The notes: generated from the letters alone by a model not told the origin. DNA of 44,648 bases from a virus (IMGVR_UViG_3300008107_000158:1-44648); one strand, 5' to 3'; shown: positions 1 through 44,648, counted from the first letter of the stretch. Made by a program: numbers and translations.

Positions 1-186
1 ATTGAAGGCATCGAAGTAGAGCTTGTTTTGCTTTCTTAGCTTGATGATCTCAGCTTCAGCTTCTAGCAGGTCTTGACCACGCTGAGTATAATACTGATCG
101 ATCATGTCTTCGTTCTGCGCCCAATAGACAAGACGATTGGTAATGTCCATCTCTTTGTGCAGCTTTACCCAATCATCGTTGCTCAT
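1..186 (-). CDS. Hypothetical protein, partial (C-terminus beyond window)
   Basis: The reading frame starts at an ATG at 186 and is open to the window edge (62 codons). A GGAG Shine-Dalgarno lies 8 bases upstream. The visible protein starts MSNDDWVKLHKEMD and becomes a charged, probably helical stretch (EAEAEIIKLRKQNK), consistent with a short coiled coil. I do not recognise the family. Its start overlaps, as ATGA, the end of a frameshifted extension of the upstream SWIM-domain gene. Confidence 0.7.
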   Translation of the reverse strand, partial: MSNDDWVKLHKEMDITNRLVYWAQNEDMIDQYYTQRGQDLLEAEAEIIKLRKQNKLYFDAFN

Positions 187-237
187 GGTGCTACTCCTAC
201 ATCCCAATCATATGTTTCTGGTCCATCTTCGTCGTCA

Positions 238-609
238 TCACTTGCACTCCCGAACATGCTTGCAGTCTTTACGGAAACCAAAGCCGACACAGGTGCAGCT
301 CCAGTGCGAACCATCGCGAGTAACTGTGTAAGTTGATCCAGGCTTTGAACCTTGAACGATGAACGTGTCGCTGCGCGGAGCAGTAACGGGAGCAGCTTCG
401 CCAAGACCAATGATACGCTCGCGCTCGATGATACGGAAGGGGAACTCTGAGATACCAGTGGAGAGAGTTATGGCGTCTTGAGCTACCCACTTAGGATTGG
501 GTAGGATCTTGCCACTATACTCGTTGAACTGACGCACTACGCCAGTCGCGAACACAGCAGGATTGCGCGTGTCGCGAACACGAATGGTAACCACATCGCC
601 AACGTTCAT
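238..609 (-). CDS. SWIM-type zinc-finger protein
   Basis: The 123-residue protein has an N-terminal beta-rich half (GDVVTIRVRDTRNP, resembling a small SH3-like barrel) and a C-terminal CxC...CxH cluster (WSCTC, then KDCKH). This is the SWIM zinc-finger pattern, a nucleic-acid or protein-binding module. I chose the ATG at 609 (GGAG 7 bases upstream) over an in-frame TTG at 615. It has its own early promoter at 633-661, which overlaps the end of the dNMP kinase gene. In the +1 frame an acidic extension continues past the stop to 183. The domain call is from the motif only and the role is unknown. Confidence 0.8.
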   Translation of the reverse strand: MNVGDVVTIRVRDTRNPAVFATGVVRQFNEYSGKILPNPKWVAQDAITLSTGISEFPFRIIERERIIGLGEAAPVTAPRSDTFIVQGSKPGSTYTVTRDGSHWSCTCVGFGFRKDCKHVRECK

Positions 610-632
610 GACCAAACTCCATCTTATATACT

Positions 633-661
633 ATTCTATCATGATTGGAGTAGATTGTCAA
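633..661 (-). promoter_or_regulatory. Early sigma70-type promoter for the SWIM gene
   Basis: TTGACA (656-661), 17-bp spacer, TAGAAT (633-638). It lies inside the last codons of the dNMP kinase gene and points at the SWIM-domain gene. Confidence 0.85.
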
Positions 662-1238
662 TGGTCTGGTTCAGCTCTTCGATTGTGCCATCGTTAAAGA
701 TTAGGGAGTCGAACTGCTCGTTGTTCCACGCCTGTTCAGACTCATGGATCGACGGATCATATTTGCCAAACCACTCAGGAAGATTGCCGCGCTGGACGTG
801 CCAAATCTTTCCGCCATTACGACGAATCATTGCGATCTCATTAGGGAAGCGCACGTCGCTGATAACGAAGTGTGGCTTCTGACCAGTCATCTCAAAGAAG
901 TAGTTGGTAGTATCAAGCATACGCTTTTCAGTAGCATGCGCCCAGATATGAGAATCTAGATTATCACGCATGACTTCCGTCCCAAAGAACTGAAGCATCT
1001 TGCGCGGCGAAACTTCCCAGCCAAGTCGATCGCTCCACCACTCGTCCTTCAGTTCGCGATCAGCACGAGACTCAGCCGTTTCACCTTCGAGCATCTCGCG
1101 ATCCCAACCAAAGATACATGCAGCTGCGTCCTTCAGCGTTTCAGCAAACGAAATGCCAATAAAGCTGTGCTCTCGCATGAGATGCTCAGCCACAGTTCCC
1201 TTGCCTGAACCGATTAAACCACATAGACCAATAATCAC
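639..1238 (-). CDS. 1: Deoxynucleoside monophosphate kinase (T4 gp1-like)
   Basis: Phosphorylates dNMPs to dNDPs for phage DNA synthesis, in the cytoplasm. The 199-residue protein opens with a Walker A P-loop (GLIGSGKGT, residues 7-15). It then carries SFAETLKDAA and the segment SPRKMLQFFGTEVMRD, typical of T4 gp1-type kinases. Unlike T4 gp1, no hydroxymethyl-specific residue can be judged from sequence alone. The start is a GTG (1238) with GGAGGA 6 bases upstream, and its GTGA overlaps the stop of the upstream gene. In phages with modified bases this enzyme often handles the modified nucleotide, but here modification probably happens on DNA (see the TET/JBP gene). Confidence 0.88.
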   Translation of the reverse strand: MIIGLCGLIGSGKGTVAEHLMREHSFIGISFAETLKDAAACIFGWDREMLEGETAESRADRELKDEWWSDRLGWEVSPRKMLQFFGTEVMRDNLDSHIWAHATEKRMLDTTNYFFEMTGQKPHFVISDVRFPNEIAMIRRNGGKIWHVQRGNLPEWFGKYDPSIHESEQAWNNEQFDSLIFNDGTIEELNQTIDNLLQS

Positions 1239-1468
1239 TTAGAATCCTCCATTGAGCGAGCAACCAGACCATCGGCGACCTGATAGAACTCTTCTGCCAT
1301 CTGTCGCGTGCCGTAAGCATCGACCCACGTGTTTTGTAACGTTAGGAACGCAGTATCCATAACGAGTTCCGCTGCTTCTTTCTTATGCATTCCCTGCTGA
1401 TGCAGCTCTTCTATCTGTGTGAAAAGGAAATCAAGAAAACGAGCCTTGATAGTTTCATGATCTGTCAT
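1235..1468 (-). CDS. Hypothetical protein
   Basis: 77 residues, acidic and largely helical, not recognised. ATG at 1468 overlaps the upstream stop as ATGA and there is no strong Shine-Dalgarno, so translation is probably coupled. It lies between an unknown acidic protein and the dNMP kinase in one run of overlapping genes. Confidence 0.75.
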   Translation of the reverse strand: MTDHETIKARFLDFLFTQIEELHQQGMHKKEAAELVMDTAFLTLQNTWVDAYGTRQMAEEFYQVADGLVARSMEDSK

Positions 1469-1713
1469 ACATGATATCCATATTCTGCGAGGATCTTCTC
1501 GAATGATTTAGGAAAATGTTTCTTGTCGTCGATTATGTAGGCTTGACGCAGCTTCCACAAGACATCATCCAGATCTATTTCTTCTTGAGACGAAGCAAGC
1601 CATGAGAACTCTCCCTTGCTTTTGTCGATGGAATAGCCGCGATCTTTCAGTTCGCGAATCAGATCATCGTCGTCGAAATCGCCGAGATCAACATCCACTT
1701 CAACGTATGGCAT
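1465..1713 (-). CDS. Hypothetical acidic protein
   Basis: 82 residues starting MPYVEVDVDLGDFDDDDLI, a type of acidic N-terminus seen in many phage hypothetical proteins. The ATG at 1713 is preferred over a GTG at 1716. It has GGAG 8 bases upstream and shares one base with the upstream stop (TGATG). Function unknown. Confidence 0.78.
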   Translation of the reverse strand: MPYVEVDVDLGDFDDDDLIRELKDRGYSIDKSKGEFSWLASSQEEIDLDDVLWKLRQAYIIDDKKHFPKSFEKILAEYGYHV

Positions 1714-2207
1714 CACTCAGTCTCCTGTTCCTTTTTGAGCTCTTCCTGCCAGTCTTTCCAGTTTTCGTATTCGCTGTCGAGCAGATACATGACTTCATCG
1801 TCGTCGATCTTATCGCGCCAGTTCTCGTCTTCGAAGTCGTATTCAACATAATACTCTTCGTCGGGAGAAGTGAATCGACCAGCGAAACACATTCCTGGTT
1901 CATGGAACGTGATATCAACCTCGAATCCAAGTTCGCTCAGTTTTTCGTAAGCGCGAATACCTGGACCCCACGCAGTATCAAACCAACCGCAGCAAGACTT
2001 GCCGTCTTGATCGATATCCACATCGCCTACAGTCGCATCCCATTTCGTACCCCACTCGGCGAGCGCTGTGCCATAATCCCACTCACCGCTAGAGAGCGGA
2101 ATGAAAGTCTGAAACAACTCATGTGCGTTCAGCGCATCAGCGAACTTCTTAATCATCTCGGGATCTTTATGATAGACCGTGAAGTTGTTGGAACACCAGT
2201 TAGGCAT
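1713..2207 (-). CDS. Api92-like ferredoxin-fold domain protein (DUF1281-like)
   Basis: 164 residues starting MPNWCSNNFTVYHKD. This start, followed by the WDYGTALAEWGTKWDA and FDTAWGP segments, is characteristic of the Api92-like/DUF1281 family found in phages and plasmids. It is predicted to have a ferredoxin-like alpha/beta fold, with no known activity. The C-terminus is very acidic (DEEYYVEYDFEDENW). AGGAG lies 6 bases before the ATG. Confidence 0.82.
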   Translation of the reverse strand: MPNWCSNNFTVYHKDPEMIKKFADALNAHELFQTFIPLSSGEWDYGTALAEWGTKWDATVGDVDIDQDGKSCCGWFDTAWGPGIRAYEKLSELGFEVDITFHEPGMCFAGRFTSPDEEYYVEYDFEDENWRDKIDDDEVMYLLDSEYENWKDWQEELKKEQETE

Positions 2208-2209
2208 AG

Positions 2210-2416
2210 TCAGCTCCTCTCAACCATTTCAAGCAAATCTTCCAGCCACTCGGCTTCGTTAGCCAAGCGACAATTGATACCCAGTTCGAAGTCGTCGTCG
2301 ATAGGAAACTTGACTACGCTCGCACGACGAACTTCGCTCAGACGATCATACAACGCAGCGACGATCGCCTGCTTAGACTGCTCCGCATCAGCGGGCAGAA
2401 ATGTGTTCGCATTCAT
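2210..2416 (-). CDS. Hypothetical protein
   Basis: 68 residues starting MNANTFLPADAEQ. I chose the ATG at 2416 because AAGGA lies 8 bases upstream. The longer frame to 2479 runs inside the preceding gene. It overlaps that gene by 29 bases. Acidic, helical, unrecognised. Confidence 0.7.
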   Translation of the reverse strand: MNANTFLPADAEQSKQAIVAALYDRLSEVRRASVVKFPIDDDFELGINCRLANEAEWLEDLLEMVERS

Positions 2417-2588
2417 CACAGAGTTCCTTTTCCATAGCTGCGTCGAGTCGATCCGCGTAGCTGCGGAGATCGTACGCAATGTCGTTCACTTCTTCGAGGA
2501 TACAGAGTCGATCCTTACCAAACATGTCGGCACGGCGGACAAGCGACTCAAGGCGCGCAGCGAGCGCAACAGCATCATTCACTGACAT
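2388..2588 (-). CDS. Hypothetical protein
   Basis: 66 residues starting MSVNDAVALAARLE, probably all-helical, with a C-terminal CDECEH that could bind metal. The ATG at 2588 has GGAG 6 bases upstream, so the ORF start 12 bases further out is not used. Function unknown. Confidence 0.72.
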   Translation of the reverse strand: MSVNDAVALAARLESLVRRADMFGKDRLCILEEVNDIAYDLRSYADRLDAAMEKELCDECEHISAR

Positions 2589-2599
2589 GATAAACTCCA

Positions 2600-2830
2600 T
2601 TAAGCCAGAACGTTTTCGCTAAGATCGTAGTGAGTTTCGTAACCGTGCTCGTCGATCAAGCAGATCTTATTCTCATCGAGGACGATCGTGTACAACTCGC
2701 AGAATTGATCGGCGTAGTGAATCAGCGCATTCGGAGACTCAACGCCAGCAAATGCTTCGCGATCGTATGAATCCATCACACGGAAATTAGAGCGAGCAAC
2801 GAGGCGGAGAACTTGAGCGGCGGTCAACAT
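2600..2830 (-). CDS. Hypothetical early protein
   Basis: 76 residues starting MLTAAQVLRLVARSN. The open frame extends to 2884, but the extra codons are the translated promoter and leader, so the ATG at 2830 with AAGGA upstream is the start. It has a dedicated promoter (2856-2884) and a 5' leader nearly identical to that of the 3001-3204 gene. Function unknown. Confidence 0.75.
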   Translation of the reverse strand: MLTAAQVLRLVARSNFRVMDSYDREAFAGVESPNALIHYADQFCELYTIVLDENKICLIDEHGYETHYDLSENVLA

Positions 2831-2855
2831 GGCGATTCCTTTCATCATATAGACT

Positions 2856-2884
2856 ATTCTAGCACGAGCCAGACTGATTGTCAA
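2856..2884 (-). promoter_or_regulatory. Early promoter
   Basis: TTGACA (2879-2884), 17 bp, TAGAAT (2856-2861). It is followed by the leader TATATGATGAAAGGA, which is shared base for base with the promoter at 3230-3258. Confidence 0.9.
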
Positions 2885-2890
2885 GGGTGG

Positions 2891-2986
2891 TTATTGCAGC
2901 ATCTTGGCGACAACCAATCCCATACCAAAGCCTGCAAGCCAGTTCATGGCAAACAGCAAGAATTCAATTTTATTGTCGCGAGTCAT
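2891..2986 (-). CDS. 31-residue membrane microprotein
   Basis: A short gene. Starting from the ATG at 2986, with AAGGA 6 bases upstream, it encodes MTRDNKIEFLLF and then a hydrophobic glycine-rich segment (WLAGFGMGLVV) ending AKMLQ. One membrane helix is expected. Its Shine-Dalgarno overlaps the stop of the upstream gene and its stop lies just before the next promoter's -35 box. Function unknown. Confidence 0.65.
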   Translation of the reverse strand: MTRDNKIEFLLFAMNWLAGFGMGLVVAKMLQ

Positions 2987-3000
2987 GTCGATTCCTTTCA

Positions 3001-3204
3001 TTACTGAGTCCAGCCGTTTTCGTTAGAGACAGAGCCGACCCAGTTGCCCTTGGAGTCGTAGTTCACGATTCCAGGAAAACGTTCCATGAAATCGCGCAGC
3101 GCTTTCTTTGAGTGATTGTCGGGTTGGAGCTCATAGTTGTCGAGCAGAGTTTCGAATTGCTCGACGAGATGGACGATAAGCGAGCGATTGAAGAGCGTAT
3201 CCAT
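3001..3204 (-). CDS. Hypothetical early protein
   Basis: 67 residues starting MDTLFNRSLIVHLVEQFE. The longer frame to 3258 only translates the promoter. The true ATG (3204) has AAGGA upstream and its own promoter at 3230-3258. Not recognised. Confidence 0.75.
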   Translation of the reverse strand: MDTLFNRSLIVHLVEQFETLLDNYELQPDNHSKKALRDFMERFPGIVNYDSKGNWVGSVSNENGWTQ

Positions 3205-3229
3205 TTCAGTTCCTTTCATCATATAGACT

Positions 3230-3258
3230 ATTCTAGCTGGCAGAGAGCTGATTGTCAA
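3230..3258 (-). promoter_or_regulatory. Early promoter
   Basis: TTGACA (3253-3258), 17 bp, TAGAAT (3230-3235), then the same leader as the 2856-2884 promoter. Confidence 0.9.
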
Positions 3259-3266
3259 GGGATCTT

Positions 3267-3479
3267 TTAGCGTCCCCTAGCGACTCCTGCGTCGCGGAGG
3301 GAAACGGACTTTGCTCCCTGTCCCCAAGCTCCGTAAGACGAGCGGAACGTCTTCGGTTTTTTGCTCTTGTAAGTAGTGCACACGACTACAGAATTCCCAG
3401 AAGCAATGTAATTGTCAACGAGCGACTGGAGCGTTGCGCGTTTAGCGGACTTAGCATCGGGATTTGTAAAGAGCGACAT
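3267..3479 (-). CDS. Hypothetical basic protein
   Basis: 70 residues starting MSLFTNPDAKSAKRATLQ and ending in a basic, glycine-rich tail. ATG at 3479 with AAGGA 8 bases upstream, driven by the promoter at 3513-3541. It resembles small basic early proteins of T4-like phages, but no family is assigned. Confidence 0.72.
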   Translation of the reverse strand: MSLFTNPDAKSAKRATLQSLVDNYIASGNSVVVCTTYKSKKPKTFRSSYGAWGQGAKSVSLRDAGVARGR

Positions 3480-3512
3480 ATGAACTTCCTTTCGTTTCAT
3501 CCTACAATATTC

Positions 3513-3541
3513 ATTCTAACGGACTAAGAACTAATTGTCAA
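3513..3541 (-). promoter_or_regulatory. Early promoter
   Basis: TTGACA (3536-3541), 17 bp, TAGAAT (3513-3518). A conserved hairpin element (3554-3620) sits about 12 bp upstream of the -35 box. Confidence 0.9.
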
Positions 3542-3553
3542 GGGCTAGAAACG

Positions 3554-3620
3554 AAAAAGATTCCCGTGCAAAAACAGTCACTTACAGCTAAGATACTGTT
3601 TCTACTAGGGAATCTTTTTT
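3554..3620. repeat. Conserved hairpin element, copy 1 (bidirectional-terminator-like)
   Basis: Outer inverted repeat AAAAAGATTCCC (3554-3565) / GGGAATCTTTTT (3608-3619), with an inner AAACAGT/ACTGTTT stem (3572-3578 / 3595-3601). T-runs on both strands allow termination in either direction. The segment at 3567-3591 (TGCAAAAACA then GTCACTTACAGCTAA) recurs with two mismatches in the element at 21513-21590, but in reverse orientation relative to the outer stem. Confidence 0.75.
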
Positions 3621-3633
3621 GTATCAATTTCTG

Positions 3634-3918
3634 TTACAGACGTAACAGCTTGCGAGCTAATCGTAAGTTATTCGTAGCTGAACGAAAATCAAAATCTGCA
3701 TGATTTTCGTGGAAGTATAGTTTACTTTCGATTTTACTTATTACTTTTAGCAAGTCGAAGCGAGTAATAAAATCGACGTTTCGAAGTAAATCTTTAGCTT
3801 CGATTAAGTCTAGACTGTATTCGACCCATTTTTTACTCGGATCGAACTTAGCTTTTCCTCCCTTATACTTATCCTTTACTTTGTTATACTTCAAAACTAG
3901 GGAAATTGCTCTGCTCAT
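3634..3918 (-). CDS. Hypothetical lysine-rich protein
   Basis: 94 residues, basic, starting MSRAISLVLKYNKVKDKYK. Its DNA is visibly more AT-rich than its neighbours, which may indicate separate origin. ATG at 3918 has GGAG 7 bases upstream and a promoter at 3944-3972. Its 3' end is followed by the hairpin element at 3554-3620, a likely terminator. Unrecognised. Confidence 0.72.
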   Translation of the reverse strand: MSRAISLVLKYNKVKDKYKGGKAKFDPSKKWVEYSLDLIEAKDLLRNVDFITRFDLLKVISKIESKLYFHENHADFDFRSATNNLRLARKLLRL

Positions 3919-3943
3919 TACGATTCTCCATAGTTAACTCTTA

Positions 3944-3972
3944 ATTCTAGCTCACTATGGATTAATTGTCAA
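3944..3972 (-). promoter_or_regulatory. Early promoter
   Basis: TTGACA (3967-3972), 17 bp, TAGAAT (3944-3949). The -35 box overlaps the stop codon of the upstream gene. Confidence 0.88.
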
Positions 3973-4355
3973 GTGGTCTTTTCTTCGGTCGTTTCTGGGG
4001 GTAGATCCCCTCTGTCGAACTCCATTCGCAAACCTACCAGCTTCATCAGATGCTGATAAGCCATCATCTCGATCTCTTCAAACTTTTCAGCCTGCCCAAT
4101 GAACTTCTGATTGTTTGCAAACCATGCGTAGTAGAGACCATGCTCGTGGGAAATCTTTACAGGGATATACGGCAGCTCAGCCTTGTCGAATCCTAACACG
4201 TCGTCAGTGGATACGCCTCCACCTGTGTTCAGCATTTCTGGACCATCTGGGCTGACACCGAAGTATCTGCTGAGAACGAAACGAGCGATCATGATACCGA
4301 TGAACCAGCTCGTTGCGGATACGATGACGTTGATCGCGAACTGCGACAATTCCAT
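3969..4355 (-). CDS. Single-pass membrane protein
   Basis: 128 residues. The N-terminus (MELSQFAINVIVSATSWF, then IGIMIARFVL) is one membrane helix at about residues 5-27, followed by a soluble acidic domain. ATG at 4355 with AAGGA 6 bases upstream. Function unknown. It follows the glycosyltransferase gene in the same transcription direction. Confidence 0.75.
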   Translation of the reverse strand: MELSQFAINVIVSATSWFIGIMIARFVLSRYFGVSPDGPEMLNTGGGVSTDDVLGFDKAELPYIPVKISHEHGLYYAWFANNQKFIGQAEKFEEIEMMAYQHLMKLVGLRMEFDRGDLPPETTEEKTT

Positions 4356-4368
4356 ATGCTTTCCTTTC

Positions 4369-5151
4369 TTAGAAAAATGATTCCAGAGTGCTGCCAACTT
4401 CTTTTCTTGTATCGCGAAGTCTTAATTCAGCGTGCCCTGTAGTTTCACGGATGTACATCGTGCAGAGACCAGGATAGCGATCTGCAAGAATCTTAGCCGA
4501 TTCGTGGATGCGCTCGTTCGTGCGCGTGACTTGCATTCCACCGTCTTCGGTGTAATACTTCGACTTGACCGTGATATCGTCGAGACGAACAACCTTTCCG
4601 TCTTTGACGTAGTGCTGAAGCGTGCGCTCGAAGTCTTCCTTATCGTCGAGCGTAACAGTCAGATCATTATCATGACGAGTGATGAGACCCCAGCACGAGC
4701 CGATGCAGTAATACAATCCGACAGCCACACGATTCTTCATGAACATGGCATTCGCAGCAGCGTAGACGCCAAACAGATTAGCTCCATGCTTCTGACACTC
4801 GACGAACCCGCGACAGATAACTTCGTACTCTAGGTTCTCTACGGGAACCATAGTCTTGTCGTCGATTTTCTTAAGAACTTCAGACAAGTCGTCGTCGAAG
4901 TTCATGACCTGCGTTCCCTCAGGATAGTAGTTCTGAATGAATCGACGGATAGCACCCATACCGACTACACCAACGACGATCTTATACTTCTCAGGAATCT
5001 CTTTACGGTATGATTCGTATTCTTCGTCACCGTTAGCTACGAAGATAGTGATTTTTTCTGCGGGGATGTTATGGCGCTCGAGCAGAGCAAGAGTTTTTTC
5101 ACGCAGCGTCTTTGCGCGACGATAACTCGGGATAGCAACAACGTAGTCCAT
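4369..5151 (-). CDS. Glycosyltransferase, TET-associated (TAGT) type
   Basis: Likely transfers a sugar to an oxidised pyrimidine in phage DNA. The 260-residue protein begins with a GT-A-like strand and IPSYRR (about residues 7-12), followed by an FVANGDEE segment. It has a triple-aspartate motif (NFDDDL, D86-88) expected to bind metal and nucleotide sugar. This layout matches the TET-associated glycosyltransferase family described from phages carrying TET/JBP oxygenases, and such an oxygenase lies three genes upstream. The second ATG (5151) is used; it overlaps the upstream stop as TGATG and has GGAG 5 bases away. A surface-glycan role is the alternative. Confidence 0.72.
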   Translation of the reverse strand: MDYVVAIPSYRRAKTLREKTLALLERHNIPAEKITIFVANGDEEYESYRKEIPEKYKIVVGVVGMGAIRRFIQNYYPEGTQVMNFDDDLSEVLKKIDDKTMVPVENLEYEVICRGFVECQKHGANLFGVYAAANAMFMKNRVAVGLYYCIGSCWGLITRHDNDLTVTLDDKEDFERTLQHYVKDGKVVRLDDITVKSKYYTEDGGMQVTRTNERIHESAKILADRYPGLCTMYIRETTGHAELRLRDTRKEVGSTLESFF

Positions 5152-5930
5152 CATTTCTCCATGTAGTCAAAGACTGTAGGTTTATTTAGATTCTTCCAGC
5201 GCATCTTCTTAGTGACTCCAGTTCCCACTTCCGCGTCTCGCAGAAAGTCGACACCTATCCTTGCAGAGTATTTTTCGCTGATATAGTTTAACGCAGCCTC
5301 TTGACGTTCTTTATCTCGCTGCCCTTTGAATCCGCCGGCTTGCTCTTTACGATTCTTTTCACTTTCCATATGGAAGTAAATCATGCGGTCATTGATTCTT
5401 ACGATGCCACCATACTTCGAGTGATGAGCTATAGTATACTCCAAATCTTCTAGCATTGTCAATGACTCATCGAAGCGGATGTCGCTTTTCTTGTGAGCCA
5501 AGAGTTGACCAAGGACCATTCCCGTGTTCGTCTGTCCAGATCCACACCACGCTGGATTTAGATTAGACTGGAATCCAGCCATATAATATGGGGACTTGAT
5601 TAGGCGATCGCTCATGTCGTTGATGAAATTGGCTAGGCTCGCATCTTCAGTGATGAACTTCGTGCCCTCCTGGCGAACAGTAACACACTTCACGAAGTCG
5701 TCATCCATAGTGATCACGATCTGATCTTTGGCGAATCCTGTATCCAAAGCATAGTTTAGCTGCTTAGGCTTCATTGGCATAACGCCATCAACACCAATGA
5801 CGTTCTGCGCTTGACTGTAGTCCGAGACTTGACTAAGCGGAACAATCCATAGGGGAACTATAGGAACGAGAGCCTGTTCCATTCTTTCAATATGCGACGA
5901 GCGATTAGCTGACTGGATTGTTACCAGCAT
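5151..5930 (-). CDS. Second TAGT-like glycosyltransferase
   Basis: 259 residues, with the same general plan as the gene downstream: an N-terminal GT-A-type nucleotide-binding region and MDDDF (D76-78) after a beta strand. It is a divergent paralogue rather than a duplicate. The ATG at 5930 (GGAAG upstream) overlaps the epimerase gene by 26 bases; the longer frame to 5966 lacks a ribosome site. Two adjacent transferases could add two sugars in sequence, or recognise different acceptors. Assignment rests on motif and neighbourhood. Confidence 0.65.
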   Translation of the reverse strand: MLVTIQSANRSSHIERMEQALVPIVPLWIVPLSQVSDYSQAQNVIGVDGVMPMKPKQLNYALDTGFAKDQIVITMDDDFVKCVTVRQEGTKFITEDASLANFINDMSDRLIKSPYYMAGFQSNLNPAWCGSGQTNTGMVLGQLLAHKKSDIRFDESLTMLEDLEYTIAHHSKYGGIVRINDRMIYFHMESEKNRKEQAGGFKGQRDKERQEAALNYISEKYSARIGVDFLRDAEVGTGVTKKMRWKNLNKPTVFDYMEK

Positions 5931-6861
5931 TTTCCCACTTCCAAGAATCAATAATAATACGTTCAATATCTTTTTTAGGCTTCCAGCCCAGAATCATTTC
6001 AACCTTTTCGGCATTAGCAACAAGAACTGCTGGATCTCCCATTCGACGACTATCATACTCGAATTTGATCTGCTTGTCAAGAACTCTTTCGGTCGTCGTG
6101 ATCAGATCAAGCATAGACGTGCCATTGCCAGTACCGAGATTGAGAACTTCACTGCATCTGTGATTCTCGAGATACTGTAGAGCCTGTACATGCGCGCGAG
6201 CGACATCAGTAACATGAAGATAGTCGCGAACACAAGTTCCGTCTTTAGTGGGATAGTCATTACCAAACACGCGGAATGGCTTATCTTCCAGAACAGCTTT
6301 CAGCAGAATCGGAACAGCGTGAGTTGGTTTCTTAGCATTGTAGCCGTGATTCTTACCAGCGCCAGCTACGTTGAAATATCGTAGCGAAACACTGTTGATA
6401 CCGTGTGCGTGGAACATTGAATTGAGCATCTGCTCTGCCCACAGCTTAGTCTGTCCGTAAGGATTGTGTGGAGTAGTCTCGTGATTTTCTGAGATAGCTG
6501 TGCTCGATGATTCGTATACTGCTGCGCTGCTACTGAACACGATCTTTGTATCGTTATCCTTCGCGTAGTCGAGAAGGCGTAGCATAGAACATAGATTGTT
6601 CTGATAGTATTTCATCGGATCAGCAACGCTTTCAGGAACAACATGACTTGCAGCCATGTGAATGATAGCGTCGAACTTCTTGTAGTATGAATGAAGCCCG
6701 AAACGATTTACATCAAAGTTGAGTATCTCGACATCGAGCTTCTTAGTCCAGTCATTGATTACACGGTCAAGAACCGTAACCGTGTAACCGTAGTAGAGAA
6801 GTTCATCGACAACAGCACTGCCGATGAACCCACTTCCTCCAGTCACTAAAATATGTTTCAT
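5905..6861 (-). CDS. galE: UDP-glucose 4-epimerase-like SDR
   Basis: Interconverts UDP-glucose and UDP-galactose (or the related N-acetyl sugars). The 318-residue extended SDR has the NAD-binding GGSGFIG (8-14), the SSSAAVY strand carrying the catalytic serine (about 111) and Y135xxxK139 (PYGQTK). Length is close to bacterial GalE (about 338). Its start overlaps the dioxygenase stop as ATGA. Flanked by two DNA-type glycosyltransferases and a TET/JBP oxygenase, it most likely supplies the sugar donor for base glycosylation. Substrate specificity cannot be read from sequence. Confidence 0.85.
   Translation of the reverse strand: MKHILVTGGSGFIGSAVVDELLYYGYTVTVLDRVINDWTKKLDVEILNFDVNRFGLHSYYKKFDAIIHMAASHVVPESVADPMKYYQNNLCSMLRLLDYAKDNDTKIVFSSSAAVYESSSTAISENHETTPHNPYGQTKLWAEQMLNSMFHAHGINSVSLRYFNVAGAGKNHGYNAKKPTHAVPILLKAVLEDKPFRVFGNDYPTKDGTCVRDYLHVTDVARAHVQALQYLENHRCSEVLNLGTGNGTSMLDLITTTERVLDKQIKFEYDSRRMGDPAVLVANAEKVEMILGWKPKKDIERIIIDSWKWENAGNNPVS
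6052..6080 (-). promoter_or_regulatory. Possible intragenic promoter in the epimerase gene
   Basis: TTGACA (6075-6080), 17 bp, TATGAT (6052-6057), inside the epimerase coding sequence. It matches the spacing of the intergenic early promoters, but the -10 also encodes a Tyr-Asp pair. It could give extra expression of the two glycosyltransferases downstream. Confidence 0.4.
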
Positions 6862-8267
6862 GCAAAGAAATCTTCAAGAGAGTTTTGATTGTTACCCTTA
6901 CCGAGTTTATTTAGGACTTCTTCAGCTTCATCGGTAAGACCATTGTTTCCGAGATAGTTAGCCCACTCTTCAGTATCCCACATAGCTGGTGATACACCAT
7001 TCCAATTCTCTTGCCAGAGTGGATGTTCTTTGTTGTTCTTGCGCATGTACACGAAGTTCTTGCGAGCTTCCTCGTACTTCTTCGATCCGCACTCGAGCAT
7101 CGACTCGCGGAAATACATGACGACTGACATACGCTCGAATCCCTCTTCGTAGTCGAACGCTGGACTGTTGCTGTGAATGCGATGCGCATTCATCATGATA
7201 AGGTCGCCAGCGCGAATGTCAGCAGCTACGCGGAACTCAGGGAAGCAGAGATAGAAGCCGTTATAGTTCTTGCCATTATCGAGCACGAGCAGATTACTGA
7301 AGCCACGCGGATTCTCATGTGACTCCCACGACTCACACAGATCACCAACGTCACGATGCGCAGCTGTACGGAAGTCGCGATTGATAGTCAGCGTTGTGTA
7401 AGGAGTATTACCGATCTGCCAGTCTGGTCCGAGCTGCTTCATCGCTTCCATCTGACCAGCGAAACGAACTGGAAGATTTTCTTGGAAAACGTTTGAAGCA
7501 GACTCGAACAGAGGAAGCGCAGCTTCATAGAGATCGTGATGACTTGCGCTCCATCCTGTCTCACGGCAGAAAGGAATTCGAGGATAGCGATCCATGAATC
7601 CACCGACGCCAGAGCGAACGCCATTAGCATAAGTCGTATCTGAGATCATGTCATTGAGAATGTGATCAGCAGCCATCTTACGATCGTGCGGAGACTTATC
7701 TTTGTTTGCGTTATACCAGTCGTCGAACACAAAGTCTTTTGCTTTGTTCACGATCCAGATAGCACCAGCACCGATCTCACCTTTGCTCTTGTCTGCACCA
7801 GACCCGCGACCCTGAAGAGGCTTATCAAGAGAAGTGTTATAGAGTTCCTGAAGCATATCCTCGCCAGTGATAGAAAGCGGCGATCCCTTAACCATATACT
7901 GAATGACAGCTTTCTCGCGCTGCGTAACCCAACGACGAGAGCCTTCGCCGTCAGGTAGTTTCTGATAAGCTGTGTCGCGTTCGATACCAGCAGCCAGCCC
8001 GCGATTATCTGACATGATAGCACCAGAGCGCAGCGCTTTATAAGCAGACTCAGTCATCTCTTTGCTGAACACATTCTTGCGGAACTTGCATAGCAGATTC
8101 TTTTCGCTATGTGTTTCTCCGTTCGCAATCTGAAGCGGAGTCAGTGGCTCATACACATCTGTATCTTCTGTCAACACAAGATCATAGCAGTCATGATCTA
8201 GGAACTTTCCTAGCAGATGATCCATCTTGTTAAGATTGGAGTGTTCTAGATAGATTTTCTTAACCAT
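6858..8267 (-). CDS. TET/JBP-family 2-oxoglutarate Fe(II) dioxygenase
   Basis: Predicted to hydroxylate the 5-methyl group of a pyrimidine in DNA (5mC or T), using Fe(II), 2-oxoglutarate and O2. The 469-residue protein has the core in its C-terminal half: TLTINRDFRTAAHRD with the HxD metal pair H304/D306, a LLVLDNG strand, FPEFRVAADIRAGD and NAHRIHSNSP carrying the distal histidine (H362 or H365). ERMSVVMYFRE with R379 probably binds 2-oxoglutarate. Order and spacing match JBP/TET enzymes. The N-terminal 250 residues are family-specific and unassigned. AGGAGGAG precedes the ATG. It is the upstream member of an overlapping run with galE and two TAGT-like transferases. Confidence 0.82.
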   Translation of the reverse strand: MVKKIYLEHSNLNKMDHLLGKFLDHDCYDLVLTEDTDVYEPLTPLQIANGETHSEKNLLCKFRKNVFSKEMTESAYKALRSGAIMSDNRGLAAGIERDTAYQKLPDGEGSRRWVTQREKAVIQYMVKGSPLSITGEDMLQELYNTSLDKPLQGRGSGADKSKGEIGAGAIWIVNKAKDFVFDDWYNANKDKSPHDRKMAADHILNDMISDTTYANGVRSGVGGFMDRYPRIPFCRETGWSASHHDLYEAALPLFESASNVFQENLPVRFAGQMEAMKQLGPDWQIGNTPYTTLTINRDFRTAAHRDVGDLCESWESHENPRGFSNLLVLDNGKNYNGFYLCFPEFRVAADIRAGDLIMMNAHRIHSNSPAFDYEEGFERMSVVMYFRESMLECGSKKYEEARKNFVYMRKNNKEHPLWQENWNGVSPAMWDTEEWANYLGNNGLTDEAEEVLNKLGKGNNQNSLEDFFA

Positions 8268-8287
8268 GGGTTCTCCTCCTAAAACTC

Positions 8288-8872
8288 TTATGTGTATGTA
8301 TGCTTCAGGAGATTTTCATATGTGTTGAAATAGACGTTTTCGCCGATAATCCTAGTCACATTATCGATACTCGGAAAGATAAAGATGAAGTCAACGTCAG
8401 GATTCTTGCGTACCAACCATTGAAGATAGTTCACACGACCAGGATTGTCTCCCGCGCTCGCGCGAGTGCTCTCTCCATAGTTTTCAGTTCCTTCATATAC
8501 ATTCGACAGAAGCTGACTACCATCTTGAATGAGGAAGTCGAATCCCAGACAGATGAGCTGATTGTATTCCATCTTGATCGCTTCGCGCATGGCGTTCATG
8601 CCAGCATTACTGCGTGGACGACCGATGTTACACTCAGAAGGTTCCCATCGTTCATCAATTGGCGGAACGAGGAAACGCTTGGATGGAAAGTCGCTTCCTT
8701 CTATCTCGGTAATGATACCATCATCAATGCTAACGAGGAAATCAGGAAAAGACCTGTCAGGATAATCACGATAAAGCGCATTGCAACCAAACACCGTTCC
8801 ATACTGTTTCAGACGAGTAAGTTCAAAGCCTTTGCGGCTCGTACCATTACCAACGATAAAAGCTGTGTTCAT
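8288..8872 (-). CDS. MptE/DUF115-like Rossmann-type protein
   Basis: 194 residues starting MNTAFIVGNGTSRKGFE. The GNGTSR turn after a first beta strand, then a GCNALYRDY segment, resemble MptE-like/DUF115 proteins, a fold found in nucleotide-linked pyrophosphokinases and some sugar transferases. Function in phages is not established. Its start overlaps the upstream stop as ATGA. Position next to the TET/JBP gene suggests a part in the same modification pathway, by context only. Confidence 0.65.
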   Translation of the reverse strand: MNTAFIVGNGTSRKGFELTRLKQYGTVFGCNALYRDYPDRSFPDFLVSIDDGIITEIEGSDFPSKRFLVPPIDERWEPSECNIGRPRSNAGMNAMREAIKMEYNQLICLGFDFLIQDGSQLLSNVYEGTENYGESTRASAGDNPGRVNYLQWLVRKNPDVDFIFIFPSIDNVTRIIGENVYFNTYENLLKHTYT

Positions 8873-9459
8873 GCTACTTCTTTCTTAGTAGAACCCTTCG
8901 GACGCCCGCGACCACGCTTGACAGCAGTCTGTGGCTGTAACTCTTGAAAGGGTTCTTCGTGAAAGGGTTCTTCGTTCACTACCACCTCCATGATTGGAGG
9001 AGGAACTGCTATAGGAGCAGCTACAGATTGACCCCATGCTTCCCACAGATTAGGAAACGCGATCTTAATCGCTTCAGGCATGATCTTAATCTGACGATGT
9101 TTCATACGAAGAAGCAACTTAGCATCACGCGGATCGACTGACTCGAGAACCTGAATGAAAAGCTGCTCGCGCTTGAGTGGCTTAACTTCACGTCCTTCTG
9201 GACTATCGACGAAGTAGATCAGCTTCTTACACTCGACATAGAAACGACCTTCCTGATCTGCTGCTTCAAACAGTGGACGATACGGTGGATCACCGTCAGG
9301 AAGCAACCACTTGACGCCTGGATCCATACCGTAGCCGAGCACAGCCTTGAGAGCGTATGAGCTATGCAGCTGAAGGAACTCGACCTGCTTTTCTACTGTG
9401 GTTTGTGCTTCAATCTTAGCAACAATATTGGCCATACACTTTGCTGTATCAAGCGCCAT
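8869..9459 (-). CDS. Conserved phage protein with C-terminal AT-hook
   Basis: 196 residues. The first 150 residues resemble a conserved T4-like cyanophage family of unknown function (DUF6433-like, by recollection). A proline-rich linker containing the repeat EEPFHEEPFQE follows, and then KRGRGRPKGSTKK, a textbook AT-hook (core RGRP) that inserts into the minor groove of AT-rich DNA. GGAG lies 7 bases before the ATG. A DNA-associated role is likely. Confidence 0.75.
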   Translation of the reverse strand: MALDTAKCMANIVAKIEAQTTVEKQVEFLQLHSSYALKAVLGYGMDPGVKWLLPDGDPPYRPLFEAADQEGRFYVECKKLIYFVDSPEGREVKPLKREQLFIQVLESVDPRDAKLLLRMKHRQIKIMPEAIKIAFPNLWEAWGQSVAAPIAVPPPIMEVVVNEEPFHEEPFQELQPQTAVKRGRGRPKGSTKKEVA

Positions 9460-9757
9460 TGTCTAACTCCTTAGGTTCGTATTCAATAACATTTATAAAA
9501 GATTTCTTCTGCTCGTCAGTCCAAGTCTTAAGATAGTCATTATCCTTATCAAACAACTCGAGATACTCTTCTTCAGTGATCTCGCGATGATCGATGATTG
9601 CGGTTGGGTCGATATGCTTCTGACTGAACTCTTTGAACGTTGTGTCACCTTCGCGCCACACAACTTCGTCGAGCGCATCACGAACGTCGCTTTCTACTTT
9701 CACGACATAGCGAATACGAAACGATGACAGAACATCAACCATGACGAGCTTAGACAT
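9449..9757 (-). CDS. Conserved phage hypothetical protein
   Basis: 102 residues, acidic, with an N-terminal beta-strand pattern (DVLSSFRIRYVVKVE). TAATG junction with mazG and an 11-base overlap with the next gene. It resembles a small family in T4-like phages, function unknown. Confidence 0.72.
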   Translation of the reverse strand: MSKLVMVDVLSSFRIRYVVKVESDVRDALDEVVWREGDTTFKEFSQKHIDPTAIIDHREITEEEYLELFDKDNDYLKTWTDEQKKSFINVIEYEPKELDNGA

Positions 9758-10167
9758 TAGATATCACCTTCTTTGCGATTCTCGGAGTAGTATGCGTCAA
9801 ACGTACCACCAGGATATCGAGCTTCGAGCTTCTTCACATTTTCAGCCACGACTTCATTGGGATCGAGCTGAAGCGCATTACAAGCATTGATCCAGTACCA
9901 AATCACGTCACCGAGTTCTTTCTTGAGATGCTGGCGCGTATCTTCTGTGAATGGCTTACCCTGAAACAAAACCTTCTTCATGATTTCCTGAGCTTCGCCA
10001 GCTTCACTGGTCATACCAATGATAGCCGTAAGCATCAACGACATGTTGATCTTATTATCCTTATCATACTGGATTTCTTTTAGCTTGTCAATGAAAACTT
10101 GAGTCTCACGGCTTTCACGACTTGTAACAGCCATAACGAAATCAGCATACTTATTCAGATCGATCAC
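9757..10167 (-). CDS. mazG: MazG-like nucleotide pyrophosphohydrolase
   Basis: Hydrolyses nucleoside triphosphates to monophosphates plus PPi. In phages it has been proposed to trim ppGpp or noncanonical dNTPs. The 136-residue, all-helical protein carries EAGE (E55, E58) and KKELGD (E84, D87), the metal-binding pairs of the MazG superfamily. It starts with GTG at 10167 (GGGAG 8 bases upstream), which overlaps the upstream stop as GTGA. Confidence 0.88.
   Translation of the reverse strand: MIDLNKYADFVMAVTSRESRETQVFIDKLKEIQYDKDNKINMSLMLTAIIGMTSEAGEAQEIMKKVLFQGKPFTEDTRQHLKKELGDVIWYWINACNALQLDPNEVVAENVKKLEARYPGGTFDAYYSENRKEGDI
10063..10091 (-). promoter_or_regulatory. Possible intragenic promoter in mazG
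   Basis: TTGACA (10086-10091), 17 bp, TATGAT (10063-10068), within mazG codons. Same spacing as the intergenic promoters; activity unproven. Confidence 0.35.
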
Positions 10168-10466
10168 TTGTCATACTCCCTGTTGTGATAGTCGAGGTCT
10201 GGCACTTCAATATCAAGTTCATGCAGTTCTTCGAAGATTCCTGGCTTGCATGGATAAAACTCACCAGCGATTCCTTTGACGATGTAATCACCAATGGATG
10301 CTTTCATAACGCCTTCTAACGTGTAGATCTCCAGCATAGGAATACCGTAGATTACTTGCTCTGCGAACTTACCTTCAGTAAACTCTACGATCTCATCGGT
10401 GTTCACACCAGTCCATTTGACTGCATGAATGACGGATGGTTTCTTACGATAGCGAGCGACTGGCAT
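10164..10466 (-). CDS. Conserved phage protein (GDYIVKG/EFYPCKP family)
   Basis: 100 residues. It starts with a basic patch (RYRKKPSVIHAVKWTG) and ends with SIGDYIVKGIAGEFYPCKP, a signature found in many phage and prophage small proteins, probably a compact beta fold. Function unknown. GGAG is 5 bases before the ATG, with a TAATG junction to the exonuclease gene. Confidence 0.78.
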   Translation of the reverse strand: MPVARYRKKPSVIHAVKWTGVNTDEIVEFTEGKFAEQVIYGIPMLEIYTLEGVMKASIGDYIVKGIAGEFYPCKPGIFEELHELDIEVPDLDYHNREYDK

Positions 10467-11326
10467 TAGAACTCCGAGATTGCTTCGGTCAGCTGACGAA
10501 GCCTGTGTTCAACGAAATAGTTAAAGATCTTGCTGCGAGGATTACGATTATATGTAGTGAACGCATTCATGATGTTTGACTGCAAATCCTCAGGAATGCA
10601 GTCGAGATCGACCATAATCTTGTTACGGTGATAATTCCGCAACATCTCACCCTGACAGTATTGCTCAGGTTGCATGAGCGTCCACTCTTCCAGTTTCTTT
10701 TTGGGAAGAGGTTTCTGACGACCACCAGCTACGAACGTATCGTCAGCAGACAGGAAGTTAGGCACGCCGTCGCCGCTATCGCCTTGCAGAATGTGATACT
10801 GCTTGAAACGTTCTGGATTCACGTCGGGCGTGATGAACTTCTTAGCGATGGGTGAGTACTGAGCAACATTATCATACTTCTGTAACTGAGCGAAGTCTTT
10901 GTCGCCTGAGACGATAAGGATCTTCTCATTCACTACACCGTGCTGACCGTAGGCATGACACAGAGTTCCAATGATATCGTCAGCTTCCGCGCGCTCGAGG
11001 CGCAGCACGGGATACGGCATGTTATCCGAGATCTCGTCGCGAATCTTGTGCAGAGCATTGAAGATAGTCGACCAATCGTGCGCGGATTTCTCGCGAGCTT
11101 TCTTACGACCAGCCTTGTAGTGAGGATAGATCTCACGACGCCAGTAAGAAGGACCGTCAGCACAGATAACGATCTCGCCATACTCAGCACCAAACTTGCG
11201 CTTGTATAAACGAATGCTCGACAGAACCATATGGCGAACCATATCTTCGTCGAGTTTGCTTTCATTGTTAACCAGCTGCATCATGATATTGGAAATCATG
11301 ACCTGGCTGAAATCTACGAGAATCAT
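10466..11326 (-). CDS. rnh: 5'-3' exonuclease, T4 RNase H type
   Basis: Removes RNA primers and flap DNA during lagging-strand synthesis. The 286-residue FEN/PIN-domain protein has the acidic-site segments ILVDFSQ, CADGPSYWRR (with the YKAGRK helix), AEADDIIG, SGDKDFAQL and the helix-hairpin-helix-like GDSGDGVPN, in the T4 RNase H order and length (T4 is 305). The start is the ATG at 11326 (GGAG 6 bases upstream), not the frame start at 11338. Driven by the promoter at 11350-11378. Confidence 0.88.
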   Translation of the reverse strand: MILVDFSQVMISNIMMQLVNNESKLDEDMVRHMVLSSIRLYKRKFGAEYGEIVICADGPSYWRREIYPHYKAGRKKAREKSAHDWSTIFNALHKIRDEISDNMPYPVLRLERAEADDIIGTLCHAYGQHGVVNEKILIVSGDKDFAQLQKYDNVAQYSPIAKKFITPDVNPERFKQYHILQGDSGDGVPNFLSADDTFVAGGRQKPLPKKKLEEWTLMQPEQYCQGEMLRNYHRNKIMVDLDCIPEDLQSNIMNAFTTYNRNPRSKIFNYFVEHRLRQLTEAISEF

Positions 11327-11349
11327 AACGAACTCCATTGCATGATAGT

Positions 11350-11378
11350 ATCATATACTATCTATGCGTAATTGTCAA
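11350..11378 (-). promoter_or_regulatory. Early promoter for rnh
   Basis: TTGACA (11373-11378), 17 bp, TATGAT (11350-11355). The -35 box overlaps the end of the upstream gene. Confidence 0.88.
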
Positions 11379-11746
11379 GCGGGATCGAACTCGTCGTCGT
11401 CATTATCTGGCGACAACTCCGCTATGGTTTTGACTGTATGCTCTACGACTTCCTGAAACGGATGATTTAGATCCATGGTCATCAGTAGGGTTGAGCGTAG
11501 GGCTTCGACGGTAAAGCCAAAGTGTTTGTCGAAATCCTTGTTGAATATGTCGAAGCCCTGCTGCCCTAACTTATTGGCGATATGTTGAGCATATGCGTCA
11601 GTGACTTCATCGACATATGCTCGTTTCGTAGCCTCACGAGCAGCATCATCCTCCACTGGAGAAACGAGACGAACGCTCTTCTTAGGGAAGCGCACTACAT
11701 TACTTGACTGCGCGAAGGATGACGCAGAATTCGTTGATTCGTCCAT
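11375..11746 (-). CDS. Hypothetical protein
   Basis: 123 residues starting MDESTNSASSFAQ, with a low-complexity N-terminus, a helical middle and an acidic C-terminus (DNDDDEFDPA). It overlaps the upstream gene by 47 bases. The ATG at 11746 lacks a strong Shine-Dalgarno, so a later start is possible. Not recognised. Confidence 0.6.
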   Translation of the reverse strand: MDESTNSASSFAQSSNVVRFPKKSVRLVSPVEDDAAREATKRAYVDEVTDAYAQHIANKLGQQGFDIFNKDFDKHFGFTVEALRSTLLMTMDLNHPFQEVVEHTVKTIAELSPDNDDDEFDPA

Positions 11747-12836
11747 TGGGAGCGTTCTCTTTGGTCTTGAGTGAGGTGAATGCACGTTCTGCTGCTTTAG
11801 CTGTGCTGCCTGTGATATTAGGCAAGACGTCTGTAGGCTTACGCAGCTTCTTCTGTAGTGAGCTCTCGTTGAAGTTCTGGAGGGTAGTCCCCTTCAGCGA
11901 GAGTCCACCATTTCCTGCGACGTAGTGAGCCAACACATTATACTTGGTGTTGAACACCCAGAGCTCAGTAGCACCAACCAGCTTCGCAGGATCGATAGAC
12001 ACGATCTTGAGGTTCGTATCTTCTTTCTGGAACTTGATCTTGGATACAACCTTGTCAGCTGACTTAGGCTTAGTCTTACGCGGCTTCTTGACAACTGACT
12101 TGCGACTGTTGGAAAGATACGACTCGCAGTCTGCAATGATACCAGCGAACAGATCGACTCGTTCCTTCAGCTGCTTCTTAGTGAGATACGAATACGCTTC
12201 CTTCAGCTGCGGATCAGCGTTGCGCTCTGATGCTTCGTTCAGCTCTTGGAACCAGCCAGCATAGTAGTCGATGACTCCGCGCACGTCTGTAGGCTTTGCG
12301 CTGCGATTCTTCAGCCACTCGTAGAAACCTGTCAGCGATTCCGCTTCCTGATCGATCATCTGCTCGATGTCGGTGATCAGCTCGTTCGTGTTGATTTTTA
12401 GAGGCACGTTCACTTTAGCGGCAGCCTGCTTCTGATCTTCTTCCACTAGATTCGCACCCTTGCGGCACAGCTCCATGACGCGCGACTCAATCTTCTTGCG
12501 CTTCTCAGCATCTTCCCAACCCATGATATACATGCGAGCCATGGCTGCAGTCGTGCTGTTGATCTGTGCGTCAGGCAGTCGACTGAATACCTTAACAGCG
12601 ACTTTAGGCATATTCACTGACTCCATGAACTCGACGATGAACTTACGTCCAGTCTTCGCTTCATAGAAATAGTTGTACCAATTGAACGCAGACATTTCTT
12701 TAGCCCGCAGTTCACTATCACTCAAGAAACTGATATCCTCCCAAGTCGGCTCTTCACCAAAGTGTTTGGCATCGACACCGCGTGGGAGAATAGTCTTACG
12801 TTTCTTTGCCTTCACCGACAGTAGACTCTTAGCCAT
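11700..12836 (-). CDS. Conserved phage protein, unknown function
   Basis: 378 residues. Basic N-terminus (SVKAKKRKTILPRG), then a long helical region with FNWYNYFYEAKTGRKF, a lysine-rich linker near residue 250 and a beta-rich C-terminal part with ELWVFNTKYNVLAHY. It resembles large uncharacterised proteins of T4-like cyanophages. ATG at 12836 with GGAG 6 bases upstream and its own promoter. No catalytic motif is visible. Confidence 0.75.
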   Translation of the reverse strand: MAKSLLSVKAKKRKTILPRGVDAKHFGEEPTWEDISFLSDSELRAKEMSAFNWYNYFYEAKTGRKFIVEFMESVNMPKVAVKVFSRLPDAQINSTTAAMARMYIMGWEDAEKRKKIESRVMELCRKGANLVEEDQKQAAAKVNVPLKINTNELITDIEQMIDQEAESLTGFYEWLKNRSAKPTDVRGVIDYYAGWFQELNEASERNADPQLKEAYSYLTKKQLKERVDLFAGIIADCESYLSNSRKSVVKKPRKTKPKSADKVVSKIKFQKEDTNLKIVSIDPAKLVGATELWVFNTKYNVLAHYVAGNGGLSLKGTTLQNFNESSLQKKLRKPTDVLPNITGSTAKAAERAFTSLKTKENAPNGRINEFCVILRAVK

Positions 12837-12859
12837 AGATCGCTCCTTCACTATAACTT

Positions 12860-12888
12860 ATCATACCACAGGTGAGGGTGATTGTCAA
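12860..12888 (-). promoter_or_regulatory. Early promoter
   Basis: TTGACA (12883-12888), 17 bp, TATGAT (12860-12865). The -35 overlaps the glycosyltransferase stop. Confidence 0.88.
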
Positions 12889-13886
12889 GGCTTGTTTGCC
12901 ATCGAGCTGAGGAAATCCCGCCACTGGGCTGCACGAATATCCCAATTATAGAAGTTGTCGAAGTAGGCTTTTTGGAACCTGAGGCGTTCCTGATTGTGCT
13001 CTGCCCAGTAGTCCCTGATGACCATGCTCAAGACGCCAGCGAACATATTGGCGTGCTTGTTATTGTTCTCCGTCCAACCATACTGAACAGCGAAGTTGGC
13101 GCAAGTTTCAGGCAACGCAGCCAACGTTGGGCAGATAACATTACAGCCAGCACTCATAGCCTCGATCACTGAGATACCAGAAGTCTCTGGCCAAATGCTA
13201 GGATATGCGTAGATATGCGCTTTCTTCAGAGCTTCACGGATAACAGAGTTTGGTTGCCATCCATGATAGGTCATCTTGCCGTTGCGCTTGATGCGCTCGA
13301 ACAGTTCCTTATACGGCTCGTCGCGAGCAGGCCATCCATAGATACCAAACGACGAGTAAACGTCGAGATGGAAGTCTACGCCACGATCAGCCAGGAACTC
13401 AGCAACAGGAACGAGAAGCTCGAGTCCGCGATGAGGTGTGGTGTGATAGATTACGTTAATCGTGCCTTTAGGCTTTTCATGCTGCTCGATAGGAACGATA
13501 GCATTCTGCAGAACGATACCCTTGTCGTATGGTACTCCAAGTCCGAGATTGTAAGTAGACTGCTGATAGTGTGATACGAATACGAGTCTCTCGAATCTGT
13601 CAAGGCTCTTAGCATCCTTCAAGTGCTGCGACTCTGGATCGTCGAACGTATCGTGAAGCCACAGAATGTTTTTCTTTGTAGTGCTTACATTGTCTTCGCG
13701 CACGCGCGAGCAGATGATATTGAACTGATCAGTCAGTTCTGTAGGCAGTCGAGCCATAAGCCCTTCGAACATCTGCTCGGTTCCGCCTTTAGAACCAATG
13801 TGCGCATACGTTCCGTTCTTTGCTGGCTCAAGATCCTTAGCCTTCGTTGCGCTTTCCTTGAGTCCAGAGATATTCAGTTTAGTCAT
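12885..13886 (-). CDS. GT-B glycosyltransferase (GT4-like)
   Basis: 333 residues with a two-lobed GT-B organisation. The N-lobe contains GSKGGTEQMFEGL and ILWLHDTFDD. The C-lobe carries YHTTPHRGLELL and the EX7E-type donor-site motif (PETSGISVIEAMSAG), diagnostic of the GT4 family. It probably uses an NDP-sugar. It sits about 4 kb from the TET/JBP island, so the acceptor could be modified DNA or a surface glycan. It overlaps the upstream gene by 8 bases. Confidence 0.82.
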   Translation of the reverse strand: MTKLNISGLKESATKAKDLEPAKNGTYAHIGSKGGTEQMFEGLMARLPTELTDQFNIICSRVREDNVSTTKKNILWLHDTFDDPESQHLKDAKSLDRFERLVFVSHYQQSTYNLGLGVPYDKGIVLQNAIVPIEQHEKPKGTINVIYHTTPHRGLELLVPVAEFLADRGVDFHLDVYSSFGIYGWPARDEPYKELFERIKRNGKMTYHGWQPNSVIREALKKAHIYAYPSIWPETSGISVIEAMSAGCNVICPTLAALPETCANFAVQYGWTENNNKHANMFAGVLSMVIRDYWAEHNQERLRFQKAYFDNFYNWDIRAAQWRDFLSSMANKP

Positions 13887-14127
13887 TGATCACAATCCTC
13901 ACTTCAGTAATCGAATCCAGGCGAAACGAACGCCATCCATTATTATCTATATCCCAAACGGATAGGACAGAATCGTTTTCTTTCTTCGTAGTTTCTTTAT
14001 CGTTCGTAGGCAGATACTTCTCCAGCAACGTGCAGTTCATAACACGAAGAGATCCATCTTTCTTAATGAAAGAAACCTCAAGTCTGCGATTGCGAAGCAT
14101 CTCACTGAGTTCACTCTTATTCCACAT
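13879..14127 (-). CDS. DUF2693-like small protein
   Basis: 82 residues. Segments VSFIKKDGSLRVMNCTLLEKYLP and VWDIDNNGWRSFRLDSI match the DUF2693/SH3-like small phage protein pattern. Start at the second ATG (14127), overlapping the upstream stop as TGATG, with GGAAG 5 bases upstream. Function unknown. Confidence 0.78.
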   Translation of the reverse strand: MWNKSELSEMLRNRRLEVSFIKKDGSLRVMNCTLLEKYLPTNDKETTKKENDSVLSVWDIDNNGWRSFRLDSITEVRIVIND

Positions 14128-14519
14128 CATATCTTCCTTCCGATATACTTAGCATCAGTTTGGTCTGTGATATACTGCACTGCACCTTTATTGTATGCAG
14201 GAGCAACACGCATAGCCTTCTCTTCGATAGCACGAATGGTCTCGGGCTTTTCCTCGCAGTCGCGCTTCCACTTGTGCTCAGTGCGCAAGTCACGCTTCGC
14301 AGCTACACCGCCAGGAATGGTATTGGATAGGGGAGCTGCGTTAGATTCTACTGAGAGTGAGTATGAAAACTTCTTGACTGACTCTGTTGGCTTACGATAT
14401 CCAACCTTAGCCAGAAGCTCTTGAGTAAGACGTTGAGACTCAATCATAGCCTGTGTTGGCTTACGGGACTTACGCTTACGCATATTGGTCGTGGTGTAGT
14501 AGATAGGTAAAATAGCCAT
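14127..14519 (-). CDS. Conserved phage protein, unknown function
   Basis: 130 residues, strongly basic N-terminus (MRKRKSRKP), a glycine/proline middle (SNTIPGGVAAKRD) and a C-terminal YNKGAVQYITDQTDAKYIGR stretch that recurs in T4-like phage hypotheticals. GAGGGG upstream of the ATG and a strong promoter at 14544-14572. Function unknown. Confidence 0.75.
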   Translation of the reverse strand: MAILPIYYTTTNMRKRKSRKPTQAMIESQRLTQELLAKVGYRKPTESVKKFSYSLSVESNAAPLSNTIPGGVAAKRDLRTEHKWKRDCEEKPETIRAIEEKAMRVAPAYNKGAVQYITDQTDAKYIGRKI

Positions 14520-14543
14520 AACTGACCCCTCATTACATTATTC

Positions 14544-14572
14544 ATTATATGCTATGGGGAGTCAGTTGTCAA
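14544..14572 (-). promoter_or_regulatory. Strong early promoter with flanking inverted repeat
   Basis: TTGACA (14567-14572), 17 bp, perfect TATAAT (14544-14549). An imperfect inverted repeat (ACTGACTCCCC in the spacer, GGGGTCAGT just upstream of the ATG) brackets the -10 and could be an operator. Confidence 0.88.
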
Positions 14573-14577
14573 GGACT

Positions 14578-15054
14578 TTATGTAGCCAAAATTTCTTTTA
14601 GCCTATCAGCGGCGTAAGAAGCCGCGAATGCGTTTGGCTTAACACGAGGAGTCACGTTGCACGTTCCTCTGATGTAGCCAACAGCCTGCTGAACGACGCA
14701 GCTACTGCCATGGATAATGTCGGGATTGATATCTAGATGAACTTCAGCATGACGATCACCGATAGCTTCAGCCAAATCCATATAAAGCTGCGCAACTTTA
14801 TATACCTCGTTCATGAGGCGATATGCTGGTCTGTCCATGCGCTGATCGTAGTCGCGTTCTGTTTCTACGCGGCCGAACACCTTACATCCGCGTGATCCTT
14901 CATAGTGGATTACGACTGCCAGCGTGTAGTCAGCATACCACAGATCATCTTTTCCACAGTATCGCTCACTGTCAGCTCCGATGTAGATGCAAGTTGATTC
15001 TGAAGTATCACGAATAAAATCACGCACTTCATCTAGATTCATATTCTTAATCAT
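14578..15054 (-). CDS. RNase H-like fold protein (YkuK/DUF458-type)
   Basis: 158 residues. A first strand with an aspartate (IYIGADSER), a second hairpin (YTLAVVIHYEG), HLDINPD after a helix and a C-terminal KPNAFAASYAADR match the RNase H-like YkuK family. Activity is unproven. It diverges from the plus-strand flavoprotein gene; the 19 bases between the starts contain a symmetric CTATATAG that could serve as a -10 in both directions. Confidence 0.7.
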   Translation of the reverse strand: MIKNMNLDEVRDFIRDTSESTCIYIGADSERYCGKDDLWYADYTLAVVIHYEGSRGCKVFGRVETERDYDQRMDRPAYRLMNEVYKVAQLYMDLAEAIGDRHAEVHLDINPDIIHGSSCVVQQAVGYIRGTCNVTPRVKPNAFAASYAADRLKEILAT

Positions 15055-15062
15055 ATCACTGC

Positions 15063-15068
15063 TATATA
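15063..15068 (+). promoter_or_regulatory. Possible -10 for a divergent, leaderless start
   Basis: CTATATAG lies 5 bases before the plus-strand ATG at 15074 and is self-complementary. No good -35 is seen at 17 bp on either strand and no Shine-Dalgarno precedes the ATG, so the call is weak. Confidence 0.3.
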
Positions 15069-15073
15069 GTTGT

Positions 15074-16039
15074 ATGAGTCATAGAGAATTTTTAGGTTAC
15101 GAAAATCCGATAATCTGTCTTCCTATGAACAGAGTATCGAACATTGATTTAGCTATCGCGGTAGCGAAAGCTGGATGTTTGCCAAGTATCATCATGGTAG
15201 CTTATAGCGCAGACGAAGGGAAAATCTTTCGAGAAGAAAAGTTTGTAAAAGACATATTGAAGTTTAAATCTCTAGTTGGCAACTGTAACATAATTGTGAG
15301 CATGACTGATATTTTTTTAGAAACTCATTACGAACGAATGTTCAAGATGATAGAACTTTTTAGTATCACACATATTGAAATTCTTCCTTACTATGGAAAT
15401 CAGATCCGCAATTTAAAAATAGATAAACGTTTAAAGGAAGGTTCATATGATTTAAAAAGTTATATCAACAATCTTGTGAAGATTAAGACGACAGGATGTA
15501 AGATAATTGTGAAATGTCTTGCTTATCCTATCGAACCTATTTCCGAAGCCTTAGCTAAGAATAAAGTGATTGATGCGATAATAGTCAAATGTGCTAAAGG
15601 CGCTGGTAAAGTGTCTCCGTTGCACGAAGACTTAGTTGAATTGATAACGAAAGCTAAGAAAAGATATCCAACAGTTCACATCATAGCTTCGGGTGGAGTA
15701 TCCACTTCAAAAGATGTACATGATTGTATAAAAGCTGGAGCAACAGCAGTTGGTATAGGTACGATATTCGCTCTATCGAGCGAATCTAAGGTTGACCCAG
15801 AAACTAAACAATTGCTCATATCTAAAACGAGTAAAGATATAACAGTTATCGGCAAATCTGGTCTTGGCTTGAACGCCATAGTGATTAAAGAACACGATGG
15901 ACCGGACGATGATAATTTTAGTCATAGTCTTGAAATAGGCGTCAAGGGTGCTGGAGGACATCTATATATCGGACACGGAATCAATCAAGTGAATGAAATC
16001 CTTAGCGTATCCGATATAGTAAAACGTCTAACAACATAA
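15074..16039 (+). CDS. Nitronate monooxygenase-like FMN flavoprotein
   Basis: 321 residues, a TIM-barrel enzyme of the nitronate monooxygenase / 2-nitropropane dioxygenase group (also close in plan to IMPDH-type barrels). Visible elements: ENPIICLPMNRVSN at the barrel start, IIVKCAKGAGKVSP, HIIASGGVSTSKDVHDC and AGATAVGIGTIFALSSES (phosphate-binding loop for FMN), then a C-terminal KGAGGHLYIGHG. It is the only plus-strand protein gene in the window and is AT-rich compared with its neighbours, which suggests recent acquisition. The upstream in-frame extension to 14987 lies inside the divergent gene and is rejected. The substrate is unknown. Confidence 0.75.
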   Translation: MSHREFLGYENPIICLPMNRVSNIDLAIAVAKAGCLPSIIMVAYSADEGKIFREEKFVKDILKFKSLVGNCNIIVSMTDIFLETHYERMFKMIELFSITHIEILPYYGNQIRNLKIDKRLKEGSYDLKSYINNLVKIKTTGCKIIVKCLAYPIEPISEALAKNKVIDAIIVKCAKGAGKVSPLHEDLVELITKAKKRYPTVHIIASGGVSTSKDVHDCIKAGATAVGIGTIFALSSESKVDPETKQLLISKTSKDITVIGKSGLGLNAIVIKEHDGPDDDNFSHSLEIGVKGAGGHLYIGHGINQVNEILSVSDIVKRLTT

Positions 16040-16041
16040 AG

Positions 16042-16115
16042 TGGCACCGCTGGTAGGAGTCGAACCCACGCTCTCGGTTTTGGAGACCGATGTGCTACCG
16101 TAACACTTCAGCGAT
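16042..16115 (-). tRNA. tRNA-Trp(CCA)
   Basis: Cloverleaf with ATCGCTG/CAGCGGT acceptor, anticodon loop CTCCAAA, encoded CCA. Confidence 0.92.
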
Positions 16116-16121
16116 ATGTTA

Positions 16122-16129
16122 CTATTTAG
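16122..16129 (-). promoter_or_regulatory. Late-promoter-like CTAAATAG
   Basis: CTAAATAG between two tRNA genes resembles the T4 late consensus TATAAATA and the same octamer near 18385 and 34119. Confidence 0.35.
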
Positions 16130-16131
16130 TA

Positions 16132-16221
16132 TGGCGGAGAGTATAGGATTCGAACCTATGCTACCGATAAAGGTAGGACGATTTAGCAAACCGCTGCTTT
16201 AGACCACTCAGCCAACTCTCC
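16132..16221 (-). tRNA. tRNA-Ser(GCT)
   Basis: Class II tRNA with long variable arm, anticodon loop TTGCTAA, encoded CCA. Confidence 0.92.
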
Positions 16222-16225
16222 ATAA

Positions 16226-16301
16226 TGGTGCTTCGGGATGGAATCGAACCACCGACACCAAGATCTTCAATCTCGTGCTCTACCAACTGAGCTACCGAAG
16301 C
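16226..16301 (-). tRNA. tRNA-Phe(GAA)
   Basis: GCTTCGG/CCGAAGC acceptor, loop TTGAAGA, encoded CCA. Confidence 0.95.
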
Positions 16302-16322
16302 AAAATTTAATCTGGTAAAATA

Positions 16323-16413
16323 TGGTAGGAAGGGAGGGATTCGAACCCCCAGTGTTACCTTTAAGGAACGGATTTACAGTCCGTCGCAGAACCACCGTCT
16401 CTGCAGCCTTCCT
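16323..16413 (-). tRNA. tRNA-Tyr(GTA)
   Basis: AGGAAGG/CCTTCCT acceptor, loop CTGTAAA, long variable arm, encoded CCA. Confidence 0.93.
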
Positions 16414-16422
16414 ATAACTATA

Positions 16423-16498
16423 TGGCACTGTCTTTAGGAGTCGAACCTAAACTCCGAGCTCCACAAACTCGGGTGCTTACCAATTACACTAAGACAGC
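16423..16498 (-). tRNA. tRNA-His(GTG)
   Basis: GCTGTCT/AGACAGT acceptor, loop TTGTGGA, encoded CCA. Confidence 0.92.
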
Positions 16499-16501
16499 AA
16501 G

Positions 16502-16571
16502 TGCTACAGCTCCGATTCGAACGGCGTCCTAGTCTTGTCGATCTGTGTTTCCCAACAACACCGACTGTAGC
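16502..16571 (-). tRNA. Degenerate tRNA-like gene
   Basis: GCTACAG/CTGTAGC acceptor and a TTCGAAT T-loop are intact. However, the 18 bases where the anticodon arm should be form no stem and CCA is replaced by CTT. The D-arm position reads GTGTT-GTTGGGA-AACAC, which also has the form of a Pro(TGG) anticodon arm. Either a decayed tRNA or a tRNA lacking a D-arm. Confidence 0.5.
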
Positions 16572-16575
16572 ATAT

Positions 16576-16651
16576 TGGTGTCAGAAGTAGGACTTGAACC
16601 TACGACCATTCGCGTATGAAGCGAACGCTCTACCAACTGAGCTATTCTGAC
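16576..16651 (-). tRNA. tRNA-Met(CAT)
   Basis: GTCAGAA/TTCTGAC acceptor, loop TTCATAC, encoded CCA. Position 1-72 is paired, so it is not an initiator. Ile2 (lysidine-modified CAT) is an alternative identity. Confidence 0.88.
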
Positions 16652-16656
16652 AAAAC

Positions 16657-16733
16657 TGGTGCCCTATGTAAGATTCGAACTTACAACCTTCGGTTTCTAA
16701 GACCGACACCTCTACCAGTTGGGCTAATAGGGC
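16657..16733 (-). tRNA. tRNA with anticodon TAG (Leu by codon), short variable arm
   Basis: GCCCTAT/ATAGGGC acceptor, loop CTTAGAA, encoded CCA. The anticodon reads CUA/CUG leucine codons, but the variable loop is only about 5 bases, unlike ordinary bacterial tRNA-Leu, so the charged amino acid is uncertain. Confidence 0.8.
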
Positions 16734-16737
16734 AAAT

Positions 16738-16812
16738 TGGAGCGGAGAATGGGGATCGAACCCACGACCACTTGCTTGGCAAGCAAGAGCTCTACCACTG
16801 AGCTACCTCCGC
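16738..16812 (-). tRNA. tRNA-Gly(GCC)
   Basis: GCGGAGG 5' acceptor strand, loop TTGCCAA, encoded CCA. Confidence 0.95.
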
Positions 16813-16818
16813 AGAATA

Positions 16819-16893
16819 TGGAGCTACCTCCCAGAATCGAACTGGGTTCTCAAGGATTTGCAGTCCCGCGATTTACCATCCATCCCAGGTAGC
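16819..16893 (-). tRNA. tRNA-Cys(GCA)
   Basis: GCTACCT/AGGTAGC acceptor, loop CTGCAAA, encoded CCA. Confidence 0.92.
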
Positions 16894-17056
16894 ATTTGCT
16901 GGTTACTGCCATCCAGCATCTCCCTTTTCGCGGAGTAGGTTACGAGATGAGACGGATCAAGAAACCGAGACTCTTCAGGCGGCAGGAGCCTATATCCACC
17001 TAAACGCTTGATCTCGTAAAGATGGTGATTCGCAGGCTCTCATCTCTGCGAATTGA
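16894..17056 (-). ncRNA. Candidate structured RNA inside the tRNA array
   Basis: 163 bases without a tRNA or credible ORF but with strong pairing. An 8-bp hairpin lies next to tRNA-Thr (17028-17035 / 17046-17053). A 9-bp long-range stem TTACGAGAT/ATCTCGTAA (16940-16948 / 17011-17019) continues after a bulge through a further 4 pairs. A 6-bp hairpin abuts tRNA-Cys (16897-16902 / 16913-16918). It would be excised with the tRNAs. T4 encodes two stable non-tRNA RNAs (C and D) in its tRNA cluster, so a similar stable RNA is plausible. Confidence 0.55.
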
Positions 17057-17132
17057 TGGTGCTGGCAGCAGGAATCGAACCCACGACATCCTGATTACAA
17101 ATCAGGCGCTCTACCTACTGAGCTATGCCAGC
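17057..17132 (-). tRNA. tRNA-Thr(TGT)
   Basis: GCTGGCA/TGCCAGC acceptor, loop TTTGTAA, encoded CCA. Confidence 0.94.
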
Positions 17133-17138
17133 GAAACG

Positions 17139-18335
17139 TTATACTAATTTATATCCAAAAACGTCTTCGAATTTTTCATTACGAATGGCGTCAAGAATTC
17201 GTGTATAGTTTATGAAAGAGTTTGGATCCACTGGATCTTTTTCTACAAGAGTCTTTCTGATACCTCTGTATTCTTTCTTAAGAATTTCGAAGTTATCGAC
17301 TGTAAGAATTTCTAATGCTTTGTCGATTTCATCAACAGCTTTCTTACGAGATTGCACATCCATGTTTCTAAAATGGAGTGGCTCGGGAGTAACTGTCGCG
17401 TAGCACTTCGTTCTGATACCTGGATTGATCTCATACAATTTCATTAAAAACTTCGCATGAGATGAAGCGTCGAGTAGAACATATGGACTGATAGCTGTAT
17501 TAAAGAATATTTGAAACGGATCTTTCATACCGGTAAACGTATATATGTTTTTTTCTACAGTAGACCAGATAGTTCCTTTTCTAGCGTACTCAGCTGTTTT
17601 CCCCACTCCGTCGATACTCATAACAAATCGAACTCTCTTGAACTTTTCGAGACGATCTATGAACTTAGGATTGTAGACGCTACAGTTAGTGAACAGTTCT
17701 ACGTTGATGTTTTGATTAAGATTCCTTTCAATCAGAACATCAAGGAAATCATAATAGTCTTTGATCAGTAGAGGCTCACCACCAGTTAAGCACAGAGTGC
17801 GAACACCATCCAATGTTATTTTCTTTAGTTCTTCTAAAGAAGCATCAGAGGTATACTCTACTGATTCCTCTTGATTGTCACCAAAGTATGAATTTAGAAA
17901 AGGATATTCCTTAGCTTCGCGCGCGAGCTCTGAACTAGAGGAAGAGTTACACATTCTACATTTAAAATTGCAGAGGTTACTCGTTCTAAGCTCAAGCCTC
18001 GCTATGACAGAGGGAGTATCTACTGTGAAATCTTCACTATCGAGTTCGAGATACTTATTAGGATCTATCTCATCTACTTTTCGAAAAGTGCTCTGACGAG
18101 TGCTTCTGATCCCTATGTCTTCGCGATTCTTACATATACTACATGAAGGAGGAACTCTTCCAGCAATGAAGTCTCTCTTTATGTTTTTAAGAAAGTCCGA
18201 CTCAAGGTATTCTGTTGGCGACAACTGTTCTGTACCAGAATTCGCATGGCATGGTTTCGTATTATTCAAGTGACAATACATACCATTCCACGGTGCAGGG
18301 CAAAAGAACTCTTTTGTCGGATCAATGATTGTCAT
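17139..18335 (-). CDS. Radical SAM protein (twitch/SPASM-like)
   Basis: 398 residues. The CxxxCxxC triad C122/C126/C129 (LCNFKCRMC) binds a [4Fe-4S] cluster that cleaves S-adenosylmethionine to a 5'-deoxyadenosyl radical; TGGEPLL follows. Extra cysteines precede the core (FFCPAPW, YCHLNNTKPC, CSICKN; C12, C21, C29, C65, C68) and could hold an auxiliary cluster. This N-terminal arrangement matches the twitch-domain radical SAM proteins of T4-like phages, substrate unknown. AAGG lies 6 bases before the ATG, downstream of a GGGAGC/GCTCCC hairpin leader. It is embedded in the tRNA array, so tRNA or DNA base modification is possible, by context only. Confidence 0.82.
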   Translation of the reverse strand: MTIIDPTKEFFCPAPWNGMYCHLNNTKPCHANSGTEQLSPTEYLESDFLKNIKRDFIAGRVPPSCSICKNREDIGIRSTRQSTFRKVDEIDPNKYLELDSEDFTVDTPSVIARLELRTSNLCNFKCRMCNSSSSSELAREAKEYPFLNSYFGDNQEESVEYTSDASLEELKKITLDGVRTLCLTGGEPLLIKDYYDFLDVLIERNLNQNINVELFTNCSVYNPKFIDRLEKFKRVRFVMSIDGVGKTAEYARKGTIWSTVEKNIYTFTGMKDPFQIFFNTAISPYVLLDASSHAKFLMKLYEINPGIRTKCYATVTPEPLHFRNMDVQSRKKAVDEIDKALEILTVDNFEILKKEYRGIRKTLVEKDPVDPNSFINYTRILDAIRNEKFEDVFGYKLV

Positions 18336-18357
18336 ACGAAACCTTTTTGAAATTAGT

Positions 18358-18377
18358 GGGAGCTAACCATGGCTCCC
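18358..18377 (-). promoter_or_regulatory. Leader hairpin of the radical SAM gene
   Basis: GGGAGC/GCTCCC 6-bp hairpin with 8-base loop, about 22 bases before the ATG. Confidence 0.45.
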
Positions 18378-18384
18378 GGCGGGT

Positions 18385-18392
18385 CTATTTAG
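18385..18392 (-). promoter_or_regulatory. Late-promoter-like CTAAATAG
   Basis: CTAAATAG upstream of the radical SAM gene; same octamer as at 16122 and 34119. Confidence 0.4.
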
Positions 18393-18491
18393 CGCGACCA
18401 ATCGCATCCGTATCGGCTCTCCGGTCCTTCGGGAGCGCGACTTCCCTATCTACTTTCCCAGAGCTTTCGCCCGTCGGCTAGATACGAATTA
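18393..18491 (-). ncRNA. Candidate structured RNA upstream of the radical SAM gene
   Basis: Between tRNA-Ala and the radical SAM gene. CGTATC/GATACG (18409-18414 / 18481-18486) closes a region with a GAAA-tetraloop hairpin (18461-18472) and a CTCC/GGAG hairpin (18419-18435). No ORF. Could be a leader element or a stable RNA processed from the tRNA transcript. I recognise no known riboswitch or ribozyme. Confidence 0.5.
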
Positions 18492-18567
18492 TGGTGGAGC
18501 CAGACGGGATCGAACCGCCGACATTCTGCTTGCAAAGCAGACGCTCTCCCAACTGAGCTATGGCCCC
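18492..18567 (-). tRNA. tRNA-Ala(TGC)
   Basis: Acceptor GGGGCCA/TGGCTCC, loop TTTGCAA, encoded CCA. Confidence 0.94.
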
Positions 18568-18571
18568 AAAC

Positions 18572-18646
18572 TGGTGCGGGATGAGAGGGTCGAACTCCCG
18601 ACATCCTCGGTGTAAACGAGGCGCTCTACCACTGAGCTAATCCCGC
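18572..18646 (-). tRNA. tRNA-Val(TAC)
   Basis: GCGGGAT/ATCCCGC acceptor, loop TTTACAC, encoded CCA. Confidence 0.94.
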
Positions 18647-18650
18647 AATT

Positions 18651-18726
18651 TGGCTCCCCGACTAGGACTCGAACCTAGGACAAAGCGATTAACAGTCGCT
18701 TGCTCTACCAACTGAGCTATCGGGAA
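18651..18726 (-). tRNA. tRNA-Asn(GTT)
   Basis: TTCCCGA/TCGGGGA acceptor, loop CTGTTAA, discriminator G, encoded CCA. Confidence 0.94.
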
Positions 18727-18853
18727 ATAAAAGCTCCAGAACACTATCGCAGTCTGGCAGCGGATGGTTATTTAAGTGTCTCCTTGTAACCTGCAGGAAG
18801 GAGAGAATCATTCACCATCACCCTAGTCTGTTTCAACACCAAAGGGCACGTTA
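18727..18853 (-). ncRNA. Structured spacer in the tRNA array
   Basis: 127 bases with CCAGA/TCTGG (18736-18740 / 18753-18757) and CTCCTT/AAGGAG pairing around a CCTGCAGG palindrome. A 16-codon reading frame is present but has only a weak ribosome site, so noncoding is more likely. Confidence 0.4.
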
Positions 18854-18943
18854 TGGAGGAAGAGGTGGGATTCGAACCCACGATACCCGTGAAGGTATAT
18901 CGGTTTTCAAGACCGAGGCGTTCAACCGCTCTGCCACTCTTCC
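18854..18943 (-). tRNA. tRNA-Ser(TGA)
   Basis: Class II tRNA, GGAAGAG/CTCTTCC acceptor, loop CTTGAAA, long variable arm, encoded CCA. Confidence 0.94.
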
Positions 18944-18948
18944 GTAAT

Positions 18949-19025
18949 TGGTCGGAGATGCAGGATTCGAACCTGCGACCCTCTGCTCCCAAAGCAGATG
19001 CGCTACCAGACTGCGCTAATCTCCG
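18949..19025 (-). tRNA. tRNA-Pro(TGG)
   Basis: CGGAGAT/ATCTCCG acceptor with the C1-G72 pair usual for Pro, loop TTTGGGA, encoded CCA. Confidence 0.95.
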
Positions 19026-19055
19026 TTATATGTTTTCAAACAGCAAGTTCTTTAT

Positions 19056-19373
19056 TTAGCGGCAGACTCGCTCTCTGCGAATACCATACGGAGTGTGTCT
19101 ATCTACGATGAAACACTGCGGATGACGCGGCGCATGATACACATACGGATTGTATGCAGGGCGCGGGTGATAGTATGGACGCGGCGGAGCATAGTATGGA
19201 TCGTATGGGCGCGAACGATAGTGTGTGCGATTATACGACGAGTCGGACACACCATTAGCCACGACTGCACCAGCAAGAGCACCTACTGCACCAGCGGCGA
19301 CTAACTGCTGCTCTCTTGGCGTGCAGCCAGCGAGACCAAGCGCGATGATTGATAATGCAAGAATCTTTTTCAT
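19056..19373 (-). CDS. Lipoprotein with glycine zipper and Tyr/Pro-rich tail
   Basis: 105 residues. A signal peptide ending in the lipobox LAGC predicts lipidation at the cysteine and outer-membrane anchoring. A small-residue glycine-zipper segment (AAGAVGALAGAVVANG) follows and then a tail rich in Tyr, Pro, Arg and His. ATG at 19373 with GGAG 6 bases upstream, overlapping the upstream stop as ATGA. A possible role is altering the host envelope (for example superinfection exclusion); this is a guess from location type only. Confidence 0.72.
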   Translation of the reverse strand: MKKILALSIIALGLAGCTPREQQLVAAGAVGALAGAVVANGVSDSSYNRTHYRSRPYDPYYAPPRPYYHPRPAYNPYVYHAPRHPQCFIVDRHTPYGIRRERVCR

Positions 19374-19666
19374 GCTACGCTCCATTTGATGTCGTCTTCA
19401 GTCTCGATTGATTCGAGACCATCGTACTCTTCGATTCGATATTTAGTCCCCGCAGGAAGATCGTCGATCACGAGATCGGCGCACATACCATTTGCGTCTT
19501 CACCCAGTTCCTCGACGACTTTCACAAGAATAGGATCTGTGCGATCCATATCGCCATCCCACTCAGCTTGCCCGCCTAACTCAACGTATCGTTCCCAAGC
19601 AGCCTTAGAAAGACCGAAGCCACCGTAGCAGATATTGATTACTATCTTAGTCACTTTCGTCTCCAT
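19370..19666 (-). CDS. Conserved small protein (CYGGFGLS family)
   Basis: 98 residues starting METKVTKIVINICYGGFGLSKAAW. The CYGGFGLS turn is a signature of an uncharacterised family in bacteria and phages. The ATG (19666) sits immediately after a TTGACA box and has no Shine-Dalgarno; it must be translated from upstream transcription through tRNA-Arg, or a start is missed. Acidic C-terminus. Confidence 0.7.
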   Translation of the reverse strand: METKVTKIVINICYGGFGLSKAAWERYVELGGQAEWDGDMDRTDPILVKVVEELGEDANGMCADLVIDDLPAGTKYRIEEYDGLESIETEDDIKWSVA

Positions 19667-19672
19667 TGTCAA
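19644..19672 (-). promoter_or_regulatory. Promoter-like boxes overlapping a start codon
   Basis: TTGACA (19667-19672), 17 bp, TAAGAT (19644-19649). It begins one base after tRNA-Arg ends, and its start point would lie inside the CYGGFGLS gene, so it may serve the lipoprotein gene instead. Confidence 0.4.
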
Positions 19673-19673
19673 G

Positions 19674-19750
19674 TGGTGATCGCGGAAGGACTCGAACCTT
19701 CGACCCACAGCTTAGAAGGCTGTTGCTCTATCCTGCTGAGCTACGCGACC
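19674..19750 (-). tRNA. tRNA-Arg(TCT)
   Basis: GGTCGCG/CGCGATC acceptor, loop CTTCTAA, encoded CCA. Confidence 0.94.
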
Positions 19751-19796
19751 TTTGCGTTTATATAGCTTGCGCGAGCGGATCACGCGCGAGCGAAAC

Positions 19797-20015
19797 TTAG
19801 GCGTTCGCAGGTCTTTCGCTATCGGATTGCGTTTTAACTCGCATGAGTTTACCGCAGAGTTCCCAGCCATAGTTTCGTTCCTTCGTTTTACGATTAACGT
19901 CAACATCCATCTTATAGCCGGTATAATCTTCTAGATACTTCACTGCCTTTTCGATATCATCGAACTCTTTCATACCAGCGTTGCGATTTAGATATGGCTT
20001 TGCAATATATTTCAT
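19797..20015 (-). CDS. Hypothetical protein
   Basis: 72 residues, basic, starting MKYIAKPYLNRNAGMKEFDD, probably a small alpha/beta fold. ATG overlaps the GP88 stop as ATGA, with AAGGA about 10 bases upstream. Not recognised. Confidence 0.7.
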   Translation of the reverse strand: MKYIAKPYLNRNAGMKEFDDIEKAVKYLEDYTGYKMDVDVNRKTKERNYGWELCGKLMRVKTQSDSERPANA

Positions 20016-20653
20016 GCTGCGAGTTCCTTCACGATCTTACCCATACGACGACCGTGAGCGGGATACGCAACAACAGCCACTTCCTTATTCCAGCAAGCGC
20101 GGCAGTCACCGCATTTGCCAGAGCGCTCATACGCATCGCACACCTTGCTCGCGCTCGTTTCGCTGTCAGCGAACGGGATAACCGTCGAGCCGTGATCAGC
20201 GTCGAACTCGCCAGTCATAGAGTCGGACGAGAAGCGAACAGCGACATTCTCCAGCGACTTCATACGATCGAGGATCGAGCGGATACGATCGACCTTGTAG
20301 GACTTAGTAGGCAGCCAGTGCTTGACGTGAGGAGTCTTCTGCATCACCAGAAAGATCTTGAACGCAAGCGCAGGATGATATACGTCGCCTGAGTCGAACC
20401 AGCGGAAGAACTTCTGCCGCTTCAGTTCCTTCACCATATCGTCGACCCACTCAGCTCGCTTCCAGTCCTCGCGATTGTGCTCGCGAACCTTGATCGCGTC
20501 GGGCATCATATAGAAACCCTCAGCTGCGTAGCAGCCAGCGCAAACAGCGACAGGAAGTTTCGTGGCAGGATCGATAGAACCAGGGCAAGTCTTGCGCGCT
20601 TGGAGCGACCACGATTTGGCAGGCATCTTGGAAGCCTTAGACAACTTAATCAT
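20012..20653 (-). CDS. GP88-family cysteine-cluster protein
   Basis: 213 residues. It matches the phage gene-product-88 family: KTCPGS and VCAGCYA near the N-terminus, RWFDSGDVYHPA, WLPTKSYK and a C-terminal CGDCRACW. The two cysteine groups suggest an iron-sulfur or zinc site. The enzymatic role is not established. ATG at 20653 with GGAG 6 bases upstream, expressed from the promoter at 20679-20707. Confidence 0.8.
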   Translation of the reverse strand: MIKLSKASKMPAKSWSLQARKTCPGSIDPATKLPVAVCAGCYAAEGFYMMPDAIKVREHNREDWKRAEWVDDMVKELKRQKFFRWFDSGDVYHPALAFKIFLVMQKTPHVKHWLPTKSYKVDRIRSILDRMKSLENVAVRFSSDSMTGEFDADHGSTVIPFADSETSASKVCDAYERSGKCGDCRACWNKEVAVVAYPAHGRRMGKIVKELAA

Positions 20654-20678
20654 CACGATCTCCATTCATCTTAGCTTA

Positions 20679-20707
20679 ATGATACCACGGGCAGACGTGA
20701 TTGTCAA
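20679..20707 (-). promoter_or_regulatory. Early promoter for the GP88 gene
   Basis: TTGACA (20702-20707), 17 bp, TATCAT (20679-20684). Confidence 0.85.
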
Positions 20708-20718
20708 TACCCGTGGTA
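20683..20718. promoter_or_regulatory. Inverted repeat bracketing the GP88 promoter core
   Basis: Perfect 9-bp arms TACCACGGG (20683-20691) and CCCGTGGTA (20710-20718) enclose the spacer and -35, touching the -10. Operator or terminator-promoter overlap. Confidence 0.5.
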
Positions 20719-20735
20719 CTGTTAAACTAAGCGAA

Positions 20736-21281
20736 TCACTCCGCGTAGAATTCTTTCGGAAGATTCTCGCGAACAGCAGCGCGGGCAGCATTGCGAGTCT
20801 GCTCTTCCGTTTCATAAGCGAACTCGAGGGCGCGGAACTCTTCGAGAACATCCGCTTGCTCGTCAGTCAGATCGCGTCCTGTGATCGGATGCTTAGCAAC
20901 GTTCTGCTTAGTCTTAGCATGAACAGTCTTGATCGTCTCAAGATTCTTTGCCTTGATCGCTGCCTTAGCCTCGTTGGAGATACGCGAAACGTCGACCTCC
21001 TTAACCTTGACGGACTTCGCTTTCGCTGCAATCTTAGGAGAAGCAGCCTTCGAAGCCTTGCGAGCGGGAGCAGAAGCGATCGCAGGCATTGAACCGCTGA
21101 GGACGTACGCAGTAACTGCACGACCACCGTCGCGGATAGCTTCGAGAATCACACCTTCCTTACGAGCGAGGAACAGAGCACGACGCGCACGACGCGGCGA
21201 ACCAGTAGCCTTCTCGAGCTGAACGGGAGTGAAACGATTGGAATTGGACTTGAGCAAGTCGATTACGAATTGAGATTTCAT
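20736..21281 (-). CDS. Winged-helix DNA-binding protein with Ala/Lys-rich middle
   Basis: 181 residues starting MKSQFVIDLLKSNSNRF. The first 65 residues read as a winged helix (TPVQLEKATGSPRRARRALFL as helix-turn-helix, then VILEAIRDGGRAVTAYVL as the wing). A basic Ala/Lys/Pro linker and a helical C-terminus with PITGRDLTDEQADVL follow. Likely a DNA-binding regulator or nucleoid-type protein. ATG at 21281 with GGAG 7 bases upstream, and its own promoter. Confidence 0.72.
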   Translation of the reverse strand: MKSQFVIDLLKSNSNRFTPVQLEKATGSPRRARRALFLARKEGVILEAIRDGGRAVTAYVLSGSMPAIASAPARKASKAASPKIAAKAKSVKVKEVDVSRISNEAKAAIKAKNLETIKTVHAKTKQNVAKHPITGRDLTDEQADVLEEFRALEFAYETEEQTRNAARAAVRENLPKEFYAE

Positions 21282-21309
21282 TACAGGTCTCCAAGTGGTT
21301 ACAATATTG

Positions 21310-21338
21310 ATTCTAGCTGGTGCTAGGGTTATTGTCAA
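21310..21338 (-). promoter_or_regulatory. Early promoter
   Basis: TTGACA (21333-21338), 17 bp, TAGAAT (21310-21315). The -35 overlaps the stop of the 34-residue gene upstream. Confidence 0.9.
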
Positions 21339-21439
21339 GGGCGGTTGTCAAGAAAATGGCGAATGCTGAATCCGACGAGCATGAACGTAACCAGCGCGAG
21401 GAGGGGGCTGAGAACGATAAAGCAATCGGTGGTAGACAT
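21335..21439 (-). CDS. 34-residue membrane microprotein
   Basis: A short gene: ATG at 21439 with AAGGAG 8 bases upstream and a perfect-type promoter (21474-21502). It encodes MSTTDCFIVLSPLLALV followed by TFMLVGFSIRHFLDNRP, one membrane helix with a short basic tail. Function unknown. Confidence 0.7.
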   Translation of the reverse strand: MSTTDCFIVLSPLLALVTFMLVGFSIRHFLDNRP

Positions 21440-21473
21440 AAGCTGAACTCCTTAACTCGACCTTACATATATC

Positions 21474-21502
21474 ATTCTATCGGAATAGAGGCTAATTGTC
21501 AA
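21474..21502 (-). promoter_or_regulatory. Early promoter
   Basis: TTGACA (21497-21502), 17 bp, TAGAAT (21474-21479), about 11 bp downstream of the second copy of the conserved hairpin element. Confidence 0.9.
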
Positions 21503-21512
21503 GGGTTGTTTC

Positions 21513-21590
21513 CAAAAAGAAAACCCTGCAAAAACAAGGGGTTAGTTGTAAGTGATTGTTTTTGCAGGGGAATCTTTTTTTCACTTTTTT
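21513..21590. repeat. Conserved hairpin element, copy 2 (loop inverted)
   Basis: Perfect 14-bp stem CCCTGCAAAAACAA (21524-21537) / TTGTTTTTGCAGGG (21556-21569) with flanking A/T runs. Its minus strand carries TGCAAAAACA-ATCACTTACAACTAA, matching the plus strand of copy 1 (3567-3591) at 23 of 25 positions. It lies between a gene end and a promoter, as copy 1 does. Confidence 0.78.
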
Positions 21591-21593
21591 GTA

Positions 21594-21743
21594 TCAATCT
21601 TCGATACGTTCCCAAGCTCGGACGAGTCCCTCGTAGTTGATTTCGTAGGGAAGTCCAAGCGTTTCCAGTTCTTTAATGAACGTAACCTTTTCCGTTACTG
21701 TTTCCAGCGCACGAAAATGACGAAAAATCGTTTCCAAATCCAT
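21594..21743 (-). CDS. Hypothetical protein
   Basis: 49 residues starting MDLETIFRHFRALET, helical and acidic. The ATG at 21743 has GGAG 7 bases upstream; two earlier in-frame ATGs sit at or close to the transcription start. The leader contains an ATGGATG/CATCCAT hairpin. Unrecognised. Confidence 0.65.
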   Translation of the reverse strand: MDLETIFRHFRALETVTEKVTFIKELETLGLPYEINYEGLVRAWERIED

Positions 21744-21784
21744 AGTAAAGCTCCAGTTCATGGATGAACGTCCATCCATTATTG

Positions 21785-21813
21785 ATTCTATACGAAAGTG
21801 AGTCGATTGTCAA
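21785..21813 (-). promoter_or_regulatory. Early promoter
   Basis: TTGACA (21808-21813), 17 bp, TAGAAT (21785-21790). Confidence 0.9.
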
Positions 21814-21847
21814 GTCCCTATTTCAATCGTTACGCTTCCGTTACGAT

Positions 21848-21924
21848 TGGTGCCCGCGGTCAGGGTCGAACTGACACTTGGGAGATTTTAAGTCTCCTGC
21901 CTCTGCCTATTGGGCTACGCGGGC
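21848..21924 (-). tRNA. tRNA-Leu(TAA), short variable arm
   Basis: GCCCGCG/CGCGGGC acceptor, loop CTTAAAA, encoded CCA. The variable loop is short for a leucine tRNA. Confidence 0.88.
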
Positions 21925-21954
21925 TTCAACACATGAATGAGGTGATCATGTATG

Positions 21955-22039
21955 AAAAGAAAACGACTGGACCATACGCCCACCAGAGCAACAGTCCAGT
22001 CGTTAAGAATGATAGAGCAGCAAGTATGTATGCCGCTCT
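21955..22039 (-). terminator. Tandem hairpin terminator after the outer-membrane protein gene
   Basis: First hairpin AGAGCGGCA/TGCTGCTCT (22014-22039), then a perfect 11-bp hairpin AACGACTGGAC/GTCCAGTCGTT (21962-22004) followed on the minus strand by TTTTCTTTT. Confidence 0.82.
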
Positions 22040-22044
22040 AATCA

Positions 22045-22578
22045 TCAGAACTTATAGTTCACACCGAAGGTCACACGATCATCATGCTTCGTGCGATCCC
22101 AATCTTCAACGCGACGATAACGTGCATCGATTTCGATATTGCGAGCGAATGAATACTTCACGCCGCCACCAACATTCCAAATCTTTTCGTTCTTGATATC
22201 AGCCCAACGGTAACCAACGCCAGCGAGAGCGTATGGAGCGAGTGAACCGAAAGCGACCGAACCAACAACATTACCAGCTACGTCTTGCGTGTCGCCCTTC
22301 TTGTAGTCATACGTTCCTTCGACAGCAAGACCGATTGGGCCGAGCTTGAAGAAATTGTATCCACCAGTAACACCTACATTCCACGGCGCATCTTGAATGC
22401 CGTTGATGCCGTTATTAACGAGACCACCAGCATTGATACCAACCCAAAACTTAGGGGCTGATACTGCACTGGCAGTAGGTGCGATTGGATTTGAACGGGA
22501 AGGAACGCTCGGTGCATCTGAAGCAGCAGCAGTGACTGTGCTGAGAGCGAGAGCGAACGCAACGATTGTCTTCTTCAT
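22045..22578 (-). CDS. Outer-membrane beta-barrel protein with signal peptide
   Basis: 177 residues. A Sec signal peptide (MKKTIVAFALALSTVTAAAS) and a Pro/Ser linker precede an eight-strand-like barrel: FWVGINAGGL, WNVGVTGGYNFF, GLAVEGTYDY, YALAGVGYRW, IWNVGGGVKYSF, IEIDARYRR. It ends in phenylalanine (GVNYKF), the usual outer-membrane assembly signal. AAGGAG before the ATG. Phage-encoded porin-like proteins may modify the host surface, for example to block superinfection; not shown here. Confidence 0.8.
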   Translation of the reverse strand: MKKTIVAFALALSTVTAAASDAPSVPSRSNPIAPTASAVSAPKFWVGINAGGLVNNGINGIQDAPWNVGVTGGYNFFKLGPIGLAVEGTYDYKKGDTQDVAGNVVGSVAFGSLAPYALAGVGYRWADIKNEKIWNVGGGVKYSFARNIEIDARYRRVEDWDRTKHDDRVTFGVNYKF

Positions 22579-22587
22579 ATTTACTCC

Positions 22588-22665
22588 TTAGTTGAAAACA
22601 ACATACCAAATAAGCAGGCTTATTCCTGCGATCAAAGCCATCCAATTACAGATGACTAACACCAC
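22588..22665 (-). CDS. Possible membrane microprotein after tRNA-Gly
   Basis: A hydrophobic frame (VLVICNWMALIAGISLLIW ending YVVFN) follows tRNA-Gly directly. No ATG with a ribosome site is present; a GTG at 22665 is the best start. The bilayer-like composition argues it is real, the missing start argues against. Confidence 0.35.
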   Translation of the reverse strand: MVLVICNWMALIAGISLLIWYVVFN

Positions 22666-22691
22666 GACTATTTCTAGCCAGTCGCGAATTT

Positions 22692-22765
22692 TGGAGCGGG
22701 CAACCAGACTTGAACTGGTATCTCTAGCTTGGAAGGCTAGGGCACAGCCTTTATACCATACCCGC
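22692..22765 (-). tRNA. tRNA-Gly(TCC)
   Basis: GCGGGTA/TGCCCGC acceptor, loop CTTCCAA, encoded CCA. Its 5' end overlaps the last codons of the GIY-YIG gene. Confidence 0.92.
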
Positions 22766-23263
22766 GAGCTTTTCTCTGTGCTTTCGTTTGATAGCTTCAG
22801 AGATGTTTTTTCTATGTTCATCAGATTTCGGTTTACCTTTTAGGGCGATAGAATTTTTGATTGAAATGGCTTTTTTGTGTTCTTCGGAAATAGGAATGCC
22901 TTTTCTATGATCATTACCATAATGAGTCATCTTTTTCTTAGATTCTTCTTTATGTCGCTTTCCCTTGAACTTTGGTATATCGTTCGAATTGATATATCCA
23001 AATCCTCCGTTACCGCCTTCAGATACATTATAAGAAGATTCGGATAGAACAACAAGTTCTCTTTCTTTGTTATTCATCTCTTCTTCATTATCAAACACAA
23101 ACAAAATTTCTTTTCTAAACGATTCTTTACCATACTTTTTGATAGCTTGTTTCAGAAGTTTTCCAGAACCAAGATACGAATCATTTATATCTTTTGTTTT
23201 ATGCTTTCCTATGTAAAAGCGACCATTCGCGATATTGACCGTTTTGTAAACAGTATAGAACAT
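22751..23263 (-). CDS. GIY-YIG homing endonuclease with NUMOD3 repeats
   Basis: 170 residues. The GIY-YIG core is present as FYTVYK...RFYIGKH (residues 2-20). The C-terminal half holds two NUMOD3-type DNA-binding repeats (KGIPISEEHKKAIS and KGKPKSDEHRKNIS). ATG at 23263 has GGAGGA upstream, and a TATAAATA late-type box lies just before. It is more AT-rich than its neighbours. It is wedged between a tRNA 5' fragment and an intact tRNA-Gly, as expected for a homing element inserted in a tRNA cluster. Confidence 0.88.
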   Translation of the reverse strand: MFYTVYKTVNIANGRFYIGKHKTKDINDSYLGSGKLLKQAIKKYGKESFRKEILFVFDNEEEMNNKERELVVLSESSYNVSEGGNGGFGYINSNDIPKFKGKRHKEESKKKMTHYGNDHRKGIPISEEHKKAISIKNSIALKGKPKSDEHRKNISEAIKRKHREKLAGMV

Positions 23264-23281
23264 GGGATATTCCTCCATGAC

Positions 23282-23289
23282 TATTTATA
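23282..23289 (-). promoter_or_regulatory. T4-type late promoter for the endonuclease
   Basis: TATAAATA-type box (TATAAATAG) 18 bases before the endonuclease ATG, immediately after the truncated tRNA. Confidence 0.6.
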
Positions 23290-23290
23290 A

Positions 23291-23330
23291 TATCATGAAG
23301 ACTGTGACTCTACCACTGAGTTACCACCGC
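23291..23330 (-). pseudogene. tRNA 5' half interrupted at the anticodon loop
   Basis: GCGGTGG acceptor strand, a complete D-arm (ACTC...GAGT) and the 5' anticodon stem CAGTC followed by TTCATGA, then the sequence becomes the endonuclease leader. No 3' half is found. The loop would read CAT (Met-type). A strong promoter (23345-23373) still precedes it. Confidence 0.7.
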
Positions 23331-23344
23331 AATCCTTAATATCC

Positions 23345-23373
23345 ATTATATCAGTTCACGCTTGTCTTGTCAA
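23345..23373 (-). promoter_or_regulatory. Strong promoter preceding the truncated tRNA
   Basis: TTGACA (23368-23373), 17 bp, perfect TATAAT (23345-23350). It overlaps the end of the SAM decarboxylase-like gene. Confidence 0.88.
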
Positions 23374-23721
23374 ATAGTTTGGACGAACATACTTCGCGCC
23401 AAAGTATTCTTTAACAAGAGCGATAACAACCTGATCGTCATACTCCTTGCAGGAGAATACGTCGAGATACATTGCGTTTCCGCCCATACCATCGTCTGGC
23501 ACGAAGTGTGCGCAGATGTTCGACGTTTCGATCAACTGGACGAGAGTGTATCCAGCCTTATTACCAGATCCAAAGTTTACGATCTGTGGTTCACCATAGG
23601 CGACCATGTCGATATCATTGACAAGGCGCTTCGTGAAATTGTAGATAGTATCATAGCTGGTAATTGCTGCGTTGTCAAGTTCTGCGCAGTCCAAAACCAA
23701 GTGGTATCCCCAATATGCCAT
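23356..23721 (-). CDS. speD: S-adenosylmethionine decarboxylase-like protein
   Basis: 121 residues, like bacterial and cyanophage SpeD proenzymes. It starts MAYWGYHLVLDCAELD. IETSNICAHF holds S67, which aligns with the serine that becomes the pyruvoyl group, and H72; VFSCK supplies C91. The residue before the serine is Thr, not the usual Glu, so self-processing should be checked. The product, decarboxylated SAM, is the aminopropyl donor for spermidine. TAGGAG precedes the ATG. No spermidine synthase is in the window. Confidence 0.75.
   Translation of the reverse strand: MAYWGYHLVLDCAELDNAAITSYDTIYNFTKRLVNDIDMVAYGEPQIVNFGSGNKAGYTLVQLIETSNICAHFVPDDGMGGNAMYLDVFSCKEYDDQVVIALVKEYFGAKYVRPNYLTRQA
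23650..23678 (-). promoter_or_regulatory. Possible intragenic promoter in speD
   Basis: TTGACA (23673-23678), 17 bp, TATGAT (23650-23655), inside the coding sequence. Confidence 0.38.
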
Positions 23722-23730
23722 TTCTTTCTC

Positions 23731-24684
23731 CTAAAGTCGCTCAAAAGATTTACTGCTTCTTGTGTCGTAGGTCCATTCATACCACGACTCGAAAAACGCT
23801 CGTACCTCTTTCTCGTCGAACTTAGGATCCCGTAGGATATCGACGATATTATCAGTCGTAGCTCTATTACTCACACAATCATATTCACATCTTCCGAAAG
23901 TGACAACAGGACGCTTGTGTAGAAGCGTCTCCATACCAGTTCCAGAGTTCACGACTACGACTGCTCGCGCGTGAGGGATAATATCATGGATCGAATTATC
24001 GACCCATCTGACGTGATTGTATTTAGTGGTCAACTCATAAAGAGGTGCCATGCTTCCAGGATTTACTGGATGCCCCTTCACAATCAGTGGTATATTTAGT
24101 TGTTTGGTGGCTGCGCATGTAGCTTCTAGTGCTTCAGGAACAGTCACGTTTGAGTGATACTTGATCGTTTCATCGTGCGGAATCTGACAAGGAAAGAACA
24201 CGAAATCGTTAGGCAGATCTAGTTTCTTGCTTGGTGGTTGCTGGAACTTACTCTCACCTAGAGCGGCGCGAGCTTGCATCTGCGCATAGAAGCTGCCGTG
24301 CGGAACATCGCGATTCTTGTCGAACAAGAATGGATAAGCTGAAGATCCACCAGCAAATCCCTTAGAGTCGATATAGAACTGCCAAGGGAATACCGACTGC
24401 ATGTAGTAACGCACATCTGTATCACGAACTGGAAACGTATCTCTCGACTTATGTGGGATATAGACGATATCCGTTTCCAGCGACTCTGTATACTCTGGCG
24501 TGAACTGCCACAGAGGCTTTTCAATAAGCTCAACGTCATCACCTTTCATACGATGCGCGTGAAGAATGCGATTAGCTACAGTAACCCATGGAATGCGAAT
24601 CTCAGGAATAGGTCCACGTGCTTCGGGAACTGGACCTTCTTTAAACATTACATCAAGACGTGGAAATAGAATTCTAACTTTCAT
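23731..24684 (-). CDS. Capsule-synthesis (KpsC/S)-like transferase
   Basis: 317 residues. VFFPCQIPHDETI, LIVKGHPVNPGS, VRWVDNSIHDIIPHA and VVVNSGTGMETLL in this order match the C-lobe of capsular polysaccharide Kdo-transferase-like proteins (GT-B). The S-G-T-G turn would bind the sugar-nucleotide phosphate. First of three consecutive sugar-transferase genes counted from the left. Its ATG overlaps the upstream stop as ATGA. Substrate unknown. Confidence 0.72.
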   Translation of the reverse strand: MKVRILFPRLDVMFKEGPVPEARGPIPEIRIPWVTVANRILHAHRMKGDDVELIEKPLWQFTPEYTESLETDIVYIPHKSRDTFPVRDTDVRYYMQSVFPWQFYIDSKGFAGGSSAYPFLFDKNRDVPHGSFYAQMQARAALGESKFQQPPSKKLDLPNDFVFFPCQIPHDETIKYHSNVTVPEALEATCAATKQLNIPLIVKGHPVNPGSMAPLYELTTKYNHVRWVDNSIHDIIPHARAVVVVNSGTGMETLLHKRPVVTFGRCEYDCVSNRATTDNIVDILRDPKFDEKEVRAFFESWYEWTYDTRSSKSFERL

Positions 24685-25409
24685 CGCATCATCCTATCAA
24701 AGTGATTCTTCTTAGTAAGATATGTAGGATTGTCATACTTGCGTGGACCTTTACCAGTCCAGATTGTCGTACCTTCGATAAACTCCCAATCCATGAACTT
24801 CTCATCAAAGTAGTGATAGCGATAGTTGCTCAGTTCGCTCTGATATGTTTCATTCAAAGCGACTTGATCGAGGAACCAAGCGAGTGGACCCTGCTTGATA
24901 CGCTGACGAACTTTCTTGGCGAAGTTGATAGCTTCGTGCGAATAGTAAACTACGCCAGCAGCAACTCGGGTTCCCTGATTTTCCCATCCCTGTGTTTGTG
25001 GAAGGGGCTCACGAAGGAACAATCCAACCTGATCTTCTCCAGGCTTTTCAATATGCGACATGACGAGGCAGTCAGTATCGATGATAAGATAGTCTTCCTG
25101 CGAATCATGCTCCATGATATCAACGATCTTTACGAAACGCTCACAGGCATATACTGTTCTCTGAGAGTCAGGCCAGTTCTTGAACTTGCTATCACCAGCT
25201 TCTATGAACTGCGGATCACCAGAAAAGCTGAATGAAGCGCTCGTCATCTCAAACCACTTATCTGAAAGATAGTGAAGAAAGTCTATCTCTTCGCCACCAA
25301 CATTGATAACATGCAGATGAAGATTGTTCCCTGCATTCGCAGCAGAAGCTACGAGCGCAGGAGCGTGGAGTTTTAGATAGACTGGATCACATGCTGTAAA
25401 AAGTTTCAT
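24681..25409 (-). CDS. GT-A glycosyltransferase-like protein (GT8-type)
   Basis: 242 residues. IIDTDCLVM provides a DxD metal/nucleotide site near residue 111, and LDQVALNETY and YHYFDEKFMDWEF segments follow as in GT8-like families. TAATG junction with the next gene. Acceptor unknown. Confidence 0.7.
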   Translation of the reverse strand: MKLFTACDPVYLKLHAPALVASAANAGNNLHLHVINVGGEEIDFLHYLSDKWFEMTSASFSFSGDPQFIEAGDSKFKNWPDSQRTVYACERFVKIVDIMEHDSQEDYLIIDTDCLVMSHIEKPGEDQVGLFLREPLPQTQGWENQGTRVAAGVVYYSHEAINFAKKVRQRIKQGPLAWFLDQVALNETYQSELSNYRYHYFDEKFMDWEFIEGTTIWTGKGPRKYDNPTYLTKKNHFDRMMR

Positions 25410-26137
25410 TATCGACCAATGATATTGTATTCACCGAACGTGTCATTGTTGACAACTGGAGAGCAACCGTTGAGAACTGCTTCTGCTCTCATGTCGTGCC
25501 AGAACTTGACGAGATCCTGACGAGGATGTTCTTCAGTCTTGCCAGTGAACCAAGCTGGCCTCCACGGCTGTGTTTCCATCTTCGTGTAGTGAAGATGCCA
25601 GATGTCTTCAAGCGAGCGACCATCGCCGTCATGACAGTTCCAACGTGGGTCGAGATCGTAAACAATCTCTGAACCAGAGAACTGAGCGATATAGCGATGA
25701 TGTGCATCTGGATTCGACTTCATGCGCGAAACTGGCATAAGCATGTCACCAAGGCGCTCACAGTCCATGAGAACCACACAGAACTCATGTCCGCCAAAGC
25801 GAGCACCACGACGAGCAGCTAGAGGATATCCCTTCAGCTCAGTCGCGTAGAGTTCAGCGATATCACGGAGATTGACTTGATCTACGTCCATGTAGATTGC
25901 TTTGCCGTGGAAGTTACATGCTTCAGGAATAGCCCAGCGGAATCCAGAGAACGGAGTCGACCAACGCTGTGTCTGCCATCCACCCCAGATAGAGTCTGTG
26001 TCATTAGTCTGACGCATCCAAGTAATTTCAATAGGGTGCGACGAGTTCTTGCGGAGAGAATACTCCAGCACCATTTCAGCTTCAGAGTCTTCGTTGTTAG
26101 ACGAAGTGCCAACGAAGATACGAATAGGTTCAATCAT
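25409..26137 (-). CDS. GT8-like glycosyltransferase
   Basis: 242 residues starting MIEPIRIFVGTSSN. Contains IYMDVDQVNL (DxD motif) and a C-terminal LHYTKM, both typical of glycogenin-like GT8 enzymes. The ATG at 26137 (GGAG 9 bases upstream) is used rather than a TTG further out. It overlaps the BI-1 gene by 8 bases. Confidence 0.75.
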   Translation of the reverse strand: MIEPIRIFVGTSSNNEDSEAEMVLEYSLRKNSSHPIEITWMRQTNDTDSIWGGWQTQRWSTPFSGFRWAIPEACNFHGKAIYMDVDQVNLRDIAELYATELKGYPLAARRGARFGGHEFCVVLMDCERLGDMLMPVSRMKSNPDAHHRYIAQFSGSEIVYDLDPRWNCHDGDGRSLEDIWHLHYTKMETQPWRPAWFTGKTEEHPRQDLVKFWHDMRAEAVLNGCSPVVNNDTFGEYNIIGR

Positions 26138-26849
26138 TTTTCTTTTCTCCAAAAATCTGGACCAAGCTCAGGAAGATATTGATGAAGTCAAGATAGAGCT
26201 GAAGAGCACCAAAGATGCCTGCCTTCTCACGCTCCTCGCCTTCAGTCGTATCGTATACCAACTTCAAATTCTGTGTGTCGTAGGCAGTGAGTCCAGTGAA
26301 TACCAGCACGGCGATACAGCTGATGATGAGGGCAAACATCGAACTCTGCAGAAACAGATTTACGATACCTGCGATCACCAATCCAATAGCACCCATTATA
26401 AGAAAAGAACCGAAACTTGTCAAGTCCTTTTTCGTGGTGTAGCCGTAAAGTGAAGCTGCACCAAATGTAGCCGACGCAATGAAGAATGCTTGTGCAATGC
26501 TGCCTAGCTTATAGATCATGAAGATAGACGAGAACGAAACGCCCATCAGTGCGGCAAAAGAAAAGAGTGCCATTTGGGCTGTTCGTGCGGTTAACTTATC
26601 AAAGAAGAACGTAAACGCTAATGAAGCAAGCAATGGCGAAAAGATAACGACCCACTTGAATGGCGTAAACCAAATTGCAGCCATCAGAGTCGCGTTGAAG
26701 TTAAGACCGATAGCAACAAGACCGCTGATCGCAAGAGCAATCGTCATGTTGTTATAGATCTGAAGCATATAGCTGCGTAGACCTTCATCATACGCAATCT
26801 GATCTGCTCTTGTGATTACTGAATCTGAATCGTTTGAAATGTAATTCAT
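26130..26849 (-). CDS. Bax inhibitor-1/YccA-family membrane protein
   Basis: 239 residues with about seven hydrophobic helices. The N-terminal ADQIAYDEGLRSYMLQIYNNM and the C-terminal GLTAYDTQNLK are characteristic of bacterial BI-1/YccA proteins, and the wording is closest to alphaproteobacterial members. E. coli YccA binds and restrains the FtsH protease, so a phage copy might protect membrane proteins or stabilise ion balance; that is inference. GAGGAG before the ATG. Probably captured from a host. Confidence 0.85.
   Translation of the reverse strand: MNYISNDSDSVITRADQIAYDEGLRSYMLQIYNNMTIALAISGLVAIGLNFNATLMAAIWFTPFKWVVIFSPLLASLAFTFFFDKLTARTAQMALFSFAALMGVSFSSIFMIYKLGSIAQAFFIASATFGAASLYGYTTKKDLTSFGSFLIMGAIGLVIAGIVNLFLQSSMFALIISCIAVLVFTGLTAYDTQNLKLVYDTTEGEEREKAGIFGALQLYLDFINIFLSLVQIFGEKKND
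26395..26423 (-). promoter_or_regulatory. Intragenic promoter in the BI-1 gene
   Basis: Both boxes are perfect: TTGACA (26418-26423), 17 bp, TATAAT (26395-26400). It would feed the sugar-transferase genes downstream. Confidence 0.5.
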
Positions 26850-26850
26850 A

Positions 26851-27432
26851 CTACCATCTCCTCTTGAAGAACATACCTGTGCGTTGCATGAACGGCTTTT
26901 GCATAGTTGATTCTTGTGTGCGAATACGCTGAGTCACGGCATCGTCATAGTCAAAACCATGCTTATCAAACACTTGATGCCAGTATTCCTGCGGCTGGCA
27001 ATTAACGTGATGATGACCAGTATGACCAGGAGGTGCAGCAGTTGCTACAACATACTTACAACGAGCAAATGCCTGCATGTAGAAATCTTGATATGCTTCT
27101 TCGACGTGCTCAAGAAACTCTACAGACCAACCGAGATCAAACTGACTCTTTGTAAGCAGGCAAGGTCCAGTTGTAAAATCATGGATAACGATATTCGTAT
27201 CCTTTTCCTTCGGAACCTGCCAGTCACCGTCGATACCAACAGCTTCGAGTCCGCGCATCCCCGCGAGCGCGACCATGCCGCCAGGACCACAACCAATATC
27301 TAGGAACGACTTGACGCCGTACTCGCTGATCAAGAACGCCAACGTTCCTCTATCGTTATGTGTCTTGTTGAGGTGTCCGCCTAGATGCGATGGCAGAGAA
27401 TCTTGATTTGCTTGTGATGTGTTCTGGTCCAC
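26851..27432 (-). CDS. Class I SAM-dependent methyltransferase
   Basis: 193 residues. Motif I DIGCGPGG after a beta strand, an acidic turn VGIDGD and FDLGWSVEFLEH as the post-II segment. A histidine-rich loop (PGHTGHHHVNCQPQEYW) is typical of small-molecule or sugar methyltransferases. The GTG at 27432 has GGAAG 7 bases upstream; an ATG at 27447 is the alternative without a ribosome site. It overlaps the upstream nuclease gene. Substrate likely a glycan, from context. Confidence 0.75.
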   Translation of the reverse strand: MDQNTSQANQDSLPSHLGGHLNKTHNDRGTLAFLISEYGVKSFLDIGCGPGGMVALAGMRGLEAVGIDGDWQVPKEKDTNIVIHDFTTGPCLLTKSQFDLGWSVEFLEHVEEAYQDFYMQAFARCKYVVATAAPPGHTGHHHVNCQPQEYWHQVFDKHGFDYDDAVTQRIRTQESTMQKPFMQRTGMFFKRRW

Positions 27433-27817
27433 GGTGCCACTTCCCATTAATGTTGTCGTTCAAATAGTTATCATCTTCAAGGACGCCATAAGCAAACTGC
27501 TCTTTGACTTCCTCATAGTTTACTCTACCTTTCGTAGAATGTAAAGAAATTATTTCTCGTCTGAAGAGGTTTCTGTCGGATTCTTTGATTTGGGCTTTGA
27601 GTATATCACTAGATCCGTAGTATTTTTTCCAGTCGGATTCGGATCGTTGACGACGGGATTTACCCTTAACTTTCCGAACCGACCAGAAATACTTTCTGCC
27701 GATGTATTTTTTGTTGTCTGGCGTTGTGATAAGATATACGAAGCCATACGCATCCCCGATATCTTCACTATCAAACGCCTTTCCATTGAATGTCCACGGG
27801 TTTTCATAATTCGCCAT
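27356..27817 (-). CDS. GIY-YIG-like nuclease
   Basis: 153 residues. GFVYLIT followed by KKYIGRKYFWS (GIY-YIG variant), then SDWKKYYGSSD, a basic FRREIISLHSTKGRVNYEE and NINGKWHRGP. This matches a family of putative T4-like phage endonucleases. It has neither the NUMOD repeats nor the AT bias of the 22.7 kb endonuclease. The ATG at 27817 lacks a Shine-Dalgarno and follows a TATAAATG box by one base. Confidence 0.75.
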   Translation of the reverse strand: MANYENPWTFNGKAFDSEDIGDAYGFVYLITTPDNKKYIGRKYFWSVRKVKGKSRRQRSESDWKKYYGSSDILKAQIKESDRNLFRREIISLHSTKGRVNYEEVKEQFAYGVLEDDNYLNDNINGKWHRGPEHITSKSRFSAIASRRTPQQDT

Positions 27818-27825
27818 ACATTTAT
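27818..27825 (-). promoter_or_regulatory. Late-promoter-like TATAAATG
   Basis: TATATAAATG directly before the GIY-YIG-like gene; if used for that start it would act too close, so it may be coincidental. Confidence 0.3.
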
Positions 27826-28016
27826 ATAGGGCGACCAGAAACCTCCTCTGGATAGAGATCTTCAAGCTGCTTCAGAGATTCTTCGAGCTTCTCGAGCTCT
27901 TTGATCGTAAGCTCGAGTTGCTCGTCGTGTATCACATGAAGATTCGATTTGATACTTTCAATTCTATCAAGAATCATATTGTATCGTTCATTGATACTGT
28001 ATAATGAATCACTCAT
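27822..28016 (-). CDS. Coiled-coil hypothetical protein
   Basis: 64 residues starting MSDSLYSINERYNMILDRIE, then heptad-like leucines (LTIKELEKLEESLKQLEDL). The second of two adjacent ATGs is used. It overlaps the zinc-ribbon gene by 8 bases. Function unknown. Confidence 0.7.
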   Translation of the reverse strand: MSDSLYSINERYNMILDRIESIKSNLHVIHDEQLELTIKELEKLEESLKQLEDLYPEEVSGRPI

Positions 28017-28164
28017 CATCTTCTTCAAGTTCCTCGATTGCTTCTTCCTCAGCGTCCGCCCCACAAAAGGGGCAGAACTGAGGTGTTGCTTTCTTTCCAC
28101 GCTTTTCATAAATGACTGTGTAATCGTATTCGCCGCACGGGCACGACAGATCCTTCTCTGTCAT
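28009..28164 (-). CDS. Zinc-ribbon microprotein
   Basis: A 51-residue gene from the ATG at 28162-28164. It encodes LSCPCGEYDYTVIYEKRG and then FCPFCGADAEEEAIEELEEDDE. The CPC/CPFC pairs form a four-cysteine zinc ribbon and the tail is strongly acidic. It lies immediately after the ribonucleotide reductase gene, with its ATG only 2 bases from that stop. Possibly a nucleic-acid or protein-binding regulator. Confidence 0.72.
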   Translation of the reverse strand: MTEKDLSCPCGEYDYTVIYEKRGKKATPQFCPFCGADAEEEAIEELEEDDE

Positions 28165-28166
28165 GC

Positions 28167-30074
28167 TTAGACCTCACACCCGCCAGCCACGCAAGCAAGT
28201 TCCTGCGCTCCTGTGGTAGTATCAGTCTTTTCATAGTCCTTGAGCTTAGTCCAGTCGATGAATGTAGGCATCTTAGCAGCAGCTGCCTCGTACTCTTCCT
28301 TCGAGCAGTCTTGATAAGGAGCTTGCTTATAAACGTGCTCGCTGAACGGAAGGAACGAAACACCAGACATCTTGTCGAAGTGATTGTAGACCCACGCACC
28401 AACGTCAAGCCACTCGTGTTCCTTAACAGAGATAGTAACAGATGGCTTGTGCTCACACCAGTGATCCTGATAAGTAACCCAGAGTTCCAACTGCTCAATC
28501 GCGCTCATGTCTGTACGGAACACTGCATTCTCTGGTGCCTTCATCGGGAACGAGAACACATACACGTTGTTCGGACGCATTACACAATCTTCAACTGGAA
28601 CACCAGCGTCGATCATGAGCGCGGCCAGAGGATCTTTCTTATCCGCACGAACTGTTCTGATATAGTATGGATTGTGGCGTGCATGAATACCAGAAGCAGC
28701 ATCAGTAAGCTGGCTAACAGTACCAGAGGGCTTAACACAAGTAATAGCGGCCGACTGAGGAATGCCGATTTCCTTAGCAAACTTCTTGTTGGTTTCGACT
28801 GCGACTGCGCGGAGTTCTTCGAGTCTTCCTGCGAGTCCTGGTGTCTTTCCGTTTGTGAGATCATTATCCATAATTCCTGTCATTGAAACACCGAGCAGGC
28901 GTTCTTCTTCACAGTTCTTCTTCCATGATGACGAGAGATACTTGAAGTTCGTCAGAGTTGACTGCCATGTACCGAGGATCGCAGCAAGACGAACCTTTTC
29001 TTTTAGGGTGTCCATCGTATCTGTGTCGCGAATGACGACTTCTGACAGATTACAGAACTCCTTATCGCGCAGAATGATCTCTGAGCAAGGATTGGTACCA
29101 AAGTCGTAGTTAGGATCACGACGACCGTGCTTCGTAACTGTAGCCTTAGCAGAAGCACGATTGAAGATACCACGCTCACCAGACTTTGATTCATAGAGAG
29201 ACTTCCACTCTTCCATGAACAGACCGATATCTGGCTTTTCTTTATAGATCGCTGAGTTATTAGCAAGCGCACGCTGCGACTCGTCCAGCCACCACTGACC
29301 AGACTTAGCTGCGCGCATGCGATCGTCGTTTAGATCTGAAAGAGAAATGAGAGCAGAACGACGAACGCCACCCACAACAACAATATCGGCAATTTTACAT
29401 ACAATGTCGTGACACTCCAATGTGTTTAAGCGACGCCCGGCTGCTTTCTTAAAGATGTCGATGCAGAACTTGAACAGAGCATCAAGTGGCTCTGGACCAG
29501 ATGCACGACCACCAAATGTCTTGAGCGGAGTTCCAGCTGGACGGATCTTGCTGAGATCCCACTTAGGAACCTGACCGGAGTAGAGAAGATGAATGAGTTC
29601 CTTGAGAGCTTTAGCCCAACCGAGCTTTGAGTCAGCTACCATGATTGTTGTATCTGATGGATGGAAATCTTCTGCGATGATAGGAAGCTGCTCAACGTCC
29701 TTCGACTCGACAGAGAAACCAACACCAGTTCCATTCATGAGAATGTATAGAATCTCGTCAAACGAACGCGGGCTATTGACTGCGACGTACGAGCAGTTAT
29801 AAGCAGCAACGTTCTCGCGCTTGAGCGCTTCACCAGCAGTCATAACGCAGCGCATCGAAGGCATTACCTTCTGCGAAAGAACTGCATCTTCAAGATCTTT
29901 ACGATAGGACTTGATATCGTAGTTGTGTTGTTCCTTGAGATGACCTTCGAAGAAGTCGAAGAAACGCCCAATGGTTTCTTGCCAGTTTTCTCTACGGCCC
30001 TCGTCCCATAAGAATCTCGAATAACGTGAAAGATGAATAAACTGCTGGTAAAGGGTAGGTAGAGAATTAGACAT
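28167..30074 (-). CDS. nrdJ: Class II (B12-dependent) ribonucleotide reductase
   Basis: Reduces ribonucleoside triphosphates to dNTPs using adenosylcobalamin. The 635-residue protein fits the monomeric Lactobacillus leichmannii type. Residues: redox pair C94 (AYNCSY) and C341 (CNLSEV), thiyl cysteine C330 with E332 (NPCSEI), and the C-terminal shuttle pair C628/C633 (CVAGGCEV). The C330-C341 spacing of 11 and the 5-residue C-terminal spacing match that enzyme. It is oxygen-independent and needs host B12, as in cyanophages and rhizobial T4-like phages. GGAG precedes the ATG. Confidence 0.9.
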   Translation of the reverse strand: MSNSLPTLYQQFIHLSRYSRFLWDEGRRENWQETIGRFFDFFEGHLKEQHNYDIKSYRKDLEDAVLSQKVMPSMRCVMTAGEALKRENVAAYNCSYVAVNSPRSFDEILYILMNGTGVGFSVESKDVEQLPIIAEDFHPSDTTIMVADSKLGWAKALKELIHLLYSGQVPKWDLSKIRPAGTPLKTFGGRASGPEPLDALFKFCIDIFKKAAGRRLNTLECHDIVCKIADIVVVGGVRRSALISLSDLNDDRMRAAKSGQWWLDESQRALANNSAIYKEKPDIGLFMEEWKSLYESKSGERGIFNRASAKATVTKHGRRDPNYDFGTNPCSEIILRDKEFCNLSEVVIRDTDTMDTLKEKVRLAAILGTWQSTLTNFKYLSSSWKKNCEEERLLGVSMTGIMDNDLTNGKTPGLAGRLEELRAVAVETNKKFAKEIGIPQSAAITCVKPSGTVSQLTDAASGIHARHNPYYIRTVRADKKDPLAALMIDAGVPVEDCVMRPNNVYVFSFPMKAPENAVFRTDMSAIEQLELWVTYQDHWCEHKPSVTISVKEHEWLDVGAWVYNHFDKMSGVSFLPFSEHVYKQAPYQDCSKEEYEAAAAKMPTFIDWTKLKDYEKTDTTTGAQELACVAGGCEV

Positions 30075-30119
30075 ATGAAACTCCGTTTCTTACTTTTCTT
30101 CGGACAATATAATACCGTT

Positions 30120-30138
30120 CGCAGACATTGCGTCTGCG
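30120..30138 (-). terminator. Hairpin directly after the primase stop
   Basis: CGCAGAC-GCAAT-GTCTGCG, 7 bp with 5-base loop, one base past the primase stop. There is no T-run, so it may be a processing or attenuation hairpin in the reductase leader rather than a terminator. Confidence 0.45.
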
Positions 30139-31146
30139 TCAACACTTCTTCCAATCTCGGATAGCCAGCTTAAGAGCAAGACCCTTAAACGTGGATTTAT
30201 TTAGTAGATGTTCAATCTCCGAAACGCTACATCCAGATAAAACTGCATCATTTATATCTTTGTAGGTCCAGCTACTATTCCACACAACCATAGCATATCC
30301 ACGTTGGGCAAACGACTCAACACGTTTAACAACTTGTTTGTTGCGCGGTTGATTATCGAATATCAAAACTACATTTTCACCATTCACACTATATAAGGCT
30401 CGCTGAAAGTCAGTTCCTCCTGCACCAATAGAGTTAGGCAGGAACATACTGTCAATCGGTCCTTCTAAGACGTATATAGTCTTTCCACGAGCCACGCGAT
30501 CGAGCCCGTAGATCAGCGGATCATCAGTGATTCTGATGGTTGCATATCGCAAGGATGAGTTGCCCATAGCGCGACCTGTAACGCCTGTGAGCAACCCATC
30601 CTCGCGTCGAAACGGAATAACCAGCCGTTCGTCTGAAACCAAACGCCCCTCGTAGGCTGGGTTCAACGTTTCGAGTTCTTTGAAGTCGCGAGCATAGTAT
30701 AGATCATTCCAACGTTCTTTCGGAATGTTGCGCGACTTAACATATTCTACCGCACGATGATGTGCGGGAAGTTGATCCAGACGCGATAGCATCTCGTCAA
30801 GAATGATAGGAGGACGTTCAACCTTCGTCTTCGGAATTACGAACGCTTCTACTTCAGTGTTGGCTGATACTCGATCTTTATACGATTCTAGTCTGTACGC
30901 TTTGGCCAGACCAGGATCAACGAGCTCAATAAGTTTACCAAGATTAGTACCGACATCGCAATTGTGACACTTAAAAATGAGACCGCCTGTTTTCTCAAAC
31001 AGATAGCCTCTCGCCTTCAGTTTGTTCTTCTGTGAGTCGCCACAGAAAGGACAGCGGAAATTATAAACTCGCTCAGACTTCCGCTTGAACAGCAGAAGTT
31101 TGTGCGAGATCATCTGTGCATATTTGTGATCAGTGATAGTAGACAT
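30139..31146 (-). CDS. 61: DNA primase, T4 gp61-like
   Basis: Synthesises RNA primers for lagging-strand replication. The 335-residue protein has a zinc ribbon (C32, C35, C60, C63: CPFCGDS and CHNC) and a TOPRIM domain (IYVLEGPIDSMF with the catalytic glutamate; VVLIFDNQP as the second acidic site). Length is close to T4 gp61 (342). There is no Shine-Dalgarno. The ATG coincides with the predicted start point of a perfect promoter, implying a leaderless mRNA. Confidence 0.88.
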   Translation of the reverse strand: MSTITDHKYAQMISHKLLLFKRKSERVYNFRCPFCGDSQKNKLKARGYLFEKTGGLIFKCHNCDVGTNLGKLIELVDPGLAKAYRLESYKDRVSANTEVEAFVIPKTKVERPPIILDEMLSRLDQLPAHHRAVEYVKSRNIPKERWNDLYYARDFKELETLNPAYEGRLVSDERLVIPFRREDGLLTGVTGRAMGNSSLRYATIRITDDPLIYGLDRVARGKTIYVLEGPIDSMFLPNSIGAGGTDFQRALYSVNGENVVLIFDNQPRNKQVVKRVESFAQRGYAMVVWNSSWTYKDINDAVLSGCSVSEIEHLLNKSTFKGLALKLAIRDWKKC

Positions 31147-31152
31147 AGGTTC

Positions 31153-31181
31153 ATTATAATAAGCTCAAGGAAGATTGTCAA
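31153..31181 (-). promoter_or_regulatory. Primase promoter, leaderless
   Basis: TTGACA (31176-31181), 17 bp, TATAAT (31153-31158). The ATG begins 7 bases after the -10 box. Confidence 0.88.
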
Positions 31182-31183
31182 GA

Positions 31184-31525
31184 CTATTTTTGCTCTTGTT
31201 TGTAGTATTCTTTGTAGGCTGCAATCACGGCGTTCTGTTGCTGAATATGCTTACGCAGTTCAGCTACGTTGATAGAGAGTGCCTGATAGCCTTGTGAGGT
31301 GAGAGCGAATAGAACAACATCACCTTTACCACTGAGTTCCTGTGCCTTTGCGGCATAGTTCTCAGGAGTAATGATGATCCACTTCATCTCCGCTTGATTG
31401 ATAGGCATGGTTGGAGGTAGGATCAGTTCAGCTCTCTCGACGAGAACTGGCTTATCTAAAACCTTGGTAGTTTCATCGCACCCAGCCAGGAATAGGGCGC
31501 AGACCGCAGCAATAACGATTCTCAT
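31184..31525 (-). CDS. Outer-membrane spanin-like lipoprotein
   Basis: 113 residues with a short signal peptide ending in the lipobox LAGC. The mature part has a beta strand region (MKWIIITPENYAAKA) and a long C-terminal helix. It overlaps, as ATGA, the end of an inner-membrane coiled-coil protein, the usual i-spanin/o-spanin arrangement that fuses inner and outer membranes at lysis. The assignment is from architecture and position near the holin candidate. Confidence 0.72.
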   Translation of the reverse strand: MRIVIAAVCALFLAGCDETTKVLDKPVLVERAELILPPTMPINQAEMKWIIITPENYAAKAQELSGKGDVVLFALTSQGYQALSINVAELRKHIQQQNAVIAAYKEYYKQEQK

Positions 31526-31983
31526 TGTGCTGGCTCCTTCTTAGGCAACTGAGCCTGTATCAAGTCATTACATATTGTGTTTCTAACTCTACCGCTTTTT
31601 TCTTCCGCTGTCAATGGTGAACCTGTAACTAATTCGTTACAGCGTAGAGCATCTCTTGTGCCACGATTAACGCGAGTTTCGGTTTCTGACGGCGGAGCCT
31701 TCGCAAGGTTATCTAGTCGTGACATCTTACGGCTGAGAACATTGACTTCGTTCTGAGCCTGCTGAGCAACCCTAGCCACTTCAGCGTTGATAGACTGCAT
31801 CTTCTTCATATCAGCCTGTTGCTGTTCCATAACCATTTTCTGTTGCGTAATCACGCCTTCCATGCGCTGCTGAACTTCAGCCGCTGCTTCTAGTTTACCT
31901 TCTAGAGCTTGAATGTAGAAGTATCCGCCTGATACGACAGAAAAGAGAATGGCTGCAATCGCAATCTTAATACCCAATCCCAT
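31522..31983 (-). CDS. Inner-membrane spanin-like protein
   Basis: 153 residues. One N-terminal helix (MGLGIKIAIAAILFSVV), then about 70 residues of coiled coil rich in Gln/Glu/Met, then a C-terminal globular part with conserved cysteines (LRCNELVTG, NTICNDLI). Topology matches i-spanins (Rz-like). ATG at 31983 with AAGGA 7 bases upstream; the longer frame runs inside the upstream gene. Confidence 0.75.
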   Translation of the reverse strand: MGLGIKIAIAAILFSVVSGGYFYIQALEGKLEAAAEVQQRMEGVITQQKMVMEQQQADMKKMQSINAEVARVAQQAQNEVNVLSRKMSRLDNLAKAPPSETETRVNRGTRDALRCNELVTGSPLTAEEKSGRVRNTICNDLIQAQLPKKEPAQ

Positions 31984-31987
31984 TTTC

Positions 31988-32620
31988 TTATCCTTTATGT
32001 TTGAAGTACTGGACTTCTCGTTCTCTTCTCTCTGCGCCCGCGCGCGTAGGATACGTTCCGAGGTTTTTTCCTGATTTCTTCGAGACAAGGCGGTATCCAC
32101 CGTCTCTTTTAACAATTGACTCGCGTTGGACTTGTTCACTTCCGTCACCACCATCTCCCATCGCGCTTGTGCGGCTTACAGCCTTCACACGCTTTCCTAT
32201 AGCTTTATAATATACGGTTGCTTCGTTTGTTTGCTTACGGCGCATAATAGCCTTGAAGATCATAGGCTGGCCATACTTCTTCAGAGTACCTTTGGCACCA
32301 ATACGAGGTTGGCGCTTGCTCCAGTGAACATCAGATGTGCTAGTAGCTGGACCAGCGTGATTTGCTGGAGCTCCACCTTCTCCATCTTCATTAAGACCGC
32401 GATGATGATCAATAGCTGCTTGTTTTGCGTTTGCGAACGTTGAAGAAAGAGTAACATGCTTACTATCTTTTCTTACGTTATAATCACTGCTCTTTGAACC
32501 ACTAACAGTAATTCCTGTTGGCTTACCTTTATGATGGAGCTCATGCGATGCAGGATTTGTTCCAAACCCAACACCTTGCCATTTCCTGCTAGTCGTTTTC
32601 TTAAACGTATAGTCGCTCAT
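31988..32620 (-). CDS. Virion-region protein with phage C-terminal module
   Basis: 210 residues, basic. The end of the protein (GYRLVSKKSGKNLGTYPTR then AGAEKRE-like, VQYFK) is a short module that recurs at the C-termini of otherwise unrelated phage structural or maturation proteins. The N-terminal half is unrecognised. TAATG junction, with GAGG upstream. Probably virion-associated. Confidence 0.68.
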   Translation of the reverse strand: MSDYTFKKTTSRKWQGVGFGTNPASHELHHKGKPTGITVSGSKSSDYNVRKDSKHVTLSSTFANAKQAAIDHHRGLNEDGEGGAPANHAGPATSTSDVHWSKRQPRIGAKGTLKKYGQPMIFKAIMRRKQTNEATVYYKAIGKRVKAVSRTSAMGDGGDGSEQVQRESIVKRDGGYRLVSKKSGKNLGTYPTRAGAERREREVQYFKHKG

Positions 32621-33009
32621 TAGATTTTCCTCAGAACTTCTACAACTCGCATATCCATGACAATTTCGTTTGATCTAATCGTTAAACAGTCTGCGCCAAT
32701 ATTGTCAATTCGCTCAGGCCAATAGTTTAGAAGCATCAGAAACGGCTTTAGAATATGTAGCTGATCATAGAGCCTAAACGCAAGCATTCGCGTCATAGCT
32801 TTATGATCGAACACATTGTATAGAACCATAAGATGATTTATAATCAATCTTTCTTTAAGCTCTCCATGTTTTTCATAACGACCGAAAAGTCTACGAATGT
32901 TCTTGATTCTATTCAGATCATCCATAAACTCTTGTTCATCCACACATGGATTTGAATAATGATGTGCAGCATAAAGAAAGAAATTACTATCGTCCAATTT
33001 ACCCTTCAT
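32620..33009 (-). CDS. Conserved T4-like phage protein (DUF7207-like)
   Basis: 129 residues, helical. The segments YAAHHYSNPCVDEQEFMDDL, GELKERLIINHLMVLYNVF and LKPFLMLLNY match a conserved family of T4-type cyanophages found next to structural genes. Role unknown; the family name is from memory. Confidence 0.72.
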   Translation of the reverse strand: MKGKLDDSNFFLYAAHHYSNPCVDEQEFMDDLNRIKNIRRLFGRYEKHGELKERLIINHLMVLYNVFDHKAMTRMLAFRLYDQLHILKPFLMLLNYWPERIDNIGADCLTIRSNEIVMDMRVVEVLRKI

Positions 33010-33010
33010 T

Positions 33011-33343
33011 TCACTTTTTTATTTCTTTTGCAGCCTCTACAATATCTTTGTTAGATGCTTCCGCCTTAATGAAAAAGCGTGCTGTCATAGACAACACGCC
33101 CCATGCTACAAATCCAATGGCTGCTCCAGCTGCGATAAGGTGATCCGTAGAAATAGGTGTATCTAGGAACTCACATAGAACTGGAGCGAATATAATTGCT
33201 GAGCCAGTGCAGACACCACCGCGAATGGTAGCGTCTAGCACTGTTGTTGGTTTCATGAAAGCAAACATAGCTAATCCGCCAAACATGCCACCAGCGGCAG
33301 ATGCGGTTTTTGCTGCTACGAGTCCTGTCACTTCAATGCTCAT
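33011..33343 (-). CDS. Probable holin, three membrane helices
   Basis: 110 residues with three hydrophobic segments (about 13-31, 43-59, 68-91) and a charged C-terminal tail (KAEASNKDIVEAAKEIKK). Size and topology fit a class I-type holin. It lies about 1 kb from the spanin pair in the late region. No endolysin is adjacent. Holin sequences vary greatly, so this rests on topology. Confidence 0.6.
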   Translation of the reverse strand: MSIEVTGLVAAKTASAAGGMFGGLAMFAFMKPTTVLDATIRGGVCTGSAIIFAPVLCEFLDTPISTDHLIAAGAAIGFVAWGVLSMTARFFIKAEASNKDIVEAAKEIKK

Positions 33344-33723
33344 TAGAATGTGCTCAACGCTACACGCTTGATTGTCGTTGCGTTAACAGCGATATACAAG
33401 TGAGTATTGGTGAAGCGCAACTCTCCTACAGCCATACCAACAGAAGTCGCATTGTTTGATCCTGGTGTAGTACCAAACGTGATTTTGACTGTGTTTGCTG
33501 TGAGAGTCTTTGTAACATTGACGTTAGAAGCGAACTGTGCGCGATTACCGCTCACAGTTACGTTTGCACTGAATACAGTGTTCGACGGAACAGAACCGAA
33601 GAAGCTCTTTATAGTCATCTTCTTCGATACTGGCGTTCCGTTCGGATCATCGACGATCATCAGCAGATCTGGAGCCGCTGTGGTCGTCAATGCCGTAAGT
33701 TGTGATACTTTCTTGTCAGCCAT
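33343..33723 (-). CDS. Virion/tail-fibre-type protein
   Basis: 126 residues starting MADKKVSQLTALTTTAAPDLL, then IVDDPNGTPVSKKMT, the N-terminal module common in phage fibre or decoration proteins, followed by beta-rich repeats (NVTVSGNRAQF). GGAG 7 bases before the ATG. Probably a virion attachment or fibre component. Confidence 0.7.
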   Translation of the reverse strand: MADKKVSQLTALTTTAAPDLLMIVDDPNGTPVSKKMTIKSFFGSVPSNTVFSANVTVSGNRAQFASNVNVTKTLTANTVKITFGTTPGSNNATSVGMAVGELRFTNTHLYIAVNATTIKRVALSTF

Positions 33724-33741
33724 CTAACGACTCCGATCTTA

Positions 33742-34092
33742 TTATTCTGGAAGTCTTGAATCGTCCAGAGGCTCACCGCCACCGCCAGCATCGTTGGCAA
33801 TCGAAGACGCTGCAACTAGAACTTCATATTGAATACGACCAGCGCGGCCGCCTTCACCCTGTGTGCGAAGAACCCAACCAGCGTGCGGAATGATATCTGC
33901 TTCGGTAGATGCAGTGTTAGCGTATGTCATTTCTGATGAGCTTACACCAAATGTTCCATAGGCAATATTCGCACGAAAAGTACCAATCGTCGTGTTACCA
34001 AAAAGTTCATTTCTATTCTTTGCCAGATTGAGCGTAGTATTTGCCCAAGATGGCGCGCCGTTAGCGTTATCTGTCATTGTCCATTGTGCCAT
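33742..34092 (-). CDS. Virion structural protein
   Basis: 116 residues starting MAQWTMTDNANGAPSWA, a form found in cyanophage-like virion proteins, with a glycine-rich C-terminus (DAGGGGEPL). AAGGAG lies 8 bases before the ATG and a CTAAATAG late-type box sits 26 bases further upstream. Confidence 0.65.
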   Translation of the reverse strand: MAQWTMTDNANGAPSWANTTLNLAKNRNELFGNTTIGTFRANIAYGTFGVSSSEMTYANTASTEADIIPHAGWVLRTQGEGGRAGRIQYEVLVAASSIANDAGGGGEPLDDSRLPE

Positions 34093-34118
34093 AATCTGCA
34101 CTCCTTTCTTATGTTATC

Positions 34119-34126
34119 CTATTTAG
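34119..34126 (-). promoter_or_regulatory. Late-type promoter box
   Basis: CTAAATAG, related to T4 late TATAAATA, followed at a suitable distance by a strong ribosome site. Confidence 0.5.
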
Positions 34127-35181
34127 TCTTTGATACCAGCCGATTTCTTAGCTTGAGCCATTCCGACTGCATATGGTTCACGAACCTTAGCCTTGTGTTT
34201 GATAAGCGACTTAGCGATTTCGTGTCCCTTCGAAACAACAGACTTAGGAAGATCGGATGCTTCCTTGAGTGGAGGATTGATAACGATCTTTTCCTTACCA
34301 CCCTTCTTCATTTCTTCATCATCGTGGCTGCTGGCATTGATATTCGACAGACGCTTATTAGCTTTAGCCTGCATTGCAGACATCTGCTTCTGAGCGATCT
34401 TCTGCTGAATCTGCTTCTGCATAGCATCTTTCTTAGCGGCGATCTGCTTTGCAACAGCGTCATCAGCTTCAGTGACTTCAACCTCTTCATAAGTTTTCTT
34501 GTTATTTCCGCCTACTTTGACGTATCTTCCAATTATCTTGTTATAAGAAGTGCGAACACCTTGAGTGCGATTTCTTGTCTTTCTGTTTCTATCAGCTTTC
34601 ACTTCTGCAGAATCACCTGGCTCATGACCCATTCTATGCTGCATAGCTTTTGTGCGATAGCTCTTTAGAGTCGTATCAGAGATCTCATCGACCTGCTCAG
34701 CTTCTTCTTTAGTCAGCTTGCCCACTCTCGTAGCATGATGTTTAGAAATAGCAAACTTTAATTTGTTCTTATCTTTATGACCTGATGTAACTGTAACATC
34801 GCCTTTATGAACATCAGTATGTTTTACATTGGTGTTAAAAATCTTGTTAGCAGTTGAGAGGTTAGCGTGTGTATGTAAACCATCTTTATCATGAACAGTT
34901 ACTAATGGATTTTCGTGAGTCGTTTCAACTGCTTCATTAACCTGATCGACTTCTTCCTTAGCTTGCTTTGCAGCATGCTTCATAGGCTCTTTCTTATTGC
35001 CATCCTTATCCAGATCAATGAAATCTGGCTTGGCACCTTCACCACGGAGCTTCTTGAAATCTTGAGCATCAATCTTGCCATTCTTGTTGGCATCAATCTT
35101 GTGCTGATTACCCTTAAGAGCTTCATTGACTGCATTCACCAGCGAGTCGCTGAGACCGAAGTGCTTTTGATTGATTGACAT
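34123..35181 (-). CDS. Virion-region protein with EF-hand calcium motif
   Basis: 352 residues. The N-terminus holds an EF-hand loop (D30, N32, N34, D38, D41: DANKNGKIDAQD) and a second partial loop (D56-x-D58-x-D60-G). A lysine-rich helical body contains QVDEISDTTLKSYRTKA, a motif repeated in phage head proteins. AAGGGA before the ATG. Calcium binding could stabilise assembly; inference. Confidence 0.72.
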   Translation of the reverse strand: MSINQKHFGLSDSLVNAVNEALKGNQHKIDANKNGKIDAQDFKKLRGEGAKPDFIDLDKDGNKKEPMKHAAKQAKEEVDQVNEAVETTHENPLVTVHDKDGLHTHANLSTANKIFNTNVKHTDVHKGDVTVTSGHKDKNKLKFAISKHHATRVGKLTKEEAEQVDEISDTTLKSYRTKAMQHRMGHEPGDSAEVKADRNRKTRNRTQGVRTSYNKIIGRYVKVGGNNKKTYEEVEVTEADDAVAKQIAAKKDAMQKQIQQKIAQKQMSAMQAKANKRLSNINASSHDDEEMKKGGKEKIVINPPLKEASDLPKSVVSKGHEIAKSLIKHKAKVREPYAVGMAQAKKSAGIKD

Positions 35182-35182
35182 G

Positions 35183-35440
35183 TTAGTTTCCCTTCTGACC
35201 TTTCATATAATCGTAAACTGAGTTGATGTAATCTTCAGCTTTGGTGATCTTGCTTTGAACCCATCCCTCAAGCTGTGTGTTATCGTCGAGCATAGAAATA
35301 AGCTCCTGCGCGCGCGAAGCGATCATACGCAGTTCACCCTTAGCCATGTTGCCTTCGTCATCGACTTCGTTTTGTTCTTTCATCTTAGTGCAGCCGCAGG
35401 CCGCTTCGCGAATGACTGTTTCTAAGCTCTTATACGACAT
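35183..35440 (-). CDS. Conserved small helical phage protein
   Basis: 85 residues. MAKGELRMIASRAQELISML and NTQLEGWVQSKITKAEDYIN are a conserved signature in T4-like marine and rhizobial phages, sometimes as a domain in larger head proteins. Function unknown. AAGGA 6 bases before the ATG. Confidence 0.75.
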   Translation of the reverse strand: MSYKSLETVIREAACGCTKMKEQNEVDDEGNMAKGELRMIASRAQELISMLDDNTQLEGWVQSKITKAEDYINSVYDYMKGQKGN

Positions 35441-35449
35441 TTGTTTTCC

Positions 35450-36682
35450 TTATCTTGAGATTTCTTCCCAGTCCATAGAAGCATAGATATCTGCGCCGTT
35501 TGTATCAGCAGCTGCTGTGAGAGTTAGTTCAAATGGCGCTAGTGTAAGACCATTGCGTTCTAACTGGAACTTGAACAACGCTTCTTTTAGAATATCGACA
35601 GGTGAAGACCCTTGATTCGAACCGTTTAAGAATCCACTAGCCATCGTTCTTCCGCCAGCAAAACTCGTTCCTGATATATTATACTGAATAGCTGAATCAG
35701 TTCCAGCATCTACCCAACTTCCGCCTGTGGTCGTTCCACCAGTAACAACTCTCCAGTTGTAGTTTGCGTTGTTGGTAATAGCAAGAATAGAAAGCGCAGT
35801 AAGAATAACAATAGCATCTAGTCGATTTGGTGAAGCCTTTAGTCGAAGCGAAATGACTGGATAGTATGTTCCTGCTGTTGTGAGATCGCGTGGAGCACCA
35901 ATCGCGGTTTCTATTGCTTGTTGCGCACCACGAAGTTCGTAACCGCCTTCTGAAATAACAGTTGAGCATACTTGCTTCAGTGTGCTGTTATTAGCAGTCG
36001 CTGCTGTGTTCTTGATCTCATAGCGCAGAGGCAACGAAGCTGTCGTCATGTAAGTCGTTTCGAGCACATTCGCATGATGGAATGAATGACAATGAATCAA
36101 CTGGCCGTCGATAACGAATCCGCAACGAGTTGTTCCAAGACCAAGCCACTCAATATCGTGAAATAGAATTTGAGCTTTTGACAAGTCTAGAGTTAGATGA
36201 GAAGGGCTTGAAGGAACGTTGCCGAGTAGAGTATCAATGTTCCAATCTATCTGACGAACGCGATTTTCTTTTAGAGTTCCGCTCGTCCAGTTTCTTTCTA
36301 CGAAATAGATATCGCTGTTTGACTGCTCAAGATACAGGCCGTTGTTAGCACCGAAGTAGCCAACACGCTGTCTTAGACCAGTTTTAGCAGGAGCCATTAC
36401 GAACGTAATGTTTAGATTGACTAGACCTTCGTTCTGACTGAACGCATAAGTCGTTCCAGCAGTATTCGATGTTGACCATAGACCGTTGTCACGATATCTA
36501 TGTGATGAATCGAACAGAGTGAGCGGCATTGCTACGCGAGCACGACCAAACGCATCAACAGCCATACCTGATGGATTAGCAGGACCGATACGATTCCCAT
36601 AGGGATCAGCAAGCATTACGACCTCAAAGATCGTATTGCAGTTCGGTAGATATCTACTCGTATCGGTTCTAAACTGAGCCAT
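35450..36682 (-). CDS. Large virion structural protein
   Basis: 410 residues starting MAQFRTDTSRYLPNCNTIFEVV, beta-rich, with repeated small-residue loops (VTGGTTTGGSWVDAGTD) as in receptor-binding or decoration proteins. It resembles virion proteins of T4-like cyanophages. TAATG junction with the Dps gene. Adhesin role possible. Confidence 0.68.
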   Translation of the reverse strand: MAQFRTDTSRYLPNCNTIFEVVMLADPYGNRIGPANPSGMAVDAFGRARVAMPLTLFDSSHRYRDNGLWSTSNTAGTTYAFSQNEGLVNLNITFVMAPAKTGLRQRVGYFGANNGLYLEQSNSDIYFVERNWTSGTLKENRVRQIDWNIDTLLGNVPSSPSHLTLDLSKAQILFHDIEWLGLGTTRCGFVIDGQLIHCHSFHHANVLETTYMTTASLPLRYEIKNTAATANNSTLKQVCSTVISEGGYELRGAQQAIETAIGAPRDLTTAGTYYPVISLRLKASPNRLDAIVILTALSILAITNNANYNWRVVTGGTTTGGSWVDAGTDSAIQYNISGTSFAGGRTMASGFLNGSNQGSSPVDILKEALFKFQLERNGLTLAPFELTLTAAADTNGADIYASMDWEEISR

Positions 36683-37122
36683 TATTCACCTTTAGTATAT
36701 GAGCGCAGCATCCAGCCGTGCTTTTCATGAATGTCGATGCGATCTTCAAGGAAGTTTACGATACCGCGCTTGTTGAGCGTTTCAGCTACTGCGTGTGCTG
36801 CTTGAAGATCAGAAAGAACGCGCATATTGTCAATATACAACTTAGACATCATTGCGCGTCCAGTAGGAACAGCAAGTTCATCTTCGATAGAAGACAACTC
36901 TTGGAAACGTGAGAACGATCCAGGAACATAAGCATCTAAGGTGCGGATGTGCTCTGCGATAGCATCGACCGCACCAAAAACTTCAGCGTAGAGTTCACCC
37001 AAGAATTCGTGATACTCTGCGAAGTTTGAACCTTCTACGTTCCAATGATAGTTATGCGCCTTAAGATAAAACGCAAAGCTAGTCGCTTGGACCTTCTTGA
37101 GTGACTCTACGAGTTGTTCCAT
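36682..37122 (-). CDS. dps: Dps-family ferritin
   Basis: 146 residues, four-helix-bundle ferritin-like. Ferroxidase ligands H26, H38, D53 and E57 keep the 12/15/4 spacing of E. coli Dps (H51, H63, D78, E82) within HNYHWNVEG, EYHEFLGELY and VDAIAEHIR. Dps stores iron and shields DNA from oxidative damage. The location among virion genes suggests it is late-expressed and possibly acts on packaged or replicating DNA. Confidence 0.88.
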   Translation of the reverse strand: MEQLVESLKKVQATSFAFYLKAHNYHWNVEGSNFAEYHEFLGELYAEVFGAVDAIAEHIRTLDAYVPGSFSRFQELSSIEDELAVPTGRAMMSKLYIDNMRVLSDLQAAHAVAETLNKRGIVNFLEDRIDIHEKHGWMLRSYTKGE

Positions 37123-37123
37123 A

Positions 37124-37381
37124 TTATCTTCTTACCTTTCTTACTGCCTTCTTAGCAACAGCTTTCTTAGCTGGTGCCTTCTTAGCAGCAGTCTTCTTAG
37201 CAGGAGCCTTTTTCTTAGGTGCTGCCTGTGTGACTGCGTCTGTGATCTGTGGTTCTACAGCCACTGGAGCAGGATCAGCTGGCTTTTCTTCAACCTTAGC
37301 TTCTTCCTTCTTAGGCCACCACAACCAACCAAGAGCAATGATAGCTGCAGCAATTCCGCCCCAAATATACAAGTCATTCAT
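37124..37381 (-). CDS. Membrane-anchored histone H1-like tail protein
   Basis: 85 residues. One N-terminal membrane helix (IWGGIAAAIIALGWLWW), then an acidic spacer (KKEEAKVEEKPADPAP) and a tail of KAPAKK/KKTAAKKA repeats ending VRKVRR, which closely resembles histone H1 and bacterial H1-like tails. ATG at 37381 with AGGAG 8 bases upstream. A DNA-tethering or membrane-targeting role is inferred. Confidence 0.75.
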   Translation of the reverse strand: MNDLYIWGGIAAAIIALGWLWWPKKEEAKVEEKPADPAPVAVEPQITDAVTQAAPKKKAPAKKTAAKKAPAKKAVAKKAVRKVRR

Positions 37382-37395
37382 TTCAGTTTCTCCTA

Positions 37396-40300
37396 TTAAC
37401 AATTCCATGCTCTACGCGACCAGTAATTAGCACTGGTCTTCTTAGTTAAGTTACCCTGTCCACCTGAGCGAGCACAGTATGATCTCTTGCGAGCAGGTTG
37501 ATCCTTCTTAATACTTAGCGTCTTATCACCAAAGTTTACCTTCTTTACATTACCAGTTGAAGGATCACGAACATAAACTTTGGATTTCTTTACATCACCT
37601 TGCATAGGCTTATTCAGTTGAACTGAACGTCCTTGATATATAGCTTCCTGAGCGTCGATCTGTGCTTGAACATCTGGATGATGCTCGAACGCAGATTGAA
37701 TCTTAATACCATAATCGCGCGCAAGTGGAGCAAGTTCAAATCCAGCAGAAAACGATTCGTTCAGATCATGCGACTCACGAATACCACCGAGAGCCTTACG
37801 AATATCACCAAGATGTTTCTTGGACATATTATCTTTTGACTGATCTACTTCTGTTCTCGTCTTCTTAGCCATCGATGATGTATAGTCAACTTTCTCAGGT
37901 GCGAACTTAGCTACTGCAATCTCACCAGCAGCTGATCCCTGACCAGGAGTCACGTTAGCATAGTTCTGACGAATCGCGTTCGTTCCTACGAAACGATTTG
38001 CTGGATCAGCCATGTTACCTGTCGTTGGCTCTGATCCTGTATATGCTTCGCTTGCCGCTTTAACTTTCTTTGGAAGAGCGTCGCGAAGTTCCTTATCTGT
38101 CATAGAACCATACGGCACTTTACCAGTAGGATGTGGATGTGTTTTCTGAACAGTAGGATGTGGATGCGATTTAGCTTCGTGCTGAACTGCCGTAGCTACC
38201 TTTTCCTTACGATACTTGATCGATCCATCAGGCATACGAACCTTGACCATCTTGATGTCAGCATGACGTTGTTTAGCCTCGGTCATCTTTGGATGCCAAG
38301 CATGGAAACTCTTGACGCGCTTCGCTCTCTTTGATAGAGGAACAGCATCATGAGTCGACATCTGCTCGATAACTCGTGAAGCCTGATTAGGCGTCATATA
38401 CTTCTTAGGTTTAACGTATGATTTTATAGCCTTGGTTCCGGGCGCTATTTTTTGAATCTTTCCGCCTTTATCAAGAAAGTCTTTCATAGAATCTGCGCCA
38501 ACCTTTCTTTGGTCGTCACGATATGGTGTAAACTTACGATCGACATAAGGCTTTTTAGAAATGCCTCTGTTATACTGCGTGTCGTGTTTATGATGCAGTT
38601 CGGCATTTTTCCAGTTCTGAACAGCTTCGTTTGCTTCTTTCTTTTTCTTAGCGAGCTTGACCAGATCCTTAGTCTTCATGAGAGCCATACGATTGACAGC
38701 TCCACCTTTCTTACCGCCAGCATACTCACCACGTTGTGTAGCAAGAGCAGCACCAGCAGCTTTCTGTTGCTTTGATGAAACTGCCTCGTGCTTATCGTAT
38801 CCAACAAGGTTCATTCTGCTTGGCTGATGAGAATAGTCTTGGTTGCTAATTCTTTTGATATCCGCCATAGTTTTCTTGACAGGAGATTTAACACCTGTAT
38901 CAGCATCTGCAACTCTATTTCTATGTTTCATAACATAAGACGCATGAGCTTTTCTTTCAGCAGGAGTCATCTTTCTAGAAACAACGATTTCGTTCACTTC
39001 TTCTTTAGGAACGCAGTTAGGAACCTTGCGACCATTCTTCATCTTCATACCAACTGCTGTGTAACCAGACCAGCAAGCATCCTTGAGTCCGCCTGTTGGT
39101 TCCTTTACTTTTTCTGAAAGATCTTTATCCATCTCAGCAGCCTTTCCGCCAGCAATGAATGAGTTGACGCGATTGAACGCTTCGTTGATATCTTCGTTCT
39201 CTTCGTATCCACGGGCGAATACTTCGAAGATGATCTCCACATCAACGCCAGACTTTTCAGCCTTATTCAGAAGCGACATGGCTTCCTTTGTCTGAACGCG
39301 ATAGCGAACGCGAGAATACGTTGCTGGATCTTGTGTCGTCAGATCGATTAGCTTGTCGAGCAGATCAGCGAGCTTCGATCGCATCTCTGGTGACTGAAGC
39401 GCAGCTTTCTTTGACGAACGCAGCGCACGACGATACTTCTGCAGATCGTCGGTGTCAGCCAAACCAAGACGAAGCAACAGATCTAGCTTCTGTGAAAGTG
39501 GGCGTGAACGATTTGGATCTTCTGGACGATCTTCATCCTTAGCAGCTTCCGCTACACGACGAGTGCCTGGTGCTTCATCACCATCATAAGGAGAGATAGT
39601 TCTAGTGCGACCAACACCCATATAAAACTCTTTGAACTGCTTACCGCCGAGCGAGATCTTCTTCTTTTCGTGCTTGACGCCGTGAGCCATCACGTCCTTG
39701 AACGAAGCGAGCGACTTACCAGCTTGAATTGTGAAGTCATGCTTGTCTGCTGGCAAACGCAGAGCGTCGAACTTAGCAAGCATCTTCTTTGCGTCTGCAA
39801 CTGAGATGCGCGTCTTATGTTTGTCGGCGAATACAGTTTCGTGTTCGCCGCGAGAGTTTACAGTCTTACGCATCTGATAGATGATATTCGTATCGCCAGC
39901 ATCCTGCTGATCAACAGTTCCTTTACGACCTTCGTCAACTCGTGAATAGTGTTTTAGTTTACGATTTAGATGCAGATGTCCTTGCTTCGGATTTGGTGCA
40001 TCACGATCGTTTAGAGTTGGATCAATACCAAGAGTATCCAGCTTCAGCGGATTGATATTGAGTGGTGAATCATGAGCAGCGTCAGCCTTTGTCTTTTCCC
40101 AATCAGCCACAGACATACCGCGCTTTGCAGCCTGTACCTTGTCTTGAGCGACGTCCTTAGCAGAACCTTCTTTTTCCTTCGCTTCGTAAACGAATGACTC
40201 TTTGGTTTCTTCTCTTGCTTTCTTCATGTATTCCTGCGCATGTTTGCGAACTCGTGGCATCAATCTTGTAGCCAAACGACCAACGAGCGAGTTGAGATTT

Positions 40301-41307
40301 TTACCAAAACGCTGAACGAGAGCTGTATCTACTGCGATACGCTGCGATCTTGACAGCGAGCTATACTCAAGATTCTTTCTTCCAGTTGCGCGCTTACGCA
40401 GCAACATGATAGCAGCCTTTCTCGCGCGCATGCGAAGACGCTGCTGAGCTGGCATCTGCTTCGCCTTGATCTGACGAAGACGAGCAAGGCGCTTCGACAT
40501 AGACTTCATACGCTGCGCAAGTTTCTGGCGTTGCTGAATGTTAAGAACGCGAGCTTCTTCGATATCTTCCTTATCTTCTTCTCTATCAAGAATGATATCG
40601 AGCATCATAGCATCGGCGTCGTCGAGATCAAGATCATCTCCTGAGAGCGAGTCGAAATGCTTTGCGATCTCACCATCGGAAGGAAGATCGGTCAGATCGT
40701 CTTTCATGTCTGATTCGAAAATGAACTCGAGGAATCTCTCGTCATGGCCATATTCCATAACATCTTCTCCTAGTAGAGCCTTACGCACAGCAGTGAACAT
40801 ATTCTTAGCTTGTGCTGCTTTGAGTGTATTGGGAGCGCCGCGCATAAAAGCTGCGTCTTGGTTATCTACTGCGAGAGCGCGCATCTTGCTGGCTGACATA
40901 CCAGATACGTCGTCTGCGTCTGGATCGCGTTCACCAGCTGATTTGACTGTGATCTTTTCGAAGGTATACTCTTTACCGTTATAGTTGTTCAATAGCTTAG
41001 TGAACTCAGGCACGCGATCCGAACCAGCGAACATCGTAACGTGAGTGAAACCTTCTCTCTCAAGATCCTTGAGAATTTGAATCACGTTCTTTGAGTTTGA
41101 TTTGCGCACGATCGCACCGAACGCTGCACGAGCGAACGAGATCTTCTTATCGTATGGAAGGGGATCTTTCTTGCCTACCGAGTGAGACAAGTAAACGCGA
41201 GGAGTTGACTTGCTTGAATGAGCAAATGCTACCAGCTTGTTGACAAGTAGCTGGTGTCCAGTCGTAGGGGGATTCATTCTCCCGAATGTAAATACAACGC
41301 TCTTCAT
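37396..41307 (-). CDS. 1303-residue multidomain virion-region protein with N-terminal nucleotidyltransferase
   Basis: Residues 1-170 form a cytidylyltransferase/NMNAT-type domain: RMNPPTTGH (T16-G17-H18, the HxGH-equivalent) and MSASKMR (137-143, the ISSTxxR-equivalent). A long basic coiled region (about 255-370), an acidic middle, a cysteine module (CWSGYTAVGMKMKNGRK... VPNCVPK) seen in many phage head proteins, and basic repeats with KTHPHPTGKV follow. Similar very long proteins occur in T4-like cyanophages. The activity and role in the virion are unknown. A late promoter lies 76 bases upstream; GAGGA precedes the ATG. Confidence 0.78.
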   Translation of the reverse strand: MKSVVFTFGRMNPPTTGHQLLVNKLVAFAHSSKSTPRVYLSHSVGKKDPLPYDKKISFARAAFGAIVRKSNSKNVIQILKDLEREGFTHVTMFAGSDRVPEFTKLLNNYNGKEYTFEKITVKSAGERDPDADDVSGMSASKMRALAVDNQDAAFMRGAPNTLKAAQAKNMFTAVRKALLGEDVMEYGHDERFLEFIFESDMKDDLTDLPSDGEIAKHFDSLSGDDLDLDDADAMMLDIILDREEDKEDIEEARVLNIQQRQKLAQRMKSMSKRLARLRQIKAKQMPAQQRLRMRARKAAIMLLRKRATGRKNLEYSSLSRSQRIAVDTALVQRFGKNLNSLVGRLATRLMPRVRKHAQEYMKKAREETKESFVYEAKEKEGSAKDVAQDKVQAAKRGMSVADWEKTKADAAHDSPLNINPLKLDTLGIDPTLNDRDAPNPKQGHLHLNRKLKHYSRVDEGRKGTVDQQDAGDTNIIYQMRKTVNSRGEHETVFADKHKTRISVADAKKMLAKFDALRLPADKHDFTIQAGKSLASFKDVMAHGVKHEKKKISLGGKQFKEFYMGVGRTRTISPYDGDEAPGTRRVAEAAKDEDRPEDPNRSRPLSQKLDLLLRLGLADTDDLQKYRRALRSSKKAALQSPEMRSKLADLLDKLIDLTTQDPATYSRVRYRVQTKEAMSLLNKAEKSGVDVEIIFEVFARGYEENEDINEAFNRVNSFIAGGKAAEMDKDLSEKVKEPTGGLKDACWSGYTAVGMKMKNGRKVPNCVPKEEVNEIVVSRKMTPAERKAHASYVMKHRNRVADADTGVKSPVKKTMADIKRISNQDYSHQPSRMNLVGYDKHEAVSSKQQKAAGAALATQRGEYAGGKKGGAVNRMALMKTKDLVKLAKKKKEANEAVQNWKNAELHHKHDTQYNRGISKKPYVDRKFTPYRDDQRKVGADSMKDFLDKGGKIQKIAPGTKAIKSYVKPKKYMTPNQASRVIEQMSTHDAVPLSKRAKRVKSFHAWHPKMTEAKQRHADIKMVKVRMPDGSIKYRKEKVATAVQHEAKSHPHPTVQKTHPHPTGKVPYGSMTDKELRDALPKKVKAASEAYTGSEPTTGNMADPANRFVGTNAIRQNYANVTPGQGSAAGEIAVAKFAPEKVDYTSSMAKKTRTEVDQSKDNMSKKHLGDIRKALGGIRESHDLNESFSAGFELAPLARDYGIKIQSAFEHHPDVQAQIDAQEAIYQGRSVQLNKPMQGDVKKSKVYVRDPSTGNVKKVNFGDKTLSIKKDQPARKRSYCARSGGQGNLTKKTSANYWSRRAWNC

Positions 41308-41382
41308 CGTGTCCTCGCGGGGTTGCCTTAGCCTGACCGCATATGAGTAGAGAGCAGGATTGCCGTAGCTTTCTGCTCCCTT

Positions 41383-41390
41383 TATTTATA
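41383..41390 (-). promoter_or_regulatory. T4-type late promoter
   Basis: Perfect TATAAATA, giving a leader of about 70 bases with a GAGCAG/CTGCTC hairpin before the 1303-residue gene. Confidence 0.75.
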
Positions 41391-41398
41391 AAAGAGTC

Positions 41399-41427
41399 TT
41401 GACAATCTTACGCTTTACCATTATAAT
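41399..41427 (+). promoter_or_regulatory. Perfect promoter on the opposite strand
   Basis: TTGACA (41399-41404), 17 bp, TATAAT (41422-41427) on the plus strand. Everything downstream is coded on the minus strand, so its transcript is antisense to the late operon. Only a 7-codon frame follows. Confidence 0.8.
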
Positions 41428-41451
41428 GAGTAGTGTTACGACGGGTTAGTA

Positions 41452-41556
41452 TTACTTTGACCGCAACTTATCGATCCAACCCTTTACGATAGTTGGCTGC
41501 GGTAGGAAGTTCCAACCAACGATAAGACCTAAAACAAAACCGATAATGATATCCAT
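41452..41556 (-). CDS. 34-residue membrane microprotein
   Basis: A short gene. ATG at 41556, GGGAG 7 bases upstream, encodes MDIIIGFVLGLIVGWNFLP followed by QPTIVKGWIDKLRSK: one membrane helix with a basic tail. The Shine-Dalgarno overlaps the end of the ligase-like gene. Its 3' end faces the plus-strand promoter. Function unknown. Confidence 0.7.
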   Translation of the reverse strand: MDIIIGFVLGLIVGWNFLPQPTIVKGWIDKLRSK

Positions 41557-41557
41557 T

Positions 41558-42790
41558 TTATCTCTCCCATCCCTTGATAATGTCTGGACTGAAGTTAGCT
41601 TGGCTAAATCCCAGACGATCTACTAGCTTTACTGCTCCGCCAGTCAAATGATCTACTGCAACGTATCCCTCAGGTGAGGTTACTTTCAATCCCTGTCGAG
41701 TACGCAGGAATGTATTGATAGCAGCAGCCGAGTTCATCTTTGATACAACCATCATCTTAGCATCAACAATCAAATTCATAAAGTCGAAGATAGATTTCAG
41801 CTGAATGAGCGGCGTGCTGACAATAGGTCCGAACGACTGCATCTTCTTAGTCTTGACGCTCGCTTTTCCAGCTGGCGTTTTCTTTTTATCTTCTTCTTTC
41901 TGATAGTAGTCATTCATGTAGTGAATGAAACCAGCGACATGCTGTGTTGTGTTGCTAATCTTCTCTCCCGCGCGAACCTTAGAGTTATTATACGTCTTGA
42001 TTCGAATGAGTAGCTCTGGGTCTTTGTGGAAAGCATTTACTGCTGCATCTGGTAGTCTCTGTAAGATCGTACCCGCCTGTGATAAAATCTTGTTGAATGC
42101 TTCTGTTTCAGCAGCAGTAAAGGTAGCAGATCCGCTGACATCTTTGTAGTTCGCATCATCCATCCAGATCGTGCCAACTTGTTTTAGCTTTTCGACGATA
42201 CCCTTACCAAATGATGCCCTCATCGATTCAAACGAATCGCCTTCATATGTTGTATGCCAAACTACACCGATGCTTGCTTTCGATATCGTCTTACCTAATA
42301 CAGAGTCGATTGGCACTGCGTATACGATTGTGTTTGGTTGGAATGTATAATACTTATTCCCGTCAATCGTCTCAGCGCGAACGTCACCTTTTGTGAACAT
42401 CAAGTCGCCCTGAAACACACCTTTAGTAATACCAAGTTTCTTAAACTCACGCAGAGCCACACTAAACTTAGCTGCGAGTTCTCCGCTCAGATCTCCATCG
42501 ATGTCGGCTTGTGTCTTGTAGATCTTAGGATTCTTGTTGAAGATACCTTTCTTCGCTACAAAGAACTTACCATCGCGCGGATCTACACCAGCGAAGATAG
42601 CAGGAGCGCCGTCCCACTTTACAGTGGCAGCAATCTTCTTTGTAGTCTTGCCGCCAAGCAAATCGCGAGTCTGTGAAAGGAAGTTAAAGATCTGCTTGGC
42701 ACCAGCAACACCATCGTTGAGGATAAGATCCTCGATGTGCTCCATATGCAAGTTCTTTTCTTCTGCGATGAATGTAGATAGCTTTTTCAT
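41558..42790 (-). CDS. Ligase/adenylyltransferase-like protein with capsid-targeting N-terminus
   Basis: 410 residues. It resembles an uncharacterised T4-like phage family. Motif-I-like K58-W-D60-G61 (VKWDGAPAIF), then FVAKKGIF, GVFQGDLMF (motif-III-like), IGVVWHTTY and AVKLVDR (motif-V-like lysine) follow the order of DNA/RNA ligases and capping enzymes. The first ten residues, MKKLSTFIAE, match the T4 capsid-targeting peptide and would be cleaved after the glutamate (I-x-E site). Coupled to the nuclease-like gene upstream. Enzymatic activity is inferred. Confidence 0.68.
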   Translation of the reverse strand: MKKLSTFIAEEKNLHMEHIEDLILNDGVAGAKQIFNFLSQTRDLLGGKTTKKIAATVKWDGAPAIFAGVDPRDGKFFVAKKGIFNKNPKIYKTQADIDGDLSGELAAKFSVALREFKKLGITKGVFQGDLMFTKGDVRAETIDGNKYYTFQPNTIVYAVPIDSVLGKTISKASIGVVWHTTYEGDSFESMRASFGKGIVEKLKQVGTIWMDDANYKDVSGSATFTAAETEAFNKILSQAGTILQRLPDAAVNAFHKDPELLIRIKTYNNSKVRAGEKISNTTQHVAGFIHYMNDYYQKEEDKKKTPAGKASVKTKKMQSFGPIVSTPLIQLKSIFDFMNLIVDAKMMVVSKMNSAAAINTFLRTRQGLKVTSPEGYVAVDHLTGGAVKLVDRLGFSQANFSPDIIKGWER

Positions 42791-43594
42791 TTATGCTTTC
42801 GTATCAAATCGAACAACGACTTCATTGAGTCGAACTTCTTTACCAGCAACCATTTCCTTACCGCGCCCCTTCAGAGCTATACGAACAGAAGTTTTGTCGG
42901 CAACGTTTTTGATAAGAGCTGGAGTTACTGGTTCTAGTTTTTTTTCGGAAAGAATATGATCAGCTGATAGTTTTGAAGTCGCGCCAAAAGTAAACTTACC
43001 TGTCATAGCTTCTTCTATGATAGCCAATTTTATATTTTCATATTCTTTAGAAACAACAGGTTTCTTACCAGAGCCAAGAATGTTCTGCAAGAGTTCATTG
43101 TATCTTTCTGTCTTACCAATCACAACGTCTGCTTGTGTTCTAGGCATCTTACCAAGATCACCATACTTACTATCTAGCTCAGCTAACACAGACATAATAG
43201 ATTTGATTTTTTTAGCGTCATATCCTTTATTTTTTGATACGTTCGTTAAAATGCCATTCAAAAACTTAACTGTAGTTTTTACGCCGCCTGATGAAAGTTG
43301 AATAGAACCACCGTGTTTAAGTGAACACTTAATTTTCTTTTTCGCGCAGGAAATATATAAATCTGTTTTAGGTTCTACTCCGCCGCCAGAAGTTTTTTCG
43401 ATCCCGTTGATCTTACCATATTTCTTTTCTATCATATCGATAGCATTTTTAGCATCTTTTTGAACAGACTTTTCCGAAGTAGCATAGTTCGCTTTTGCTG
43501 TTTTAGCGTTAGGATCATTAGCGAATTTTTTAGGATCTGTCATCGCAACAAGATGATAGATGCACCACTCGAATTGTAGACCTTTGTTAGCCAT
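42791..43594 (-). CDS. Conserved phage protein, possible PD-(D/E)XK-like fold
   Basis: 267 residues, lysine-rich. The segment GGGVEPKTDLYISCAKKK followed by IKCSLK and GSIQLSSGG puts D78 before a strand with S91-L-K93 and Q99, resembling variant PD-(D/E)XK nucleases. The expected acidic residue at 91 is Ser, so activity is doubtful. It is sandwiched between the ligase-like and HAD genes with TAATG spacing. Confidence 0.6.
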   Translation of the reverse strand: MANKGLQFEWCIYHLVAMTDPKKFANDPNAKTAKANYATSEKSVQKDAKNAIDMIEKKYGKINGIEKTSGGGVEPKTDLYISCAKKKIKCSLKHGGSIQLSSGGVKTTVKFLNGILTNVSKNKGYDAKKIKSIMSVLAELDSKYGDLGKMPRTQADVVIGKTERYNELLQNILGSGKKPVVSKEYENIKLAIIEEAMTGKFTFGATSKLSADHILSEKKLEPVTPALIKNVADKTSVRIALKGRGKEMVAGKEVRLNEVVVRFDTKA

Positions 43595-44202
43595 TATCCG
43601 TTATACCTCGTGATGCGCCCATCTTCATGGATGAGGAAGGCTTCGAAACTTACTTTAGGAAACTCTGTGTGAAGCTCAATGAACTTATCTAGATTAGCTT
43701 TAGCGTCGTCAAACATGCGGACGATGCTATAGTTTCCGCCCTTCATCTGATCACGAATGATCTGCTTCTTTGCTTCTGCGCCAGGAGCTTTGATATTACC
43801 AGCACGATAGATGTGAACTTGACCTGTATCAAAACCATACTTACGGAACGTATCAAGAAACAGATGTTTGTTGTCTAGATCAGCTCTCGCAGTTACGACG
43901 ATGATACGTTTGTTCGGATGCGCGCGAAAGCGATTAATCATCTTCTTCGCAGTCTTGAATACAGTCTGAATAGGTTTGGCTGTATCAGAGAATACCTTAG
44001 ATGAACGGAACTGAGCGAAGTCGAACTCTTCTCCAGGTTTCAACTTGTAAACGTTGAACTCAGCTGGAGTTAGCTTCTCGACAACCTTATCGGCTTTCTT
44101 TACGAGAACTTGCGTTGTTGTGCTAAACAGCGTATCGTCGATATCGAAGATCGACAGACTGCCGCTAACTTCTTCAGCGATATATTCTTTGAACTTTAAC
44201 AT
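43594..44202 (-). CDS. HAD-family phosphatase with capsid-targeting N-terminus
   Basis: 202 residues. HAD motifs in order: I FDIDDTLF (nucleophile D20, acid D22), II VVTAR (T104), III a lysine near 145, IV FDDAK (D165/D166). The N-terminus MLKFKEYIAEEVSG matches the T4 internal-protein targeting peptide with an I-x-E cleavage site after residue 10, so it may be packaged in the head. First gene of the operon, next to a late promoter. Confidence 0.8.
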   Translation of the reverse strand: MLKFKEYIAEEVSGSLSIFDIDDTLFSTTTQVLVKKADKVVEKLTPAEFNVYKLKPGEEFDFAQFRSSKVFSDTAKPIQTVFKTAKKMINRFRAHPNKRIIVVTARADLDNKHLFLDTFRKYGFDTGQVHIYRAGNIKAPGAEAKKQIIRDQMKGGNYSIVRMFDDAKANLDKFIELHTEFPKVSFEAFLIHEDGRITRYNG

Positions 44203-44209
44203 CTTACCC

Positions 44210-44217
44210 TATTTATA
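44210..44217 (-). promoter_or_regulatory. T4-type late promoter for the HAD operon
   Basis: TATAAATA ending 8 bases before the ATG at 44202, giving an almost leaderless transcript; GGG overlaps the start region. Confidence 0.7.
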
Positions 44218-44222
44218 AATGC

Positions 44223-44251
44223 AAAAGGGGAGCGGCACCACACCGCTCCCC
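44223..44251 (-). terminator. Rho-independent terminator of the rlpA-like gene
   Basis: Perfect 9-bp stem GGGGAGCGG/CCGCTCCCC (44227-44235 / 44243-44251), 7-base loop, then TTTT on the minus strand. Confidence 0.85.
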
Positions 44252-44275
44252 GACTAATGACAAAAACACACCTCC

Positions 44276-44647
44276 TTAGTCATTAGCCAATTGTTCGACG
44301 AGAAGAATAGCATGACCTGACTTTATCATATCTAAGTGTCTTGCTACACCTCTCGAAACATCTAGATCAACGCCCTTTATGAAGGGTCCACGATCATTGA
44401 TTCTCACGACTACTGATTTTCCATTCTTGGGATTAGTTATTCTAAGCCTCGTCCCAAACTTCAAGCTGCGATGAGCCGCAGTCATTCCTTCTGGATTGTA
44501 GTTTTCTCCGTTTGCGGTTTTCTTACAACATTCATACCATGAGGCTTTTAAGTGGTATGAACTGACGATGCGCGGCTGTTCTACAGTTTGAATCGAACAA
44601 CCGCACAGAGTGATCATCAGGATCACTATCGATGCGATTTTGCGCAT
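44276..44647 (-). CDS. RlpA-like double-psi beta-barrel lipoprotein
   Basis: 123 residues. Signal peptide with lipobox CGC, then a DPBB domain: KASWYECCKKTANGE, MTAAHRSLKFGT and VVVRINDRGPFIKG, ending in a helix (VDLDVSRGVARHLDM). This is the RlpA-like fold; bacterial RlpA is a lytic transglycosylase acting on naked glycan strands. A phage copy may help degrade the cell wall at lysis or entry. The ATG is at the very edge of the window, so the ribosome site is not visible. Confidence 0.82.
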   Translation of the reverse strand: MRKIASIVILMITLCGCSIQTVEQPRIVSSYHLKASWYECCKKTANGENYNPEGMTAAHRSLKFGTRLRITNPKNGKSVVVRINDRGPFIKGVDLDVSRGVARHLDMIKSGHAILLVEQLAND

Positions 44648-44648
44648 T

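Follow-up and report, generated by a model that had tools for sequence, protein, structure and literature searches.

A TET/JBP oxygenase and glycosyltransferase island with exchangeable cassettes in a marine T4-like phage: a probable DNA hypermodification locus

A tightly packed run of minus-strand genes in the IMG/VR record IMGVR_UViG_3300008107_000158 raised the question of whether a phage oxygenase and its neighbouring sugar transferases act on the phage's own DNA and, if so, on which base and with which sugar. The window analysed here is the full record (44,648 bases) and covers part of the genome of a T4-superfamily phage. Its source is a marine T4-like phage, and besides the island (Table 1) it encodes a T4 RNase H-like nuclease, a phage ribonucleotide reductase, a T4 gp1-like dNMP kinase and 18 tRNA genes. 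The dinucleotide ratios of the window showed nothing diagnostic (GC 1.16, CG 1.13, TA 0.75). The overlapping genes in which the first-pass annotation had seen a DNA hypermodification island were all present. They are transcribed in the order 194-aa protein, TET, GalE, GT2 and GT1, with overlaps of 4 (TET/GalE), 26 (GalE/GT2) and 4 (GT2/GT1) bases. Since the gene set recurred in independent contigs, the arrangement is not due to chance, and evidence from families, folds and neighbourhoods supported the proposal of such an island.

Table 1. Positions of the island genes, their C-terminal peptides and a flanking gene in the window.
Feature	Position	Strand	Evidence
TET/JBP-family 2OG-Fe(II) dioxygenase (TET), long form, 469 aa	6858..8267	-	Pfam Tet_JBP, phrog_24024, fold
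GalE, UDP-glucose 4-epimerase, 318 aa	5905..6861	-	NCBIfam TIGR01179 equivalog
GT2, TAGT-like GT-A glycosyltransferase, 259 aa	5151..5930	-	hhalign against TAGT-family alignment
GT1, TET-associated glycosyltransferase (TAGT), 261 aa	4369..5154	-	Pfam TAGT PF20691
Putative glycosyltransferase of MAF/CstII-like fold, 194 aa	8288..8872	-	phrog_30607, model, synteny
TET C-terminal peptide SLEDFFA, putative sliding-clamp (gp45) tether	6861..6881	-	Polymerase tails of relatives
GT1 C-terminal peptide STLESFF, putative sliding-clamp tether	4372..4392	-	Polymerase tails of relatives
T4 gp1-like deoxynucleoside monophosphate kinase, conserved island flank (context only)	639..1238	-	Pfam DNMK 7.3e-20, synteny

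The oxygenase scored 52.4 bits against Pfam Tet_JBP (cut-off 34.9, E 4.6e-14) and matched phrog_24024 with an E-value of 1.7e-103. The HxD...H metal triad (H304, D306 and H365) and the 2OG-binding R379 were invariant in the alignment. Searching PDB sequences with TET or with a TET profile returned chance matches only, and a fold search was required. The AlphaFold model (mean pLDDT 80) was closest to NgTET1 (Z 18.2, rmsd 3.7, 224 residues aligned) and TET2 (Z 18.2, rmsd 3.5, 255 residues aligned), followed by CcTet (Z 16.9) and CMD1 (Z 16.4) and, after these TET-type folds, by the nucleic-acid oxygenases ALKBH3 (Z 12.6) and FTO. The TET/JBP assignment made at first pass from H304/D306 and R379 was borne out by family score, residues and fold. 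Membership in a protein-hydroxylase family, named beforehand as an outcome that would speak against the island, was checked by fold and was absent. The probable substrate of TET is a methyl-bearing base of the phage's own DNA, which it would oxidise.

GalE scored 322.5 bits against the TIGR01179 equivalog (cut-off 262.3), contained YxxxK at residues 135–139 and had UDP-glucose 4-epimerases as its top PDB matches. By the curated cut-off it is a true GalE, which places the supply of galactose, suggested earlier from the epimerase, on a better footing. Of the two GT-A proteins that had been likened to TAGTs, GT1 exceeded the Pfam cut-off for PF20691 (46.4 against 27.5 bits, E 5.7e-12), carried a DxD motif (DDD at 87–89) and shared 40% identity with the TAGT of mycobacteriophage Acadian. 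It also matched phrog_842, 'beta-glucosyl-HMC-alpha-glucosyltransferase' (E 5e-15). GT2 (DDD at 76–78) remained below the Pfam cut-off with 18.3 bits and was related by profile comparison only (hhalign against the TAGT family, 97.2%, E 3e-11); judged by sequence, it is a TAGT-like relative rather than a full TAGT. Its start is probably the ATG at 5930 (259 aa) and not the TTG at 5966, because the relatives begin there.

The 194-aa protein had no Pfam match but matched phrog_30607, and in marine relatives its gene invariably lay immediately upstream of TET. Searching the PDB with Foldseek alone produced no clear match. The predicted model was nearest to a MAF glycosyltransferase (Z 10.6) and the CstII sialyltransferase (Z 10.3), with lower scores for thiamin pyrophosphokinase (Z 8.9) and the archaeal M. 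jannaschii HPPK (Z 7.1). The gene reported as 'MptE-like' was thus found in place, while that label, although related, is probably less apt given these nearest folds. The protein looks more like a putative glycosyltransferase of MAF/CstII-like fold.

Marine relatives had a largely constant gene order of GT4, RNase H, MazG, 194-aa protein, TET, a cassette, a small ORF and dNMP kinase. TET was kept and the cassette behind it was exchanged. GalE-GT2-GT1 occurred in the window and in contigs L010 and L033, and GalE-GT1 in L007 and L030. L031, L032 and most others contained a 520-aa nucleotidyltransferase/kinase-like fusion, a HAD-like phosphatase and a TAGT, and L012–L015 a 257-aa protein, an amino-acid:DNA transferase (ADDT) and a P-loop kinase. 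The freshwater-type contigs L061–L066, whose habitat is a guess, had TET-GT2-GT1 without GalE. In complete genomes, a TAGT, a phosphatase and a nucleotidyltransferase adjoined TET (Stenotrophomonas phage DLP6), ADDT-like, TAGT and kinase genes lay near it (Caulobacter phage Cr30), or a UDP-galactopyranose mutase was located two genes behind it, with one gene between (C48C1). Each of these cassettes would be able to decorate a hydroxyl, and their exchange is best explained if TET makes a decoratable hydroxyl. The final decoration would change while the handle stays, a point relevant to how phages escape restriction and CRISPR. The pairing of ADDT with a P-loop kinase was also considered as proof of a thymine target and was dropped, because the kinase also accompanies TETs linked to C5-methyltransferases (C5-MTases).

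The absence of a C5-MTase from the window, noted at first pass, was confirmed with a PF00145 search of this 44.6-kb fragment. None of the six complete genomes of the Arg-type TET clade defined below (DLP6, C48C1, Cr30, S-CBWM1, HTVC112P and P12024L) contained a PF00145 protein, nor did the actinophages Acadian, Indlovu, Altadena and Lilmac1015, which encode a TET-like protein (Pfam scores were weak in the two proteins scanned). In each of the near-complete relatives G001 and G002, the sole PF00145 protein was of the CmoX type. A search for dCMP/dUMP hydroxymethylases (PF00303, thymidylate-synthase family) found none in the window, G001 or G002; a gene of this family was present in Cr30 only. 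With no sign of phage-made 5-methylcytosine (5mC), and with nucleotide-level hydroxymethylases absent from the window, G001 and G002, thymine is the only remaining 5-methylpyrimidine to be expected in the DNA. The choice between T and C, left undecided by the first-pass annotation, tips toward thymine, given that this TET clade yielded no phage-made 5mC; we infer that thymine is the likelier target.

The residue eight positions past the 2OG-binding Arg (R+8) divided the TETs further. It was Asp wherever the TETs examined adjoined a true (Leu-type) C5-MTase, Arg in every member of the window's clade (R387 in the window) and Leu or Ile in the actinophages. The TET tree had three clades, and the Asp/Arg split is a clean but shallow correlation, since two changes at this residue suffice to explain it. 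We take R+8 to be the position of the cytosine-reading residues TET2 H1904 and NgTet1 H297; the aligned ranges of the TET model with TET2 and NgTET1 agreed with this position within a few residues. An attractive conjecture is that Arg would act as donor towards O4 of thymine, with Asp as the acceptor for N4 of cytosine. Among the contigs fetched, many Leu-type PF00145 proteins adjoined a short TET, and the Arg-type (CmoX-like) PF00145 proteins were accompanied by CmoA with no TET nearby. A C5-MTase may be supplied by the host or encoded in the portion of the phage genome that the window does not cover, and GT1 homologues in phrog_842 are named as hmC-decorating enzymes of T-even phages; both points speak against thymine.

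The relatives appear to have a separate way of modifying cytosine. Over its full length, CmoX of G001 shared 49% identity with the carboxymethyltransferase of S-B43, and it contained the SPPC motif together with the Arg that binds Cx-SAM (R350 in S-B43). The adjoining CmoA was 47% identical to S-B43 CmoA, and CmoY, encoded directly behind the DNA polymerase gene, was 51% identical to its S-B43 counterpart. CmoX and CmoA were present in both G001 and G002, and CmoY was noted in G001. A homologue of CmoX accepts Cx-SAM only (PMC12783734). On the strength of these similarities, G001 and G002 carry a predicted second, cytosine modification pathway. The window does not include the CmoX region, and the type-A contigs (G003, 82 kb) and the contigs with GalE cassettes end before it. 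Should the window phage be like G001, two independent pyrimidine modifications would be expected in it.

The C-termini of TET and GT1 resembled those of the DNA polymerases of relatives (SLEDFFS in G001, TLEDFF in G002 and TLEDFFG in C48C1). A loose form of the C-terminal motif also matched unrelated proteins, such as dNMP kinase, and a tight form was therefore used for counting. The tight motif ended nine of 582 ORFs from the window, G001, G002 and C48C1, against 0.27 expected from internal peptides; this count is supportive and not a formal test, because the tails had been noticed before the motif was defined. All nine ORFs encoded a DNA polymerase, TET, TAGT or Dam-like protein (the Dam label was read from the sequence). 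In DLP6, the polymerase (TLDSFFA), TET (TLGDFFV) and TAGT (DLSSFFN) had comparable tails, and Cr30 had a variant shared by polymerase (DLSSLF) and TAGT (DLSKLF). In type-B relatives, several TETs no longer carry the tail, while the TAGT there keeps it. No such tails were present on homologues of TET and TAGT from phages that are not of the T4 group, and GalE, CmoX, CmoA and the 194-aa protein lacked them as well. In T4, the polymerase, gp55 and gp33 bind gp45 via interchangeable hydrophobic, acidic C-termini (PMC2988020), and gp45 co-purifies with the alpha-glucosyltransferase (alpha-GT; PMC13216743). The tails on TET and TAGT are putative sliding-clamp tethers, which, if true, would account for the ability of post-replicative modification to keep up with the fork. 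CmoX likewise acts on DNA and has no tail, which counts against reading the tails in this way. In contig L063, the gp45 clamp gene is located 1.2 kb behind GT1.

Taken together, we consider the following account slightly more probable than not. The island would make a glycosylated base in the phage's DNA after replication. TET would hydroxylate a DNA pyrimidine at its C5-methyl group; the pyrimidine is most likely thymine, which would yield 5-hydroxymethyluracil, rather than phage-made 5-methylcytosine. GalE would convert UDP-glucose to UDP-galactose, and GT1 would transfer the hexose to the hydroxyl so formed, with GT2 acting as an accessory enzyme or adding a second sugar. TET and GT1 may be held at the replication fork by their polymerase-like C-terminal peptides, bound to the gp45 sliding clamp.

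A more conventional route would start from 5mC, made by a C5-MTase of the host or from another part of the phage genome; TET would oxidise this 5mC to 5hmC for glycosylation by the TAGTs. This is the established chemistry of phage TETs (Burke et al. 2021, as cited in PMC11404850 and PMC12730594), more distant TETs of T4-like Melnitz phages adjoin a C5-MTase, and the window is only a fragment. However, the route is rather unlikely given the missing PF00145 protein in the complete phages of the clade, the different R+8 signature and the identity of the sole PF00145 protein in G001 and G002 as CmoX, with its Cx-SAM-restricted homologue (PMC12783734). That CmoX itself provides the substrate, with TET hydroxylating the methylene of 5-carboxymethylcytosine and the TAGTs glycosylating that hydroxyl, would fit the co-occurrence of CmoX and CmoA with this TET in both near-complete relatives. 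It is nevertheless improbable: CmoX has its own downstream enzyme, CmoY; it occurred without TET in the 155-kb contig G007; S-B43 was not among the TET matches; and complete phages have the same long-form TET without any CmoX, which disfavours CmoX as the provider.

Nor do we expect the oxygenase and glycosyltransferases to act on protein, tRNA or surface polysaccharide instead of DNA bases. Surface-modifying glycosyltransferases do occur in phages, another glycosyltransferase gene lies near the island (12885–13886), and 2OG oxygenases are versatile. Such targets are very improbable, however, as the top folds were DNA-acting TETs and not protein hydroxylases, TAGTs follow TET in unrelated phages, and the polymerase-like tails point toward the replication fork.

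A broader version of the preferred thymine reading holds that the clade modifies both pyrimidines, thymine by an Arg-type TET with an exchangeable sugar or amino-acid cassette and GpC cytosine by CmoA-CmoX-CmoY, with TET and the glycosyltransferases on gp45 via their tails. We put this forward tentatively, as possible but doubtful. Its thymine half would be a phage analogue of base J. To our knowledge, the substrate of the phage TETs demonstrated so far is 5mC; similar enzymes are known, but we know of no phage in which a thymine target or clamp coupling has been established. A clade working without 5mC would, if real, provide phages with a path to glycosylated hydroxymethyluracil, which belongs to a type of base familiar chiefly from kinetoplastid base J, and whether a TET enzyme selects T or C could then be tested at one residue.

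Several known systems share parts of this arrangement. In the C5-MTase-TET-glycosyltransferase systems by which phages hypermodify cytosine (Burke et al. 2021; here Melnitz phages, contigs L083–L107), TET is likewise followed by TAGT or DNA-kinase modules. There, TET stands beside a Leu-type C5-MTase and has Asp at R+8, whereas the window's clade combines a long TET (about 435–475 aa) and Arg at R+8 with the absence of any detectable enzyme that forms 5mC. The predicted TET/JBP-TAGT systems of the four actinophages also place a TAGT (32–40% identical to GT1) after the TET-like protein and, like the six complete phages of the window's clade, do so in genomes without PF00145, but they differ in their ParB-like and glucosaminyl-deacetylase partners, their R+8 residue and the lack of a clamp-like tail. 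The CmoA-CmoX-CmoY pathway of S-B43, although present in near-complete relatives of the window phage, is a separate locus with separate chemistry, which occurs elsewhere without this TET and was not seen in the window. In the base J pathway of kinetoplastids (JBP1/JBP2 and a glucosyltransferase), thymine in DNA is oxidised by TET/JBP enzymes and then glycosylated (PMC4111573). The likeness to it is one of proposed logic; the phage adds GalE and TAGTs, and its thymine target would be the shared element. T4 glucosylates hmC with gp42, alpha-GT and beta-GT. Unlike T4, the window, G001 and G002 had no gp42-type hydroxymethylase, and the hydroxyl would arise on DNA via TET. T4 belongs to the same superfamily, likewise glycosylates at the DNA level, and its alpha-GT also binds gp45 (PMC13216743).

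Phage proteins of the PF00145 family split cleanly by the residue at the position for carboxy-S-adenosylmethionine (Cx-SAM) across the fetched contigs and regions L067-L107. CmoA accompanied the proteins with arginine at this position, and an adjoining short TET many of those with leucine. In the near-complete relatives G001 and G002, the Cmo genes probably encode, as judged from sequence, a 5-glycylcarboxymethylcytosine pathway beside the TET island (Table).

Locations of the features discussed
Feature	Location	Remark
Peptide deformylase-CmoX-CmoA	L045:12417-14766	G001
Peptide deformylase-CmoX-CmoA	L052:16695-19064	G002
CmoY homologue	G001:C1:68324-68785	behind DNA polymerase gene
Acadian gp2	L162:813-1691	annotated 'queuine tRNA-ribosyltransferase'
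Indlovu gp2	L163:809-1687	annotated 'queuine tRNA-ribosyltransferase'
DLP6 AAY80_029 and AAY80_030 region	L002:10235-11926 and 11962-13308	
Dam-like protein (294 aa)	L137, C48C1 record 33480-34364	directly behind DNA polymerase gene
Group-1 glycosyltransferase	window 12885-13886	upstream of island

The TET/JBP alignment of the actinophage proteins Acadian gp2 and Indlovu gp2 took in the HxD motif, the distal histidine and the arginine; the Pfam score of Acadian gp2 was below the cut-off. In phage DLP6, the TET is AAY80_030, which carries the label 'SNF2 DNA repair protein'. AAY80_029, labelled ADP-ribosyltransferase (ModA) in the DLP6 paper, matched nucleotidyltransferase and APH-like families. 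The C48C1 Dam-like protein, which reads like a Dam-type adenine methylase, carried a polymerase-like C-terminal tail.

The group-1 glycosyltransferase of the window lacked the clamp-like tail and was found at 73–99% identity in nearly all marine relatives covering that region. The window also contained 18 tRNA genes (16042-22765), the majority in a tight minus-strand cluster.
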